64,000 nucleotides of DNA from Microvenator marinus. GTDB lineage: Bacteria > Myxococcota_A > Bradymonadia > Bradymonadales > Bradymonadaceae. How positions within the stretch are numbered: the stretch's first letter is position 1; each line of letters opens with the position of its first letter. The translations under genes were made by a program, and so were the position numbers. Positions 1 through 64,000 of this stretch are shown one piece after another. The stretch is from positions 2,380,001 through 2,444,000 of the forward strand of contig NZ_CP042467.1 in assembly GCF_007993755.1 (NCBI RefSeq), given 5' to 3'. The notes under the pieces were generated by a model. It was not told the DNA's origin. It was given only the letters and a program-made list of their open reading frames with translations, and searched no databases.

Positions 1-95
1 CTATGAGCGTAGAGATAGGCGTTCGCAAAGAATGCGATTCCGCCTGGGTCTCCCTCTTCAAAACGCACGACTTGTTCGTGGACGAAGGTCTTCAC
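1..95 (-). CDS. Hotdog-fold acyl-CoA thioesterase, N-terminal fragment (cut by window edge)
   Basis: Only the first 31 codons are inside the window. The GTG start at 95-93 overlaps the TGA stop of the methyltransferase gene (GTGA), so the two are translationally coupled. The visible segment VVRFEEGDPGGIAFFANAYL matches the opening of 4-hydroxybenzoyl-CoA thioesterase/YbgC-type hotdog enzymes, where the Asp before the Gly pair (here residue 16) is the catalytic carboxylate. Its place directly after a MenG/UbiE gene makes a 1,4-dihydroxy-2-naphthoyl-CoA hydrolase role in menaquinone synthesis attractive. That is inference from context; a general acyl-CoA thioesterase is equally possible. Confidence 0.7.
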   Translation of the reverse strand, partial: MKTFVHEQVVRFEEGDPGGIAFFANAYLYAH

Positions 96-784
96 GCCAC
101 CGTCCCGACGTAGAGGTAGGCGATGCCGCCATTGAGGCTAAAATACTTGATTTCCGAGAATTTGGCGGCCCCTTCCATAAGCTCCACAAAGGCTTCGCGG
201 CATGGAAACGCTTCCGAGGTACGGTTCAGGTAGTCATAAGCGTCTTTCTTACCGCTCATAATGCCACCCACAGTTGGGATAACGACCTTAGAGTAGACGT
301 TAAAAAGAGGCTTCATGATGCCTCGCGGCTGACCAAACTCAAGGATGACAAGGCGGCCACCTGGTTTGATGACTCGAGCCATCGAGGCCACGCCCTTGGC
401 TGGGTTGTCCACATTCCGGATTCCGAACGCAATCGACGCGATATCGAAGGTGTCATCCTCAAAGCTCAAATTCATGGCGTCTTCGACAGCCCATTCGATA
501 TCAGGGTAGCCTTCTTTGGCAGCCTTCGGCGGCGCGAAGTCGAGCATTTCCTTGCAAAAGTCGGTGCCGACTACTCGGCCCTCGGGCCCGGTCGTCTTTC
601 GGAACTCGAGCGCCAAATCACCCGTGCCCGTCGCGCAATCAAGGACGTGGTCGCCCGCTTTGACGCCACACTCTTTTACCGCTTTCTTGCGCCAAAGGTG
701 GTGGATTCCAAGGGAGAGCACCGTATTCGTTGAATCGTAGGATTCAGCGATTTCTGCGAACATCGAACGAACTTCTTCACTCAT
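92..784 (-). CDS. ubiE: Menaquinone/ubiquinone C-methyltransferase (MenG/UbiE)
   Basis: A 230-residue SAM-dependent methyltransferase of normal family length. It carries SAM motif I (DCATGTGDLA, about residues 49-58), an acidic post-I region around GTDFCKEML, and the UbiE signatures AFGIRNVDN and LEFGQPRG. Family members methylate demethylmenaquinol (MenG) or the ubiquinone precursor (UbiE) in the cytoplasm. The group to which this organism seems to belong normally uses menaquinone, so MenG activity is more likely. The ATG at 784 overlaps the stop of the upstream DAHP synthase gene (ATGA), and the stop overlaps the start of the thioesterase gene. The three genes therefore form one tightly coupled unit. 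Confidence 0.93.
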   Translation of the reverse strand: MSEEVRSMFAEIAESYDSTNTVLSLGIHHLWRKKAVKECGVKAGDHVLDCATGTGDLALEFRKTTGPEGRVVGTDFCKEMLDFAPPKAAKEGYPDIEWAVEDAMNLSFEDDTFDIASIAFGIRNVDNPAKGVASMARVIKPGGRLVILEFGQPRGIMKPLFNVYSKVVIPTVGGIMSGKKDAYDYLNRTSEAFPCREAFVELMEGAAKFSEIKYFSLNGGIAYLYVGTVA

Positions 785-1665
785 ACATTCTCCATACGCC
801 GTCCAACGGCTTCAACAATCGGGGCGAGGTTCGACATGAGGGTCTTGAATTGTCGGGAGGTCAGGGCCTGATCGCCATCGCTAAGCGCCTGATCTGGGTC
901 GTCATGGATCTCGACCATGATGCCGTCCAAGCCAGCAGCAGCGGCTGCCCTTGCCAACGGGTCGATAAGCTCAGGGAGCCCGGTTCCGTGCGACGGGTCG
1001 ATGATCACCGGGAGTTTAGTCTCCTGCTTCGCCCAGATTGCACCGGCCAGGTCCAGAGTGAACCGAGTTTCCGGGTCGAAAGACCGAATCCCACGCTCAC
1101 ACAGGATGATATTATGGTTGCCACCTTTCGCGATGTACTCAGCCGCAAGGACCCATTCACGCAGCGTTGCCCCAAAACCACGCTTCAACATCACGGGTTT
1201 TTGGGTCTCGCCGATCGCCTTTAGCAGCTCAAAATTATGCATGTTGCGGGTTCCGATCTGGAACGCATCCACGCGAGGCTCGAGCTCCCAGACCTGATCT
1301 ACAGACATGACTTCCGTGATGAACGGAAGCTCAGCTTTGAGCGAAGCGCGTCGCAACAACTCGATACCCTCAAGCCCGAGGCCTTGGAAGCTGTAGGGCG
1401 AGGTTCGAGGCTTGAATGCTCCGCCACGAAGCACGCGGGCTCCGAGGGATTGGACCACTCTGGCCGCGTTCTCGATCTGGTCCTGGCCTTCTACAGCACA
1501 CGGGCCGGCAATGACCACGAACTCATCAGAGCCGAACTCCACATCGGAGATGCGCACCACGTGGGGTGCTGCTTGCCTCGCGACGAGCGGGTACGGAGAA
1601 TCTGAATTCGTGACTGGGATGGCAGCTTTTGCGTCGGCCATAAGTTCCTCGGGGGAGCGGAGCAT
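781..1665 (-). CDS. aroF: 3-deoxy-7-phosphoheptulonate (DAHP) synthase, class I-beta
   Basis: This enzyme condenses phosphoenolpyruvate and erythrose 4-phosphate into DAHP, the entry step of the shikimate pathway, in the cytosol. Seen in the sequence: VIAGPCAVE, RGGAFKPRTSPYSFQG, PFITEVM, QIGTRNMHNF, the VMLKRGFGAT segment and IIDPSHGTG, all landmarks of the KDPS/DAHPS type I-beta fold. There is no ACT or chorismate-mutase regulatory domain. The frame stays open to a TTG at 1707, but that codon sits inside an AT-rich palindrome and has no ribosome site. I place the start at ATG 1665 (294 residues), with M23 as an alternative. It is the first gene of a unit with ubiE and a thioesterase. Confidence 0.92.
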   Translation of the reverse strand: MLRSPEELMADAKAAIPVTNSDSPYPLVARQAAPHVVRISDVEFGSDEFVVIAGPCAVEGQDQIENAARVVQSLGARVLRGGAFKPRTSPYSFQGLGLEGIELLRRASLKAELPFITEVMSVDQVWELEPRVDAFQIGTRNMHNFELLKAIGETQKPVMLKRGFGATLREWVLAAEYIAKGGNHNIILCERGIRSFDPETRFTLDLAGAIWAKQETKLPVIIDPSHGTGLPELIDPLARAAAAAGLDGIMVEIHDDPDQALSDGDQALTSRQFKTLMSNLAPIVEAVGRRMENV

Positions 1666-1701
1666 CGCCCGCACTCTATCAACAATCCGCGGAAGACAAA
1701 A

Positions 1702-1719
1702 TTTCAAAAATTTTTGAAA
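1702..1719. promoter_or_regulatory. 18-bp perfect AT palindrome upstream of aroF
   Basis: TTTCAAAAATTTTTGAAA is perfectly self-complementary and lies 37-54 bases upstream of the proposed ATG of the DAHP synthase gene. That is where an operator or promoter element would be expected. No U-rich tail or flanking gene end suggests a terminator. Operator function is inferred. Confidence 0.35.
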
Positions 1720-1748
1720 ACCGTGAATCCGGCCGCATGACTAGCAGG

Positions 1749-1764
1749 GCGTCACGCGTGATGC
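1749..1764. promoter_or_regulatory. Dyad GCGTCACGCGTGATGC between aroF and the exported-protein gene
   Basis: A 16-base dyad with one mismatched pair lies just after the stop of the upstream minus-strand gene and about 85 bases before the aroF start. There is no T-run, so an intrinsic terminator is unlikely. It could be a second operator for the aroF unit, or chance. Confidence 0.2.
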
Positions 1765-1769
1765 AAGTA

Positions 1770-2390
1770 TCACGAGCACCCGGACTTTGCGGCCGCGGGT
1801 TTGGGTTTTGGAGCCGGTTGTGGCTCTGTTGCTGGAGTCGTTTCCCTTTTGAATGCGCGCACTTTGACCTCCTCTTCTGAGGGGCTTCCCGGGCTATCTT
1901 CGCACGCTTGGAAAGGCAGATTCGCGGAGTCCGACCACACGATTTTGGCGTCCTTTGGACTTTGAGTTCGGCTCCCTAGAAAAAAGATCCCCGGCTCGCC
2001 AATGGAATACCCATCAGGACTTTCAACGGCACCCTGAGCGCGGATTCCTTTGCCGTCGGGACAATATCCGGCCGGAGCAGCGCCTTGTGAATCCGCTTCA
2101 AGGTCTATGCACGACACTTCCAGATGAATGATGGAGTCCTTGGCCATCTTGACTTGGTCATCTCGCGTGTAGAGCGACTCTTGAACCTTGAGCTGCACGC
2201 GCACATAGAACATATCCTCGTGTTTTGTGTGCTCCACCTTGAGAGGTGCTGCTTTGACCACATGGGACGAGACGCGGGCCTTGGTAATCGGGCCTGGTAT
2301 ACAAGGTTCTGGGGCTTGTGCGGTGGTTGGGGTAGCGAAGCTTAGCGCCACGAATCCGATCAACCCGGCTTGTTGAAGCCGCAATCTCAA
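1770..2390 (-). CDS. Exported protein of unknown function
   Basis: About 206 residues. I start it at the TTG at 2390-2388 because this codon overlaps the TGA of the upstream lipoprotein gene (TTGA) and has GGAG eight bases before it; an earlier TTG at 2396 lies too close to the GGAG. The N-terminus MRLRLQQAGLIGFVALSFAT with a TTAQA cleavage region is a type I signal peptide. The mature part has several Cys residues (CIPGP, VSCIDLE, GYCPDG, QACED, terminal GCS). The tail is Pro/Lys-rich (QPAPKPKPAAAK). I recognise no family. It is probably a periplasmic or surface protein made together with the lipoprotein upstream. Confidence 0.65.
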   Translation of the reverse strand: MRLRLQQAGLIGFVALSFATPTTAQAPEPCIPGPITKARVSSHVVKAAPLKVEHTKHEDMFYVRVQLKVQESLYTRDDQVKMAKDSIIHLEVSCIDLEADSQGAAPAGYCPDGKGIRAQGAVESPDGYSIGEPGIFFLGSRTQSPKDAKIVWSDSANLPFQACEDSPGSPSEEEVKVRAFKRETTPATEPQPAPKPKPAAAKSGCS

Positions 2391-2824
2391 GTGCAAATCT
2401 CCACTGAGAAGGATCCCTGTACCGAGCTCGTGTCTCCGGAGGCGTCGATGGTGCCAGAGATTGTGCCAAGATCTGTGTCTACGGAATCTATGGACACGGT
2501 GCCCGACGTAGCGGCCTCAGTCGTGTTGATATTGTCTTGGAAGTTGTTGAAGAAGACATTACCCGCAGCAGGAATTGACGTAGGGCCATCCACAGACCCG
2601 ATGACGACCGTCAAATAGGCGTCTTGGGAGCCGACCGGGAAACACGAGAAGGCGCTCGAATCGGAGAGCGTGATTGTGTAGCCGGCCCCGTCTGATTCAG
2701 CCGACCCCGCGGTCGAGAAGAAATCAGACCCCATCACCGCGCCGCTCACATCCGACGTGTTTCCGAGGTCGCCACATCCGGTAATGATAAGGGCCAAGGT
2801 TAAATGTAGTAGTAATGCTCGCAC
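2387..2824 (-). CDS. Small lipoprotein of unknown function
   Basis: 145 residues from a GTG start at 2824 (weak ribosome site). The N-terminus MRALLLHLTLALIITGC is a type II signal peptide, with ITGC as lipobox and Cys17 as the expected lipidated residue. The mature protein is rich in Ser, Thr, Gly and Asp and reads like a beta-sandwich. The repeated phrase TISGTIDASGDTSSVQGSF is typical of small surface beta proteins. Two Cys residues remain (SCFPVG and EICT), possibly disulfide-linked. Its stop overlaps the start of the next exported protein. Confidence 0.65.
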   Translation of the reverse strand: MRALLLHLTLALIITGCGDLGNTSDVSGAVMGSDFFSTAGSAESDGAGYTITLSDSSAFSCFPVGSQDAYLTVVIGSVDGPTSIPAAGNVFFNNFQDNINTTEAATSGTVSIDSVDTDLGTISGTIDASGDTSSVQGSFSVEICT

Positions 2825-2869
2825 ACGCGATGTCTACTCGTCAGGAAAACAAATGTCAACGCGGCCCAC

Positions 2870-4189
2870 CTACCTAAAGGCGACGACCGTTTCTTCAAAA
2901 ATTTCAAGCTCTCGGTCGAGCTCAGCGAGGATCTCCTGCATCAAGATACCGTCTTCGGCGTCTTTTGTTGCGGCCAGCGTGGTGACGCGTTGCCGCATGG
3001 CCTCTAACGATCCCCCCATCGCTCGCAGCTGTGCCGCAAAGCTTTCCCTGACCTCCGGGAGTCTCGAGGAGTAGTCCAGAGTTCGCTCGAGATGGCGAAC
3101 CTCGTCCTCAAGGAGCTGGCGCGTCCGAGGATCAGCATCAACCACCTGGCCTTTGATCTGCTCAAGCCGCCATTGTGCATCGGAAGCCTGAACGGAATTT
3201 ACGGTGGCGTCCAATCTCGCGTAATGCTCGGCGCTGCGCACGATCTGGTCGATCAGGTCCTTGAGCGCATGATGGCTAGGTAAGAGCACTTCAGACCATT
3301 GTTCTTCGTGCTCCTGAAAGAGTTTATGCAGGGCGTAATACTCCATCACGCACACGCTCATCAGCCGCCTCAAATCCTTATCCTGCAGGGCGTTGATGGC
3401 ATGGGCCACATTGCTCGCGCGCTCACCCTCAAAGCCGGAAAGATGGTTCAGAATGACGTCTGAGTCCAAGTTGTAGTGGTCGCGGTACCAGATAAGCCGA
3501 CGATGAAAGAGCCACGCAATCGCGGCGATCCCAAAGAGTAATGCTGGCCAGCCGAGCAAGGACATCAACAAGACGGCCGCCACAACCACACCGAGAAACA
3601 CGCCGATCTGCTTGGGCTCCCTGAGAATCGACTCCAGCGTCTCGGTAAACCAAGGAATGCCCGGATCTTCCACGGAGAAGGTTTTGGAGAACACACCGTG
3701 TTCGGCCAGGCGCTGAACCAATCCGGCTGCGCGCTCCCGATAAGTCTCAAGGTTGAAGACCGCCGGAGGCTGCCGAAGCATGGCCTCCACTTCTTTGAGC
3801 CCAAGACCTATGCCGGCGCTCACCAGAATCTCAGCGGCTGCCGAGATGGAGGATTCACCCTCAAAATCCTTGATAACCAGGCTGTATCGTTGTTTGAGGC
3901 CGGTCCCACGCGGTGCTCCACCACAATGCGCACAGAACGTCATGTCTGGAGGACACGCGGCACCACACGTGTTGCAACGGTGGAAGGTACCAAAACCCAC
4001 CGCGCCCTGGCGTTGAGTATCCCTAACCTTTGACCAGTCCAAAAGCTGGTTGGATGACCGGCTCGGGGTAGGCATAGGCTGGACCGAATTGGTGGCGGGA
4101 TCTAAGAATTCCCACCACTTACCATCGTCCGTCAGAAGCGCTTTCCCAAGCGCATCAACGTCGGTTTCAGCCTCATTCCACTTACTCAT
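2870..4189 (-). CDS. Zinc-ribbon membrane protein with C-terminal coiled coil
   Basis: 439 residues, not assignable to a named family by me. Visible parts: an N-terminal soluble stretch; a zinc-ribbon with two CxxC pairs (CNTCG and CAHCG, about residues 73-91); and a region resembling ribosomal-protein L7/L12-like or TerB-like helices (VSAGIGLGLKEVEAML). Two adjacent hydrophobic helices follow (about 195-235: VFLGVVVAAVLLMSLLGWPA and LLFGIAAIAWLF). The rest is a long helical, charged region with heptad character (about 290-435). With both ends likely cytoplasmic, it may be a membrane-tethered scaffold. ATG at 4189. It stands alone between a lipoprotein gene and a terminator. Confidence 0.7.
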   Translation of the reverse strand: MSKWNEAETDVDALGKALLTDDGKWWEFLDPATNSVQPMPTPSRSSNQLLDWSKVRDTQRQGAVGFGTFHRCNTCGAACPPDMTFCAHCGGAPRGTGLKQRYSLVIKDFEGESSISAAAEILVSAGIGLGLKEVEAMLRQPPAVFNLETYRERAAGLVQRLAEHGVFSKTFSVEDPGIPWFTETLESILREPKQIGVFLGVVVAAVLLMSLLGWPALLFGIAAIAWLFHRRLIWYRDHYNLDSDVILNHLSGFEGERASNVAHAINALQDKDLRRLMSVCVMEYYALHKLFQEHEEQWSEVLLPSHHALKDLIDQIVRSAEHYARLDATVNSVQASDAQWRLEQIKGQVVDADPRTRQLLEDEVRHLERTLDYSSRLPEVRESFAAQLRAMGGSLEAMRQRVTTLAATKDAEDGILMQEILAELDRELEIFEETVVAFR

Positions 4190-4250
4190 AAACCCAAATC
4201 TCCGAGTTTGGCCTGAGTGTGGCGCGAGGAGTTAAATAAATCAACCCGGC

Positions 4251-4284
4251 AAAAGAAAACCCCCGAACTCAGGGAGTCCGAGGG
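4251..4284 (-). terminator. Rho-independent terminator of the DUF4397 lipoprotein gene
   Basis: Read on the minus strand, an 11-base stem (CCCTCGGACTC / GAGTTCGGGGG, two pairs wobble) with a three-base loop is followed at once by TTTTCTTTT. It lies 22 bases after the stop codon of the DUF4397 gene and before the zinc-ribbon gene, so those two genes are separate transcripts. Confidence 0.8.
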
Positions 4285-4305
4285 CTTAGCTAAACTCACA
4301 AGAGA

Positions 4306-5865
4306 TTAGGGAAGGAGCTCTGGCAACACGATTGCTGGCCCACCCGTTGCTGGGAACGCCACCAATTGGAAGTCCTCACCGTCGTTGTTGGTGCTTGGGT
4401 CAAGGAAACCACTTGCCAACACGGTCAATGCTGCACCACCCAGGGTGGTTGCGTCCAACGTAGCCGAGTGGGCAATGAATGCTGGATTTCCGGCTGCGGT
4501 CACGTTCAGGAGGTAGCTAGCAGGATCGATAGCGAGGTAGTCCGAGATATCGCCGTACATGATATCTCCGAGCAACACATCAGCGCCTGTGCGGATATCC
4601 ACGTTTGGTGCGTCGGTCGCGCCGTGAACCCCAAAGAACTCAACTTTGGTTGGGTCAAGGGCGGCTTCACGTGCATCTGTCTTGACCCAGAGGCCAAAGG
4701 CGATGTCTTCCCCACTTGGATTTTCCACGAAGTCAGCAGTGTCGAGCACGCCGTTTGCGATGATGACGTTGGTCGAACCTGGCTCGAAGCGAACCGTGGC
4801 AACCGCGTCGCCAGCCTCGGTGCTATCTCCGCCTTCCACACTTACAGGGATGTCAGCGCTGGAAGGTACGGTGATGAATGGCGATGCATTTCGGAATGCG
4901 AAGTCATCAAGGGCGATGTTGCCATTGAGGTACACGTCTACGACTGCTGCACTTGGGTCAGCCGCGTTGTGGATGACCTGTGCACGTGCCGCTTGTGGGA
5001 GTGGGATTGCTTGGCCACCGCTCGCAAGGAACGCGTAGAGCCCGAATCCAGGGACTTCGTCACCACCGGCGATGAAGCCAGAAGCTGCAACGACAGCTGC
5101 AACCTCAGGGACAAGCGCTTGGAAAGAAGCTGCGCGTGCGCCGGACTCGCTCACGAGAACGTCCAGAAGAATCAGCTCACCCGCAGGAAGGTCAAGGTAA
5201 GCTGTCGCGTCACCAAATGCTGCACCTTCAACAGGCACTGCATTCGGGTCGTTGTTGAGTCGGATGTCCACAGCTGGGGCATCAACTCCGCCGTGGAACA
5301 CGGCTGCGCGTGCGCCACCTGTGGCTGTCTCTTCTGCGTTTGCGATGGCAAAGAGATTAAACGCGCCCTGCCCATCAGGAATCGAGTCAAAGGCTGATGG
5401 GTCGAGCACGCCACCAGCTACAAGGATGGTGCTCGAGTCAGCTTCAAGGGTGTACTCAAAAGTCGCGATGGCATCAGCGACCGACTCTGAGTCTCCGCCA
5501 GCAATAGCTACGCTGAGCTCAACGCCAGCCGGCACATCTTGGAACGGTGTCGAGGTCAAATAGTCAAAGTCGTCCAAGAACATCTCGCCGTTGACGTAGA
5601 CGTCCACGGTCTCCGCGCCTGGGTCTGGCGAGTTATGAATGACCTGAAGACGAGCGGTTTGAGCGACCGTCGTGTCGTTGTTGGTACCGGTTGTGTCGTT
5701 GTTAGTACCGGTTGTGTCGTTGTTGGTACCGGTCGTGTCGTTGTTGGTGCCGGTCGTGTTGTTGTTGTTGTTGTTCGTGCTTGGTGCCGGGTCATCATCA
5801 CCACAGCCAATACCTCCCACGAGTAACGCGCCACCAATTAATGCGATCCACTTGTTCGAAATCAT
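4306..5865 (-). CDS. DUF4397 lipoprotein with Asn/Thr repeat linker
   Basis: About 519 residues. Three ATG codons stand in a row (5871, 5868, 5865) after GAGGAG; the third has the best spacing, so I start there. MISNKWIALIGGALLVGGIGC is a type II signal peptide. After the lipid cysteine comes a flexible linker of five seven-residue units (TGTNNDT). Two copies of the DUF4397 unit follow, opening ARLQVIHNSPDP and ARAQVIHNAADP; each is paired with a second half (ARAAVFHGGVDAPAVDIR and FFGVHGATDAPNVDIR). DUF4397 domains are extracytoplasmic beta-sandwich modules without known enzymatic role. Expected at the outer membrane or cell surface. Confidence 0.85.
   Translation of the reverse strand: MISNKWIALIGGALLVGGIGCGDDDPAPSTNNNNNNTTGTNNDTTGTNNDTTGTNNDTTGTNNDTTVAQTARLQVIHNSPDPGAETVDVYVNGEMFLDDFDYLTSTPFQDVPAGVELSVAIAGGDSESVADAIATFEYTLEADSSTILVAGGVLDPSAFDSIPDGQGAFNLFAIANAEETATGGARAAVFHGGVDAPAVDIRLNNDPNAVPVEGAAFGDATAYLDLPAGELILLDVLVSESGARAASFQALVPEVAAVVAASGFIAGGDEVPGFGLYAFLASGGQAIPLPQAARAQVIHNAADPSAAVVDVYLNGNIALDDFAFRNASPFITVPSSADIPVSVEGGDSTEAGDAVATVRFEPGSTNVIIANGVLDTADFVENPSGEDIAFGLWVKTDAREAALDPTKVEFFGVHGATDAPNVDIRTGADVLLGDIMYGDISDYLAIDPASYLLNVTAAGNPAFIAHSATLDATTLGGAALTVLASGFLDPSTNNDGEDFQLVAFPATGGPAIVLPELLP
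5671..5765. repeat. 21-bp tandem repeat coding for the TGTNNDT linker
   Basis: About four to five near-identical 21-base units (core GTCGTTGTTGGTACCGGTT, a few synonymous changes) lie inside the DUF4397 lipoprotein gene. They encode seven-residue units just after the lipidated cysteine. Units are contiguous with no spacers, so this is a coding minisatellite and not CRISPR. Confidence 0.85.
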
Positions 5866-5961
5866 CATCATCTCCTCTATCTAGTTATACGGGTCCTCCC
5901 GCTTGGTCCATAGGATGCACGGAGTTCAAAAACAGAACAAATAATCGTATTTTTTATTTAA

Positions 5962-6345
5962 TTACATAAACTTAAGACCCTTGGCGTAAACAGATACGAG
6001 GTTTTTAGCCTTTTCTACACGCATGCTGACCAACGCATCTCCTTCACAGGGTCCGGAAATACACGTTCCAGAATTCATTTCGAAGGTCGCGCCATGGAGC
6101 GGACAAATAATGAGGCCGATATTGTCGTGAAAGAGCTCGTTTCGATCCGTGATCGGCACACTCCAATGCGGGCACCGATTTTCGTACGCATAGAACTCGC
6201 CTTTATGCAGGACAACGAAGCCTTCCTTGGGAACCCCTAACCTGTCTTCGAACTCGAAGGTCGCGATGTCTCCGTCCTTCTTTAGCGCCGAAATATCGAC
6301 CTCTGCGAGCAGCCCGCTCCCGGGCAAATAGATCTGATCGTCCAC
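5962..6345 (-). CDS. Rieske [2Fe-2S] domain protein
   Basis: About 127 residues from GTG at 6345, chosen because GGAGG lies exactly five bases upstream; the frame remains open to a TTG at 6414 that lacks a ribosome site. The two Rieske cluster-binding boxes are present: CPHWSVPI (Cys-x-His) and CPLHGATF (Cys-x2-His), with the usual GxC-GP loop (GTCISGPCEGDAL). No transmembrane anchor or oxygenase catalytic domain is attached. It is therefore a small Rieske ferredoxin, of the type that feeds electrons to oxygenases or nitrite reductase-like partners. No partner gene is next to it: the neighbours are a DUF4397 lipoprotein and a divergent membrane protein. Confidence 0.85.
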   Translation of the reverse strand: MDDQIYLPGSGLLAEVDISALKKDGDIATFEFEDRLGVPKEGFVVLHKGEFYAYENRCPHWSVPITDRNELFHDNIGLIICPLHGATFEMNSGTCISGPCEGDALVSMRVEKAKNLVSVYAKGLKFM

Positions 6346-6430
6346 ATGGACCTCCGAAAACTTGAGGGCATCACGATGCGACCTTATAGTGCCCCATGAT
6401 CTTTGGGTATCCAAGAGCGAGTGGAGTTAG

Positions 6431-8821
6431 ATGAGCTCGGGAACGTGGCGAGTTTTGGGGACCATCTGCCTTGTGCTCTCGGTTTGCGCGCTCGCGGCGA
6501 GTGTATGGCCGTGGTTTGGGTGCAGCTTTTCGCTGGCTGAATCCGTTCAGAGCGAGCCAGCTGCAATCGACGAGAGCCCTTCGGCTCATCGCGTGAGACT
6601 ACTGCGAGCTCACTACGAGAGCGCTTCTCAGCCCATTCCACTCTCACAGCTTACCCGCGTCAAAGATGCAATGGGTGTGTGTTCGCCGGCCGAGGACATG
6701 GGTGTGACCGGCCCGGCACTTGCAATTTTCCTCGCCATGCTCGGATGTGGCGGACTATTCAGACGCCGCGCGACGATTGTGGAGTTAGACGAACACCAAG
6801 AACGTGAAGCCGCGCGCCGTGCACAGCGTTCACCGACGCTGGGCGTGGCTGATTCCATACCTGCAATCTCGGCCCCTGCTCGGCGAAGAAGCCTTGTCGG
6901 AGACGGCCATCACACGTCTCAACTCGAACCTATCCGAACCAAATCACGGCCCGGTGAGACCGTCCCCAGGCGCCCGTCGAGCCCTGGAGATATCGGAATC
7001 GATGTCGATATTCCGCTCGAGTTCGGCAAAAGAGACGACGATATCGCGGAAGAAGAATCGGTGATGAAGTTTGTGGAGGAGACGCGCGAAGCCCGCGAAA
7101 CACAACGTGAAGAGATGGTGGTCGTCGCCTCACAAGTCGGTGGGTACTATTGCCCGCCCGCGTTTCGAGACAAGGCGGTGATCTACGTGGACCCAACCTC
7201 TAAACTCGCGCGCGACGAATGGCCTGAAAAGACGCCTCTCAACGAGCCAGAAAAGCCATTCAAGACTTTGGAAGGTGCAGTAAAATTCGCCCAAACACGC
7301 GTGCTCAAAGATACGCCCGGAATCCAGATTCGACTCGCGCCCGGGACATACAAGGCAAGCGTTCTAGTTCCAGACCGTGTGGCCATCATCAACCATCGCA
7401 TGCCGGCGATTGGCTCCAGAGAGTCTGAGGACGAAGCGTTGACCAGGCACTTGAAGTGGATCACCGACCAGGCTCACGACGCCCCAGACCGTGTGACCAT
7501 CCTGGCTCCGGCTGATGCGGAGTACGCAGTGAAGTTCGTGGGCGGGACCACGCAGGGGATCTACGGGTGCCACATCATGGGCAACGAAGGGCGCGCCCAG
7601 GCCGGAATTGTGGCGAGCCGTTGCCAGCGCTTACATATCCGGGCATGCGTGATCGATGGGTTCGCACGTGGTGGAGTTCGGCTCGACCAGTGTGGCACGG
7701 ACGTTCCTGGACAAGGAACCTTCGTTCAGGCCACAGAACTTCTGAATAACGCGGCTGCCCACGGTGGCGGAATCTCAGCCGAAAAATCAGTTCTGAACGT
7801 GGTGGAATGCCTGATTCATGGCAACAAAGCTCATCGTGGCGCCGGAATTTGCGCTCAAGACATGCGCGGCCTCCTCTCAATCGTCCGGACTCGCATCTCG
7901 AGAAATACTGCGGCTGCCAAAGCTCCTAAAGAGATCCCGTGTGACTCCCCTTCTAGCGTCTGGAAAAGCGAAGACGGACTCGGGGGCGGGGCCTGCATCC
8001 TCAACTCCAAGACCCGGATCGCCGAGAGCGAGTTCGTGGACAATAAGGCCACCGGCGCTGGCGGCGCTGTGATGATCCTTGGCGGTAAGGCGGCATTTCA
8101 GGGCAATGATGAGGTAGACGTCAGGATGCACCGAAATGCCGCCCCGGTGGGCTCGGCACTTTGTGTGGTGGGTTGGCAAGGGTCCAACGCAGTAGCCAAG
8201 TATGTGGGCGCGGATATCCAGCAGAACCGCTCGAGCGTTGGGGGCACCATCGCCCTTTTGGGATTGGTATCCGTACAGTTCGATGATGGCAAAGTAGCGT
8301 ACAATGAAGCGCCGGACCGCAAGTGCATCGGGGCCGCTTTTTCCGTGATCAACGGCGCGGAACTTGTGCTCAAGGATATGGAGATCAAGGAGAACCAATG
8401 CGGTGGTCCGGGAGGCGCGTTGGGCGCGCTGAACTCAACGCTTCGCGTTGGTGAAGGTTGTGAGATTCGCAACAACTCGAGCAAAGATTGCGGCGGTGGC
8501 CTCTACTTTGTGACACGCCCAGACACCGCGCTTGAGGAATTGGTAGCCCATCACGGACTTAAAATGCCCTTTGTGCTCGCCACCCGAGACTGCATCTTCT
8601 TCAATAATAGTGCGGATGATCTGGGTGGTGGACTGTTTGTGGGGAATCACCTGCCGCAAGCCACCTTCCCGATTGGGATGCGCGTGGAGGGCACCACAAA
8701 AATCCGCAATAACCGCACCAGACACCCGAACGCTCATGGCGACGATATCTGGGTGGTTTGGGCGGATGAGGTGGTGGCGAGTTCTGAGAATCGACCACCG
8801 GCAAAAGTACTATTGAAGTGA
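6431..8821 (+). CDS. Membrane protein with right-handed parallel beta-helix domain
   Basis: 796 residues; ATG at 6431 preceded by GGAG. Two hydrophobic helices flank a short loop: about residues 7-28, and about 93-110 followed directly by RRR. A charged, low-complexity region (about 115-235) leads to a long domain (about 250-790). That domain has a 'periodic copper-binding'/pectate-lyase-like opening (KPFKTLEGAVKFAQ, IRLAPGTYKASVLV). It then has many beta-helix turns marked by NNAAAHGGGIS, NKAHRGAGI, NKATGAGGAV, NSSKDCGGGLYF and NSADDLGGGLF. No catalytic residues of a known polysaccharide lyase are obvious. By the positive-inside rule the beta-helix would face the cytoplasm, which is odd. Convergent with the phosphomutase gene. 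Confidence 0.75.
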   Translation: MSSGTWRVLGTICLVLSVCALAASVWPWFGCSFSLAESVQSEPAAIDESPSAHRVRLLRAHYESASQPIPLSQLTRVKDAMGVCSPAEDMGVTGPALAIFLAMLGCGGLFRRRATIVELDEHQEREAARRAQRSPTLGVADSIPAISAPARRRSLVGDGHHTSQLEPIRTKSRPGETVPRRPSSPGDIGIDVDIPLEFGKRDDDIAEEESVMKFVEETREARETQREEMVVVASQVGGYYCPPAFRDKAVIYVDPTSKLARDEWPEKTPLNEPEKPFKTLEGAVKFAQTRVLKDTPGIQIRLAPGTYKASVLVPDRVAIINHRMPAIGSRESEDEALTRHLKWITDQAHDAPDRVTILAPADAEYAVKFVGGTTQGIYGCHIMGNEGRAQAGIVASRCQRLHIRACVIDGFARGGVRLDQCGTDVPGQGTFVQATELLNNAAAHGGGISAEKSVLNVVECLIHGNKAHRGAGICAQDMRGLLSIVRTRISRNTAAAKAPKEIPCDSPSSVWKSEDGLGGGACILNSKTRIAESEFVDNKATGAGGAVMILGGKAAFQGNDEVDVRMHRNAAPVGSALCVVGWQGSNAVAKYVGADIQQNRSSVGGTIALLGLVSVQFDDGKVAYNEAPDRKCIGAAFSVINGAELVLKDMEIKENQCGGPGGALGALNSTLRVGEGCEIRNNSSKDCGGGLYFVTRPDTALEELVAHHGLKMPFVLATRDCIFFNNSADDLGGGLFVGNHLPQATFPIGMRVEGTTKIRNNRTRHPNAHGDDIWVVWADEVVASSENRPPAKVLLK

Positions 8822-8822
8822 T

Positions 8823-10193
8823 TTAGGCGATCGCGGATTTGACCGCATTTTCGAGCCAGCCGAGGAGTTCGTCACGGCGCTCAGGGGTGCCAGCCTCAAC
8901 CCGCATCACGAGAACAGGCCCGGTATTGCTGGCGCGCACAAGCCCCCAACCGTCTCCAAAATTGATCCGAACGCCGTCCAGAGTGTTGACTTCCCACTCC
9001 TTGGAAAACTGCTCGGCAACCTTGCCTGGCACGTCGAATTTCACATCATCAGGACAATCGAGTCGTAGCTCCGGTGTGGCAAAGGTCTCGGGTACATCAC
9101 CCAAGAGTTGGCCCAAATCCTGGTCAGTATTGGAGAGGATCTCGAGCAAACGCGCCGTGGCGTAGAGCGCATCATCAAAGCCGAAGTAGCGGTCGTTAAA
9201 GAAGATATGACCGCTCATCTCACCGGCGAGTTTCGCGCCCGTTTCTTTGATCTTGGCCTTGATCAGGCTGTGCCCAACCTTGCTCATCACGGCATTTCCG
9301 CCGTGCTTCTGAATGTCGTCAAAGAGGGTCTGCGAGCACTTCACCTCACCGATAATCGTGGCCCCAGGATTGGACTTGAGCACATCTCGGCTCAGCAGGA
9401 TCATCAACTTATCACCCCAGATGACCTCGCCTTTATGATCCACGACACCGATGCGGTCGCCGTCTCCATCGTAGGCGATTCCGAGGTCTGCTTGATGCTC
9501 ACGCACTGCCGCCATCACGTCTTGAAGGTTTTCCAGCACAGTTGGGTCGGGATGATGATTCGGGAAGTTGCCGTCCGGCTCCACAAAGAGCGGAATCATC
9601 TGAGCTCCAAGCACGTCTTGAACCAGCTGCGGTGCGGCCACACCGGCGATTCCGTTACCGCAGTCGACCACGACCTTCAGTGGCTTGGAGCCCATTTTAA
9701 CATTGCCGCCGACGTAATTGAGATAGTCCGAAATCACATTCTCATCTGCGATGATTTCGCCGGGCTGAGCGGCCTCAGCGGCACTCTTATCGGCGATGAT
9801 GCCGCGCAATTCTTGGATGGCTGCACCGTGCAGAGTATCTGCGCCCACCATCATCTTGAAGCCGTTGTACTCACCCGCGTTATGCGAGCCTGTAATCTGA
9901 ATACATGCGTCGTGCGAGCCCTGAACACGGGCAAAGTAGACCAAGGGCGTAGGAACCATGCCAATGTCCACAACCGTTGCCCCGCCTTTGACCAAACCGT
10001 CAGCGAGGGCACAAAAAATGCGGTCGCTTGAAACACGTGCATCGCGGCCCACCACAACGCTCAGCTCGGACTTTCCAAGCTTCATTTTCGCGAAATGGGC
10101 AAACGCGAGTCCAAGCCCAAAAACCAACTCATTGTCCAGATCGCGGTCTGCGATGCCGCGGATATCATATTGCCTAAAAATCTGCGTATTCAT
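8823..10193 (-). CDS. Phosphomannomutase/phosphoglucomutase
   Basis: 456 residues, the usual length of AlgC/ManB-type alpha-D-phosphohexomutases, which interconvert the 6- and 1-phosphates of mannose or glucose for nucleotide-sugar and envelope glycan synthesis. The four family landmarks are visible. They are the phosphoserine loop ITGSHNAGEYNGFKM (about residue 98), the Mg-binding DGDGDRIGVVD (about 243), the sugar-binding GEMSGHIFF, and the phosphate-binding RASNTGPVLVMRVE near the C-terminus. N-terminal FRQYDIRG is also typical. The gene lies 16 bases behind the aminopeptidase gene and is likely co-transcribed with it, although I see no functional link. Confidence 0.92.
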   Translation of the reverse strand: MNTQIFRQYDIRGIADRDLDNELVFGLGLAFAHFAKMKLGKSELSVVVGRDARVSSDRIFCALADGLVKGGATVVDIGMVPTPLVYFARVQGSHDACIQITGSHNAGEYNGFKMMVGADTLHGAAIQELRGIIADKSAAEAAQPGEIIADENVISDYLNYVGGNVKMGSKPLKVVVDCGNGIAGVAAPQLVQDVLGAQMIPLFVEPDGNFPNHHPDPTVLENLQDVMAAVREHQADLGIAYDGDGDRIGVVDHKGEVIWGDKLMILLSRDVLKSNPGATIIGEVKCSQTLFDDIQKHGGNAVMSKVGHSLIKAKIKETGAKLAGEMSGHIFFNDRYFGFDDALYATARLLEILSNTDQDLGQLLGDVPETFATPELRLDCPDDVKFDVPGKVAEQFSKEWEVNTLDGVRINFGDGWGLVRASNTGPVLVMRVEAGTPERRDELLGWLENAVKSAIA

Positions 10194-10209
10194 CTGAGCT
10201 CACTTCAAA

Positions 10210-12867
10210 TCACTTCAAATAACCGGGGAGTCCGTTCTCTAGATACTTCTTCTGTCGCTCGCAATGCTGGATTGCCTCTACTGTTTGGTCCAAAATCCGC
10301 TCTTGACCCTCAACTTTGGGCTGCCCGGCAAAGAACGCACGCGCCTTTTCAGCGCCATCTGCGGAACAGAACCCGCTGGCAACCCGTGGAAGATTGGACG
10401 CAGCCTGCTGGCCAGCCTTCTCCACAATCGCCGAGTAATTCGATGTGAACCAGTTCCATGTGTTTGCGAACGTGGTGTCATCCGAGAAACTCGGGCCCAT
10501 AATCGCCCAGAGGTCCTGAGTCCGGATGGTGCCTTCAAGGTAAAGTCCAAGGCTCTTATTGTGCAGGTCCTTGTCCTTGAAGCTCCCGAGTGCTCGGATG
10601 ATCGACGAGCGTGCCGCTGGTGTTGGCGCCCCTTCAAGAGCGAGCTTCAATGAAAGCCAGAGGTCGGCCGTTCCTTCTCGGGCCACAATTTCAAGGGCAA
10701 CACCAGCAACATCGGCCGGCACCGTCTTCATGTCCTTGAGAAACGCATCGGCGATCTTTTGAGCTTCGGCTTTGGCTTTGGGGTCTTGAGTCAGCGCAAA
10801 ATGAGAATCGAATAGGCGGGCCCGCAAGAGCCCCTTCTCAGCCGCATCATTGGCCTTCGGGAGGTAGCCCACACTTCGCATTCTGCGCGCCGTCAATGCA
10901 CTCATTTTTCGCGTCCATTTGGCGCGCTGCTCGTCGGTCACAAAACGGTTCACAAACTCCATGGCCCCAAGCGTATTGAGGAGGAGCGTGCGATTCGACT
11001 CGCGGCCAAGCGCCTCCATCGACTTCAAATAGGTGTCTGGCGGAATCTGCTCCGAGGCGAGCATGGCGCTCAGGTTGCTTTGCAGACCTACCTTTTCTTC
11101 GGTTGTGAGTTCGGCCAAATACCGGCTCGAGAGTTTGTTCAACGCGTCTTCGCTCATGGTCCAACGCCAATAGCCACTCTCATTTGCGTTTGGATAAAAC
11201 CATTTCGGGCATCGAGTGGCCTCGAGCGCCACATTCTGAGTGTCTTGAGTGATGAGCTCACAATGAACTTCGGAGCGGCCGCGCTGCTCGTACCTCACAC
11301 AAAGGGGCACCTGCCAGAGTCCCTGATTGGGAGCGTCGGAACCCGCCGGAAGCCATCGTTTCTGAGTCACCTTCAGAACTGGTTTATCCTCACAAATCAG
11401 GTCCACATGAACCGAAGGTGTTCCAGGCTGGTCCAAAAACGTCTTCATGGCCTCGCCAACGGGCTTCCCAGACGCTTTGTCGAGCTCGGCCAGGAGTTGT
11501 TCGGTCGTTGCTCCTTGATTGGCGTAGGTGGACGTGTAGGCGCGCAAGGCCTCCTGCATCTTCTCGGGGCCCATCCAAACCTCGAACATCTGAAGGACAC
11601 GCGCGCCTTTCCCATAGGTTATCGAGTCAAAAGCGTTGTGGATATCACCCACGGTTTCAATGGGATTTCGGATGTTTCGAGCGCTCTTCCGAGCGTCTTG
11701 CATCATCACCCAACCCTTGCCCGAGACCGCATCCACTGAAGATTCGAGCTGTGGCGCGAGGTCCACCAATCCCTTCGCGGCCATCCAAGTGGCGAACGAC
11801 TCGTTGAGCCAGAGGTCGTCCCACCAGGGCATGGTCACAAGGTTTCCGAACCACATATGCGCGAGCTCGTGAATCATCACGCTGAGCGCGGAGCGGCGCT
11901 GCGCCACGGATGCCGTCTCGGAATCCAGGAGGAGCAAGGAGTCGCGAAAGGTCACGAGGCCGATATTCTCCATCGCGCCCGCCGAGAAGTTCGGAACGGC
12001 CACGATGTCCAGCTTTTCGTATGGGAATGGCTGACCGAAATACTCCGTCAAATACCGCACAACTGCCGGCGTACGCTTGAGCATGTACTCGCCGAGCGCG
12101 CCCTTTCCTTTCGGGGCCACAAGTCTAAGCGTTACGCCATCAAGAGGCTCTTCCGATTCGAGAATATCGAAGTCACCAACGGCAAAAGCCACAAGGTAGG
12201 TGGGCATGGGTTTTGAGACTTCGAACCGGAAGACCTCTAGGTTTCCTTCGGTTACACGATCGGTCTCTTTGGTGTTGGTCAGGGCCACCATTCCTGCTGG
12301 AACGCGCATGGTTGTGCGATAAGTGGTCTTGAATTTGGGTTCGTCGAATCCAGGGAAGGCGCGCCGGGCATCAAGCGGCTCAAACTGAGTGTAGGCGTAC
12401 CAGAGCCCCTCTTCTTTGACGCGGTAGAGCCCGTTGAGTCCCTCCTTGAAAGGCGCCGTATACTTAAAGACCAGTGTCGCCTCGCCGGCCGGTGCCTCCT
12501 CGTTCAGGATCACAGCCATGCCGCCATTGGCACCAAACACCGCCTCGCCGCCGATCTCCTTGGTCCCAGAGACCAGCGTTAGTGCCTCAACGTTTAGGTC
12601 TTCACCGTGTAAGTAGAGTACACGTTGAGGAGAAGACAAGTCGATGTTGATTCGGGTCGTACCCCCAAATTGTTCGGAGCTCGGATCGATAGTCAGATCC
12701 AGCTCGTAGTGCTTCGGAACGGTCACGTCGGACAGGCGCATGGCGCCGTCGATATTGAGGGAATCGTGCTGAATGGTCGCCACCGGCTCGGCCTTTTGTG
12801 AGCCGGAGCAAGCTGAAAGAGTCCCAGCCACCAATCCTAAGGCAAGGACAACTAAGTATTTACGCAT
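10210..12867 (-). CDS. M1-family metallo-aminopeptidase, lipoprotein
   Basis: 885 residues. MRKYLVVLALGLVAGTLSAC is a type II signal peptide, so the enzyme should be lipid-anchored in the envelope. The M1 gluzincin core is complete: substrate-recognition GAMEN (about residue 297) and the zinc site HELAH (about 331), with the third ligand Glu in NES 18 residues later. An N-terminal beta domain and an ERAP1-like helical C-terminal region give the full four-domain length of an aminopeptidase N. It removes N-terminal residues from peptides, here presumably outside the cytoplasm for peptide scavenging. Followed by the phosphomutase gene on the same strand. Confidence 0.92.
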   Translation of the reverse strand: MRKYLVVLALGLVAGTLSACSGSQKAEPVATIQHDSLNIDGAMRLSDVTVPKHYELDLTIDPSSEQFGGTTRINIDLSSPQRVLYLHGEDLNVEALTLVSGTKEIGGEAVFGANGGMAVILNEEAPAGEATLVFKYTAPFKEGLNGLYRVKEEGLWYAYTQFEPLDARRAFPGFDEPKFKTTYRTTMRVPAGMVALTNTKETDRVTEGNLEVFRFEVSKPMPTYLVAFAVGDFDILESEEPLDGVTLRLVAPKGKGALGEYMLKRTPAVVRYLTEYFGQPFPYEKLDIVAVPNFSAGAMENIGLVTFRDSLLLLDSETASVAQRRSALSVMIHELAHMWFGNLVTMPWWDDLWLNESFATWMAAKGLVDLAPQLESSVDAVSGKGWVMMQDARKSARNIRNPIETVGDIHNAFDSITYGKGARVLQMFEVWMGPEKMQEALRAYTSTYANQGATTEQLLAELDKASGKPVGEAMKTFLDQPGTPSVHVDLICEDKPVLKVTQKRWLPAGSDAPNQGLWQVPLCVRYEQRGRSEVHCELITQDTQNVALEATRCPKWFYPNANESGYWRWTMSEDALNKLSSRYLAELTTEEKVGLQSNLSAMLASEQIPPDTYLKSMEALGRESNRTLLLNTLGAMEFVNRFVTDEQRAKWTRKMSALTARRMRSVGYLPKANDAAEKGLLRARLFDSHFALTQDPKAKAEAQKIADAFLKDMKTVPADVAGVALEIVAREGTADLWLSLKLALEGAPTPAARSSIIRALGSFKDKDLHNKSLGLYLEGTIRTQDLWAIMGPSFSDDTTFANTWNWFTSNYSAIVEKAGQQAASNLPRVASGFCSADGAEKARAFFAGQPKVEGQERILDQTVEAIQHCERQKKYLENGLPGYLK

Positions 12868-12905
12868 ATTAAAAGCCTTAACTTTTCCGGGAAACTTCTG
12901 AAAAC

Positions 12906-14045
12906 TTAGGGTTGGAGGGTTGCCTCGACGACATCACCCTCAAGTCCGAGCGCGGTCTTCTGGTTGTCATAAACTTTGACTCGGCGCTTCAACGCAATAT
13001 CATCTACTTCATAGATCCATAACTCGTCGAAATGAACCTCTGCATTTAGATCACCCAGTGTGATCTTCACACCTCCCTCCAGTGCATTTGAGGCCGAGGT
13101 TGTTGAAACCTTGGAGATTTCGGCGTCTCCAGCACCCAGTGCGAGGGTTATCAAATCGCCTTTACGAAGATGTAGATAGGTCCAACCCCCGGCATATGGA
13201 ACGGTAAATGACTCAGATCCGGCCCCCAAGAGACTCAGATTGGCGCCAATACTGTCGCCCTCAAAGAATACAGAAATACCTTGCCCGTTATCGTCTTCGA
13301 AGGAAATGAACGGTGTTCGCATGTCTACGAGTGACATTCGACGTACCCAAACATCCATTGCCCAATCATCGGGCAGGCCATTGAGTTCCACGGAAATGGT
13401 TCCGTTTGTGATGGAGAGCGCGCGGCCCACCAGGTTTTCGTTTCCTCTACAGGCTATGTCACACTCATCGGTGTTAAACACAGCCAACTGCGGGCTGCTT
13501 CGAAAGGTTCCTATGGTGCCGAAGTTCCAGACCCAGAGGTAGTCGTCAAAAGGCGAAATCTCAGAGCCTCCCTCCTCAATGCGAATCGCCATTTCTTCCA
13601 GACCGAATGTCCACTTTGTGAACCCTACAAGCCTGTCTTGGCCCGGGAAGTAGCTTTCTATCTGCCCTTCAACGCCGTCAAGCTTTGGCCGAAAGAAGCC
13701 GTTGGCAACTTCATCTTGAAACTCGAAGAAGCGCGGCACTGAGACGACATCAGCCACCGTCAATGGAGGCGCGGTAAGGTTCAACGTAAATGGCTCAGCC
13801 GGTTCTCCGTTGGTATTGGTCTGGTTGTTCGTAGACGTCTGGTTGTTCGTAGACGTCTGGTTATTTGTAGACGTCTGGTTATTCGTAGACGTCTGGTTGT
13901 TCGTAGACGTCTGGTTATTGGACGAATTGTTCGACCCAGTGGTTTGGTTGTTAGAACTCGATCCGTTGTTAGGAAAGGAAGTAGAAGGAGGTTCTTCGAT
14001 ACACCCCGTTCCCAAAATCAGACTCAACATGATTAACTTCTTCAT
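12906..14045 (-). CDS. Lipoprotein with (TNNQTS)n linker, unknown function
   Basis: 379 residues from ATG 14045, preceded by AGGGA at five bases; an upstream in-frame ATG at 14099 would put a long non-signal extension in front. MKKLIMLSLILGTGC is a type II signal peptide. After Cys15 come about 60 residues of Asn/Ser/Thr/Gln repeats, including five to six TSTNNQ units. The rest is a predicted beta-rich region (about 90-379) with a concanavalin-like feel (FISFEDDNGQGISVFFEGD, VHFDELWIYEVDDIAL). No family recognised. It starts one base after the stop of the next lipoprotein gene, so the pair is co-transcribed. Confidence 0.75.
   Translation of the reverse strand: MKKLIMLSLILGTGCIEEPPSTSFPNNGSSSNNQTTGSNNSSNNQTSTNNQTSTNNQTSTNNQTSTNNQTSTNNQTNTNGEPAEPFTLNLTAPPLTVADVVSVPRFFEFQDEVANGFFRPKLDGVEGQIESYFPGQDRLVGFTKWTFGLEEMAIRIEEGGSEISPFDDYLWVWNFGTIGTFRSSPQLAVFNTDECDIACRGNENLVGRALSITNGTISVELNGLPDDWAMDVWVRRMSLVDMRTPFISFEDDNGQGISVFFEGDSIGANLSLLGAGSESFTVPYAGGWTYLHLRKGDLITLALGAGDAEISKVSTTSASNALEGGVKITLGDLNAEVHFDELWIYEVDDIALKRRVKVYDNQKTALGLEGDVVEATLQP
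13822..13920. repeat. 18-bp tandem repeat coding for the TSTNNQ linker
   Basis: Five to six contiguous units of 18 bases (core TTCGTAGACGTCTGGTTG on the plus strand), nearly identical at the DNA level, lie inside the lipoprotein gene. High identity between units suggests recent expansion, so the repeat number may vary between strains. Confidence 0.85.
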
Positions 14046-14046
14046 C

Positions 14047-14979
14047 TCAATCCCTGTTGGGTGGTAGGCATAGTTTGACATCTTCCGTGACCTGAACACA
14101 GCCTAATCCACCTACACAATCCTCGGGTGTATTACACCTCTCTATACAAATTTTTCTGCCTTCCGGGTCGTTTGGAATCTGACCGCAGAAATCATCTCCA
14201 CAAAGAGAATCGCTGTCTGTGCAATCCAACGTACAAAACGCGACTTCAAGAGTGAGTCTCAAACAAGTGCCTTGAAAGCCTCCGGCGCAATCAAGCCGAC
14301 TTTGACACACATCCCCTACTTCTCCAGTGCCCGTAGCTGAAGGAAAGCATGCCTCTTGCATGCCCAGATTCACTTCTTCGTATCCTTGGCGCCCATCACA
14401 CGAGTTCGCCAGACAGAAGTCTTCCAAACACACGCCAGAGTCACAGTTTTCTGGACCGATGCACCTTGTGCTGCAGTAGCCACCCTCGTACCCAACTGAG
14501 GCATCGAGGCAAATTGCGCCGTTACCACCGGCACAGTCTGTAGTTGTGGTGCATGCCTGGCCCACGGCAGCGGGGCCTTCTCCTCGCGGCCAACACTCCT
14601 CTTTGGTGTCTAGATCGAAGTCGAAACATCCGAATCCCGGGCGTTCACACGTGTCCTCGCAGCTCCGGACGCAGATTCCGTTGTCTCGTGCATCTGTGAG
14701 TGCGCAATGCGCTCCCGCTGGACATCCCGTGTCGGTGTCACATGGTGCGTAGCAGTAGCCACCAGGCATGCCTAACGTACCTGGCGTAAGACAAAGGTTT
14801 GAAGCGCAATCGGAGTTCGCCTCGCAGGCATCTCCAATCTGTTTTGGAGCGGCTACTGTACCGTTGTTGGTGGTGACAGTCGCATTATTGGTATCAGCGT
14901 TGTTGGTATTTGTTTGCTGCTCAGGCGGTGGCTCGATGCAGCCTAAGCACAGACAAGCGGCGAGTAGTCTCAACTTCAT
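14047..14979 (-). CDS. Cys-rich lipoprotein, unknown function
   Basis: 310 residues. MKLRLLAACLCLGC is a short type II signal peptide. An Asn/Thr linker (TNTNNADTNNATVTTNNGTV) follows. The remainder holds four to five Cys-rich units built on the pattern G-x-x-C-x5-DC, for instance GDACEANSDCASNLC, GQACTTTTDCAGG, GDVCQSRLDCAGG and CNTPEDCVGGLGC. About 30 cysteines imply an extracytoplasmic, disulfide-stabilised surface protein. Similar units occur in the second half of the giant protein further along. It is the upstream member of a two-lipoprotein unit; the 138 bases before it hold the promoter but no convincing consensus. Confidence 0.75.
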   Translation of the reverse strand: MKLRLLAACLCLGCIEPPPEQQTNTNNADTNNATVTTNNGTVAAPKQIGDACEANSDCASNLCLTPGTLGMPGGYCYAPCDTDTGCPAGAHCALTDARDNGICVRSCEDTCERPGFGCFDFDLDTKEECWPRGEGPAAVGQACTTTTDCAGGNGAICLDASVGYEGGYCSTRCIGPENCDSGVCLEDFCLANSCDGRQGYEEVNLGMQEACFPSATGTGEVGDVCQSRLDCAGGFQGTCLRLTLEVAFCTLDCTDSDSLCGDDFCGQIPNDPEGRKICIERCNTPEDCVGGLGCVQVTEDVKLCLPPNRD

Positions 14980-15106
14980 AAAGACCTTTTTTGCGTCAAC
15001 GAGGGCTCTGTCCTCGTTGGTGGGTAGTGCAGAATTAGAAAACTTCCAGAATACTAGAAGAATTCGGGTTCAAAGACCAACCCAAGAAAGAGGAAGAGAT
15101 TGGGCT

Positions 15107-15144
15107 CTTGTAGACGATCAACCCGGAGACAAGGCGTCTACAAG
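15107..15144 (-). terminator. Hairpin at the 3' end of the acyl-CoA oxidase gene
   Basis: Perfect 10-base arms CTTGTAGACG (15107-15116) and CGTCTACAAG (15135-15144) flank an 18-base loop that spans the stop codon of the acyl-CoA oxidase gene. There is no T-tract after it on the minus strand, so it is not a classical intrinsic terminator. It may instead be a 3'-end stabilising structure or a binding site. Confidence 0.35.
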
Positions 15145-17349
15145 GTAGACGGCCTGTGGGCGAATCTCGTCACAAAGCAAGTTGACCTGCTCGCGGATAG
15201 CGCGCGCTTTCGGCCCGCTGATATAGCCCTGCTCCTGGAACCATCCCGAATCCTCGTGGATGGTATTGAGCGCATAAAGCGTCAGCAGACGCTCGAGCTC
15301 GGCTTTCAGCGCCAAGTCCTCAACGCGGTCCACGGCGCGCGCAAATGCCTCAGAAACCACACGGTCTGTGTACGCATGTGCGGCTGCCACAAGGTGGTCA
15401 GCCATCGAGTCGAACGCATCAAAGGCGTTCATCTTTGCCATTCGACCACGCAGACGATTGACCGCCGAGAACACGAGGTCATCTTCGCGATACTTCAGGG
15501 CCGCCATGAAGAACTCACGACTTCTCAAATGCGTTTGATCGGCTTGCCGGGTCACAACGGGGTTAAGTTGTGAAACTGCGGTTTGCGCCATCTTGCCAAT
15601 AAAACGCGCAACCCCCACCACACGCTCCTCGGCAAACTGGCTCTGGAAATTGGTCAGCAAGGATTTTGCGACCAACAAAGAGAGCACTGTGTTATCGCCC
15701 TCAAAGGTAGTGAAGATATCGGAGTCTTCTTTGAGCGACGCGAACCTATTCACGCGAAGATACCCCTGCCCGCCACACGCTTCGCGCGAGGCCTGAATCG
15801 TATCCGTGGCATGCCAGGTAGCGGCCACCTTGATCGCCGCCGCCAGCGCCTCGATTTCACGCTTATCTTCTTTGTCCTGATCCTCAAGGTACTTCTGCAC
15901 CAAATCGTGGCCGGCGAAGGTCATGGCGTAAGTCTTAGCGAGCCTAGGCAGCAGCCGAAGCTTATGAGTCCGGTAATCTAGAATCGGCACTTCGGGGGCG
16001 TTTTCAGGACCAAATTGCCGGCGCTGATCCGAGTATTTGATGGCGATATCCAACGCGGTTTTGGCCGCGGTATTGCCCGCTGCACCCACTGCAATTCGAC
16101 CCCCGACAAGGGTGCCAATCATGGTGAAGAAGCGCCTTCCTGGGCTTGGAATCTCGGTATGGTAGACGCCCTTATCGTCCACTTGTGCATAGCGGCTGAG
16201 CAAGTTCCCACGGGGCACACGCACCTGGTCAAAGTAGATAATCCCATTATCAACACCATGAAGCCCCATCTTCTCGCCACAATCCTCGATGCGGATACCC
16301 GGCATCGGCTTTCCATTCTCGTCTCGAATCGGTACCAGGAGAGCGTGAACGCCATACGACTCGTCACCGATCTCAAGCTGCGCAAAAACGGTAGCAAGGG
16401 TCCCATGGAGCGCGGCATTCCCGATCCACTCTTTGCGCGCCTCACGCCGCGGTGTGTTGACGATAAAGGAATCAGTCTCCGGCTCGTATCGCGCCGTGGT
16501 CTCCAGGTCGCGCACGTTTGAGCCGTGCCCGAGCTCGCTCATCGCGAAACATCCTAGAAGCCGCCCAGCCGCCACATCAGGCAAGTATTGCTGGCGTTGC
16601 TCCGGGCTTCCCAAGTGGTAGATGCTTCCGCCAAAGAGCCCGAATTGAACTCCAAACTTGACCACGAGCGAGAGGTCAAAGCTCGCGAGCGTTTCGAAAA
16701 TCGTGACAAAAGCCCCCATATCGCTCTCGGAGGTCACGCCTGGGTATGCGTAGGTTCCAAGGCCATGACCCGCGATTTCTTTGAGCCATTCCAAGACCTG
16801 CTCCCGCGCCTGGGGCGTGGACTTTGTGTAGTCGTAGGTAAATGACTCGCCTTGAAGAAAAGAGAGCACTTCGTGCTTGAGCTCAGCGTAGGGTCCGTCC
16901 AAGACCGTCTTCATGGCCTTCACATCAAAATTCGCGGATTCGCCCGAACGCTCGCGGTCATGACGCGCATCTTGGATGATGTCCGCCACAGAGTCGCCGG
17001 CCAGCCCAAGAGATACCTCCAGTTCGGCGAGTCCGGCTTTCGAATAATCATCCCCAGCCAGGGCTGCCCCTAGCTCGGCGAGCCCCAACCGCTCGGCATT
17101 GGAGAGTGATTTCGAGCGCGCCTTAAGTTCGCGCGCCAACTTCAAAAGCTGAGACGTGCTTGGAGGATCCTGAGGATTGAGCCATGTTTCCAAAATCGCG
17201 CGATCATTCTCTGGCAAGAGCTTAGCCTTCGACTTGATCTGAGCGATTTCGTCGTCGCTCAGCTCCCCATCGGCCCAGGCCACGTAGAGCATGGGCATCC
17301 AGGCCGTCAGGTACTTGCTCGAGAAAATCGCGTCCAAACTCTCAGTCAT
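15118..17349 (-). CDS. Acyl-CoA oxidase with N-terminal TerB-like domain
   Basis: 743 residues. Residues about 10-120 look like a TerB-like helical domain (VAWADGELSDDEIAQI, typical of tellurite-resistance B/DjlA-type modules). From about 145 on it is a full acyl-CoA oxidase/dehydrogenase. It has GCFAMSELGHGSNV for flavin and substrate contacts, CGEKMGLHGVDNG, RRQFGPE and the C-terminal ACOX-type EACGGQGYL. The TFEGDNTVL segment holds the probable catalytic Glu. Such FAD enzymes oxidise acyl-CoA to trans-2-enoyl-CoA; ACOX-type members pass electrons to oxygen and give H2O2. The TerB fusion is unusual in my knowledge. The ATG overlaps the rhomboid stop (ATGA), so it is coupled to that gene. 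Confidence 0.88.
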   Translation of the reverse strand: MTESLDAIFSSKYLTAWMPMLYVAWADGELSDDEIAQIKSKAKLLPENDRAILETWLNPQDPPSTSQLLKLARELKARSKSLSNAERLGLAELGAALAGDDYSKAGLAELEVSLGLAGDSVADIIQDARHDRERSGESANFDVKAMKTVLDGPYAELKHEVLSFLQGESFTYDYTKSTPQAREQVLEWLKEIAGHGLGTYAYPGVTSESDMGAFVTIFETLASFDLSLVVKFGVQFGLFGGSIYHLGSPEQRQQYLPDVAAGRLLGCFAMSELGHGSNVRDLETTARYEPETDSFIVNTPRREARKEWIGNAALHGTLATVFAQLEIGDESYGVHALLVPIRDENGKPMPGIRIEDCGEKMGLHGVDNGIIYFDQVRVPRGNLLSRYAQVDDKGVYHTEIPSPGRRFFTMIGTLVGGRIAVGAAGNTAAKTALDIAIKYSDQRRQFGPENAPEVPILDYRTHKLRLLPRLAKTYAMTFAGHDLVQKYLEDQDKEDKREIEALAAAIKVAATWHATDTIQASREACGGQGYLRVNRFASLKEDSDIFTTFEGDNTVLSLLVAKSLLTNFQSQFAEERVVGVARFIGKMAQTAVSQLNPVVTRQADQTHLRSREFFMAALKYREDDLVFSAVNRLRGRMAKMNAFDAFDSMADHLVAAAHAYTDRVVSEAFARAVDRVEDLALKAELERLLTLYALNTIHEDSGWFQEQGYISGPKARAIREQVNLLCDEIRPQAVYLVDALSPG

Positions 17350-18236
17350 GGCTTCTCCACTAATTCAGGGTAACAGGTCTCGAAGGCGCTCTGGTCTTTG
17401 GTGCACTCGGTAACCTCAGCGGACCATCCAGCCAGCATGTAGACAAGGCTCAAGGCGAGTGCCCCAGACAGAATACTTACGCCGTGATTCTTACGCGGAC
17501 GGTGCCGCGTGTCCAGATATGATCGCATAAAAAGCGCTATAACTCCGCCACTTAAGAAACCGCCTATATGAGCTGCATTGTCAAATGGGATGGCATCTAG
17601 GAACCCGATTCCGATCCCGAGAACGATCCAAGGCATCATGCCAGTGGTGAGCGAGCGCGAAACCCGAGGCGGCAGCTCGCGCCTAAACTTCATTCCAAAG
17701 ACGCCGAGCGCCCCTGCCAGGCCGTAGATCGCACCCGAGGCACCTCCGCTCGGGGCATCGGTGAAATAGACGCTCGCGAAAGCACCCACCAAACCCGAGA
17801 GCATATAGATGATGAAGAGGCGCCGGCTTCCATAGGCCTTTTCCAAAAGGCGACCTAGCGCGAACAACCCCCACATATTGAACAAAATATGCGCGAAGTT
17901 CATATGCACGAACATGCTCGACCAAAGCCGCCACCATTCGCCCTCATGGACGTGTGTGCTGACTTTCATGCCAGTGTAGAAGAGCAACTGCAGCGGTGAG
18001 AATCCTGGAAATGCCGGCGCGATGTTCTCAAAGAGGAAGAGCCCAAAGACAAATGCCGCCACAAAAAGCGCGACATTCACCGCCAGGAGCCACCATACCA
18101 AATGGTCTGGGTGGCCGAGCACTCGCGCGAACACGAGCTCCCTGTGGATCGCGTTGAAATAGTCTTTGGGGTCTTGTGCGGTGGACAAAATAGGGCTCGT
18201 CAAAAGCTCATCAGCCGACGAAGGATAAACACACAA
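17346..18236 (-). CDS. Rhomboid-family intramembrane serine protease
   Basis: About 296 residues with six or more membrane helices. The catalytic dyad is visible: Ser in GGASGAIYGLAGALG (the GxSG motif) and His in AAHIGGFLSGG. The helix 1-2 loop carries WWRLWSSMFVHMNFAHILFNMW, which contains the conserved HxxxN-type motif of bacterial rhomboids (written here in parts: WWRLWSSMF, then VHMNFAHILFNMW). Rhomboids cut membrane segments of other proteins. The start is uncertain: the frame opens at TTG 18236, and a GTG near residue 36 is an alternative. It lies 25 bases downstream of the giant surface-protein frame and overlaps the acyl-CoA oxidase gene, so the giant protein or its sorting tail is a plausible substrate (inference). 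Confidence 0.88.
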   Translation of the reverse strand: MCVYPSSADELLTSPILSTAQDPKDYFNAIHRELVFARVLGHPDHLVWWLLAVNVALFVAAFVFGLFLFENIAPAFPGFSPLQLLFYTGMKVSTHVHEGEWWRLWSSMFVHMNFAHILFNMWGLFALGRLLEKAYGSRRLFIIYMLSGLVGAFASVYFTDAPSGGASGAIYGLAGALGVFGMKFRRELPPRVSRSLTTGMMPWIVLGIGIGFLDAIPFDNAAHIGGFLSGGVIALFMRSYLDTRHRPRKNHGVSILSGALALSLVYMLAGWSAEVTECTKDQSAFETCYPELVEKP

Positions 18237-18261
18237 GTGACCAGCGGCAAGGACTACCGCA

Positions 18262-21200
18262 TCAGTCTTGGAGGAAATCGGTAACGCAATTGACGTATGT
18301 GGTTCCCGTAATCACGGGCTGCGGGTTCACAGCGTTTTGAATGCAGACTCCGAAAGACTCGACCGTATTGTTTGTGATGGTGGGTGCCACGCCGCTCGTA
18401 CCCGTGACGGAGATACCCACCTGTTGACCTACCGCTGCGTCCACCGCACGGATGGTATTGTTTAACGCTGAGATCACACCAGGGGAGTCAATTCTGAGGG
18501 TCGTGTATTGCGTAAAGCTAGCAAAATCGAATTCCAAGGTAGAGTTCTGAACCGTGCCGAACGAATTCTCGAAGAAGGAAATTCTCATGTTGCGCAAGCT
18601 CACACCATCTGCGGCGAGTTGGGTGGTATCCCGCATATAGAAGTTCCTGAAAGTCCCGGAGGAATTTCTAAACGCGGTGCCTGGTACGAGGGTGGCACTC
18701 ACAGTATTTCGGAAGTCAAAATCGCCCGTAGCCAGCCACTCGGTTTGGTGGTCTGACTCGAAGAAATCGAAGACATAGGTGCCACTAGAGATGAAACCAG
18801 GACGAAGATAGAAGCCCTGGCCTAGCTCCGAGTTCCAATTGTTGTTGGTCGTCGTGAACGTATGACCGTCGAGAAACGCCTGGAACGCAAAGTTTCCGGC
18901 GATATCGCCGCTCTGAATCTGGATATCCAGGTTTCGATAATCGAGGCTTAGCCCGGTTTCATTGGTCTCGGTCCAGATCACCGTGGAGGTCAGCGCGGGA
19001 TCGTTGTCGATGATGGTGACGCCGTCAAAGATAAGATCGGCATTACGCCTCATATCGGTAAATCGCGTGTAGTTTTCCCAGACGCCACCGGTGATTGTCG
19101 CCGCGGCGAGACGCTCCATCAGCACGCCATAGCTCAGGTCGCTTCCATCGAGGTTCGTCACTGTTGAAAGTGAGTTGTCGCCCCAGAGATGCAGCCCCCC
19201 GATATTGCGAGCGCTATTCCCGATCATGGTTGAGTTTTGCAGCGTGAGCGTGGAGTTGTGTCCGATCGAAACGTAGTTTCGTCCGACGGCGTCCGCTGAG
19301 ACCTGGAACGTCGCGCCATCAATAGTTGCACCTCCGCCATTAATCGGCGCAACGGTAATATTCTCAAGCAGAGTGCCCGTCTCAATCACGACGCTCGCGT
19401 TTGTTGTGGTGGGACGAACGAGGCGCACCTGGGTCGGCTCGCCCCTTAAAGTCACTCCGGACGCAATGGTGAGCTCGGAGCCGGCTGCGACCTCAATATC
19501 TCGGTCGTAGAGCGTGAAGGTGGACTGCCCTCCCAAAGGCGCAATGATCGCGGTGGCCGCATTGAGCGGCCCTCGGATCACAACGCCCCTTCCCTGCTCG
19601 CCGTTTGTATAAGTGAGGTTTGAGACGGTAGATGGAGTGGCATCAAAGTCGTTCGGCGTCAGAGCGAGTGGAATATCTTCCGGGCCAAACGTGAAAGAAG
19701 CGCTCAAGAGATTTAAGTGCGAGTTCGCTCCGGCATCCAACATGATGATGCCGTAAACGACCCGCTCAGACTTATCATCCACAAAGGAGTTGCCGCTTAG
19801 AGGGTCGAGTTTGGCGTCTTGCTGAGCCACGATACCCGCGTTGGAATCCTCAAAAAGAGACCCACTTATGCTCAGGGTTGCCGTGTTGGTCGCGTGTGCA
19901 CCCCACTCCAAACTACGGAATGTGGAATTCGCCACCGTGACGGTTGAGCTACCTTGTGCCGAGACCCCTCGGTGCAGCCTTTGATTGGGGTTCGAGAGCT
20001 CAGCAAGCGACTCAAAACTCGACCCTGTGATGCTGACCACCGCACTATTTGTAGCCGTGACCAGAGCGTCGTTCTGAGTGATGCGATTCACACTCATGAC
20101 CACGTTTTCGAGCGAGCCCTGGTTTCGGATCACCATCCTCAGACCTTCAAAGACAGTTGAACTGGCATCGAGAAGCGCCCCTGAGGTTGCCTCGATGTAC
20201 CAATTGACGTCCGGGCGAGTTGAGATGATGGAGGTGTTGGGAACAAAGGTGATCGAACCGCCGAGTTGCCGAATGTTCCCGGATACGTAGATATCTGTAG
20301 CTCCCGGCAGTCGAGCGGGGTCAATCGTATTGTCCGAACCATTGCCAGTCCCGTCCAAGAGCCATTGGCGCTCAAGGGTAAGCCCGTTGAACGTCGTGCC
20401 CGTGAAGATGGAGCCAGTAGTGGCCGAGAAGTTGTCGGGATTGAGGTAGACACCCGAGTCTAGCGAGGTCCCAGAGATAGCCGTGTTCAAAATGTTTGCG
20501 GTACTTGTTGCCCGGTAATCGTAGAATCTCATGGCGGAGCCTACGTGGCCGGCGTCCGTGAGGTCGATGGTGTTTGCGTCGGCCTCAATGCTTGCAAACC
20601 TCCAAACGTCGAGCCCTAAATCAGCGTCAAACACTTCGTTGCCGTAGACCTCTGCACTTCCATCCACACGAATGGCCGTCGAGGTGTACTCGAACCGATT
20701 GTCCACGAGCATGACGTTTGGCCCAACAACCCTGACCCCATCTTGAACACGTGGCACCAAGTTTCGACCCACAAAATAGTTATCCGCAACCCAGCCGCCG
20801 TTGGCGATATCCAAAAGAATTCTGGTGCGGGTATCGGTGCTTTCAAATCGTGTGAACTCAGCAAATACCGAACGGACATCAAACGCGAGATTTGTAACTC
20901 GACCGCTTCGAATCACGACGTCTGCGCTCGTGATCGAAAGCAAAGAGCGGGTCCCGTCGTCGCTGCCTACAAGGGTTGTGCCTTCGAACCAGGTCTTTGA
21001 GCCTGGCTCAAGCCGATATCCAAGCCCCTCGAGCTGCGCAGCTCCGACATCAAAGGTCTGACCGATCGCGATTTGAAGCCGGTTTCCGTTGCTGAGCGGC
21101 GAGCGAACGCGAGCCCCATCGTCAACCCTCAAGTACCCGGTGGACACGATATCTCCGTCCACCACATATTCACCTTGCGGAAGGAGGACGTTGGTCAGGG

Positions 21201-24200
21201 TTCCCATCAAGACCACGGGCGCGTCTGGGTCGGCGGAGGGGGTTGCGCGGCACAAGACGAGGCCCTCGTAACAAACTTCGTTACCGGTGGCGCTAGCGCC
21301 CACGGCGCAGGTTTGCGCGGGGTCTGTGCCCTCGTCAATCTCACCATCACAATCGTCATCGAGACCGTTGCAGACCTCAGCGCTGGTGTTCTGTGGGTCG
21401 CACGTTGCTGGCGCGGGCTCGCACCGATGAGTGGACGACGCACAAATCTCACCTGCGGCACAGGTGGTTGGATCGCCAAGTCGGCACCCGGAAGCGCACC
21501 TCCCAAAGCCGTCACAATATTCGCCGGTAGCGCATTCCGTGTCGGCCGCACATTCGGGCGGCGTGGGCTCGCAAGTGCGACCAGCCGAGCACTCAAAACG
21601 AGGCGGGCAGTTATCCGGCGCCTGCCGGCAGCCCGCTTCACAATAGCCTGAGGCACTGCAGAACGAATCAAACGCGCATTCAGCGTCCGTGGTGCAATCA
21701 AGACTTCGGGCTTCGCATCGCCGCAAGCTAGGGCTGCAAAGTGCGCCGGATCCACAGCTATCGGGGCTCGTGCGGCACCCGACTCTGCAGAAACCATTCG
21801 GATCGCAGTACTCGTCAGCCAAACACGCCGTGTTATCCGTGCACTCGGTCGGAACCACGATACATCCGCCTTGGATGGTGTCGCAGATTTGCCCGCCGGG
21901 GCATGGAGTGGCCGGATCGCGACAATCATCGGTCTCAAAAAAGACCTGGATATCGCGCAGTACGGGCTTGTTCTGAGCATTCGTGGACGTGAGCTCGAAC
22001 TCCATCTCCAGGTATCTCAAGTCGGGAGGCAATAAGTTGAAGAGGTCCACAGGCGAGCTCGGGTAGTAGACTGTCCAGGGCTCCTGCTCGAGTTGGGTAC
22101 GGTCCGCACTAGCGCGCACACGCACCTCGACATTAGCGCCAGCTGGCTCAAATGCAGTCCAGGTCAGGGCACGGAATCGCACCTCTTGTCCCGCATCGAA
22201 GATATGCCGCCATGTCCCTTCATTCGCCGTATAGTTCAGGAGCTGAAAGCCGGTGTTATCGCTGTACGAATAAGGACTTACACCCTGAGACGGGTTGTCG
22301 TAGCGGACGATGCTATAGCTCCCGAGCGCAAGTCCGTCCGGTCGCATCTTGATAAGACCGCTGGAGCCGCGTGCGATTCCCCAGAGATTTCCGTCGCTAT
22401 CAATGGTGACGCCGCGGGCGGTACTTTGGTCCATGAGTCCCGTGGCGGCATTTCTAATTGAGAAAATCTCCCACTCTTGAGTACTTGGGCGGAACTTCCC
22501 GATCGAGCTCGAGTTGTAGCCCGCGGCGTAGACCGAGCCATCGAGACCTACAACCATACCGGTGGTCAGGCTGAACGGCTGGGCTCCTGGGTAGATATGA
22601 CGCGTCCACGTACTCGTGTCCGGGTCGAGGTGCCAGATTCCATTCGAGTAATCGGCAAACCAGACGTCATCGTTACCATCCACGGCAAGGCCGTAGCGCG
22701 TGCCGCTCGGCCCACAATGTGTCTGGGTGACAGTGGCCGTTTGAGTGTCCACTTCGACCGAGCAATTGCTTGTAAAACCGCTTGTGAAGAGGCGCCCCTG
22801 GCTGTCGATGACCACGCCGTAGACCGCTTGATTGACCGGGACGACGTTGAGTACGTTGCAATCCGTGTCCACCTGAACAACCTCGCGGGCTTGCCACGTC
22901 CCGAACCACGCGTGATTATCGGAATCCACAGCCACACCGCGGACAAGGTCGGTGGAGCTTCCTAGACGAACCTGACATTTCAGACACTCATCAGCAAAGA
23001 CATCGTCCGGTCCGTTCACGACTTCACCGCCGGTAATCCGTCCATCACCGTTCAAATCGCGTGAGGTCTGAATGACGCCGTCATTGTTACGATCGATGCA
23101 ATCCGCCGGATTCGCGATGATGTAGGAGGCGAGCCCATCTCCACGGTGGGCGACCCACGCGTTACCCACCAAATCCACGGATGTCCTCGAAGGGTCATTG
23201 CCGATCCACATTCGAGCCTCTTCGCGGCCGGTTCGGGTATTCCATCGAGACGCGGTGTTTTCGGCGCTATTCGGAACCCAGATAGAGTTTCGGCTCACAG
23301 AACCTTGACCGAGCGTCACACCACCGTCTGGAGCCGGGGCTACCGTGGGATCTGAGAACCCGCTTTCACCTGGGAAAATCTGTGATTCTCCGCACGGTCC
23401 GCACGTTCCACATCGGTTGAGGGCGCCTTCGTCCACGTCTCCGTCACAGTCGTCATCCACACCATTGCAAATCTCGCGCGGCGCGCTGCCACACGTCCCG
23501 CACGAATTCAGAAGGGTCTCGTCGGTCTGGCCATCACAATCATTATCGATGTCGTCGCAGACTTCTTCGGCTGGAAGAATCTGGTTTTCGCAACCGCTCC
23601 ATTCACCAGCCACACAGGTTTGTGCTCCGGCACGGCACATGCCAACATTTTGCGTATTTTGCGGACCTTCGTAGCACGGTCGAGTTTGGCCTTCTACACA
23701 GGTATCCTCACCACAAGCGCCTTCGTCGATGACGCCGTCACAATCGTCATCGAGGCCGTTACAAGCCTCTACGGGTGGCGCTCCGCAAGTTCCGCAGGCA
23801 TTGAGCACACCATCGTCAACGATTCCATCGCAGTTGTCGTCTAGTCCGTTGCATGTCTCAGATGGCGTTGGTCCGCACGTGCCGCAGGCGTTCAAGAGCT
23901 CTTCATCCACGTCGCCGTCGCAATCGTCGTCGATGCCGTTGCAGGATTCCGTAACGCCTGGGTTTTGCTCAGCATTTTGGTCATTGCAGTCGGGACCAAG
24001 GCAGGCTCGGCCTGCGCCATATCCGTCACCGTCTTGGTCTACGCAGATATTGGAGGGCACGCAAGCACTTGCACCACCGGGGAAACGCTCACACGTCCAG
24101 CCCTCGTCGCAAGCGAGCAGGTCACATTCTCGTGTACACACGCTGTACTCTGGCCCTTGAAGACAGATGCCGCTGAGGCAATCGTCGTCTGCCTCACAGA

Positions 24201-24431
24201 CTTCACCGATCGTGCCGTTGCTTCCCTGATCGGGGCTCATATCGGGTTCGGAATCAGGACCAGAGTCCTCATTGACTCCTTGGTCTGCCTGGTTGTTGGT
24301 GGTCTGGTCCGGGCTCATGTCCGCCATATCTGGGGTCTGCATATTGTTGCTGGGCGTTGATGTAGTGTCATCTCCGCAACCCACCATGAAGGCCAAGACC
24401 ACACACGGAATCAACTTCTTGAGGCGCTCAC
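18262..24431 (-). other. Second half of the giant frame: lipoprotein-like surface protein
   Basis: Approximate residues of the giant frame. 3093-3105: hydrophobic signal with MVGC lipobox. 3106-3170: Asp/Asn/Pro linker (PDMADMSPDQ). 3204-3431: MopE-like repeats, five CNGxDDDCDG-type units separated by ACGTCG. 3454-3788: NHL/streptogramin-lyase-like propeller (HAWFGTWQ, VWFADYSNG, NLWGIARG). 3788-3917: a beta domain (LRYLEMEFELTS). 3921-4091: Cys-rich units of about 40 residues (ADEYCDPNGFCRVGC, DSFCSASGYCEAGC, TGEYCDGFGRCASGC). 4101-4131: one more CNGLDDDCDGEIDEG. 4164-5142: parallel beta-helix repeats (GTTFNGLTLE, SISGSLFEDSNAGI, NNTVESFG). A ribosome site AGGAAG (24439-24444) and a GTG (24431-24429) lie at its front, one base out of frame. 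Confidence 0.65.
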
Positions 24432-27400
24432 GGATTTTCTTCCTACGAGGACGGAGCCCTTGTAGACAGATGAGCAAAAGGAGCAGCGCGCCTGGCTCTG
24501 GACCCGACCCCGACGAGGCGCACCCGCAGCCATCGTCCACCCCATCAGGCCTGTCGATCCCCGAGTTGGTCTCATTGTTGGTCCCAGGCTGATTGTTGGT
24601 CCCAGGCTGATTATTGGTCCCGGGCGGGTTGTTGTCCGGATTTGGGTTATTCGTCCCAGGCGTCTCTTCCTCAGCTTCTACGAGCCTCAAGACCCCAAAG
24701 TCTTGGACTTCAAACGGCTCGTTTACACCCTCGGCCCACATCCAAAGCTGGCGAGGACTCTGAGGTTCAATTGCGTCTCGCATCGTGGCGATGAGCCCGA
24801 ACTCTTTGCCGAGCTCAAGCCCGTCCACTTCTTCGGAGTCGAGCGTCCAACGGAGCACTGATGTTGCGCCCTCAATCCGGAATCCGATCTCACCAATATC
24901 GGCAAACTCGCTATCTGGAGTCCGTTCCACACGGCCAAGCACCTCACCATCTGAAGCCAAGATAAGCTGCAGCGCGTCTCCAGCCTCCTCGGAGTTATCT
25001 TCGACCACAAGCTCGATCACGAGCTGGCGAATACTCCAAGACGCTCTCACGAGGCCGCCGATCAAGGGACCACCGGAAACATATCCAAGCGGTTGGAATT
25101 CAAGCCGGCTTGTCGGACCAACCAAATGCTCAAGCTCTTCGACCTCAGGCGCCAAGAGCTCAAGGTCTCGCCAAAGCGTAACGGCGGCTTGAGCCAAGAG
25201 CGCCCCGTCTGCTCGCATCTCCAAGAGGTACATACCCGGCGGCAGGCCGATGGTCTCAACGGCCAGAGTGCCGCTTTCGGTGGACTGTGCAGCCACATCG
25301 ACCGCGCCTTCATAGAAGGGCTGCGCCAGTCCACGAGCCTGAATGGTGACCTCGGCCGACTCATCAATCTCGCCCGGATTCGCAAGCTCCCACTCAAGAT
25401 TAATTGCATCTTCCACACGTACACGAGGCTCGACCACCTCTAGAACGCCGGTCAGCCTCGTGCCGATCATAAAGGAATCTTGGTCTGTCAAAAGCCTTGT
25501 GTTGCCTGCAGATACGGTTGAGACCACCTCACAGCGTCCCTTCACGTCTCCTTGCAAGGTCCAGAGAAGAAGCTCAGTTTGTGCGGAAGCTGGCTGCACG
25601 GGGTCGAACACAAAATCGGCCTCGAACTCCGGTGGCGCAACCTCGTTGCACTCCACATAGGTCCTGACGCTCAGCGCCCCAAGGCCCTGAAGTGCACTCA
25701 AATTGGTCACGCGGTGCGAAATGCCCACAATATCTCTCGATGCGTAGACAGCTTGGGTTGCGGACACATCAAAGAGAAGCGCATTCGCCGCCACCGTGTC
25801 CGATGTCAGCGGATTGCAGTCATCGTCCACAAAATTCCCCGGAATCTCGGGACTAGCCGGATTGACCAAAGGATCTTGGTCATCACAATCTTGAAGCGTG
25901 CAGAAGCCATCCTGGTCTTCGTCGGCATCACAAACCACCTGCGCTGGCTCCACGTCTACGACCCAGCTCTGTACGGCTGAAGCTCCGCCCTCGTCCTCGA
26001 CGGCAATCACGAACGACGCCTGCCCCTGCCCTTGAGGAGTCCAACGCACGAGACCATTCGCGCCGACGTTAGCACCCGCGGGACCACTCACCAGACCAAA
26101 TCTCAGGGACGTGCCCTCAGGGTCTGTGGCTTGGGCTTGATATTCATAAACGTTGCCAACGCCAGCATCTGTGAGGGGAATCGAGATAATCTCGGGCGGG
26201 AGGTTCACGCAGTTCGAAGAGATCAGTCCTTGGGGACCTTCACTGAACTCCAGCAGCTCACCGCTCGCGTCCACGAGCCTCAAGATCCAGGAACGCCCTT
26301 CCCCTTCAACTACCTGGCTGGAACCGCTGAGCCCCACGTCCTCAAAGGCTCCAGGCTCAAGGTCTTGGGACAATTCCACCTGGCCAAGAACGTTGGTTCC
26401 ACCAGCGTGAATCTCTACGAGTTCCACTCTTGTGTAGCGCGAAAGATCGGCACTTCCGGCACTTCCAATGCGTGCGCTTGCGGAAACCGCAGTGGAGCAC
26501 GAGTCAGTGTCAAAATTCACCCTATCTAAAACAGCTTTAGCCGCTTTGGGTTCGGACCCAAACGCCCTCAGGAATTCGCCCTGATCAAAGTAGCGATCGC
26601 CACCGCCAAAGAGCTGCACCATGACCGGAGAAGACGCCAAAATCTCAACGACCTGAGAGTCTGGAAGAATGAGCTTAGAGAAGGGCTCGAGCGCGCTCGA
26701 AACCGCATCAACACTCACGCTCACGCTTCGTGGACCGTTTAGAATCACGCTATCGCCGCCATCGTTTTGGAGCGTTGGGATCACAAAATACTGCCCTAGC
26801 CTTCCTGCGGTTTGCGTGATGTCCTCCCCCATAAAGTCTACAGACGACGCACCCGCTCTGGACATGTCGCCGGCGAGCAAAGACACGGGTCCTGTGGCGC
26901 TGAGGTGGAGGCCGTTGAGATTGCCGAAACCGGTCTGGAAGAAGATTTCTCCGGCATTTATCGTGCCGGAGACGAGCTGGCTCGAATCTTCACGACGAAT
27001 GGAGAAATCCACGTCGTCGTAGGCCATAATCGCCACCGAACCGCCATTGGGGCCTCGCGCACGTATATTGAATCTGAACTCGGTGCCCACATCGCCCGCG
27101 GCAGCAAGCTCCCGCGCAGCGGGTGGTACAGCAGACATTCCCGTGACTGACGCCGAGTGCACCACCACGTCTGCCGTGGACACGAGCTTGTAGATGGTCT
27201 CCTGGTTCAGTCCTTGAGGCTCCCATGCCTGCCCCTTGAGCAGTCCGAGCATTCCCAACGAAGTCCCGAACTCGTCTTCGAGCTGAACCGCCGTATCCTC
27301 AAGGGCCACGACGATGACGCGGTTGTTCACGGTCAGGGTCGGGGTCCAGATCAGGAATTCTCGGCCGACTCGGTTTCCTTCGACATCCTGGTGGTAGAAA

Positions 27401-30400
27401 TCACCGCCAAAATCATCCACGAAGATTTCGTGATTTAGATACGCCTGAACTGGCCCAGAAGTCTGAATCACAAATGCGTCCAAGAGTGGCTCGAACACAC
27501 CATTAACCTCACTTCCCACATCCACCAGAGTCGGCACTTCCGCTTGAAGCTCGCCCGAATCGAGCACCACGCCTGTGGCGGCATCAATGACTTGGAACTG
27601 GGTGGCGCGCGAGGCAAGGAGAGTCAATTCGGATGGCTGGTCCTGCACGCCAACGTAGGTATTGACCAGCGGGACGTCGATCTCGGTGCTAAACCGGGTG
27701 TTGTTGGTTTCGTCGGATTCGGTCACAAGATCTTGGGGGTCGACCATGGCAAAGACCACATTGCCATCAAAGGCCACCGCCGCATTCACGCTGAAGATCA
27801 GGGTCTGCGATTCACCCGGCGCGAGCCCGGAAACGGACTCGAGTCCAAAGAGCGTATCTTGCGCTCCAAGCTCCTCAAAGAGCTCCACTTCTGTTGGCCC
27901 AGCGGTCGAATCACCAATATTGGTCACCACGACGCCTACGCTCCCGCTAATTTGTCCCTGACTCCAATTCGCCTGAGTCATATCAAAACCGCTAACCACA
28001 AGGTCCGGTCCAAGGGCTTGTGCGCGCACATCGACCAAGAAGCGATGAGGGGTCTCGGCGCCAGTACTGTCTTTGGCCACTATCTCCACCCAATGCTGCC
28101 CGGCATCTCCAGCCGTTGGGGTCCACGTAAGGGTCGCCTCGTCTCCACTTGGGCTGAAGGTCATCCCGGCCGGCAATGCGCCAGCCTCCCAGACCACCGT
28201 ATCGCCTAAGTCTTGGTCCTGGGCGCGAGCTACGTAAGTCCATAGTTCGCCGGCAACAAGGCGTCGATGCGGACGCGTGAGCACTTCTGGAGCCGTGTTC
28301 TGCAACGAAACGGGTGATACGTTCAGCGTCCAAGTCTGAGTGGCTGATGCACCCCACCTGTCCGACGCCACAAGCAGGACCTCGAACTCGCCCGCACGAA
28401 GCGGCTTTCCGACAAGTTCACCGTTCAGGAACTTAAGGCCCGGCGGGCGAACCAAGGCATCCACAAACACCGTGTCACCGTCAGCGTCAAAGACCTGTGG
28501 CGAGTAGTTAAAATCAGCTCCTACGCTCGCGGACGTGGGAGCAGAAGAGGTGAACACAGGGGCCGTATTGGTTGATGGCGGCGCGTTTGCTGGCTGAACG
28601 CCAAGGGTCACCACCGCACGATTATCCGTCTCATCCAACTCGCGAACCACATCTTCGGAGTCCGCCTCGAGGGTCAACACGTAGGTCCCAAGATAGGCGG
28701 TGGTGTCTAAATCGATCGAAAGAGGGAACGACTCACCGGCCCCGAGCTCAGGAATAGCAACGGTTTGAAGCACCGTCTCAGCGTCGAGCCCTCGGCGAAT
28801 CTTGAGTTGGGCTTGAGTCGCTGGAATCTCGGCGTTCGACGTGTTGACGATCGATCCCGACAAGGTTGCAGGCACGCCATTGATGGCAGGTGATGCGTTT
28901 AAGGTCGCACCTAGATTCGGGAGCGCCGTGAACTCGGAGAGCGAGTTCCCGAGCGCCGAAACCGCCTCGAGGCCGGCGCACCCATCGGCGGCAAGCGCTG
29001 CTAGGGCGGCATCTACCTCAGCTTCGAGCTCGCTCAGGCTACGCTGTGCCGCGAGGTTCTTAAGAGCATTGAGCGAGGCAACGAGCCCGTCAACTCGGGC
29101 CGGGTCGCAGCCCTCGAGCGCCTGATCTTGCGAAAGCCCGACACCCAACGTGGCAACCGCAAGCCCTCGGTCCTCGGCGGCAATAAGGTCAAAGTAGGAC
29201 CCCAAAATCCCTTCCATCTCGGGCGCACTCTGCACCAAAACCATCTGAGCTTGCGGTCCCGAAAGGCCACGCTCGGCCTCAAAATCCGTGGGCGCGACCT
29301 CAAAAATCACGTTATGAAAGAGAGGCAAAGTCGTCTGTCCAAGTGCCCCGGCCTGAAAGGTAATCGGCACAGAGATGGTTTGCCCGGGTGCAACTTGAGC
29401 TCCAGGCACCGAAACCTGTGTGAAGATTTCGGGCTTTGAATCCACGAGTAGGACCGGAGCGCGTGCCGCATTGCCCGTGTTGGTGAGCGCCACCTCTACC
29501 GCCACGCTTTGGCCCGGATTTACGAATCGCTGACGTTCCTGAAGCTCAACTTTCCAGCCTCGAACATCCGGAACCACATAGGTCCAATCAAAGTCGTGTG
29601 ATTGTGCGCCTTCGGCAGCAAATGTCACCTGCACGGCCTCTTGTGCCGCCGGCCACACCCCGACGGGCTTCATCTGGAAGCCGATATAGACGGTTTCTCC
29701 CGGCTCGATGCGTACCTCTTGACCGGCGAGGTCGGCACGCATGCTTGGATTCGAGGTCTGAGCGTTAAGCGTGTACGTTTGTGGCTGAGGTCCAAAATGC
29801 GTCAACTCCAGGAGACGCGCGGTCTCGCGAGCCCCGTCAGTATCCACAGAGTGACGCAAATCCTCGATGACTCGCATGGTCAAAGTTTCCGAGGTTGGCG
29901 GCTCAAACGTGTAGACCACCCACTCGGAAGCCTCGAGCCCTTCGGAGCCTCGCGCTGAAACAGCCACCAATTTGGGACCAGACTCAGCGCCCTTTGCGGC
30001 CTTGATTCTAAGGTTCGTTCCGCTCCACGAAAGCTCCACATCCTGAGGGCCCTGAGCGCTGAGCTGCCAGTCGCCGGCGAGCGAGGTCTGAAGGTTCACT
30101 GAGACGTCTACGGGCAAGTAGGTGGGGCCCGCAGGCTCGGAAACCGTAAGCTGCGCCTGATGCGCATTCGTAAGGTTGATCTCCACGCTATCAGCGCTCG
30201 CCCCGGCCACGACCTTGATGCTTCCGCTCGCCCCAGCGAGCGAGAGTCCGTTGGTCACGGTGACCGTGTTTTGACCTACCTGAACTTGGCCGGAAGCCTC
30301 TTGCAGCCTCAGGCCTGCGTCGGTCAACGCGTAGGTGGTTTCCGCAGCCCCGAGCGCGCCGATAGCGAGCGTGTTGGCGCTCAGAGCACCCTCGGCTACG

Positions 30401-33400
30401 AAAAGCCCCGTCTCAAATTGGTCGGTCCCAAAGCCGAGTCTTCCCGAACGCACATTCTCAAGAATGGCCCCTTCAGCCTGCGACCACGAAAAGCTGGCGC
30501 CGTTTCCTGCCGCCCAGACGAGCTCGGTATCCTTGAGGGTCGCGTCACCAAATGCGATCAAGCCAACCGGCTCTTGGATCGCACCATGATAATGTGCGGC
30601 ACGCAGTGTGCCAGAAAAAGCGGTCTCAGCGGAGGTCACCGACATCGTGTTTTGACTTCCAACCCACTCCAAATCTTGGCTTCCCGCACTTGTTCCGTCT
30701 TGCGTCAGTGAAACACTTGAACCAGCCAGTCGATTCACCAATGCTGCCTGAGGTTGAGTGCTTGAGTAGACCACATTTCCGGTTCCAAATACCGTGGTCG
30801 TGTTGGCATTTAACGTGCCGGACACATCCACTCTTGGCAGCGTTGCCAGAGCGCTGATTGTGGTAGTCGCCGCGAATCTATCGCGCGCATCACCACCCAC
30901 GGGAGCCATAACGCCTACGGGCCGAGGTGCGAGCACCGGGTCGGCGAGCACCCCGTTGAGAGTATCTTGGACCTCCGACCATCCCTTGATGAAGGCGCAA
31001 GCACCAGTGATCATGCCCTCAAACGGCAAAAGCGTGAACGCATCTCCAACCACTTCACCAATACCCCAGCCTGCTATACCCACGACGGGTGACGAACACT
31101 CGTCGAGGGACCCACCAAAATTGAACGACTGAATCATCGTGCTAAGGAGCCCGTCCACCGCGCTTGACCAAGCGGGTGAGGCCAGCTTTTGGCAAACGCC
31201 AGTGAATCCAGCAGCACAGGTTCCGGCTGCGGCTACACCGAAGTTAATGAGGCTATAGGAGTATCCAAGGAAGCCCAAAATCCCTTGAATCATCGAGTCA
31301 CGCGAAGGCCCGCAAGGAATGATTGCGGAGCACACGATAGATTGAAGAAGGGTGGCGTAAGAGAGGAGCGCGCCACCAGCACCGGTGTCGATTCGACCAA
31401 GCAATGCGCCGTCCTCGCCCACTTCGAACCAGGCCGAACGAGGCTCGGAGTTCACCATAATCGGCCCGAGTGGAGCCACGATCGCATCTCCTCGCAAAAG
31501 CGCCTGTCGCATGCGAATTCGCGCCTCCGCCGAGACCCCAAAATCAGGCGAGTCCACCACCGCAAGGCCCACAGCACCTGAGAGGTATTCAACGCTGACA
31601 CCTTGAGCCTCTGCCGCACTGAGAATGGTCTCCGCGGATACGAGCCCATTGCTCCCAAAGCCCAACGCCATCACGGCCGTTTCGGCCTCACTGGTGGCCG
31701 CACCATAGGCCATTCGGAACTTGTAAGAATCACCGCTCGCGGCGCCATCCTTCCCGACGGCCTCCATCCGCTCGTGCATCAAGTCGATGCCATAAGTCGC
31801 CTCAAGAGTAGCGGGCTTGATGCGTGCAAAGGCCGACGTGACGCGAGGTTCCACGTTGTAAGGAACCTGTTGCATCGCCTCCGCAATACGGTCGTTTCGC
31901 TCACCCATATTCGAAGAATGAAGGGCCCCCATCGCGCTTGTCAGCGCCTGCGCATAGACCTTGAGTTGCTCAATATCCTCCGAATCCACAGGAGCAAGAG
32001 GGTCGAGCAACTCCTTTGCCTGAGCGTTTGCCTGAGCCTGATCACTGATCGTGTTTAGGACCTGAAGGGCGACTGACGTGGTGCGCGAAGGAAGGTGCGA
32101 AGCCTGCACCAAAAGCGTGGTCATATCCACGGCATCGAGCACCCGTTGCTGAAAGTTGATGTCTAGATTCGCCGCCTCGCCGTTTCGAGCGTTAAATCCC
32201 ACTCGATCAGCAAGACTCTGCACCAGTAGACGCCCCTCTCCCTCGCTCTGGCCGGGCCCAAGAAGCTCGATTCCAACCCATGCGCTAGTCACGAATGTAT
32301 TGGCAATTCCACCACCAAAACTCGAGACCAGCTCCGAATAGGTCTGCCCTTCAATGCGCTCGGATGCTTCCAATCGCTCTAAGTCTCGCACCTCGATCGC
32401 CGGCGTGTAATGCGCCTCAGCCGAATAAAAGACCATCCCAGAGCCTCCCGAGGTCTCTACGGTATGAGAGACGATCACGGGCTTTCCTACGAACTCCGCA
32501 GCACCACGAGTCAACGACAACGAAGGCGTCTTGAACTCGAGCCCTCCGCCAACAAAAGCGGGAGCCATCTCTTCATGGTAAACGCTGATCTTGACGCGAT
32601 GCCTAAAGGCCTCGGGAATCGTATCAAACTCCTGCCCACCTGACCCAAACACATCACCGATTTCAGCATCTTGAAACGACGGATCCAAACTCACCCAGGC
32701 CTCGTTAATCCACGCTTCTACCCACACATGGTCTCCCTGAGCCCATGTCACGACCTCCGGTGGTGCGGAATCCGCCCAGACCAAGTCTTCCAAGTCCTCG
32801 TCGCTCATGGCCAGTATGGACGCGACCCGTTCCGCGCGGCTCTGACCCAACGCAAAAATCTCGAAAGGTGCCAGAAGCGCCAAGGCCACATCTGGAGCGG
32901 CCTTGAGCTCGGCCGCACTCAACGACACACCGGCGCGCGAACCGTTGGAGGCCAAGGCCTCGGCCACCAGTTCTGCCTGACGGTCGGTGTTCAATGTACC
33001 CACCTGATATCGCGCCGGAATTCCCGATGCTTGAAGCAGGGCGAGCAGGAGACTTGCGCGGTCTACGCGATTCGCTCGCATGCCGTAAAGGGCGCCTCGT
33101 GCGCCGTGCAGCGAGCCTTCATAGAACTGATGTTCAAGGGATGCTGCGAATGCCAGAATCCGGGCCACGTCGCCTCCCAGAACTCCTGCCTGATGCAAAA
33201 TCGCCGGGTCGTTGGGATCCGCATCGGGACCACCCACAAGATTTTGTGCTGGGAAACCCTCCCCCGCCAAGGACACGGTGCGCCCCGAGACTTCGGTCCG
33301 CACTCCGGCGAGGTTACCCACAAGGCGCGCGCCCTCGAGCACGATCCCCTCCGCCGAGTCCGCAACCAGCGTGAAATCAACAGAATCCCCAGCCGGGAGA

Positions 33401-33690
33401 TCTCCGAGCGGCCAGAAATAGCTAGCCCCGCTCTCAGTTGGTTGAGGATGCGCCCGAAGTATATTCTCGGAGTTGACCACCACAAAAGCGTTCTCGAGTG
33501 TGTTTGGCCCTTGATTCTGCGCCCGGATCCGAACCTCGAGCCCGTCTGGCCCGACATCATCAATCACCCATGCCGATTGCGTGATCTGCAGAGACAAAGA
33601 CTCCGCCTCTGCGATCGAAACGCTCGAAAACACAAACAATACAGCCGCCAACACGGCAGAAACGTGCGAAAATAGGGTGGTTGCCCTCAT
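18262..33690 (-). CDS. Giant multidomain surface protein (5142 codons), probably two fused genes
   Basis: One uninterrupted frame of 15.4 kb. ATG at 33690 follows AGGGGA; residues 1-29 are a type I signal peptide ending around AEAES. The first about 3086 residues form a complete secreted protein that ends in a MYXO-CTERM-like tail: GCGCASSGSG, a Leu-rich helix, then RPRRKK. It is followed immediately by a lipoprotein-type signal (KKLIPCVVLAFMVGC, Cys at about 3105), an Asp/Asn linker, and about 2040 residues of a second surface protein. Such signals belong at the end and the beginning of proteins, so this is either a lost stop, a frameshift, or a true fusion. Domain layouts of the halves are listed separately. 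No enzymatic core with a full catalytic set is visible. Downstream genes: rhomboid, acyl-CoA oxidase. Confidence 0.8.
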   Translation of the reverse strand: MRATTLFSHVSAVLAAVLFVFSSVSIAEAESLSLQITQSAWVIDDVGPDGLEVRIRAQNQGPNTLENAFVVVNSENILRAHPQPTESGASYFWPLGDLPAGDSVDFTLVADSAEGIVLEGARLVGNLAGVRTEVSGRTVSLAGEGFPAQNLVGGPDADPNDPAILHQAGVLGGDVARILAFAASLEHQFYEGSLHGARGALYGMRANRVDRASLLLALLQASGIPARYQVGTLNTDRQAELVAEALASNGSRAGVSLSAAELKAAPDVALALLAPFEIFALGQSRAERVASILAMSDEDLEDLVWADSAPPEVVTWAQGDHVWVEAWINEAWVSLDPSFQDAEIGDVFGSGGQEFDTIPEAFRHRVKISVYHEEMAPAFVGGGLEFKTPSLSLTRGAAEFVGKPVIVSHTVETSGGSGMVFYSAEAHYTPAIEVRDLERLEASERIEGQTYSELVSSFGGGIANTFVTSAWVGIELLGPGQSEGEGRLLVQSLADRVGFNARNGEAANLDINFQQRVLDAVDMTTLLVQASHLPSRTTSVALQVLNTISDQAQANAQAKELLDPLAPVDSEDIEQLKVYAQALTSAMGALHSSNMGERNDRIAEAMQQVPYNVEPRVTSAFARIKPATLEATYGIDLMHERMEAVGKDGAASGDSYKFRMAYGAATSEAETAVMALGFGSNGLVSAETILSAAEAQGVSVEYLSGAVGLAVVDSPDFGVSAEARIRMRQALLRGDAIVAPLGPIMVNSEPRSAWFEVGEDGALLGRIDTGAGGALLSYATLLQSIVCSAIIPCGPSRDSMIQGILGFLGYSYSLINFGVAAAGTCAAGFTGVCQKLASPAWSSAVDGLLSTMIQSFNFGGSLDECSSPVVGIAGWGIGEVVGDAFTLLPFEGMITGACAFIKGWSEVQDTLNGVLADPVLAPRPVGVMAPVGGDARDRFAATTTISALATLPRVDVSGTLNANTTTVFGTGNVVYSSTQPQAALVNRLAGSSVSLTQDGTSAGSQDLEWVGSQNTMSVTSAETAFSGTLRAAHYHGAIQEPVGLIAFGDATLKDTELVWAAGNGASFSWSQAEGAILENVRSGRLGFGTDQFETGLFVAEGALSANTLAIGALGAAETTYALTDAGLRLQEASGQVQVGQNTVTVTNGLSLAGASGSIKVVAGASADSVEINLTNAHQAQLTVSEPAGPTYLPVDVSVNLQTSLAGDWQLSAQGPQDVELSWSGTNLRIKAAKGAESGPKLVAVSARGSEGLEASEWVVYTFEPPTSETLTMRVIEDLRHSVDTDGARETARLLELTHFGPQPQTYTLNAQTSNPSMRADLAGQEVRIEPGETVYIGFQMKPVGVWPAAQEAVQVTFAAEGAQSHDFDWTYVVPDVRGWKVELQERQRFVNPGQSVAVEVALTNTGNAARAPVLLVDSKPEIFTQVSVPGAQVAPGQTISVPITFQAGALGQTTLPLFHNVIFEVAPTDFEAERGLSGPQAQMVLVQSAPEMEGILGSYFDLIAAEDRGLAVATLGVGLSQDQALEGCDPARVDGLVASLNALKNLAAQRSLSELEAEVDAALAALAADGCAGLEAVSALGNSLSEFTALPNLGATLNASPAINGVPATLSGSIVNTSNAEIPATQAQLKIRRGLDAETVLQTVAIPELGAGESFPLSIDLDTTAYLGTYVLTLEADSEDVVRELDETDNRAVVTLGVQPANAPPSTNTAPVFTSSAPTSASVGADFNYSPQVFDADGDTVFVDALVRPPGLKFLNGELVGKPLRAGEFEVLLVASDRWGASATQTWTLNVSPVSLQNTAPEVLTRPHRRLVAGELWTYVARAQDQDLGDTVVWEAGALPAGMTFSPSGDEATLTWTPTAGDAGQHWVEIVAKDSTGAETPHRFLVDVRAQALGPDLVVSGFDMTQANWSQGQISGSVGVVVTNIGDSTAGPTEVELFEELGAQDTLFGLESVSGLAPGESQTLIFSVNAAVAFDGNVVFAMVDPQDLVTESDETNNTRFSTEIDVPLVNTYVGVQDQPSELTLLASRATQFQVIDAATGVVLDSGELQAEVPTLVDVGSEVNGVFEPLLDAFVIQTSGPVQAYLNHEIFVDDFGGDFYHQDVEGNRVGREFLIWTPTLTVNNRVIVVALEDTAVQLEDEFGTSLGMLGLLKGQAWEPQGLNQETIYKLVSTADVVVHSASVTGMSAVPPAARELAAAGDVGTEFRFNIRARGPNGGSVAIMAYDDVDFSIRREDSSQLVSGTINAGEIFFQTGFGNLNGLHLSATGPVSLLAGDMSRAGASSVDFMGEDITQTAGRLGQYFVIPTLQNDGGDSVILNGPRSVSVSVDAVSSALEPFSKLILPDSQVVEILASSPVMVQLFGGGDRYFDQGEFLRAFGSEPKAAKAVLDRVNFDTDSCSTAVSASARIGSAGSADLSRYTRVELVEIHAGGTNVLGQVELSQDLEPGAFEDVGLSGSSQVVEGEGRSWILRLVDASGELLEFSEGPQGLISSNCVNLPPEIISIPLTDAGVGNVYEYQAQATDPEGTSLRFGLVSGPAGANVGANGLVRWTPQGQGQASFVIAVEDEGGASAVQSWVVDVEPAQVVCDADEDQDGFCTLQDCDDQDPLVNPASPEIPGNFVDDDCNPLTSDTVAANALLFDVSATQAVYASRDIVGISHRVTNLSALQGLGALSVRTYVECNEVAPPEFEADFVFDPVQPASAQTELLLWTLQGDVKGRCEVVSTVSAGNTRLLTDQDSFMIGTRLTGVLEVVEPRVRVEDAINLEWELANPGEIDESAEVTIQARGLAQPFYEGAVDVAAQSTESGTLAVETIGLPPGMYLLEMRADGALLAQAAVTLWRDLELLAPEVEELEHLVGPTSRLEFQPLGYVSGGPLIGGLVRASWSIRQLVIELVVEDNSEEAGDALQLILASDGEVLGRVERTPDSEFADIGEIGFRIEGATSVLRWTLDSEEVDGLELGKEFGLIATMRDAIEPQSPRQLWMWAEGVNEPFEVQDFGVLRLVEAEEETPGTNNPNPDNNPPGTNNQPGTNNQPGTNNETNSGIDRPDGVDDGCGCASSGSGPEPGALLLLLICLQGLRPRRKKIRERLKKLIPCVVLAFMVGCGDDTTSTPSNNMQTPDMADMSPDQTTNNQADQGVNEDSGPDSEPDMSPDQGSNGTIGEVCEADDDCLSGICLQGPEYSVCTRECDLLACDEGWTCERFPGGASACVPSNICVDQDGDGYGAGRACLGPDCNDQNAEQNPGVTESCNGIDDDCDGDVDEELLNACGTCGPTPSETCNGLDDNCDGIVDDGVLNACGTCGAPPVEACNGLDDDCDGVIDEGACGEDTCVEGQTRPCYEGPQNTQNVGMCRAGAQTCVAGEWSGCENQILPAEEVCDDIDNDCDGQTDETLLNSCGTCGSAPREICNGVDDDCDGDVDEGALNRCGTCGPCGESQIFPGESGFSDPTVAPAPDGGVTLGQGSVSRNSIWVPNSAENTASRWNTRTGREEARMWIGNDPSRTSVDLVGNAWVAHRGDGLASYIIANPADCIDRNNDGVIQTSRDLNGDGRITGGEVVNGPDDVFADECLKCQVRLGSSTDLVRGVAVDSDNHAWFGTWQAREVVQVDTDCNVLNVVPVNQAVYGVVIDSQGRLFTSGFTSNCSVEVDTQTATVTQTHCGPSGTRYGLAVDGNDDVWFADYSNGIWHLDPDTSTWTRHIYPGAQPFSLTTGMVVGLDGSVYAAGYNSSSIGKFRPSTQEWEIFSIRNAATGLMDQSTARGVTIDSDGNLWGIARGSSGLIKMRPDGLALGSYSIVRYDNPSQGVSPYSYSDNTGFQLLNYTANEGTWRHIFDAGQEVRFRALTWTAFEPAGANVEVRVRASADRTQLEQEPWTVYYPSSPVDLFNLLPPDLRYLEMEFELTSTNAQNKPVLRDIQVFFETDDCRDPATPCPGGQICDTIQGGCIVVPTECTDNTACLADEYCDPNGFCRVGCRTSPDSCGSGALCSPSLRRCEARSLDCTTDAECAFDSFCSASGYCEAGCRQAPDNCPPRFECSAGRTCEPTPPECAADTECATGEYCDGFGRCASGCRLGDPTTCAAGEICASSTHRCEPAPATCDPQNTSAEVCNGLDDDCDGEIDEGTDPAQTCAVGASATGNEVCYEGLVLCRATPSADPDAPVVLMGTLTNVLLPQGEYVVDGDIVSTGYLRVDDGARVRSPLSNGNRLQIAIGQTFDVGAAQLEGLGYRLEPGSKTWFEGTTLVGSDDGTRSLLSITSADVVIRSGRVTNLAFDVRSVFAEFTRFESTDTRTRILLDIANGGWVADNYFVGRNLVPRVQDGVRVVGPNVMLVDNRFEYTSTAIRVDGSAEVYGNEVFDADLGLDVWRFASIEADANTIDLTDAGHVGSAMRFYDYRATSTANILNTAISGTSLDSGVYLNPDNFSATTGSIFTGTTFNGLTLERQWLLDGTGNGSDNTIDPARLPGATDIYVSGNIRQLGGSITFVPNTSIISTRPDVNWYIEATSGALLDASSTVFEGLRMVIRNQGSLENVVMSVNRITQNDALVTATNSAVVSITGSSFESLAELSNPNQRLHRGVSAQGSSTVTVANSTFRSLEWGAHATNTATLSISGSLFEDSNAGIVAQQDAKLDPLSGNSFVDDKSERVVYGIIMLDAGANSHLNLLSASFTFGPEDIPLALTPNDFDATPSTVSNLTYTNGEQGRGVVIRGPLNAATAIIAPLGGQSTFTLYDRDIEVAAGSELTIASGVTLRGEPTQVRLVRPTTTNASVVIETGTLLENITVAPINGGGATIDGATFQVSADAVGRNYVSIGHNSTLTLQNSTMIGNSARNIGGLHLWGDNSLSTVTNLDGSDLSYGVLMERLAAATITGGVWENYTRFTDMRRNADLIFDGVTIIDNDPALTSTVIWTETNETGLSLDYRNLDIQIQSGDIAGNFAFQAFLDGHTFTTTNNNWNSELGQGFYLRPGFISSGTYVFDFFESDHQTEWLATGDFDFRNTVSATLVPGTAFRNSSGTFRNFYMRDTTQLAADGVSLRNMRISFFENSFGTVQNSTLEFDFASFTQYTTLRIDSPGVISALNNTIRAVDAAVGQQVGISVTGTSGVAPTITNNTVESFGVCIQNAVNPQPVITGTTYVNCVTDFLQD
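24433..33690 (-). other. First half of the giant frame: secreted protein with MYXO-CTERM-like tail
   Basis: Approximate residues of the giant frame. 1-29: signal peptide. 205-345: transglutaminase-like domain (RASLLLALLQASGIPARYQV, then HVWVEAWINEAWVSLDP). The Cys expected four residues before the Ala-Ser pair is an Arg, so it is probably inactive. 1594-1697 and 1894-2007: CARDB-type modules ending in ETDN and DETNN. 1704-1790, 1794-1890 and 2495-2582: cadherin/He_PIG-like Ig modules. 2008-2364: a region like the IgGFc-binding/beta-propeller-like adhesin part (QAYLNHEIFVDD, YFVIPTL). 2584-2624: MopE-like metal-binding unit (DEDQDGFCTLQDCDD). About 3014-3050: GTNNQP repeats. About 3055-3086: GCGC, hydrophobic helix, basic end. 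Between about 345 and 1590 I see mostly beta-rich sequence without a recognised family. Confidence 0.7.
24569..24636. repeat. 18-bp repeat coding for GTNNQP linker units
   Basis: About three contiguous 18-base units (core TGGTCCCAGGCTGATTGT) lie just before the MYXO-CTERM-like tail of the first half of the giant frame. The linker is of the same style as those behind the lipobox of several lipoproteins in this window. Confidence 0.75.
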
Positions 33691-33725
33691 AGAATCCCCT
33701 GTTCAAAATCTATCCAAGTGAAGGG

Positions 33726-33754
33726 GGAATAGACGTTATCAGGGCATGTTTCAA
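33726..33754 (-). promoter_or_regulatory. Candidate sigma70-type promoter for the giant gene
   Basis: On the minus strand TTGAAA (33754-33749) and TATTCC (33731-33726) are separated by 17 bases and end about 35 bases before the ATG at 33690. The -10 match is moderate. It lies in the 102-base gap behind the murF-alr stop, the only gap where a promoter for this 15-kb gene could sit outside coding sequence. Confidence 0.35.
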
Positions 33755-33792
33755 GGTTTATTTTCGCATACTACGCATGACTAAATTGGACT

Positions 33793-36261
33793 TCACTCGA
33801 TGAAAATGCGCCGGACGCGCGGCGAGATTTTGCACAAGACTTCGTAGTTAATGGTGGAGCCTCGGTGAGCGATTTCATCCACTGAGATCTCCGCGGAATC
33901 TTGGGTCCCAAAGATCACGACTTCGTCCCCCACTTCGACGCCTGAAATCTCGGTCACATCCACCATTGAGACGTCCATGCACACATTCCCCACGACCTGA
34001 GCACGCTTGCCTCGAATCAAGACTTCGCCGCCGTTTGACATGAATCTTGAGAAGCCGTCGTTGTAGCCTGCTGCGATAGTCGCAATCCGACGCTTAGATT
34101 CGGCGATATACGTGCGCCCGTAGCTAATGGATTCGCCGGGTTCCACATCCTTGACATGAATCACCTGCGTGGCGAATTTTAGCGCCGGTGAGGTGTCTTT
34201 GGCCCATTCCTCCACGTCGGCACTTGGGTGATAGCCATAGAGCCCGAGCCCCACTCGCACAAGATTGTAGCGCGCAGCTGGCACGCGCCATGCCGCAGCG
34301 GTATTGGCGGCGTGAACCCATTCTGGCTCAATACCTGCGGACCTAAGAGCGACGATGGCCTCATCAAAAAGGGCCAATTGTTTTGTAGTGTATGCGTCAT
34401 CCTGCGCCATATCGGCGCTCGCAAAATGCGTCATAAGCCCCACCAATCTCAGACTTGGCCGCTTTAGGATTTCCTTCGCAAATTCTAGGACATCCTTAGA
34501 CTTGACGCCGAGGCGACCCATCCCGGTGTCTACTTCTACATGAACCTCCACTGCCTTTCCGCGGTACGATGCGTGCCGCTCAAGATCATCCAACACTGGG
34601 ACGGACCCGACGAGCGCCATAAGGTCGTACTTAACGATCTTATCCGCCTCGCCGCCGAGTGTGTTCGTCACCAAAATCGGAAGGTTTAGCCCGCGATTTC
34701 TAAGCGGAATCGCCTCGTCAGCATACGCCACGGCCAGCGCATCAATCCCTTCACGCACCAGAGTTTGTGAGACGCGCGTCGCATCGTTTCCGTAGGCGAA
34801 GCTCTTGACCACGGCCATCAGACGTGTCCCCTGAATGCGCGTTTTTATCGCCTGTACGTTTTGCCGAATGGCCTCCAAATCCACATAGAGTCTGGTCGGC
34901 GCCACACTCTCGAGCAAGCCGCTGGCCACGCGGTCGAGCTCCAGGGCCTGACTTCCTTTGAAGAGCACCACATCACCCGACTCGAGCTCCCCATCCAGAA
35001 ACTCAGAGAGTCTTTCAATAGAATCAAAGGACCGGACGTTGGGGGCCGGCATGCCCGCCTGAACAGCAGAACTACCGATACTCTTTGCCAAGGGTCCAAG
35101 CGTCAAAAGCAGATCTACACCAAACCCCGGAATATCGCGCCCGAGCTCGCGATGAGCGTCCTCGCTGAGGGCACCAAGGTCCAACATATCGCCCAAAATA
35201 GCGATTTTCCGAGCATTGGCCCCGTAAAAGCTTAGGGTAGATAGCGCGGAGCGCGCACTCACGGGGTCAGAACTATAGGCATCGTTGATGAGCGTGACCC
35301 AGTTGCTCGTGGTGTGAATCTCAAGGCGCATGGGTGCGTAGCCAAACGCTGAGAGACCACCAATGATCTCGTCTTTTGTGAGCCCCAGCTCGGATGCCAT
35401 CATGGCTGCGACGAGCGCGTTCATGGCGTTGTGTGCGCCCGCGGCGTTGATGGGCACCTCGAACTCGGAGCCGTCTTGTAGCTTAAGTCTCGCGCGTGCT
35501 GAGATTGGCTGATAGGTGCAAGACGGCTTCGCCCCGAGCTCTGACGCAATCTCCGGGGAAAACCACAGAGTTCTCGGGGAGGTATTATGGGCCTGAACCT
35601 CTGGAGTCTCTGGAGCGACCAACGCACCGCTTAGCCGCTTGAATAATTTGAGCTTCTCTATCGCGGTATTCTCTTTGGTCTTTAGACCTGCGGCATGCGC
35701 CGTGCCGATAGAAGTGAGCACGCCATGCGTTGGGCGAATCATGGCTTCGAGGCGGTCCATTTCACCGTTTTCTGAGATCCCAGCTTCGATAATCGCGACT
35801 TGGTGTCCCTCCCGAAGCCCGAGCACGCTTAGCGCGACGCCGACCTGAGAGTTAAACGACCCCGGGCTTCGCCAAACCGTGAATCGGCGGGCGAGTATGC
35901 TGGAGAGCATCTCTTTGACGATGGTCTTGCCGTTGGAGCCCGTGATGCCAATCACCGGAATCCCAAAGCGCGCGCGCCAGGCGGCAGCGAGGGATTGCAG
36001 GGCGTCGAGAGTGTCTTCTACGCGTATGAAAGGGCCTTTTCGCTCGGGCTCCCAGGTCTTGTTGACTAGACAGACCGCCCCGGCTTCCAGCGCCCGATCT
36101 ACAAAGTCGTGTCCGTCAAACTTCGGGCCCTTGAGCGCAACAAAAAGCGAATGCGGCGCGCTGATTTTTCGGGTATCAACGACAACCTCGTGGAGCGACT
36201 CGGGCAGGTTTGCTTCGCAATCTGGCTCGGTATACTGAAGGACCCAGGACGTGGAGAACAC
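33793..36261 (-). CDS. Bifunctional MurF ligase / alanine racemase
   Basis: About 822 residues from GTG 36261; the frame is open further up to 36444, but that would overlap the divergent tamA start and adds sequence unlike MurF. The N-terminal part is UDP-MurNAc-tripeptide:D-Ala-D-Ala ligase: VVVDTRKI, the ATP loop GITGSNGKT (about residue 109), IIEAGISENGEM and LINDAYSSDPVS. From about residue 468 it is a complete PLP alanine racemase. It has the Schiff-base Lys in MAVVKSFAYGND, VEVDTGMGRLGV, the catalytic Tyr in ISYGRTY, AAGYNDGF and CMDVSMVDVT. It makes D-Ala and joins D-Ala-D-Ala to the peptidoglycan precursor in the cytosol. This fusion is well known in Bacteroidetes. Confidence 0.92.
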   Translation of the reverse strand: MFSTSWVLQYTEPDCEANLPESLHEVVVDTRKISAPHSLFVALKGPKFDGHDFVDRALEAGAVCLVNKTWEPERKGPFIRVEDTLDALQSLAAAWRARFGIPVIGITGSNGKTIVKEMLSSILARRFTVWRSPGSFNSQVGVALSVLGLREGHQVAIIEAGISENGEMDRLEAMIRPTHGVLTSIGTAHAAGLKTKENTAIEKLKLFKRLSGALVAPETPEVQAHNTSPRTLWFSPEIASELGAKPSCTYQPISARARLKLQDGSEFEVPINAAGAHNAMNALVAAMMASELGLTKDEIIGGLSAFGYAPMRLEIHTTSNWVTLINDAYSSDPVSARSALSTLSFYGANARKIAILGDMLDLGALSEDAHRELGRDIPGFGVDLLLTLGPLAKSIGSSAVQAGMPAPNVRSFDSIERLSEFLDGELESGDVVLFKGSQALELDRVASGLLESVAPTRLYVDLEAIRQNVQAIKTRIQGTRLMAVVKSFAYGNDATRVSQTLVREGIDALAVAYADEAIPLRNRGLNLPILVTNTLGGEADKIVKYDLMALVGSVPVLDDLERHASYRGKAVEVHVEVDTGMGRLGVKSKDVLEFAKEILKRPSLRLVGLMTHFASADMAQDDAYTTKQLALFDEAIVALRSAGIEPEWVHAANTAAAWRVPAARYNLVRVGLGLYGYHPSADVEEWAKDTSPALKFATQVIHVKDVEPGESISYGRTYIAESKRRIATIAAGYNDGFSRFMSNGGEVLIRGKRAQVVGNVCMDVSMVDVTEISGVEVGDEVVIFGTQDSAEISVDEIAHRGSTINYEVLCKISPRVRRIFIE

Positions 36262-36300
36262 GGCTTTCTCACTTTGTTTACAAGCGGGCTCTATAGCACG

Positions 36301-38214
36301 ATGAAAATTATATACGCATCTATACTTTTTCTCCTCCTCGTTCTCTCGGCGTGCGCAAGTACCGAGCCGGTGATTGTTGGTGCCGAGGGCATCAAAGTGG
36401 AGACGATCGAGTTTGAAGGTGTCACGCGGTTTTCGAAGGGCCAACTTCTGGGCGTCATGTACTCAAAGGAAGATTCCTGGGTTCCACTTTCGCCGGACGC
36501 CCCTTTCGACGACGCACTGGCGACCTCGGATATTGCCCGAATCCTCGAGTTCTACCGAGCGCACGGCTATTTTGAAGCACGCGTCACGGAGCTCAAATCG
36601 GAAGTGGTGGACTCAAAGGCACAACTCAAGTTCGTTGTGGACGAAGGACCCGCCGCAACGGTGGGCGAACTCAAAGTCCAATGGATGACCGAGGTACCTG
36701 AGGACGTTCAGGAGCGGGCCGAAGAGCAAATTCTCCTCAAGAAAGACGAGGTCTTTGAAGTCGGAAAATACAATCAAACGCTTGGAGCGATTCGCCAGAG
36801 CCTTCAGAACGACGGCTACCCGCACGCCGAGACTACGGGCGGTGTTCAGGTCCGCCTGACACACTCCGACGCGCTCGTTGAGATTCGCATCATTCCAGGC
36901 AAATCCGCCGCAATCGGCGCCATAGACATCGAGGGACTTGTAGACGTACCAGAACATCTCGTGATGGCTGAGCTCGAGTTCGCGCAGGGTGAGGCCTTCT
37001 CCCCGGCACGTCTCAGGCAAATGGAGACGGCCCTTCGATCGATGCGAGTCTTTCGCTGGGTTTCAGCCCAGCCTGCGACCCAAGTCGTTGACGGCAAAGT
37101 CGGTGTACAGGTTCAAGTCAGTGAGGCAGACCCACACGAGCTCAAAATTGGCGCAGAGCTTAGCGTTGACACCGTAAGATGGCAGGAACAAGCCCGTCTC
37201 AACTACACCTACACTAACCTCTTCGGAAACCTCACGCGCCTCGACCTCGGCGCGATAGCCGGCTGGGCACAACTGCCGAATCCATGGGATACCGACCTCA
37301 ACGGTCCGGTCGCTTCCATCAACCCAAAGATAACGAAGAAAGGCCTCTTGGAGCGCCACCTGCTCTGGTCGGTTAACCCAACGGTCGCACTCGACCTACA
37401 AGAGGGCTACCAGTACTTCACGGTCAAAAATCGATTCGGAGTAAGTCGATGGTTCGCTGGCCGATTCCTCGTCGGAATTGGACAAAACACGGATTACGTG
37501 GACTTCTTCAACCTCGACCCAGAACTTGACCAGCGCACAGCCCTATTAGGCCGCGACTTTCGAGACCCGTATCTCTTGAGCAGCCTCGAAGCTCATGCCG
37601 CCGCGTATTTCGTGGACCAAATCACATCTCCGACCGACGGCGTCATCATCGAAGCCACCTACAACTTCGCCTCGGAAGTCGTGCTCAGCGATTTCGATTT
37701 TCACAAGGCGCTCGTGGGAATCCGCGGCTACCTCAAACCTTTCGAAAGGCTCCAGCTCGCGTCACGAGCACGGGCTGGGATCATCTACCCGTTCGGCCCA
37801 GACGGCTCCGTGCCTTTCAACCAACGGTTCTATCTCGGCGGCGCTACGAGCGTTCGTGGCTGGGGCTCTCGCCGGCTTTCACCGCGCATCGAAGAGTGCG
37901 AAGCAGAGGCAGAAAGCGAATCCTGCTCTGTGATTCCAATCGGTGGCTACTCCATGCTGCAGGGAAATTTTGAGGCGCGCATCAAGCTTGTTGAACAACT
38001 CTCATTGGTCGGCTTCTTCGACGTCGGCGACGTGCGCCCCGATGCGCTCGATTTCAACCTTGCAGAACTGAACTATTCGGCCGGTCCTGGACTTCGCGCG
38101 AACACACCTCTTGGCGTGGTGCGTCTCGATCTCGGCTTTCGCCTCAACGACACGGGGCGCTTTGAAGGCGAGCAAATGTGGGGAATATATTTTGGCCTCG
38201 GACAAGCTCTATGA
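36301..38214 (+). CDS. tamA: TamA/BamA-family outer-membrane assembly protein (lipoprotein form)
   Basis: 637 residues from ATG 36301. MKIIYASILFLLLVLSAC is a type II signal peptide, which is not the norm for BamA/TamA. Three POTRA domains follow (about 31-120, 121-201, 203-290; each ends in a V-x-EGP/IPGK/SEAD-type strand). The Omp85 barrel (about 300-637) contains the lid-loop signature VRGWG (about residue 518) and a C-terminal strand GIYFGLGQAL. The stop overlaps the tamB start (ATGA). TamA works with TamB in inserting or transporting proteins and lipids to the outer membrane. Divergent from murF-alr with only 39 bases between starts. Confidence 0.87.
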   Translation: MKIIYASILFLLLVLSACASTEPVIVGAEGIKVETIEFEGVTRFSKGQLLGVMYSKEDSWVPLSPDAPFDDALATSDIARILEFYRAHGYFEARVTELKSEVVDSKAQLKFVVDEGPAATVGELKVQWMTEVPEDVQERAEEQILLKKDEVFEVGKYNQTLGAIRQSLQNDGYPHAETTGGVQVRLTHSDALVEIRIIPGKSAAIGAIDIEGLVDVPEHLVMAELEFAQGEAFSPARLRQMETALRSMRVFRWVSAQPATQVVDGKVGVQVQVSEADPHELKIGAELSVDTVRWQEQARLNYTYTNLFGNLTRLDLGAIAGWAQLPNPWDTDLNGPVASINPKITKKGLLERHLLWSVNPTVALDLQEGYQYFTVKNRFGVSRWFAGRFLVGIGQNTDYVDFFNLDPELDQRTALLGRDFRDPYLLSSLEAHAAAYFVDQITSPTDGVIIEATYNFASEVVLSDFDFHKALVGIRGYLKPFERLQLASRARAGIIYPFGPDGSVPFNQRFYLGGATSVRGWGSRRLSPRIEECEAEAESESCSVIPIGGYSMLQGNFEARIKLVEQLSLVGFFDVGDVRPDALDFNLAELNYSAGPGLRANTPLGVVRLDLGFRLNDTGRFEGEQMWGIYFGLGQAL

Positions 38215-41200
38215 ATGTGAATCACAGACTTCTCATAGCGTTCCTTTTGCTGACCACGCCTGCGTGGGCCCAGGCACCCGAGCCAAAGGCCGAGACTCAG
38301 GCCCAAGAGGCTAAGATACGATTCAGCACCCCGATGGCAGATATTCTGCGGAACACGGCATTTGACGTGTTCTCGGGCGACGCGAATTTCACGGTCACAA
38401 TGCGGGCGTTGGACGGTATTCTGACTCAATGGGTCGAAGTGGACGTACCGGCGATTTACTTTCGAGGTGTGGAGCTCGGCGCAGCTCAAATCTCGTTGCG
38501 CGAGCATCCCGACGCCCAAACCTCGGACCTTAATGCCGCGGTGAAGAGCCCGTTTTTTGAAGCCAATGCGTCGCTTGAAGGCCGATTCACCATCGACCCC
38601 GAGACCCGCAGACTCAATCTCTCTGACGGTCCAATCGAAGGCACGATTCGGTTCGATCTCGGCGATCTAAAGACGGTGCGCGACATTCTGGGCATTCCTC
38701 TAAACCCAAAGAAATCAACGCTCCATCTCAACGTCTCGGGAACCACGAGCGCGCCAAAATTCGAAGCTAAACTTGGGCTCGAAGGGCTTGAAAGCCTCGG
38801 TAATTCGCTCGGAAACGCCAATATCGAGTGGACCCACGGAGATTCGGATCTTTTGACTTTCACGCTCGAGCGCGCCGATGGCTCTGGCCTCAATGCCGAG
38901 CTCAAGACCTCGATTAAGGCCGACCCCAAGACGCTCAGCGCAGAAGTCGACTGGACCAAACCTATCAATTTCACGATTGATGGCACCATCACTGATGAAG
39001 ACGTGCGCTCGGTTTTGAGTCTTCATCCGGCGGTAGACTTTGATTTCAAGACCACAGGAGAAATGAGCGGAGTCATCAAAGAGCTCAGCGGAGCAGTGGA
39101 CCTGAGCGGAGCTCTGACGCTTGGAAATGAGAAGTTCCCGACTCTCGCTAAACTCGTCTTGAAACAAGGTGCGCAAGACTTAAGCGTTCAAGTCGAGGAC
39201 GCCGGAACACTGGCGCTGCAGACGAAAATCAATCTCGAGGAGGTCGCAGGCGGCAACTCGTCATGGCTGAATTCAGCGATTCAAGGTCGACTTAACGTGG
39301 AGGTTTTGGCCGCGCGTCTAGAGTCATTATTTCAAACATTTCGACGTGCTGACGGCAGGCTCAAAGGCGATGTGGCGCTCTCCGGTACGATTTCCGCCCC
39401 TGCGCTCAATGGGGAATTGAACTGGCTTGAGGCAGGAATCACTTGGACCTCCTTGAATCGAAGAATTGAGCCTCTCGAGGCGAAGCTCGCCCTTGAGGGG
39501 AGGACGTTTGCACTCAAGGCGAGTGGCGAAGGTCGGTCTTCTGACGCCGTGCCGGGGAAGGTTCGTCTGGAAGGCAAAGGCGAGGTCCCGAAAGTCTTGT
39601 GGAATGAAGAGTATTTCACCGAATGGTCGGCCGACGGAACCCTCGAGATCGCCGAGTTTCCCTGGGTCCAACGCCATTACCCAATCAGCACTATTAGCGG
39701 CATATCGCGTGCCAAGATTCTGAAGAATCAGGAAGAGATCCACATCGACGCCACAATCGAATCGGCGACCATTGAAGTCTCGCCCGAGCGAATGCCCAAG
39801 ACCGGCAATATCGCGATGAATCCTGATATCGTGATCGTAGATGCCTACGGGGAGCAAACCCAGGCCCGCTCCATCCTGGAAGGGGCTGGTAAATTGCGAC
39901 TGGACTTGAAGGTTGCTGAGGCGCTCCAGATCAATGGACAGGGAAATAATATTCAGGTCACGGGTGCAATGCAGGTGCTTCGGGACGGCCATGTCGTGAG
40001 GGTTGAGGGCGGCTTTGAGCCTCGAGGAACGAGCACGTTCATGCTCTTCGAGAACCAGATGAACCTCAGCCATGGCATTGTGACGCTCGCCGACGGAAAC
40101 CTTAGGCGTCAGACTCGTATCGATGCGTCTGGCGCGCCTGAGGCGTCGCCGCTCGAGCCAACGATCGAGCTCGTGGCGCGTGGCGATGTTGAAAACTCGA
40201 CCGTGCTTGTGAGGCTCAAGGGACCACTCAGCCGTCCGTCGTTGACGCTCGCATCCCAACCACCGATCCCCGAGTACGAGATCATCTCGCTATTGGTCAC
40301 TGGGCGTGCAGATGCTGTGGACGACCGCAACGGAAACGTTCGCAAAGCCGCACAGGATTTGGTTGAGCGCTACCACAACCCTTCGCTTCAAAAACAACTC
40401 TTCGCTCGGATAGGCATCGATAAGCTCGGTTTTGGTTTTGGCTCTTCGGTGACGAATCCAATTCTGACGGTCGGAAAGCAGCTCACGCGCGACCTCTATG
40501 TGGAGACGGTTTATCACCACGGTGCACCGCCGGACGCCAACATGATGGAGGGCCGCGTCGAGCAGCGTCTGGACACGTCTTGGACGCTCAACACGGCCTT
40601 TGGTGATGCGGCAGAGGGGCGCTTCGGGCTCTTCTGGAAGACTAAATTTGGCGCGCCGGATCCGCCCGAGATTTCTCCCGAGGAATGGGCGAAGCTCAAT
40701 ACTTTTGAGGTTTCGGACGACGACGAAGACGGGGTGTCCAACCGCTTCGACCTCTGCCCAAGTCTTGCCGAAGACATGGATGGATTTGAGGACGAGGACG
40801 GGTGTCCGGACCCCGATAATGACGGCGATGGCATTCCCGATATCAGTGATAAGGCGCCTCTTCTGGCCGAAGTCTTCAACGGTTTTGAGGACGAAGACGG
40901 CGCGCCGGATGAGGCGCCACCAAGGCTTGAGGAGTTTGAGGCGGAGATTGGAGCAATTCGGTTTGAGAAGAACCAGACCTTAGCCGAGGCCGATTCTGCC
41001 ATCGAGGCGGTAGCCGAGCTCTTGGTGCGCTATCCCTTTTTGAGAGCGACGGTCGTTGGCCACTCCGACACGCTTGGGGACGAGAGAACCAAGGCGCGCG
41101 TGTCCGAGGCGCGGGCTCAAAGCGTAAGGCGAGAGCTGATTCGCGAAGGTGTGGATGCCGAACGAGTTGTGGCTGAGGGACGCGCCGATTCGGCGCTTCT

Positions 41201-41285
41201 CCTGAATGAAGACTCGGAGGAGGCACACTCGAAAAACCGCCGCGTCGAAATAGAACTTTCGGTGGAGCTTGAGGAGGAAGAGTGA
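38211..41285 (+). CDS. tamB: TamB-like protein with C-terminal TSP3 and OmpA-like domains
   Basis: 1024 residues; the ATG at 38211 overlaps the tamA stop. MNVNHRLLIAFLLLTTPAWA looks like a cleavable signal peptide. Residues about 30-830 are the long beta-rich TamB/AsmA-type groove, ending in the TamB C-terminal (DUF490) region: EGGFEPRGTSTFML, GIVTLADGNL, IPEYEIISLLVTGR, RIGIDKLGFGFG, LYVETVYH. Beyond it lie Asp-rich calcium-binding type-3 repeats (about 837-897: DDDEDGVSNRFDLCP, DNDGDGIPD). A complete OmpA peptidoglycan-binding domain follows (about 910-1017: IRFEKNQTL, VVGHSDTLGDERT, SEARAQSVRREL, NRRVEIEL). TamB bridges inner and outer membranes; the OmpA addition would tie its outer end to the cell wall. 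Confidence 0.85.
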   Translation: MNVNHRLLIAFLLLTTPAWAQAPEPKAETQAQEAKIRFSTPMADILRNTAFDVFSGDANFTVTMRALDGILTQWVEVDVPAIYFRGVELGAAQISLREHPDAQTSDLNAAVKSPFFEANASLEGRFTIDPETRRLNLSDGPIEGTIRFDLGDLKTVRDILGIPLNPKKSTLHLNVSGTTSAPKFEAKLGLEGLESLGNSLGNANIEWTHGDSDLLTFTLERADGSGLNAELKTSIKADPKTLSAEVDWTKPINFTIDGTITDEDVRSVLSLHPAVDFDFKTTGEMSGVIKELSGAVDLSGALTLGNEKFPTLAKLVLKQGAQDLSVQVEDAGTLALQTKINLEEVAGGNSSWLNSAIQGRLNVEVLAARLESLFQTFRRADGRLKGDVALSGTISAPALNGELNWLEAGITWTSLNRRIEPLEAKLALEGRTFALKASGEGRSSDAVPGKVRLEGKGEVPKVLWNEEYFTEWSADGTLEIAEFPWVQRHYPISTISGISRAKILKNQEEIHIDATIESATIEVSPERMPKTGNIAMNPDIVIVDAYGEQTQARSILEGAGKLRLDLKVAEALQINGQGNNIQVTGAMQVLRDGHVVRVEGGFEPRGTSTFMLFENQMNLSHGIVTLADGNLRRQTRIDASGAPEASPLEPTIELVARGDVENSTVLVRLKGPLSRPSLTLASQPPIPEYEIISLLVTGRADAVDDRNGNVRKAAQDLVERYHNPSLQKQLFARIGIDKLGFGFGSSVTNPILTVGKQLTRDLYVETVYHHGAPPDANMMEGRVEQRLDTSWTLNTAFGDAAEGRFGLFWKTKFGAPDPPEISPEEWAKLNTFEVSDDDEDGVSNRFDLCPSLAEDMDGFEDEDGCPDPDNDGDGIPDISDKAPLLAEVFNGFEDEDGAPDEAPPRLEEFEAEIGAIRFEKNQTLAEADSAIEAVAELLVRYPFLRATVVGHSDTLGDERTKARVSEARAQSVRRELIREGVDAERVVAEGRADSALLLNEDSEEAHSKNRRVEIELSVELEEEE

Positions 41286-42022
41286 ACGTTTTGATCGTGG
41301 ACGATGAGCGCCCAGCGCGCGAGGAATTGCGCTGGTTGCTCGAGCAGTGCGATGTGCAAATCGCGGGTGAAGCTGCCTCCGGGGAGGAAGCCTTGACGGT
41401 CTTAAAGAGCACCGAAGTCGACGCGATCTTCTTGGACATCAATATGCCAGGGATTGACGGTATGCGCCTGGCCGAGCTCTTGGACGATACGGAGTCCCCT
41501 CCTTCGCTGGTTTTTGTGACCGCCTACGAACGCCACGCGCTCGACGCCTTCGACGTGAACGCTGTGGACTATCTCTTGAAGCCGGTTCGGCTTGAGAAGT
41601 TGGAGCGCGCGCTTGAGCGCATTAGAGCTCGAAGGCCAGCGGCTCCGATTGCCCGGCCGGCCAAGCCGCTAACCCGCATTTCGGTGGATGAACGGGGTAG
41701 CTACAAGGTGGTACCGGTACAGGATATCGTGTTTTTTGAGTCCGAAGATGGTGTGGTGGTCATTCAGACTCGTGAAAAGAGATACCTGACAGACTTCAGC
41801 CTCAAGTTTTTGGAGCAAAACTTGAATCCGGATGATTTCTTCAGGTGCCACAGGAGTTATATCGTGAGGTTGGATGCCATCGAGAGTATTGCTCCGTGGG
41901 GTGCCGGTACCTTCAAGCTGATCGTGGATCGGGAGTTGGACCTTGAGGTTCCGCTCGCGCGGGCCCGCGCGCAGGAGCTCAAGACGCTGATTCCCTGGAG
42001 TGCGAATCAAGTCGAAGATTAG
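41282..42022 (+). CDS. LytTR-family response regulator
   Basis: 246 residues; the GTG at 41282 overlaps the tamB stop (GTGA), so it is translationally coupled to tamB. The receiver domain (1-120) has the acidic pair in VDDERPAREE, the phospho-acceptor Asp in FLDINMPGIDG (about residue 54), Thr in FVTAYERHAL and Lys in LLKPVRLEK. A short Ala/Pro linker leads to a LytTR DNA-binding domain (about 138-240: VVPVQDIVFFESEDGVVVI, FRCHRSYIVRLDAIESI). LytTR regulators bind two direct repeats upstream of targets. No histidine kinase gene is adjacent. Its coupling to tamAB suggests control of, or by, envelope status. Confidence 0.92.
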   Translation: MNVLIVDDERPAREELRWLLEQCDVQIAGEAASGEEALTVLKSTEVDAIFLDINMPGIDGMRLAELLDDTESPPSLVFVTAYERHALDAFDVNAVDYLLKPVRLEKLERALERIRARRPAAPIARPAKPLTRISVDERGSYKVVPVQDIVFFESEDGVVVIQTREKRYLTDFSLKFLEQNLNPDDFFRCHRSYIVRLDAIESIAPWGAGTFKLIVDRELDLEVPLARARAQELKTLIPWSANQVED

Positions 42023-42108
42023 CGTTCCCAAAAAGCAGAGAACGTGGTTCTTTTTTGCGACGTTTAACTAACGCGGAGAGAGCCCGCGTTGACCACGAAG
42101 GCCCCCGA

Positions 42109-42780
42109 ATGGCTCGAAACCCCCGCCAAATCATCGAAATTGACCCGCAGCCCGGTCAACTCACCAACGGCAATCACCGCTATATTGCTGTGGCTGGAAA
42201 CATCGGCTCAGGAAAGAGTTCGATCGTGGACTTCCTGTGTCAGAAGTACGGTCTGGAGCCTTTCTTCGAGCCCAACGAAGGCAATCCGTACCTCGAAGAC
42301 TTCTATGGGGACATGAAATCTTGGTCGTTTCACAGCCAGATTTACTTTCTGGCCGCGAAGTTCAAGCTGCATCAGGAACTCGGGGCATTGGAGCACGGGG
42401 TGGTGCAGGACCGCACCATTTGGGAAGATGCCGAGATTTTTGCCGAGAACCTCTACCGCCAAAAGATCATGGGAGAGCGGGATTATCAGACCTATCGCCT
42501 GCTCTACGAGTCCATCCGCGATCAGATCCGACCACCCGATCTGATGCTCTATATGCGCTGTCCGGTCTCGACGGTGAAAAAGCGGATCGCGTCGAGAGGA
42601 AGACAGATGGAGCGCGATATTCCCGAGCGCTATCTCAAACGACTTCACCGGCTCTACGACTCATGGATCGAGAACTATACACTCTCTCCTGTGGTCATCA
42701 TTCCGACCAATAAACTCGATTATGTGACCGATCTTGTGGACCAGCACGATATCCTGACGACGATCGAGAAATACTTGTAG
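42109..42780 (+). CDS. Deoxynucleoside kinase
   Basis: About 223 residues from ATG 42109; the frame opens at a TTG at 42055, but neither has a strong ribosome site. P-loop AVAGNIGSGKSS, the base-binding EPNEGNPYLEDFYGD, the DRTIWEDAEIF segment (DRS/ERS motif of the dNK family) and the lid LKRLHRLYDSWIENY with RIASRGRQMERDI place it with deoxyadenosine/deoxyguanosine kinases. These phosphorylate salvaged deoxynucleosides in the cytosol. The C-terminal VVIIPTNKLDYV is also typical. It follows the LytTR gene on the same strand by 86 bases. I see no operon partner in nucleotide metabolism. Confidence 0.9.
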   Translation: MARNPRQIIEIDPQPGQLTNGNHRYIAVAGNIGSGKSSIVDFLCQKYGLEPFFEPNEGNPYLEDFYGDMKSWSFHSQIYFLAAKFKLHQELGALEHGVVQDRTIWEDAEIFAENLYRQKIMGERDYQTYRLLYESIRDQIRPPDLMLYMRCPVSTVKKRIASRGRQMERDIPERYLKRLHRLYDSWIENYTLSPVVIIPTNKLDYVTDLVDQHDILTTIEKYL

Positions 42781-42897
42781 ATTCGGGCTCTACGAGTGTG
42801 TGGTACGTTAAAAAAGTCGGTGCAATATATGCAAATTAGTGGAATACTAGTGGTAGATGGGGACCGCTGGTCATTGAGCGCAATAATCACATAACGC

Positions 42898-44811
42898 ATG
42901 AAAAATTTTCTAGATGAAATCTCAGAGATCGATGTGGAAGGGGCCACAGAGATTGCGGACGGCAGTCAGTTTGAAATCGAGCCGACCATTCGAGACATGA
43001 GTGCATTTCCGACTTCGACTCCGAGCTATCTGGACGAAGACTCGGAGGGCGATACCGAATACGACCAGACCTCGGTGCTCGCGCTAGAGCAATCCGACGA
43101 AGATGCGACGGCCGTGGAGTCCGCGATTGACGGGCGTTTTCAGCTGGTGGGCGTGCTCGGCGAAGGTGGAATGGGCAAGGTCTACCGCGGCATTCAGCTC
43201 TCCATCAACCGTGACGTCGCGATCAAAGTGGTTCGCGAAGAGTTCGCTCATGACCCCCAACTTAGGGCGCGTTTTGAGCGCGAGGCGCAGCTCATCTCAA
43301 GCTTCAACCACCCAGGGATCGTACGTCTTGTGGACTTTGGAGAGAGTGACGGGCGCCTCTTCCTGGTCATGGAGTTTGTCAACGGCAAGCCAATCGGCGA
43401 GCTCTTTGGCGGCCACCAACTCCACCCAAGGTATGTGCTCGAGATGGCCAGACAAGTGGCATCAGCTCTGACCGAGGCGCATTCTAAGGGCGTTGTTCAC
43501 CGCGACCTAAAACCCGACAATATCCTCTTGAGCCGCGTCACGGACGGCACCATTCAGTTCAAGGTCTTGGACTTTGGAGTAGCCCGTACCGGGTCCTCCA
43601 ACCTCACGGCTGCGGGTGCGGTGTGCGGGACGCCAGAGTACATGCCACCGGAGCAAGCACGCGGGATGACCGTGGGCCCGGAGTCCGACCTCTATGCGCT
43701 CGGCGTGATGATGTACGAGATGCTCGCGGGACGCGTTCCATTTGCCGGAAACAACGCGATGGCGATCATGATCAAGCAGGTCAAAGAACTCCCGCCTCGC
43801 CTCAAAGATCTTGCGCCTCATGTCCCCGACGACATCGAGGAATTGGTCAATGCGCTGATGGAGAAGGACCCTTCGGACCGCATCAGCAGCGCGATTTCCA
43901 TTTGCGACACCATCGACCACATCCTCGCTATGCACGGGTGGACCCAGGTAATTCGTCTGGAAGATGGCCCCCTGAACCAGACCACAAAGAAGTGGTACTA
44001 CGACGGCTCGCCGATTGGTGAGCGCCCGAGTGCGCCTACGTTTCCGCATTCTCCGAACACGTCACAAGACCTCGTGGCGCCTAAAACTCCGGTCTCCAGC
44101 GCGGCGCTCGGCACGGGCTTTCTGGCGGACGACGCACCGATCGGTATCGATGAGGACGCTTTGGCTCAGAACCGGCGGCCGAATCCGGCAAATTACGGCT
44201 ACGGACAAAATCAGCCCACGAGTTCGCCGGCAAACCGCCTGCCAACGCCGGCCCCTCAAGCACACGCGCCTGCCCAACCAGCACATGCACCTCAGCGTGC
44301 GGCTCGACCGCGGCAAAACACCTTGCCAGGGGCTTCGAGGAAAAAGCGCAACAACACGAACACCATCCTCCTCGGGGCGGCGCTGGTTTTAGTGGTCTTG
44401 ATGTTGGTGGTCGTGGCCTTGATTTTGTCGCGAAAGGCGAGTGGACCGGAACTTCCCGCGGATTTGGGGAGCGGCCCTTCGCCGGCCATGTTGACGTCCT
44501 TTGCGTCGAGTGGTTGGACACCTTCCGCAGTCATCGCGTCAGACCTTGGGCCTTCGGTCAACGTTCAGAGCTCCAAACTTGTGTCCGAAAACGGTCAGGT
44601 GAGCTTCTCAGTCTATACCTGCACTGCTCCTGAGGAATGTGGTGATATCTTCGACCGCATTTACCTTCCGAGCTATGGCTACACGTGGAGCGGACACGTG
44701 GTCCAGCTCGAGCCGATGGGCAATGTTCCGAAAGTTGAAATGGAGCGTCTAATAAGTGCTGTCACCACCTTGCATCCCGGCGGTGAGGCATCTACCACGG
44801 ACTTTAAGTGA
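42898..44811 (+). CDS. Membrane-bound Ser/Thr protein kinase (PknB-like)
   Basis: 637 residues. An acidic N-terminal segment (1-80) precedes a complete Hanks-type kinase domain (about 82-345). That domain has the glycine loop GEGGMGKVYRG, the catalytic Lys in VAIKVV, the catalytic loop HRDLKPDNIL (about 201), DFGVAR (the DFG) and CGTPEYMPPEQ in the activation segment. A Pro/Ala/Gln-rich linker (about 380-480) leads to one transmembrane helix (about 491-512: LLGAALVLVVLMLVVVALIL). An extracytoplasmic domain of about 120 residues with two Cys (CTAPEECG) follows. No PASTA repeats. It should phosphorylate cytoplasmic targets in response to an envelope signal. The next gene overlaps by GTGA. Confidence 0.93.
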   Translation: MKNFLDEISEIDVEGATEIADGSQFEIEPTIRDMSAFPTSTPSYLDEDSEGDTEYDQTSVLALEQSDEDATAVESAIDGRFQLVGVLGEGGMGKVYRGIQLSINRDVAIKVVREEFAHDPQLRARFEREAQLISSFNHPGIVRLVDFGESDGRLFLVMEFVNGKPIGELFGGHQLHPRYVLEMARQVASALTEAHSKGVVHRDLKPDNILLSRVTDGTIQFKVLDFGVARTGSSNLTAAGAVCGTPEYMPPEQARGMTVGPESDLYALGVMMYEMLAGRVPFAGNNAMAIMIKQVKELPPRLKDLAPHVPDDIEELVNALMEKDPSDRISSAISICDTIDHILAMHGWTQVIRLEDGPLNQTTKKWYYDGSPIGERPSAPTFPHSPNTSQDLVAPKTPVSSAALGTGFLADDAPIGIDEDALAQNRRPNPANYGYGQNQPTSSPANRLPTPAPQAHAPAQPAHAPQRAARPRQNTLPGASRKKRNNTNTILLGAALVLVVLMLVVVALILSRKASGPELPADLGSGPSPAMLTSFASSGWTPSAVIASDLGPSVNVQSSKLVSENGQVSFSVYTCTAPEECGDIFDRIYLPSYGYTWSGHVVQLEPMGNVPKVEMERLISAVTTLHPGGEASTTDFK

Positions 44812-45485
44812 ACTTTCGAATCGGCAGCGTTTTGCTCTTAGCTCTTTTGGGTATGGCGTGCGCAAAGAGTGTGGCCAACCCTCCCGTGAGCGAGGCAAAG
44901 CCTGAGGCCGAGGACGAAACTGGACTCAAGCCGGTCAAGTTTCCTGAAGTCCAAGCCTGTTTCGAAGCCCACGTAAAGCCCGTGTTCTCCAAGGGTGAAG
45001 CGTATCGCGACTACGTGGTCTCGCTCAAAACCACCACGCTTCCTCTCGATTTAAGGGTGGGTCCCATCAAGGACATGAAAGCCGACGCGCTCAGACTTTG
45101 CTTGCTCGCGGCCGTCGGTCAGATTCAGCCGAAGTCCATTCTTTTTGCCACGGGAATCCGACTCTATCCAGACCGTTCGCCCACGGCCATTCCCATGATC
45201 CAGGGAGCGCTGACGCCACTGCAGGTTCGCGAAGGCATCATCAAAAACGAGTTCGGGAGATGCATCTTGCCTGAGCATTACGAGGTACGCATGCACGGCG
45301 CTGCGATCTTAAAGGGCACGATTATCAACGGCAAACTGCAGGATATCGAGTTCTACGGGTCGACCTTCGGGTACACCGACTATGCGAGCTGCATCGAAGC
45401 GAAACTGGCTGAGTTGGAGTTCCATCCGACGCCAGATCCCTCCGTTTTAGCATTTCCATTCTCGATGCGGATTTCCGACCTTTAA
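44808..45485 (+). CDS. Lipoprotein coupled to the Ser/Thr kinase
   Basis: 225 residues from GTG 44808, which overlaps the kinase stop. MNFRIGSVLLLALLGMAC is a type II signal peptide with lipobox GMAC. The mature part has four Cys (QACFEAH, RLCLLAA, GRCILPE, ASCIEAK) and a two-part layout. Residues about 45-130 and 130-225 both run Cys...loop...beta, and the second contains AILKGTIINGKLQDIEFYG, the kind of C-terminal pattern found in AgmX/PglI-type or energy-transducer-like lipoproteins. I recognise no firm family. The tight coupling suggests that it senses together with, or is controlled by, the kinase. Confidence 0.75.
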   Translation: MNFRIGSVLLLALLGMACAKSVANPPVSEAKPEAEDETGLKPVKFPEVQACFEAHVKPVFSKGEAYRDYVVSLKTTTLPLDLRVGPIKDMKADALRLCLLAAVGQIQPKSILFATGIRLYPDRSPTAIPMIQGALTPLQVREGIIKNEFGRCILPEHYEVRMHGAAILKGTIINGKLQDIEFYGSTFGYTDYASCIEAKLAELEFHPTPDPSVLAFPFSMRISDL

Positions 45486-45488
45486 ATC

Positions 45489-46229
45489 TTAATTGGCCTG
45501 CTTGGCTTCAGGCACGTTCATGTAGAGCGCGCGCAGCGGATCGGCTTCGTCTCCGTAGATATACGCTGGCCCAAGGCCCTGCTGAGCCTCCTGCCCTCCG
45601 CCTAACATTCCACCATCAAAGTTCTTCCAACCCTGCATCTCGCTTGCCTGCTGGGCCTCCCACTGCTTCTGGAGCAAAAGCAATTGCTCGAGAGACTCTG
45701 GGAGCCTGTCTTCGAACGCAAAGAGGACCTTACCAGCCACCTCAGCATCGTGAGTAGCACGGTGAGCCTCCTCCAGAGGGATACCAAGAAGCTTCGAGAT
45801 TGCGCCTAGATTCTTTCGTGGCGAGTTCTTGAAGAATTGACGGGCAAAGATGAGGGGATCGAGCGTTGGCGCCTCCTCGGGCCATCTGAGGCCGCATCGC
45901 TCTAGCTCAGCCTTCATGAAGCTTCGGTCGAACGAGAGGTTGTACGCGACGATACCTACACCCTGAAGTCGTTCGTGAATTTCGTCGGCGAGTTCTTCAA
46001 AGCTCGGTTGGTCCTGAACGTCCTCGTCCTTGATGCCGGTGATGCGCGCGGACTCCTCAGGAATTGGCATGCCCGGATTGATGAGTCGCCCGTAACGCTC
46101 CACGACCTCACCCATTTCAAAGCGGATGATGCCGACCTCCATGACGCGATCTACGGTCGGATCGAGGCCAGTGGTCTCAACATCGATAACGGCAAGGGTT
46201 AGGTCTTTCCACCGCGCGGGCCATTCCAT
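45489..46229 (-). CDS. DnaQ-like 3'-5' exonuclease (DEDDh)
   Basis: 246 residues. Exonuclease domain residues about 8-180 with ExoI VIDVETTGLDP (Asp, Glu), ExoII VAYNLSFDRSF (Asp), and ExoIII-epsilon HRATHDAEVAG (His, Asp). These are the four acidic metal ligands plus His of the DEDDh class. The C-terminal 60 residues are Gln/Gly-rich (QQASEMQGWKNFDGGMLGGG) and of unknown role. It resembles the DNA polymerase III epsilon/PolC exonuclease type but lacks the clamp-binding and alpha-binding tail I would expect of a replicative epsilon. A repair or RNA-trimming exonuclease is as likely. Last gene of a minus-strand run that starts near 51.2 kb. Confidence 0.88.
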   Translation of the reverse strand: MEWPARWKDLTLAVIDVETTGLDPTVDRVMEVGIIRFEMGEVVERYGRLINPGMPIPEESARITGIKDEDVQDQPSFEELADEIHERLQGVGIVAYNLSFDRSFMKAELERCGLRWPEEAPTLDPLIFARQFFKNSPRKNLGAISKLLGIPLEEAHRATHDAEVAGKVLFAFEDRLPESLEQLLLLQKQWEAQQASEMQGWKNFDGGMLGGGQEAQQGLGPAYIYGDEADPLRALYMNVPEAKQAN

Positions 46230-46261
46230 AGCTTCTCCTGAGGCATCTGCTTCGGACTCTT

Positions 46262-47392
46262 TTAATCACGCTCGAAGAACTCGCGCAAGGCGACGATGAC
46301 CCGAGTTTGTTCTTCAGCGGTCATATTCGAACCGGACGGGAGGCAAAGTCCACGGCTAAAGAGGCGCTGACACACGCTCCCGCCCACCATCTCACATCCC
46401 GCATAGAGGGGCTGCAGATGCATGGGTTTCCAAACCGGCCTTGCCTCGATATTCGTGCGCTCGAGATACTGGCGCACGTCCTCGGGCTGGTGTTCAGGCT
46501 CATCAAGCGTCAAACAGGTCAACCACCGCGTGTGACGCCCCCATGAAGCCTCGGGTTGAAAACTCATCGGTAGGTCTGAAAGCTCATCCGTGTAGCGTTG
46601 GAAAACCGCCCGTCGGGCCGCCACTCGGTCCTCGATCACCTCGAGTTGCCCTCGACCGATCCCCGCGAGAACATTGGACATCCGGTAGTTATAACCCACC
46701 TCGGAATGTTCGTAATAAGGTGCGGGATCGCGAGCCTGGGTGGCCAATTTCCGGGCGTGTTTGATCAACGATTCGTCGTCACTGACGAGCATTCCGCCGC
46801 CGGACGTCGTGATGATCTTGTTGCCGTTGAACGAGAAAACACCGGCCTTTCCAAACGATCCGGGGCTTCTCTCTTTGTACGTCGCACCGAGCGCCTCAGC
46901 GGCATCCTCGATGACCACAATTCCATACTCATTTGCCAGGGCCATGATCGGTTCAATATTGGCGCTTTGACCGTAAAGGTGCACCAACACGAGAGCCTTG
47001 GGGATGCGATTGACCTCGGCGCGGCGGGCCAAAAACTCTTTGAGCAATTCAGGGCAGATATTCCACGAATCCGGCTCCGAATCTACCAATACCGGATTCG
47101 CTCCCACGTACCTGATGGGGTTCACAGACGCCACAAAGGTCAGACTCGAACAGATGACCTCGTCCCCGGCGCCCACGCCGGCGAGTTCCAGAGCGAGATG
47201 AATGGCCGCTGTTCCCGAACTCAGCGCCGCGGCATGCTTCGTGCCAACGTATCGCGCAAACTCCTCCTCAAACCTATCTACATTGGGGCCGAGTGGCGCC
47301 ACCCAATTGGTGTCAAACGCCTCTTGAACATAGCGTCTCTCCGACTCACCGATATGCGGTGAAGACAAGTAAATACGGGGGTAATCGTTCAT
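46262..47392 (-). CDS. DegT/DnrJ/EryC1/StrS-family aminotransferase
   Basis: About 376 residues from ATG 47392; a GTG at 47425 would add 11 residues unlike the family. Landmarks: NWVAPLGPNVDRFEEEFA, SSGTAAIHLAL, VVIEDAAEALGA (Asp contacting the PLP ring), FSFNGNKIITTSGGGM (the Schiff-base Lys), and NYRMSNVLAGIGRGQL. The family transfers an amino group to nucleotide-linked 4-keto sugars for surface glycans. The closest style is PglE/pilin-glycosylation or UDP-4-amino sugar enzymes. No sugar dehydratase or acetyltransferase is adjacent, so the substrate cannot be fixed. It follows the helicase gene by 16 bases. Confidence 0.9.
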   Translation of the reverse strand: MNDYPRIYLSSPHIGESERRYVQEAFDTNWVAPLGPNVDRFEEEFARYVGTKHAAALSSGTAAIHLALELAGVGAGDEVICSSLTFVASVNPIRYVGANPVLVDSEPDSWNICPELLKEFLARRAEVNRIPKALVLVHLYGQSANIEPIMALANEYGIVVIEDAAEALGATYKERSPGSFGKAGVFSFNGNKIITTSGGGMLVSDDESLIKHARKLATQARDPAPYYEHSEVGYNYRMSNVLAGIGRGQLEVIEDRVAARRAVFQRYTDELSDLPMSFQPEASWGRHTRWLTCLTLDEPEHQPEDVRQYLERTNIEARPVWKPMHLQPLYAGCEMVGGSVCQRLFSRGLCLPSGSNMTAEEQTRVIVALREFFERD

Positions 47393-47408
47393 ATAATCCG
47401 GTTGTGGT

Positions 47409-49613
47409 TCAGTCCATTGCGACACAGAGTACGCAAGTTACCAGCGCGTCGTGGTCGATTTCAACACCGTCCAATTTCGACTCGAATTTTCGGAATATCA
47501 TGGACGCCTGTGTGCCGGAAAGTGGCGAGGCACTCGACAGTTCGGCGAGTATGCGTTCACCCTCGCGCTGCAGGCCCTTCGGCGGAATTCCGCTGGCATC
47601 GGCTAGTGGGATCATCCGAGGAGAAGCCACACCCTTACCTTCGAGCAAGAGCAAATAAACGCCGCGCAGACGTTTGCGCAACTCTTTGTCGAGCTTGACC
47701 GCACTTACACGCCCCATGCGGCTATCTTCGAGCTCGGCCAGCAGAGACTCGACGAGTTGATGGCCGTTGGCGAAGAAATCGAACAAATCGCTCCTCACCG
47801 CTTCGGCGCGATCAAAGGTTCCGAGGAATCGTGTGCCCTCGTGAAGCCCCGGGATCGCGTCAACCACGACACCACCGCCGTACTCGAAGAAATAGGCCGC
47901 ACTTCCCTCTTTCTCCACCACATCGAGCCCGAGGCGCTCGGCGGCCTGGAGGACAAATTTCTGCGTCAGACTATCGAGGTCCGCTGGAATCCTGCGCATC
48001 ACAGCTTCAGACTCTTCACGCACGTGTGAGTCGGGGAAAGACCAGCCAGCATGACGCTTGGCACCCATCGTCGCTTCTTCAAAAATGCGCATCGACTCGT
48101 AGTTCTTGGCCACATCGTCATCAGGCTTTCGGAAGTAGACAATCGGGATAGCTTCTGTACGCCCGATGCGGTCGAGACGCCCGATTCTTTGCTCCAAAAC
48201 CATCGGATCGCGCGGCAGATCGAGGTGTACGAGGACGTCGCAAAACTGGAAGTTTCGCCCTTCGCTTCCCGCGCCCGAGGAGACGAGAACCGGCGATTTG
48301 GAGAGTTGAAATTGTGCCAACTCAATGTCACGTGCCCCAGTACTCATGCGCTCGTGGAACATGAATACGCGTCCCATGAGCTCGCGCGTGAGCACATCAT
48401 TCAAGGCCTGTGCGCGAGTAGCATTTTCAACGAAGACAAGGGCCTTCTTGCCCTCATTTTTCCACTCGTTCGCCGCTTTAACTAGCCACGCAACGCGAGG
48501 GTCTTGAACCTCGAGCGGACCAGAAAAGTCCTCGATATCGACTGGATTGGGGACACGTTTACCCAGAGCATGAATATCGTCTCGGGTGACGGCCGAAACA
48601 TTGGAGACCTGACGGGTTCCATCTTCGTCTAGAATCTCGAGTCGAAGCGCCTCGGCAATCTTCAGGAAGACTTCATCACCTTTGTCCGCATCCGACTGAA
48701 ACGGTGTGGCTGTCAGGCAAAGAGCGTGCTTTGCACGCGCCACCAAAGGCAGGATCACATCGGCCGTCTCGGAGTCCGCAACCTGGTGCGCCTCGTCCAC
48801 AATCACTAAGTCCGGCATCGCTTTTTCGAGAAGCAATTGAAGGTCTGGACGCTTCTCCAAGAGCTCAAGGCTCAGGATACTCAACGGGTGGATCTCGAAC
48901 GGGTTCGCGCGCTTGCCAAAATCCTTGGCCACCGAATCCACACGTTCTTCGTCGATATGCACAAAGACCTGATGGAACTTGCGATAGAGCTCACCAAGCC
49001 ACTGCACGGTCAAGGTATCCGGCGCAAGGATCAGTGCCTGCTCAACGCGGCCTTGCCGAACGAGCGACGACGCGATCATACACGCCACCACAGTCTTTCC
49101 GAGGCCTACCTCGTCGGCGAGCAGCCAACGCACCTCGTCGCGCGCGACGGCACGCGCTGCGGTGTCGAGCTGATGGGCGAAGAGCTCAACGCGGCCCCCC
49201 AAAAGGCTCGCCACGTCCACATTTCGCCTGTAGTTCAACAGCTTATAACCATCGAGTCGATGCAAGAGCTCGCCGTGGGCATCAAGCTCACCTTCGGCCA
49301 ACTTATCGACGAGAGTCTTCGGCTTGTAGACCGGCCAAAGTGTCTGGATCTCGGCGCGTTTGCCATTGTCCAAAAGCGCGATACGCCCTTGAATACTGGT
49401 GATCTTTGCAACTTCGCCCTCCCCTTGGATCTGGACGTCGTCGCCAGGGAAGAGCTCAACGGGCGCCAATCCACCATGATCCGTAGAGAGTCGCATCGTG
49501 GCTGCGGTTGACGGGAAGAAGACGTCGATAAAGCGGCCATCGACGGCCGTAATGATGCCCACACCGAGCTCTGGAGAGACCTCGCGTATCAGCTTGGTAC
49601 CTGGTTGCCACAT
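47409..49613 (-). CDS. RapA-like SNF2-family ATPase
   Basis: 734 residues. The N-terminus (1-80) resembles the tandem Tudor-like part of RapA (ELGVGIITAVDGRFIDVFFP, then a GDDVQIQGEGEVAKI strand set). The SNF2 helicase core follows. It has motif I DEVGLGKT (about 166), motif II DEAH (about 272), motif III LTATPFQ, motif V SSGAGSEGRNFQ and motif VI EQRIGRLDRIGR. RapA recycles RNA polymerase after transcription; it translocates on DNA but does not unwind. The C-terminal 170 residues are less conserved. It lies in a run of unrelated genes and has no nuclease or methylase beside it, so I do not read it as a defence helicase. Confidence 0.87.
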   Translation of the reverse strand: MWQPGTKLIREVSPELGVGIITAVDGRFIDVFFPSTAATMRLSTDHGGLAPVELFPGDDVQIQGEGEVAKITSIQGRIALLDNGKRAEIQTLWPVYKPKTLVDKLAEGELDAHGELLHRLDGYKLLNYRRNVDVASLLGGRVELFAHQLDTAARAVARDEVRWLLADEVGLGKTVVACMIASSLVRQGRVEQALILAPDTLTVQWLGELYRKFHQVFVHIDEERVDSVAKDFGKRANPFEIHPLSILSLELLEKRPDLQLLLEKAMPDLVIVDEAHQVADSETADVILPLVARAKHALCLTATPFQSDADKGDEVFLKIAEALRLEILDEDGTRQVSNVSAVTRDDIHALGKRVPNPVDIEDFSGPLEVQDPRVAWLVKAANEWKNEGKKALVFVENATRAQALNDVLTRELMGRVFMFHERMSTGARDIELAQFQLSKSPVLVSSGAGSEGRNFQFCDVLVHLDLPRDPMVLEQRIGRLDRIGRTEAIPIVYFRKPDDDVAKNYESMRIFEEATMGAKRHAGWSFPDSHVREESEAVMRRIPADLDSLTQKFVLQAAERLGLDVVEKEGSAAYFFEYGGGVVVDAIPGLHEGTRFLGTFDRAEAVRSDLFDFFANGHQLVESLLAELEDSRMGRVSAVKLDKELRKRLRGVYLLLLEGKGVASPRMIPLADASGIPPKGLQREGERILAELSSASPLSGTQASMIFRKFESKLDGVEIDHDALVTCVLCVAMD

Positions 49614-49633
49614 GGATTCGGCCTGAATAAGGA

Positions 49634-50122
49634 CTATTCTTCGGCTTCGATGCCGGTATTGATGAGTTTCTCGTTGGTTTCTTCGTTGATCGGCTCAGGC
49701 TCAAGGCCTCCGGTCATCACGATGCGCGTGAAACCGCCCACGTCGTCCACCTCGAGCGGGGTTCGTGGAAAGACCACGGTTCCGATTCCGGCATAGGAGG
49801 CAAAAACGATCGAAGTCATGAAGAAGGCTTTGAGGACCTCGCCGCTCGTGATTCCGGCGAGGACAGCGAAGGTTGAGCCTCCGACGATGAGCGCGCCCAC
49901 CACACCTGCGTCGCGCAGGAAGTAGCCCAGCACGTTGATGATCACCGTAGCAATCAGCGCTCCGATGAATCCGTTCTGCTCAGGGTCAACGCCCATAAGG
50001 CGGAAACCACCCAAAATCACGAGTAGCTGCACGATCCCGCAGAGCACATAATAGGTGACTGGCGTCCAGCTCAGCCCGCCAGATTGCGCCAAAAGGGGAA
50101 GATCAAAGAGTAGGAAATTCAT
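49634..50122 (-). CDS. Small membrane protein of unknown function
   Basis: 162 residues with four hydrophobic helices (about 20-42, 50-70, 73-95, 99-118: VTYYVLCGIVQLLVIL, FIGALIATVIINVLGYF, VVGALIVGGSTFAVLAG, VLKAFFMTSIVFASYAG). An acidic soluble tail follows (EPEPINEETNEKL). The ATG at 50122 overlaps the stop of the TatA-like gene (ATGA) and has GGAGG upstream. I do not recognise the family. Its coupling to the TatA-like protein hints at a shared membrane role. Confidence 0.75.
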   Translation of the reverse strand: MNFLLFDLPLLAQSGGLSWTPVTYYVLCGIVQLLVILGGFRLMGVDPEQNGFIGALIATVIINVLGYFLRDAGVVGALIVGGSTFAVLAGITSGEVLKAFFMTSIVFASYAGIGTVVFPRTPLEVDDVGGFTRIVMTGGLEPEPINEETNEKLINTGIEAEE

Positions 50123-50376
50123 GGGGCCTCCTCAATCTCGGCGTCTTCGATGCCGGGTGAGCGGGTGCCGGGCTTAGGCCCGGTATGTTTGATATCTGGC
50201 GCTTCCTCAGAGAGATGAACTGGCGGATCCTGAGGATCTGGGTCGCCGGTCTCGTAGCCTTCTTTAAAGCTCTCCTTGGCCTGCTTGATATCCTTGCCAA
50301 GCGTGTTCAATTTCCCAAGGCCAAAGACCAAGAGAATGATCACGAGAAGAAGGACAATTTCGGTTATGCTGAACAT
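50119..50376 (-). CDS. TatA/TatE-like membrane protein
   Basis: 85 residues. The N-terminus has the TatA plan: a short periplasmic start with Glu6, one membrane helix (EIVLLLVIILLVFGLGKL, including the FG hinge), and an amphipathic Lys-rich helix (LGKDIKQAKESFKEG). A Pro/acidic tail follows. TatA forms the pore of twin-arginine export with TatC; no tatC is in this window. The gene lies nine bases after the CPBP protease gene and overlaps the next membrane-protein gene. The Lys-Lys-Leu-Pro of canonical TatA is here GKLNTLG. A Tat-like role is likely but a divergent function cannot be excluded. Confidence 0.82.
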   Translation of the reverse strand: MFSITEIVLLLVIILLVFGLGKLNTLGKDIKQAKESFKEGYETGDPDPQDPPVHLSEEAPDIKHTGPKPGTRSPGIEDAEIEEAP

Positions 50377-50385
50377 GAATACACT

Positions 50386-51186
50386 TTAGCGAAAGACCAT
50401 GACGATAATGTCGTAAATCGCGTGCGTGTATACCGCGACCGCAAATCCTCGCAAATAGAAGATAGCAGCCAGAAGGATCCCTGCAAAGAATCTGAACAAG
50501 AATGACCCCATGGTGAACGCATCACCGAGCGGTCCGACGTAGTGAATCGCGCTGAAGACGAAGCTCGAAATGAGTAGTGCCGCAATCGCAGCCATCCAGC
50601 TTGGGATATCCATGACCTTGCGCGCCAGCCAATAGAGCCCGCCCATCCCGATCAAGCGAAACACGGTCTCCTCGTAGATACCGGCGCCAAGACTCAGCAC
50701 TACCTTGGTGATGATGCCCCATTCGCCCTCGGAGCCCGTGGCCAAAAGCGGCGAAAGTCCGAGCGTAGACATGAGCTGAATCACCGCAGTGCCAAGGAAC
50801 ATCGCGTAGATGGTGCTCTCGAGGAGGATGAACGGAAAGAGACCTGGATGCCATGTGCCTTTATGCCTGAGAGTGGCGAGCGTGATGGCGAAACCGGCGA
50901 AGATTGCCCCGTTGATGCCGAGATAGACGCCAAGACTGCCGTCCGAAATCAACCACATCACGTCGGAGACGAAGTCCACACCGTTTCTAACCCCGCCGGT
51001 CATCAGGATACCGATCTGATAGATGATGAAGAGCGGCATCACCAAAATCAAGCTTGTTCCGAGGTCTTTCGACTCGTCGAAGTACGACCCAAACTTTCCC
51101 TTCGCGACCTTTGCCTTTGCGCTCGGCTTCTCAGTCTTTGCAGATTTTACGGGCTTCTTCGCGTCTTGTTTTGGCTGCTTTGGCAT
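50386..51186 (-). CDS. CPBP-family intramembrane metalloprotease
   Basis: 266 residues. A Lys/Ala-rich cytoplasmic N-terminus (PKQDAKKPVKSAKTEKPSAK) precedes six or more membrane helices. The Abi/CAAX-protease signature is complete: motif 1 EETVFRLIGMGGLYW (EExxxR, about residue 171) and motif 2 FVFSAIHYVG (FxxxH, about 212). The C-terminal NxxxD-like helix (HAIYDIIVMVF) holds HxxxxD. CPBP proteases cut or process membrane or prenylated substrates; some bacterial members act as sorting proteases for MYXO-CTERM tails. This makes a link with the sorting tail of the giant protein conceivable, though the genes are 17 kb apart. Confidence 0.87.
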   Translation of the reverse strand: MPKQPKQDAKKPVKSAKTEKPSAKAKVAKGKFGSYFDESKDLGTSLILVMPLFIIYQIGILMTGGVRNGVDFVSDVMWLISDGSLGVYLGINGAIFAGFAITLATLRHKGTWHPGLFPFILLESTIYAMFLGTAVIQLMSTLGLSPLLATGSEGEWGIITKVVLSLGAGIYEETVFRLIGMGGLYWLARKVMDIPSWMAAIAALLISSFVFSAIHYVGPLGDAFTMGSFLFRFFAGILLAAIFYLRGFAVAVYTHAIYDIIVMVFR

Positions 51187-51273
51187 TCAGACCCTCGTGT
51201 CCAGTTCCGAAGACATAACATCTTTGCCATGCTTTTTAGTCCCATGTCTACGAGGGGCCAAGGAGCCAAGACC

Positions 51274-51954
51274 TCAGAATTCAACGGACGGCGAAGAAAT
51301 GCACGCCACAGGCACCTTGTCGGGTCTACCAAAATGAAATCGACCGCGAGTCTCGGTTCCGTCGGGGCGACTAATCGTGAACGGACCATGAAGCACCAGC
51401 GATTCGTTGGTGCTCTTGTGCCGAGCTAAAGGCCCACATGAAATCGTCTTGCTCGAGTACTTGAAAAATCCCAGGATCGAGGTTGCGGCTGAGTAATCTG
51501 CGGCATTCGACTCGTAGGCTTTGGTACTCAGGGTAGAATTGCAGCCTGGAATCTCCACATCCTCGGTGAAGATTGGCAAGAAGCTCGCCACCACCGCTAT
51601 ATGCACCAAGAGCAAGATCCCAAGTCCCTGTCTGACACTCTTCACACTCTTCTGAGACCATGCGGCCGCGCTCATCACAGCGAGCAAACCGATATACAAA
51701 ACCCTCAAGTGCGGCAGAGCGAGCTCATAGTCGAGCTGTACCTCAATGCCTGTGAGCAGGACGAAAAAGAGGAGATTCACCGACATGTAAAGGGCCACAC
51801 CTTTTGAGACTAGGTCCCACTGCGTGGACTTTCGAAGAAAAAAAAGTCCACCTGCCAGGAGTCCTACATGAGCCAAATGTCGGTATAGACTCCAAGTGTC
51901 CACTTCCACGTTCGACGCGAAAACCTCATAGAACTCGCCATGCCATCCACACAT
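51274..51954 (-). CDS. Membrane protein, tandem paralog B (unknown family)
   Basis: 226 residues. ATG at 51954 with AAGGAG at five bases, only nine bases after the stop of its paralog. Four hydrophobic helices (about 22-40, 50-75, 80-100, 110-128) are followed by an extracytoplasmic C-terminal domain of about 100 residues. That domain contains two Cys and the phrase LVLHGPFTISRPDGTETRGRF. Shared with the neighbour in order: FYE-F, LY-HL-HVG, AGL, LRK, W-D, then CN/CG-(A/S)T near PGC, and GPFTI-R-DG. I know no named family for it. Confidence 0.75.
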   Translation of the reverse strand: MCGWHGEFYEVFASNVEVDTWSLYRHLAHVGLLAGGLFFLRKSTQWDLVSKGVALYMSVNLLFFVLLTGIEVQLDYELALPHLRVLYIGLLAVMSAAAWSQKSVKSVRQGLGILLLVHIAVVASFLPIFTEDVEIPGCNSTLSTKAYESNAADYSAATSILGFFKYSSKTISCGPLARHKSTNESLVLHGPFTISRPDGTETRGRFHFGRPDKVPVACISSPSVEF

Positions 51955-51963
51955 AGAATCTCC

Positions 51964-52650
51964 TTAGAACTCGACGGGCTCTGAAACCGAGGTACATGCG
52001 ATCAGTGGGTCCTTGGTGGTCCCAAAGCTGAACCGACCATATGAAACGCTGCCATCGCCGCGACGAATGGTGAAGGGGCCGTGATACACCAGTGATCTGG
52101 CTTCGAGTGATGTTTCCACTACGGAATCGCAATAGTGTCTTTCCGGGACGTCTCTTAGAAGCCAAGTACTCGACATCGCCTCCGAGTACTTTGTCGCGTT
52201 GGACTTATAAGCCTGAGTGGTCATTGTTGCGCCGCAGCCCGATATCTGAAGCTCGTTGGACCCCAGAGGCATAAAGCTCACTACTACTGCCGCATTGAGA
52301 AGTAGAAGTGTACCAAAGGCCGCTCTTACGGCTTTCGGGCTCCTCGTGAACCACACGGCCACGCAAAGGACAACGAGAAGGGCCAGATAGAGAAACCTCA
52401 GATGATGTCCAACAAATCTGTTTTCATCGATGAGGAACTCAAGTCCAGAAAGTCCCAGCATATAGGCTAGATTGAGTGAAATGTATGCCGCCCCGACCTT
52501 TGCCGAGGCATCCCAGCTCTGAGTCTTACGTAAAAGACTCAGACCGGCCGCAAAGATGCCGACATGAACGAGATGACCATAGAGTATGGCCGTGTCGAGC
52601 TTCGCGCCGGAAGTAAAGATTTCATAGAACACGCCGGTATTTGAACACAT
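51964..52650 (-). CDS. Membrane protein, tandem paralog A (unknown family)
   Basis: 228 residues from ATG 52650, placed by GGGAGA at five bases and by alignment with the neighbour; an ATG at 52674 is possible. Same plan as paralog B: four membrane helices and a C-terminal outer domain with Cys (SGCGATM, RHYCDS, IACTSV) ending in PVEF, where B ends in SVEF. The region GPFTIRRGDGSVSYGRFSFG is nearly the same in both. Clearly a tandem duplication that has diverged. The AAGGAG for B overlaps its stop codon, so the two are one transcript. Confidence 0.75.
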   Translation of the reverse strand: MCSNTGVFYEIFTSGAKLDTAILYGHLVHVGIFAAGLSLLRKTQSWDASAKVGAAYISLNLAYMLGLSGLEFLIDENRFVGHHLRFLYLALLVVLCVAVWFTRSPKAVRAAFGTLLLLNAAVVVSFMPLGSNELQISGCGATMTTQAYKSNATKYSEAMSSTWLLRDVPERHYCDSVVETSLEARSLVYHGPFTIRRGDGSVSYGRFSFGTTKDPLIACTSVSEPVEF

Positions 52651-52816
52651 AAGCTCTCCCTTATTGATGTCCAACTATCTGCTCTTCCTGTGTTTTCCGG
52701 ACGTCCCCCGTGTGAATCTGGTATGAATTCTTTCCGCCGTGTTTGCCCCGCGCACCTTGTCCAACGCCTTTGTCATCCTGTAGACATCGGTATCCAGAGA
52801 CCCAAAAGGAATCACC

Positions 52817-53635
52817 ATGAAAAAGATCGAATCACACAGAAGTTTTGCTGGCCATCAAGAGGTTTGGGAACATCAGTCCGAGGTTCTCGGAGTGCCTATG
52901 AAAGTGGGAGTCTGGGTACCCGATGGCGCTGACCACACCACGCCTGTTCTCTACTTCTTGAGCGGCCTGACCTGCACCGAACAGAACTTCATCACCAAAT
53001 CCGGATTTCAGAGAATCGCGTCTGAACTCAAAGTTCTAGTCGTCGCACCGGATACGAGCCCACGCGGCGAGGGAGTCCCAAATGATGACGCCTACGACCT
53101 TGGACAAGGCGCGGGTTTCTACGTCAATGCCACTCAGGCACCGTGGTCCAAGCACTTCAAGATGTACGACTACATCACCAAAGAACTCCTCGCTTTGGTC
53201 GAGAACCAATTCCCGAACTCCGGCAAGCGCGGCATCTTCGGGCACTCCATGGGAGGCCATGGAGCCCTCATGATAGCCTTGAAGAATCCGGGTATGTTCC
53301 AAAGTGTGTCGGCCTTTTCACCGATCGTCGCGCCGACCCAGGTGCCATGGGGCGAAAAGGCGTTTGGCGCTTATCTTGGGCCAGATCGCGAAGCGTGGAA
53401 GGCATGGGATACCTGTGAGTTGATCAAGAGTGCGAAGGAGCGCCTGCACATCCTGGTGGATCAAGGCGCTGACGATAATTTTTTGCCGCAGCTGCAACCA
53501 GAGTTGCTTAAGGAGGCGTGCGAGGCACATGACCACCCCTTGACTCTCAGAATGCATTCAGGCTTTGATCATAGCTACTACTTCATCTCGACCTTTATCG
53601 AAGATCACTTCAGACACTTTGCCTCAAGCATCTAA
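52817..53635 (+). CDS. fghA: S-formylglutathione hydrolase
   Basis: 272 residues, the family length. An alpha/beta-hydrolase of the esterase-D group, with nucleophile Ser in GHSMGGHGAL (about residue 144), Asp in VDQGADDNFLP and His in SGFDHSYYF. LSGLTCTEQNF, PDTSPRG and GAGFYVNAT are signatures of FghA. It cleaves S-formylglutathione to formate and glutathione, the second step of glutathione-dependent formaldehyde detoxification in the cytosol. The partner alcohol dehydrogenase (AdhC/FrmA) is not in the window. ATG with AAAAGGA upstream. Its stop overlaps that of the convergent PBP gene by four bases. Confidence 0.95.
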   Translation: MKKIESHRSFAGHQEVWEHQSEVLGVPMKVGVWVPDGADHTTPVLYFLSGLTCTEQNFITKSGFQRIASELKVLVVAPDTSPRGEGVPNDDAYDLGQGAGFYVNATQAPWSKHFKMYDYITKELLALVENQFPNSGKRGIFGHSMGGHGALMIALKNPGMFQSVSAFSPIVAPTQVPWGEKAFGAYLGPDREAWKAWDTCELIKSAKERLHILVDQGADDNFLPQLQPELLKEACEAHDHPLTLRMHSGFDHSYYFISTFIEDHFRHFASSI

Positions 53636-55662
53636 AACTCCGTGTAGAGTTGGTCCACGGATTGAGCCTGACGCGTAGCTTTGGAAGGTGCCCAATCGTA
53701 AGGTTTGGTACGGGGCAGAAAGGGAAGTACATCTGAGCCATCTTTCGAGAGGAGACCAGAGGTCCGGTCGATGGCATGGAACTCAATCCGCTTGGGCGCA
53801 TTCTCGGGGCTCAGATCCAAAGTTCCCGGCGCAAACTCCTCAAAGAAATACTCAAACACTGGCATCGCCACACGCGCGGCATTTTCTCGCCGACCGAGCG
53901 GAGTATCGTGCTTCTCCGCGCCTATCCAAACAATATAAACTCGCTCACCGTCAAGCGCCGCAAACCAGGCGTCGTACTGATTAGTGGTTCCAGTCTTTGC
54001 CGCCACGTTCCATGCGTTATCGAGCTCGTAGGCAGTGCCTCGGACGACCACTCGGCGAAGAAGATTCATCATGACGAAAGCGACTTCGGGACTCAAAACC
54101 TGGGTGGGGCGAAGGGTTTCATCTGCGCGATGATCTGTACCGCCAAGACTGAGATAATCATGAGAAACTGAGCCATCTGGCATTTTGAAGTACGCGATGT
54201 CTGCGTAGGGCATGGAGAGGCCACCGCGCTGAAACGCTGCGTACACTCTCATCATCTCGAAAACCCGAACACAGCTGGCACCGAGTGGCATAGAGCGTGC
54301 CGGGTCGATCAAAGATTCCACCCCCATCGTCCGCGCGCGCTTGATGATAGATTCGTACCCGAGATGCTGTGCAAGCCTCAACACTGGGATATTGCGGCTG
54401 GCGGCGAGCGCATCGGCGAGCATCATGTATCCGCGAAAGTCAAAGTCGGCATTTCTGGGGTTCCACACGGGTCCGTAAGCTGTCTCCATCTCAAGAGGCA
54501 GATCGTTCAACATGGTAGCCACGCTGATCCCCCTCGAAACTGCTTCCGCATAGACAATCGGCTTGAAGAGGCTCCCTGGCTGCCTACACGCTTGGCGCGA
54601 CCGGTCGAACTCCGACGAGCCCTCAAAGGCTGTCCCCACAGACGCAAGGACCCTACCAGTCTTGGTATCAGCCACCATCATCGCCCCTTCAAAGACTGGA
54701 GGCTCACCAGAGTCCGGCTCCCACGTCTTTTCTTGTCGTTCCATGAGTTCCAAGACGCCTTTGTGGAGAGCCTCACGCGCGCGCCCCACCAGCGCAAGGT
54801 CTTCCTGGACCACCACGGTGATTCCTCCTTTTTCCCACGCATCTTCGCCGAAGTGTTCGCTCAGTGCGCGCCGAGCGCTCGCCAGTAACTCACGGTGGAC
54901 GGACGGCGCAGGGGTTTGTGCGAGCTCGATTGGAGTGCCTCGGAGCCTTTCAGCCTCGGCAGGTTCTAAGACTCCCGTCTCGGCCATTCGCCTCAAAACT
55001 CGATCGCGCTCCCGACGTGCGAGCTCAAGATTTGCGTGAGGGTTGTAGACGCTCGGTGCGGGCAGCACTCCTGCAAGGGTTGCAGCCTCCACAACGCTCA
55101 ACTCCCTTGGATCTTTGTGGAAAAATCTCCACGAAGCCTGAGTCAAGCCTGTAGCGTTCGACCCAAAGAACACACTCTTGAGATAGACGTCGAGTATCTC
55201 ATCTTTGGTGTAATGCTCCTCGATACGTCTTGCGAGCAAGATCTCGCGAATCTTACGGTCATAAGTACGCTCCGAACCTACGAACTGCCTGGCCAATTGC
55301 TGAGTGATGGTACTTGCGCCCTGAGTGATTTTCTCGCCTCTCCAGTTTGCCAGTGCGGCACGAATCATACCGCGAACACTGAACGCATGGTGCGAATAAA
55401 ACTCGTGGTCTTCGGCGGCGATGAAGGCCTGTGGAACGTGCGCCGGAAGCTCGTTCAAGTGAACAGGTTTTGTGGCAAATGCCCCGTCCATCCATTGCCC
55501 GTCTAGGGTCTCTATACGGCTCGGAAATGTGGGCTCCAGCGAACGAATTTCGGGCAAATCTGGGGTCTGAAACGTATTTCGAAAAACTACGACACCTACA
55601 ACGACCCCGAGAATCGTGACGAAGAGCAATACTAACCCGAAATTTCGCAAGATTTTCGTCAT
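53632..55662 (-). CDS. Class A penicillin-binding protein (GT51 + transpeptidase)
   Basis: 676 residues. A short cytoplasmic start and one membrane helix (about 6-28: LVLLFVTILGVVVGVVVF) are followed by the glycosyltransferase 51 domain (about 65-235). That domain has the catalytic Glu in AAEDHEFYSHHAF (about 81) and QGASTITQQLARQ. The transpeptidase domain (about 325-640) has the active Ser in PGSLFKP (about 364), the SxN in AASRNIPVL and KTGTTNQYDAW (about 556). It polymerises and cross-links peptidoglycan on the outer face of the inner membrane. Length and order fit PBP1a/MtgA-type. No OB-insert of gammaproteobacterial PBP1a is obvious. It ends in an overlap with fghA. Confidence 0.95.
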   Translation of the reverse strand: MTKILRNFGLVLLFVTILGVVVGVVVFRNTFQTPDLPEIRSLEPTFPSRIETLDGQWMDGAFATKPVHLNELPAHVPQAFIAAEDHEFYSHHAFSVRGMIRAALANWRGEKITQGASTITQQLARQFVGSERTYDRKIREILLARRIEEHYTKDEILDVYLKSVFFGSNATGLTQASWRFFHKDPRELSVVEAATLAGVLPAPSVYNPHANLELARRERDRVLRRMAETGVLEPAEAERLRGTPIELAQTPAPSVHRELLASARRALSEHFGEDAWEKGGITVVVQEDLALVGRAREALHKGVLELMERQEKTWEPDSGEPPVFEGAMMVADTKTGRVLASVGTAFEGSSEFDRSRQACRQPGSLFKPIVYAEAVSRGISVATMLNDLPLEMETAYGPVWNPRNADFDFRGYMMLADALAASRNIPVLRLAQHLGYESIIKRARTMGVESLIDPARSMPLGASCVRVFEMMRVYAAFQRGGLSMPYADIAYFKMPDGSVSHDYLSLGGTDHRADETLRPTQVLSPEVAFVMMNLLRRVVVRGTAYELDNAWNVAAKTGTTNQYDAWFAALDGERVYIVWIGAEKHDTPLGRRENAARVAMPVFEYFFEEFAPGTLDLSPENAPKRIEFHAIDRTSGLLSKDGSDVLPFLPRTKPYDWAPSKATRQAQSVDQLYTEF

Positions 55663-55728
55663 CGCACTTTTCTCGATGTCCAGGCATCGTTAGAATAGGG
55701 AGTAAGATTAGAACAGGTCGAGCAGTAT

Positions 55729-55917
55729 ATGGAAACCATCCTCAACGCAGTCTATCAGCTTTCTCCCATCGTGGCGTATGACGCGCTCCAAAGTATGAGC
55801 ACCACCGATAAGGTGCTCCTTTATCTCGGAGCAAAGGCCGTGATTCTACCGATTGCTGCCGGCCTATCCTTCAAAGAACACGTGAAGTTCACTCGCAAAC
55901 TCGGCTCTCAAGGTTGA
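55729..55917 (+). CDS. Small hypothetical protein
   Basis: 62 residues, METILNAVYQL at the start, with a hydrophobic stretch (VLLYLGAKAVILPIAAGLSF) that could be one membrane helix, and a basic tail (KEHVKFTRKLG). It sits in the gap between the PBP gene and the TPR protein gene with no antisense coding to explain the open frame. The ribosome site is weak (AGG at about 13 bases). It may be real; I see no family. Confidence 0.45.
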   Translation: METILNAVYQLSPIVAYDALQSMSTTDKVLLYLGAKAVILPIAAGLSFKEHVKFTRKLGSQG

Positions 55918-55920
55918 CGT

Positions 55921-56859
55921 TCAGGACGTTGACGGACTCACCGTCCGTGATGTCAGGGAATAGCGAACTAAGAAATCACGCATCTCCGGCCATTCTACGC
56001 CTAGGTAGTCGTACTCATTTGGACCGAAGCCGGGCTCCGGCCTTGCGGCCTCGACCAGGAGTTCAAAATCAGCGGTTTGAGTCATACCGAGGCGTTCCAT
56101 CGAGAAGGCCATCAAGACCCTTAAGCTTCGCAGCGTAGGCGGACGAACCACGTCCTCGGCGAGTGTCCAATTATCCCGAATCTTGGTCACAACTTCGCGA
56201 AAATTGCCGCGTCGCGCAGCCAAGAGTGCTTCGAGAATCACGAGACGAGGGAACTCGTCGTGAGGAAGAAGTTTCTTGGATTTGGTGAGGTAGTCATTGG
56301 CCTCTTTCGTCCAACCCATAAGCGCCGCACACGAACCCATCTCGATGAGCAAGAGCGGCTCGTAGCCACGATGAGCGCCCCATCGAAACGCCCTTGAATA
56401 GTAAACGGCATTGAATATCGAAAACGCGCGCTGCAACCGCCCCTCGAGCATATGTGCGACCCCTCGATTGAACACAAAGACGGCGTGCCCCCAGGTCCGC
56501 TGCTCGGTTCGGGCCAACTCTTCAAACTTCTCGCCGGCCTCCTGAACATGCCCCGCATTAAGCAATTTGATGGCCTGCATATTCGCGTCAACCGCCCAAA
56601 CTTGGCGGCGCCGCGCCGTCCAGAATGCGGCGAAGACCACGGTAAACAGAGCCATGACCACAAAAAATGAAGGCGCAAACATCCCGAGGAAAACCACCGT
56701 CAGAAGGCTTGTGCCCACAAAAAGAGGCACGGTTTCCCATAACGAATGACGCCGCGGTCGAAGATGGTCTTCGGCGGGCATCAAGTCCGTCCTCTTAAGG
56801 CGCGTCTCCAGGGAGTCTTGAGGAGTTGCGATTCGGATGAGTTCTGTGGATTGAGGCAT
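55921..56859 (-). CDS. Membrane protein with TPR-like helical repeats
   Basis: 312 residues. An N-terminal cytoplasmic stretch (1-43) is followed by two hydrophobic helices (about 44-62 and 64-82: FVGTSLLTVVFLGMFAP, FFVVMALFTVVFAAFW), then RRR and a helical region (about 92-290) with TPR character. Examples of that character are AIKLLNAGHVQEAGEKFEEL, FNRGVAHMLEGRLQRAFSIF and GSCAALMGWTKEANDYL. Such proteins usually act as cytoplasmic scaffolds tied to the membrane. No partner is obvious. It stands between a small hypothetical gene and the DUF4846 gene. Confidence 0.72.
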   Translation of the reverse strand: MPQSTELIRIATPQDSLETRLKRTDLMPAEDHLRPRRHSLWETVPLFVGTSLLTVVFLGMFAPSFFVVMALFTVVFAAFWTARRRQVWAVDANMQAIKLLNAGHVQEAGEKFEELARTEQRTWGHAVFVFNRGVAHMLEGRLQRAFSIFNAVYYSRAFRWGAHRGYEPLLLIEMGSCAALMGWTKEANDYLTKSKKLLPHDEFPRLVILEALLAARRGNFREVVTKIRDNWTLAEDVVRPPTLRSLRVLMAFSMERLGMTQTADFELLVEAARPEPGFGPNEYDYLGVEWPEMRDFLVRYSLTSRTVSPSTS

Positions 56860-56932
56860 GTACTGTCCGGCTAGGCCACGAATCGAGCTAAAGCTCAGCT
56901 TAAGTTTAAGATGTTCGAAAGAGAATTCAAAA

Positions 56933-57754
56933 TCATAAGTTTTTAAACCTCAAAAGTTGAGAACCTTTGAACGGTCCCCAGGAAGGCGTGACCAGTTGCT
57001 CGTCGGCGCTTTCCGGGAGTTCGAACCATACACCATCGATAGCGTTTGATGCCTTGATCACGTGAAACTCTTGAGCAGGCATAAACCCCTGGCCGAGAAT
57101 TGCCATCTTTTTCCCGTCTTTGACCGCGATATCCAGAACGATCACCACATGACCGGGACCACCCGGCTGGTTGTAGAAATCTCCGATTTGAACATCTTTG
57201 GGCTCGGGCTTGATGCTGTCGCGATGGAGCGATTGGGTGCCCGCGTACATGAACACGGTATTGAGCCATCGCCTGAAGTTCTTACGCGAACTATCGTTTG
57301 CGCCACTCATAACGCGCTCAACCTTGGAGCCTTTCACTTTATAGCGTTCTCCCTTCGCCCAGGCCGGCCAGGTCGTAAGGTCTCCGCTCGTGAAATGGTA
57401 CTTTAGCCATTCGGGTTTCTTTTGCTCCCAGAGCCACTCAGCGTGCAGTCGAATCACCGAATCCGCGCACTGTTGCAGGTCGCGCGTGCCGACGTCGATA
57501 TTGACGATATGTGCGGAGGGACTCTTGAGTCGCTCACCGTCAAACGCTTTGACCCAGGTGCGATCTTGGCGAATCGGGAGCGTGCGAAGAAATGCCGCAA
57601 ACGAGCCTTCCTCTACATCCACCCGAGTCCATCCTTCGGGGGGTTGAACTACATCGGACAAGGGCTTTGTTTCCACATCTGCCCACGCGAGCCCCGGCCC
57701 CAAAAACACCAAACAAAGCGCCAATAAACCCATCAATCTTGCAAAATTCGCCAA
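56933..57754 (-). CDS. DUF4846 exported protein
   Basis: About 273 residues from TTG 57754, which has GGGAGG five bases upstream and opens a clean signal peptide ([20 protein letters not shown], cleavage after AWA). The mature protein matches the DUF4846 plan as I remember it: [30 protein letters not shown], the YHFTSGD strand, [12 protein letters not shown], and the terminal [18 protein letters not shown] region. That region reads like an NlpC/P60 or transglutaminase-type papain fold, with GHVVIVLD as the His strand; the nucleophile is not clear to me. It is exported to the periplasm or beyond. Divergent from transketolase. Confidence 0.8.
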
Positions 57755-57875
57755 AACTTCCTCCCTTCTCCAAGTCCTCGCATACCCCTCGTTCGTCGAC
57801 TTTACGTTGACAGCAGAAATCTCAATAGGCACAACTTCTCCGGACTCGAACTCATTCCAACGGCCGGAGATTCCC

Positions 57876-59876
57876 ATGACGAATATGCTCGCCGAGCTCA
57901 GCATCAACACAATTCGAACACTCTCGATGGACGCTGTCCAGAAAGCCAATAGCGGCCATCCCGGAGCACCGATGGGACTCGCGGCGGCGGCTTACGTCAT
58001 TTGGAAGCGTCACCTGCGTCATAATCCAGCAAACCCCCATTGGGCAAATCGCGATCGATTTGTGCTCTCGAACGGACACGCGTCCATGCTGATTTATTCG
58101 CTCCTCCACCTCACAGGGTACGAGGTCCCGATGAGCGAGATTCAGAACTTCCGTCAGTGGGGAAGCATCACGCCAGGACACCCCGAGGTGGGCATGACTC
58201 CTGGGGTTGAGGTCACCACAGGGCCGCTCGGCCAAGGGCTTTCGACCGCGGTAGGCATGGCGATTGCCGAGGCACAGCTTCGCGAGCGCTACAACGGCAT
58301 CATCGACCACTACACCTTTGGAATTTGTTCCGATGGCGACCTCATGGAGGGCGTGACGGCCGAGGCGTGTTCGATTGCAGGGCACCTTGGGCTCGGCAAC
58401 CTGATTTTCCTTTTTGATGACAATCAGATCACCATCGACGGCCGCACAGACATTACGTTTACCGAAGACGTCTTGAAACGATTCGAGGCGTACGGATGGC
58501 ACGTGGATTCGGTGTCTGATGGAAACGATATTGAAGCGATTGACGCGGCCATCAATCGGGCGAAGTCGATTCGAGACAAGCCGAGCATGATCGCCGTCAA
58601 GACGACGATCGGCTTTGGCTCACCGAACAAAGCTGACACGTCCGGCTCGCATGGCTCACCGCTTGGGGATGCCGAGATCGCGCTGACGAAGAAGGCGCTC
58701 GGGTGGCAATGGGAGATTCCGTTCTTCGTGCCGACCGAGACACGCGAACATATGGACGCTCGTGCCGAAGGTGCTGAGCGCGAGGCGACGTGGCTTGAGA
58801 AGTTTGAGGCGTGGCGAACGGAGTCGCCCGAGGCAGCACAGGAACTCGAACGCCGCCTTTCGGGAGAGCTTCCGAGCGGACTCGGCGATGTCTTGCCGAA
58901 GTTCGAGCCGGATTCCAAAGGCATGGCCACCCGCAACTCAGGCGGCAAGGTCATTGGCGCGTTGTACGAAGTTCTGCCTGAGCTAACTGGAGGCTCGGCT
59001 GACCTCGCGGGCTCGACCAAAACGCTCCACCCAAAATTTGGCGTGATCGAGACTGGCAAATTCAACGGTCAGAACATTCATTACGGGGTGCGTGAGCACG
59101 GTATGGCTGCGATTGCGAACGGCATGTGCTTGCATGGTGGTGTGCGCGGATTTGGGTCTACGTTCCTGGTGTTCGCCGACTATATGCGCCCTGCGTTGAG
59201 AGTAGCCGCGCTGAGCCATATTCCGTCGCTGATGGTGTTCACACACGACTCGATTGGACTCGGCGAAGATGGCCCAACTCACCAGCCTGTGGAACATCTG
59301 GCTAGCCTCAGGGCGATTCCGAATTACGTGGTGTTGAGGCCTGCTGATGCCAATGAGGTCGCCGAGTGTTGGATGGTCGCGCTAAAGCGAAAAGACGGCC
59401 CGAGCGCTCTGGTGCTCACGCGTCAGGATGTACCGACTTATGACCGCAAGGCTCTCGGTGGGTTTGGCGATGCGACGCGCGGCGCGTACGTGCTGGCTGA
59501 CTCAGAAGGCACACCCGACGTGATCTTGATCGCCACCGGCAGTGAGGTTCAATGTGCCGTTGAGGCACGTGAGGTCTTGGAAAAGGACGGCATCAAAACT
59601 CGGGTTGTGAGCATGCCTTCATGGGAGGTTTTCGATGCTCAGCCTCAGGAGTGGAAGGACCGTGTGCTTCCTCCAGACGTGACGGCGCGCCTGAGTATCG
59701 AGGCTGGCATCGCGATGGGTTGGGAGAAATGGGTTGGACCGAAGGGCGAAAGCATTGCGATGACGGGCTTTGGTGCGTCAGCGCCGGCAGAAGTTCTCTT
59801 TGAGAAGTTCGGCTTCAGTGCTCAAAATGTTCATGCCCGGGCTAAAGCACTGACTACGCGGGCTCAGTCCGCGTAA
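57876..59876 (+). CDS. tkt: Transketolase
   Basis: 666 residues from ATG 57876 with GGAG at six bases. Thiamine-diphosphate enzyme that moves two-carbon units between sugar phosphates in the pentose-phosphate pathway, supplying erythrose 4-phosphate for the DAHP synthase at the other end of this window. It has [13 protein letters not shown] at the N-terminus, the ThDP-Mg loop [14 protein letters not shown], and [14 protein letters not shown]. The second ThDP subunit segment is [16 protein letters not shown], with [17 protein letters not shown]-terminal Rossmann-like domain present. The last 23 bases overlap the convergent larB gene. Confidence 0.95.
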
Positions 59877-60609
59877 GCAGCCGATTGATCTTGGTCGCGT
59901 GAACGGCAGCTCCAAAGCCGTTGCCAATATTCATCACCGCTACTCCAGGCGCACACGAGTTCAGCATCGTGAGCAAAGGCGCGACGCCTTGAAACGCTGA
60001 GCCGTAACCTACGTCGGTTGGAACAGCGATGACCGGCTGAAGTGCAAGCCCGGCAACAAGGCTTGGGAGCACGCCGTCCATGCCAGCACAGATGATCAAG
60101 ATTCCGGCACGATCAAGACGCCCAAGCTCCACCGCAATCCTCGAAATCCCAGCCACACCCACGTCGTAGAGTCGCTCGGTAGGGTTACCAAAGAGCTCGC
60201 TCATCACAGCCGCTTCCTCGGCAACCGGCGTGTCCAAAGCACCCGCGGAAATGACCAGAACCGTGCTTCTTTTTGGGTCAGGCTCCGGAGCCTTGGTGGC
60301 CACCACACGCGCCTTTTCCCAATGAATGAGTTTGTCTCCTAAGTCCTCGAGAGCGGCCCAAACCGGCGCTGTGACACGCGAAGCAATGAGTTGTTCACCG
60401 CGACTCAAATAGTCTTCATAGATCGCGCGCACTGCCGCGGGGTCCTTCCCCTCGGCCAAAATCACTTCGGGTACACCTGTTCGCAGCTTTCGGTTCTGGT
60501 CGAAGCGGCCGATGATATGTTGTTCAAAAGGCTGTCTCGCGATGCGTTGAGCCGCCTCTTCCTTCGTGATTTCGCCACGTTCCATGGCGTCGAGTATTTC
60601 GAGAATCAT
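59854..60609 (-). CDS. larB: LarB, nickel-pincer nucleotide carboxylase/hydrolase
   Basis: 251 residues. A PurE-like fold (about 120-240) with [45 protein letters not shown] and [12 protein letters not shown]. The segment [20 protein letters not shown] is typical of LarB. It carboxylates and hydrolyses nicotinic acid adenine dinucleotide to make pyridinium-3,5-biscarboxylic acid mononucleotide, the first step to the nickel-pincer cofactor of lactate racemase and relatives. LarC and LarE are not in the window, so the rest of the pathway must lie elsewhere. ATG at 60609; convergent with tkt. Confidence 0.9.
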
Positions 60610-60643
60610 ATTTGATGTTCCATATTGATTTCAGGTAAATGGC

Positions 60644-60656
60644 GTGGCATTGCCAC
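60644..60656. promoter_or_regulatory. Short dyad GTGGCATTGCCAC between larB and a lipoprotein gene
   Basis: A six-base inverted repeat around one central T lies in the 92-base divergent gap, where it could control larB, the lipoprotein gene or both. The size is small enough to be chance. Confidence 0.2.
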
Positions 60657-60701
60657 TTTCGCTAAGATGCTTTGGAATTGTTGATGTAACGGAGAAGTTG
60701 G

Positions 60702-61877
60702 ATGTCACGTCTTATTATTTTGCTCGCCCTTTTGGGAATGGTCGGCTGTTCGGATGACTCCTCACCTTCTGGACCCTCGCCCAATAACTCGACCAACAAT
60801 TCCACGAATAATCCCACCAACAATTCGGGATCGAATAACACAAATCAGACCAATCAAAATACCTCGAACAACCCTGAAGACATGGGCGTCACCGAGGATA
60901 TGGCGTCGGACATGCCTGAGCCCGATATGGCAGAGGATATGGAGCCGGATTTACCAGCGATTGAGGACTTCCCGTGCTTCCATCCCTCGTCGGAGACAGG
61001 GTGCCCTGAGGGTGAATTCGGTGGCGGGGCGATGTTCACTGCCATGGAATTGCCCGAAGACAACTCGTGCTGTTTTGACTTCAACTCGGATGGCGCAACG
61101 GATAACCGGTTGGGCACCCTCTTGGGAATCGCCACTAGCCTTGGGTTCGACGTGAACGAGGGTCTCGCGGAGGCGTTGCAGTTTGGCGACGTCATCTACG
61201 TCCTTGAATTCGCAAATCTGGCCAACACGACCCGAGATTCCGAGTTTGACCTGACCTTCTACACAGGCCGAGATACCGACATCGACTTCGAGCCAAATTT
61301 TGCGGGCAACGGGTCAGTCTACCTCCGAGGTGACGCATTCAACTCGGAGATGCCTATCGACCCGAAATGGCAGTTTAGCGAGGCGAGCCTGAGCGAAGGT
61401 GTAGTCGAGGCGTCTGGTGGCACCATGCTCCTTGAGTTTCCAGGCCTTCTTGAGGAAGTCCGAATTCAAGCGATCAATGTTCGCCTTGAAGCCAATCTCT
61501 CGTCGGACTCCGACCTGGCCGCAGGCGGGCGCGTCACACTTAGTCAGGGGAAATTGGGCGGAATCATCCTGCGAGATGACTTCTACGGATCACTCAATGA
61601 TGCGTCCAAGGCGTGCGAGTGTTTGAATCGAGAAGTCTATGACCAACGCGCAAGCGGTACTTACGCGTGCAACTCCACATTGGCCGACGAGACCGCCTGC
61701 CAGACAGCCTTGCCCGGATGCCGATTCCTCGCCTCCAGCCAGTATTGTGGCGTGCTCGGAACCTTGAGTGGAAACGTCGATATCGACACCGATGGAGACG
61801 GCGACAATGACGGTTATAGCTTCGGCGCAACCTTCGAAACCGTAGGAACAAAAATCGAGGGAATAGATCCTTTCTGA
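60702..61877 (+). CDS. Lipoprotein with Asn/Thr and Asp/Met linkers, unknown function
   Basis: 391 residues; ATG with GGAG at seven bases. MSRLIILLALLGMVGC is a type II signal peptide. Next comes a NNSTNNPTNNSG-type linker (about 25-55), then a second linker rich in Asp, Met and Pro (EDMASDMPEPDMAEDMEPD, about 60-85). The same PDMAD style follows the lipobox in the second half of the giant protein. The folded part (about 90-391) is beta-rich with Cys pairs (CFHPSSETGC, CCFDFNSDG, CECLN, TACQTALPGC) and Asp-rich loops (DIDTDGDGDNDGY) that may bind calcium. No family recognised. It sits between larB and glmS; nothing ties it to either. Confidence 0.75.
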   Translation: MSRLIILLALLGMVGCSDDSSPSGPSPNNSTNNSTNNPTNNSGSNNTNQTNQNTSNNPEDMGVTEDMASDMPEPDMAEDMEPDLPAIEDFPCFHPSSETGCPEGEFGGGAMFTAMELPEDNSCCFDFNSDGATDNRLGTLLGIATSLGFDVNEGLAEALQFGDVIYVLEFANLANTTRDSEFDLTFYTGRDTDIDFEPNFAGNGSVYLRGDAFNSEMPIDPKWQFSEASLSEGVVEASGGTMLLEFPGLLEEVRIQAINVRLEANLSSDSDLAAGGRVTLSQGKLGGIILRDDFYGSLNDASKACECLNREVYDQRASGTYACNSTLADETACQTALPGCRFLASSQYCGVLGTLSGNVDIDTDGDGDNDGYSFGATFETVGTKIEGIDPF

Positions 61878-61919
61878 GAAGGTGCTATAGCTTGTCTAAC
61901 TCGATCACGGAGGACGTGT

Positions 61920-63749
61920 ATGTGTGGAATCGTAGGTTATGTGGGCGACAAGGAATGCGCCGAAATCTTGTTGAGTGGTTTGAGAAGACTTGAGTATCGC
62001 GGCTACGATTCTGCCGGGATTGCAATTCAGACAAGCGAAGGCATTCGGGTGGCACGTGCCGAGGGCAAGCTCTCAAACCTGGATAAGGTTTGGCGAAACG
62101 AACCCTTCGACGGCACCATTGGCATTGGACATACACGTTGGGCCACGCACGGGAGCCCCGTGGAGCGCAACGCGCACCCACATCGAGCCGGGCGCGTGGT
62201 TCTCGCGCATAACGGAATCATCGAGAATTATTCGGCACTCAAAGAAGAGCTCATCAAGGCGGGCTGCGAGTTTCGAAGCGCTACAGACACAGAAGTGGTG
62301 GCGCACCTGATCAATCAGGCGCTCGAGGAAGTGGGCGACCTTCACCAGGCCACCCAACGCGCGTTGGGACAAATCGAGGGTTCATACGCTCTCGTAGTCA
62401 TGGACACCGAGGACCACGAGACTCTGGTCGTCGCACGCAATGCCTCACCTATGGTGCTTGGCCGCTCAGGCGGTGCGGCGTTCGCTGCGTCGGATATCCC
62501 AGCGGTCTTGGAGCACACGCGCGATTTCATCTTCCTCGAAGACGGTGATACAGCGGTGATTCGGCGGGCTGAGACTCGAATTTTTGACGCGAGCGGCGAA
62601 GAAGTTAAACGCGACGTCAAACACATCAACTGGGACCCCATTTCGGCCGAAAAACAGGGCTACAAACACTTCATGCTCAAAGAGATCTTTGAGCAACCAG
62701 CCCGCATCGTAGACACCCTGCGTGGAAGAATTCTTCTGGACCGAGCCGACGTGGACCTGAGCGAAGTCGAGCTTGACGCCGAGTGGTTGGCGCAAGTTCA
62801 AAAACTCACTCTGATTGCGTGCGGGACGTCTTATTACGCAGCCCTTGTCGGCAAGTACATGATCGAGTCCATCGCGCGCGTACCGGTCGAGGTGGACCTC
62901 GCGAGCGAGTTCCGATACCGAACTCCTATCGTCACCGAAAACACGCTCTGCGTGGCGATTAGCCAGTCTGGCGAGACAGCAGATACCCTTGCAGCGATGA
63001 AGTTGGCGCGCGGACTTGGCGCAAAGGGCTTGGCCATTTGCAATGTGATCGAGTCCACCATGGCTCGTGAAACCGACGGCGTGCTCTACACGCATGCCGG
63101 CCCAGAGATCGGCGTCGCATCAACCAAGGCGTTTACCACGCAGCTTGCGGCATTGGGCCTTTTGGCCGTGTGGTTGGGACGCCGCCGTGGCACGCTCGAT
63201 GCCGAGCAGGCCGCGGTGCATCTTGACGCCCTAAGAACCGTTCCAACGGCCATGGAAGAGATTCTAACCGACCTCGAGCCCTACGCTGAGATTGCGCGTG
63301 AGTTTGGCCAAGCGCACTCTTTCCTCTACTTGGGCCGCGGTATTCTCTACCCCATCGCCTTGGAGGGTGCGCTCAAGCTCAAAGAAATCAGCTATATTCA
63401 TGCTGAGGGCTACGCTGCCGGCGAGATGAAGCACGGGCCAATCGCGCTGATCGACGAAGAGATGCCGGTCGTGGTTCTGGCTCCGCGAAATGGGGTTTAC
63501 GACAAGACCTTGAGCAATCTCGAAGAGGTTAAGGCGCGCGAAGGAAAGATCATTGCCATCGGTGCCGACGACGACAACGAACTGCGACGACTCGCCGATA
63601 TTTTCATTCCAATGCCGGAAGTCGCCGAAGTCATCCAACCCCTGGTTGCGTCAGTAGCGGTGCAGCTCATCGCCTACTATATCGCGGACTTCAAGGGCAC
63701 TGACGTAGACCAGCCCCGAAATCTGGCGAAGAGCGTCACCGTTGAGTGA
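61920..63749 (+). CDS. glmS: Glutamine--fructose-6-phosphate aminotransferase (isomerizing)
   Basis: 609 residues, the family length. ATG at 61920 with GGAGG at six bases. MCGIVGYVG with nucleophile Cys2 opens the Ntn glutaminase domain (1-230; RRLEYRGYDSAGIA, GHTRWATHG). Two SIS domains follow (about 285-425 and 455-600: CGTSYYAALVGKYMIE, SQSGETADTLAA, EISYIHAEGYAAGEMKHGP). The C-terminal VDQPRNLAKSVTVE is the conserved end. It makes glucosamine 6-phosphate for peptidoglycan and lipopolysaccharide in the cytosol. Whether the region before the ATG folds into a regulatory RNA cannot be told; only 42 bases separate it from the lipoprotein gene, which is too short for a glmS ribozyme. Confidence 0.97.
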   Translation: MCGIVGYVGDKECAEILLSGLRRLEYRGYDSAGIAIQTSEGIRVARAEGKLSNLDKVWRNEPFDGTIGIGHTRWATHGSPVERNAHPHRAGRVVLAHNGIIENYSALKEELIKAGCEFRSATDTEVVAHLINQALEEVGDLHQATQRALGQIEGSYALVVMDTEDHETLVVARNASPMVLGRSGGAAFAASDIPAVLEHTRDFIFLEDGDTAVIRRAETRIFDASGEEVKRDVKHINWDPISAEKQGYKHFMLKEIFEQPARIVDTLRGRILLDRADVDLSEVELDAEWLAQVQKLTLIACGTSYYAALVGKYMIESIARVPVEVDLASEFRYRTPIVTENTLCVAISQSGETADTLAAMKLARGLGAKGLAICNVIESTMARETDGVLYTHAGPEIGVASTKAFTTQLAALGLLAVWLGRRRGTLDAEQAAVHLDALRTVPTAMEEILTDLEPYAEIAREFGQAHSFLYLGRGILYPIALEGALKLKEISYIHAEGYAAGEMKHGPIALIDEEMPVVVLAPRNGVYDKTLSNLEEVKAREGKIIAIGADDDNELRRLADIFIPMPEVAEVIQPLVASVAVQLIAYYIADFKGTDVDQPRNLAKSVTVE

Positions 63750-64000
63750 TTACCAGCCGAGCACGTAGGCAAAGATAAGTGGCGCCACAATCGTGGCGTC
63801 CGACTCGATCACATATTTTGGGGTGTCGATTCCAAGCTTACCCCAGGTGATCTTCTCGTTGGGAACTGCGCCCGAATACGAGCCGTAACTCGTGGTCGAA
63901 TCGCTAATCTGGCAGAAATAGCCCCAGAGCGGCACGGAATCACGCTGCAGGTCTTGGTGCAACATGGGCACGACGCAGATCGGGAAATCGCCTGCGATAC
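63750..64000 (-). CDS. Deoxyhypusine-synthase-family protein, C-terminal part
   Basis: About 83 residues are visible and the gene continues past the window edge. The frame reads on past the internal Met at 63971 (VPMLHQDLQRD), so that Met is not the start. SGAVPNEKITWGKL, then KYVIESDATIVAPLIFAYVL, matches the C-terminal end of deoxyhypusine synthase-like enzymes, where SGA-P-E---WGK and DAT---PL are conserved. Bacterial members make homospermidine or related polyamines, since eIF5A is absent in bacteria. Its stop directly follows the glmS stop, convergent. Confidence 0.75.
   Translation of the reverse strand, partial: IAGDFPICVVPMLHQDLQRDSVPLWGYFCQISDSTTSYGSYSGAVPNEKITWGKLGIDTPKYVIESDATIVAPLIFAYVLGW

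Follow-up and report, generated by a model that had tools for sequence, protein, structure and literature searches.

Does a single very long bacterial frame carrying two internal targeting signals represent a real fused gene, or two ordinary genes joined by accident? This question is raised by an open frame of 5142 codons on the minus strand (18262..33690) of a locus in Microvenator marinus, here called the window, i.e., the whole 64,000-nucleotide stretch of DNA that was analyzed. In the interior of this frame, a lipoprotein signal comes directly after a MYXO-CTERM tail. Both signals had been named correctly in an earlier note on this DNA, which favored an indel or a sequencing error joining two genes and allowed, as the exception, that the fusion is truly in frame and contains both targeting signals internally. 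The exception is what was found, and the arrangement proved to be recurrent in the phylum.

Within the frame, a MYXO-CTERM-tagged protein (about 3050 residues) is connected to a lipoprotein-like one (about 2050 residues) by a conserved hairpin, comprising a GC motif, a hydrophobic helix, a basic turn, a second helix, and the lipobox Cys (all features lie on the minus strand). The chain opens with an N-terminal signal peptide (MRATTLFSHVSAVLAAVLFVFSSVSIAEA; 33604..33690, the cleavage site being predicted), the counterpart of which in one ortholog, G009 (see below), is MRRIAISVFLFVFCFTSLAWA. According to domain matches, the upstream mature half (24535..33603) harbors a transglutaminase-like domain (PF01841, E 1e-7; 32680..33120), CARDB and Ig-like domains, and one MopE motif. 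A tandem 18-base unit (a QPGTNN-type linker) is present at 24574-24634, just ahead of the tag. The internal MYXO-CTERM tag, i.e., the GCGC motif and the first hydrophobic helix, occupies 24442..24534 and is followed by the basic turn RPRRKKIRERLKK (24415..24453), predicted to be cytoplasmic and basic in the listed homologous hairpins too, and by the second hydrophobic helix with the lipobox FMVGC (24376..24414; Cys codon 24378-24376). The junction at 24531-24361 reads GCGCASSGSGPEPGALLLLLICLQGLRPRRKKIRERLKKLIPCVVLAFMVGCGDDTT, the tag and the lipobox falling within 50 residues. The downstream half (18262..24378) was delineated by domain matches and by its identity to the G009 ortholog, which amounts to 76% over the first 920 residues; it contains Cys-rich MopE repeats, a Vgb-like region (~22333-22947), and a long C-terminal region.

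In a search of the genome (a single contig of 5.85 Mb), the tag scored 24.4 bits against TIGR03901, the cut-off of which is 20 bits; the score was 21.9-22.8 bits on segments and 18.2 bits within the whole 3090-aa upstream half. Of the 33 matches to this model in the genome (E up to 0.05, each of them read), 32 are terminal, with a stop soon after the arginines, and only the window tag is internal and runs on, with about 2050 more codons after it. Since 32 of the 33 matches are terminal, the match of the window tag is not due to chance. The 32 ordinary tags also point to Myxococcota as the source of the DNA. The lipobox (KKLIPCVVLAFMVGC) displays [GAS]C after a hydrophobic stretch and a basic n-region. 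It is internal in the window gene and in its orthologs alike, where no usable in-frame start accompanies it; in the window, no charged in-frame start was found before the lipobox.

Orthologs were found in three other genera from three families, G009 belonging to the same family and G279 and G071 to other families of the order and class. Each of them is a single frame: 5204 codons with the junction GCGCASASSGPRPGSVFLVFALFGWFATRRRWSKRYIAAALAIFAIACGDDTT in G009, 5188 codons with GCDCSTSGSPASGGAWGWIIMMALIAGVREARRKGAWVWVLAILGATACDD in G279, and 5439 codons with GCDCDAGDGAPDPIGWLAVLALLGWRRRRLALGLLIGLLVGGCDD in G071. In all four orthologs, counting the window gene, the cysteines of the MYXO-CTERM motif and of the lipobox are retained and the tag scores above the TIGR03901 cut-off; the lipoboxes of the other three are AIFAIAC, ILGATAC, and LLVGGC. 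The proteins of G279 and G071 are mostly 22-60% identical to the window protein along the chain, hence the lineages are old. The comparison with orthologs had been proposed in the earlier note as a check, and the uninterrupted frame in all three shows that the fusion is real. Constraint on the hairpin of the window gene is weaker (pN/pS 0.58) than on the gene on average (0.43), the synonymous sites being near saturation.

The same junction was sought elsewhere with profile A4, built from ten hairpins and run against 55 genomes of the class, and with profile A5, built from 27 hairpins and run against 189 genomes of the phylum. Each ORF was read for the presence, within a single open frame, of a MYXO-CTERM-like Cys motif, a helix, a basic turn, a helix, and [GAS]C. 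The junction was recognized in 44 ORFs from 28 of 57 class genomes and in 8 more ORFs outside the class but within the phylum; the profile was built from such sequences, and these counts are no test of chance. The test used instead was the retention of the frame and of both cysteines in orthologs, together with purifying selection through the hairpin. The latter was seen in three close relatives from a second family, in which the pN/pS of the hairpin is 0.19-0.30 vs. 0.16-0.20 for the whole gene. In the 37 class hairpins measured, the first and the last Cys are 41-60 residues apart. When named genomes were first scanned with the N-terminal domain, no match was obtained; a second scan mostly returned Cys-repeat relatives, plus four more hairpins in named GTDB contigs, an independent collection, in ORFs of 1984-2868 codons (weakest E 0.004).

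The upstream halves of these ORFs fall into approximately nine clusters without detectable mutual similarity at the threshold used; in the largest cluster (18-19 members), both halves are co-conserved. A second fused ORF, of 1409 codons, was found in the same genome as the window (G000:C1:2776561; locus L240, G000:C1:2771001-2781500, ORF 3167-7393). It carries an N-terminal lipobox, an internal MYXO-CTERM-like tag (scoring as Synerg-CTERM, 29.6 bits), and a second lipobox, LLGTACSDD, and resembles the family of 18-19 fused members; it had no Pfam match. An ORF of 3056 codons from genome G013, rich in FG-GAP and cadherin-like repeats (L201, G013:C1:4102001-4121000, ORF 5348-14515), displays two successive MYXO-CTERM/lipobox hairpins, which would give three proteins and make it a possible triple polyprotein. 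In three more junctions (L208 and L209 from G013, L237 from G152), an apparent ordinary signal peptide takes the place of the lipobox, which fits the second helix acting as a signal peptide. Collectively, the occurrence of the same junction in dozens of other Myxococcota genes suggests exported polyproteins which are cut apart at the membrane.

Both kinds of protein also exist on their own. Relatives of the downstream half occur alone in other genera, and one occurs in the same genome, with ordinary N-terminal lipoprotein signals, e.g., MNVRRLSRIIAVVGAIAFFAACSSDE and MKKLAIFTALAALTLWGCDSE, and the upstream half has paralogs that finish with a MYXO-CTERM tag and a normal stop. In G279 (contig C329), no more than a few dozen bases lie between the stop of such an upstream paralog and a separate lipoprotein gene. 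Thus, the fused gene joins two kinds of protein which are otherwise made separately, and keeps the processing signals of both. Three other candidates for such split pairs (L004, L210, L211) were rejected: they possess ordinary tags and a stop, with no clear lipoprotein partner right behind.

Judging from sequence, the gene most likely encodes a genuine exported polyprotein, the hairpin of which is probably processed by a myxosortase and by Lgt/LspA, yielding two proteins with separate anchors; we give this reading a probability of roughly 0.7. The N-terminal signal peptide would direct the first half to Sec export, the MYXO-CTERM helix would stop the transfer, leaving the basic turn in the cytoplasm, and the lipobox helix would serve as an internal second signal peptide starting the export of the second half. 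The GCGC motif may then be cut by a CPBP protease of the myxosortase type, and the lipobox may be the site at which Lgt and LspA lipidate and cut the chain. The expected products are two individually anchored envelope proteins in a 1:1 ratio, with the hairpin left as a by-product. A CPBP protease related to MrtX is encoded in the genome; it scores 97 bits against NF040593, the cut-off of which is 180 bits, and covers only model positions 131-238, i.e., half of the model. The cleavage of a terminal MYXO-CTERM tag by MrtX is established in Myxococcus, as well as in E. coli provided with this enzyme; its authors argued that sorting tags function mid-protein too (PMC11980579).

The surroundings of the gene were considered as well. 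A rhomboid protease gene (17346-18236, minus strand; PF01694, E 1e-34) begins some 26 bases beyond the end of the polyprotein gene on the same strand and scores below the cut-offs for GlpG and rhombosortase. As a dedicated processing enzyme it was rejected: no rhomboid gene is adjacent in the G009, G279, or G071 loci, hence its adjacency is no evidence for a processing role. Just upstream of the polyprotein gene, a Mur ligase is fused to an alanine racemase in one 883-codon frame (33793-36444, minus strand). On the plus strand, 36109-41285 carries an Omp85 gene and, behind it, a TamB-like gene that includes a C-terminal OmpA domain.

A fusion which is real could nevertheless be left uncut, with the hairpin anchoring one giant protein in the inner membrane, or in the outer membrane after transport there, lipidated or not. 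This would agree with the unbroken, conserved frame, and the existence of an NCBIfam model for a C-terminal TM-RRRR-lipobox tail, titled 'lipo-invert putative C-terminal anchoring domain', indicates that curators, too, view such hairpins as anchors. Still, we deem it unlikely, since an anchor alone needs neither cleavage motif, whereas the four orthologs, like dozens of unrelated proteins, preserve the cysteines of both the MYXO-CTERM motif and the lipobox, and free-standing relatives are known for both halves. It appears about equally doubtful that just one signal works, e.g., that the chain is split by LspA only, the MYXO-CTERM tag surviving as a relic stop-transfer, or the reverse: the myxosortase candidate of the genome does score under its model cut-off, but the motif of the tag is intact and above the MYXO-CTERM cut-off in the four orthologs, and 32 ordinary tags are present in the same genome.

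Initiation of translation at the junction, yielding a free lipoprotein besides the fused chain, is less probable still. In the window, AGGA stands five bases ahead of an in-frame ATC, and 24414 offers a TTG in the same frame. A charged in-frame start is possible in about 17 of the 37 class hairpins, for which separate initiation is conceivable; yet a usable start of this kind is absent from the other 20, and a start at the window TTG would leave the lipoprotein without its charged n-region. The G009 ortholog possesses before the lipobox neither ATG nor GTG, but a single TTG seven residues ahead of the Cys, and in G071 none of ATG, GTG, and TTG was found there; moreover, a ribosome coming from upstream meets no stop anyway. 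The AGGAAG at 24444-24439 and the GTG seven bases on (24431-24429), one base out of frame, are as the earlier note had described them, but the element (24411..24444, minus strand) is no gene start: from the out-of-frame GTG, the reading is closed after six codons by TGA (24413-24411), and the arrangement is not kept in the G009 ortholog.

It is this arrangement that would speak for two ordinary genes having been merged through an indel or a lost stop in the assembly or strain, an explanation that is hardly credible given that the junction is uninterrupted in three other genera, that G009 lacks the AGGAAG/GTG pair, and that one inserted base would leave an untypical overrun of about 20 residues after the tag. 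With the extra base suggested as a repair at 24413-24428, the upstream frame would continue past RPRRKK with RERxQEVDSVCGLGLHGGLRR before its stop, unlike all 32 terminal tags, hence a single indel does not restore two typical genes. An indel or sequencing error is excluded by the three orthologs with the same open frame, tag, basic turn, and lipobox, and the claim that one of these had joined the two genes has to be abandoned.

Returning to the polyprotein, it seems somewhat better than an even bet that Myxococcota own a general device of this kind, in which the hairpin couples a sorting tag to the next signal peptide and would be cut by myxosortase and signal peptidase, giving two or even three differently anchored proteins at a fixed ratio. 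To our knowledge, cellular polyproteins split by protein-sorting enzymes are rare in bacteria. The back-to-back placement of a sorting tag and a lipoprotein signal makes clear predictions on the topology, on the internal action of myxosortase and LspA, and on the stoichiometric delivery of paired surface proteins. For annotators, it means that such frames are not errors and that predictors of lipoproteins and MYXO-CTERM tags limited to the ends of the chain miss them.

Several known systems bear comparison with this gene. In the literature searched, the coverage of which was partial, an internal MYXO-CTERM tag was known before from one published case, MXAN_5598, and a MYXO-CTERM tag joined to a lipobox was not described; nor did the searched literature on bacterial polyproteins or internal signal peptides contain a precedent for such a junction. 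The NCBIfam model NF058595 ('lipo-invert') shares with the window gene the presence, in a single chain, of a hydrophobic helix, RRRR, and a second helix with a lipobox Cys. Of ten hairpins compared with it, most matched, all below its cut-off of 37 bits; the window junction, at 21.7-23.0 bits, is below the cut-off too, and control genomes match at low score as well; the assignment of the junction to this model was therefore rejected. In addition, the NF058595 hairpin is C-terminal, whereas about 2050 codons follow the junction in the window. Two members of NF058595, L121 (G177:C186) and L122 (G140:C151), lack the MYXO-CTERM GC motif, and their chains extend only about 50 residues beyond the lipobox, compared with about 2050 residues of a separate protein in the window; in both, the hairpin seems to sit inside an Ig-like domain, the last strands of which come after the lipobox.

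With bacterial lipoproteins processed by Lgt/LspA, the gene shares the charged n-region, the hydrophobic stretch, the [GA]C lipobox, and a CGDD start as in free lipoproteins of the class, but its signal lies 3100 residues inside the chain without a usable start codon of its own. The TraA/TraB pair of myxobacteria (PMC11980579) also places the gene of a MYXO-CTERM protein before that of its partner, although as two overlapping ORFs and not as one chain. With the MYXO-CTERM/MrtX system (TIGR03901, NF040593; PMC11980579), the gene has in common the GC motif with Cys, the hydrophobic helix, and the arginine-rich end; the known tags are, however, C-terminal and removed as a short peptide, whereas that of the window is internal, with the lipoprotein signal directly after it. 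The closest parallel in fusion type, i.e., an internal MYXO-CTERM followed in frame by a second exported protein, is MXAN_5598 of Myxococcus xanthus, presented as a rare case, where the tag precedes an outer-membrane barrel and OmpA domains; gene fusion is thought to be the origin of its internal tag, and the N-terminal part was proposed to be still processed (PMC11980579). Compared by description, both genes carry an internal tag, but the second part of the window gene begins with a lipobox, and its junction is conserved and recurrent.
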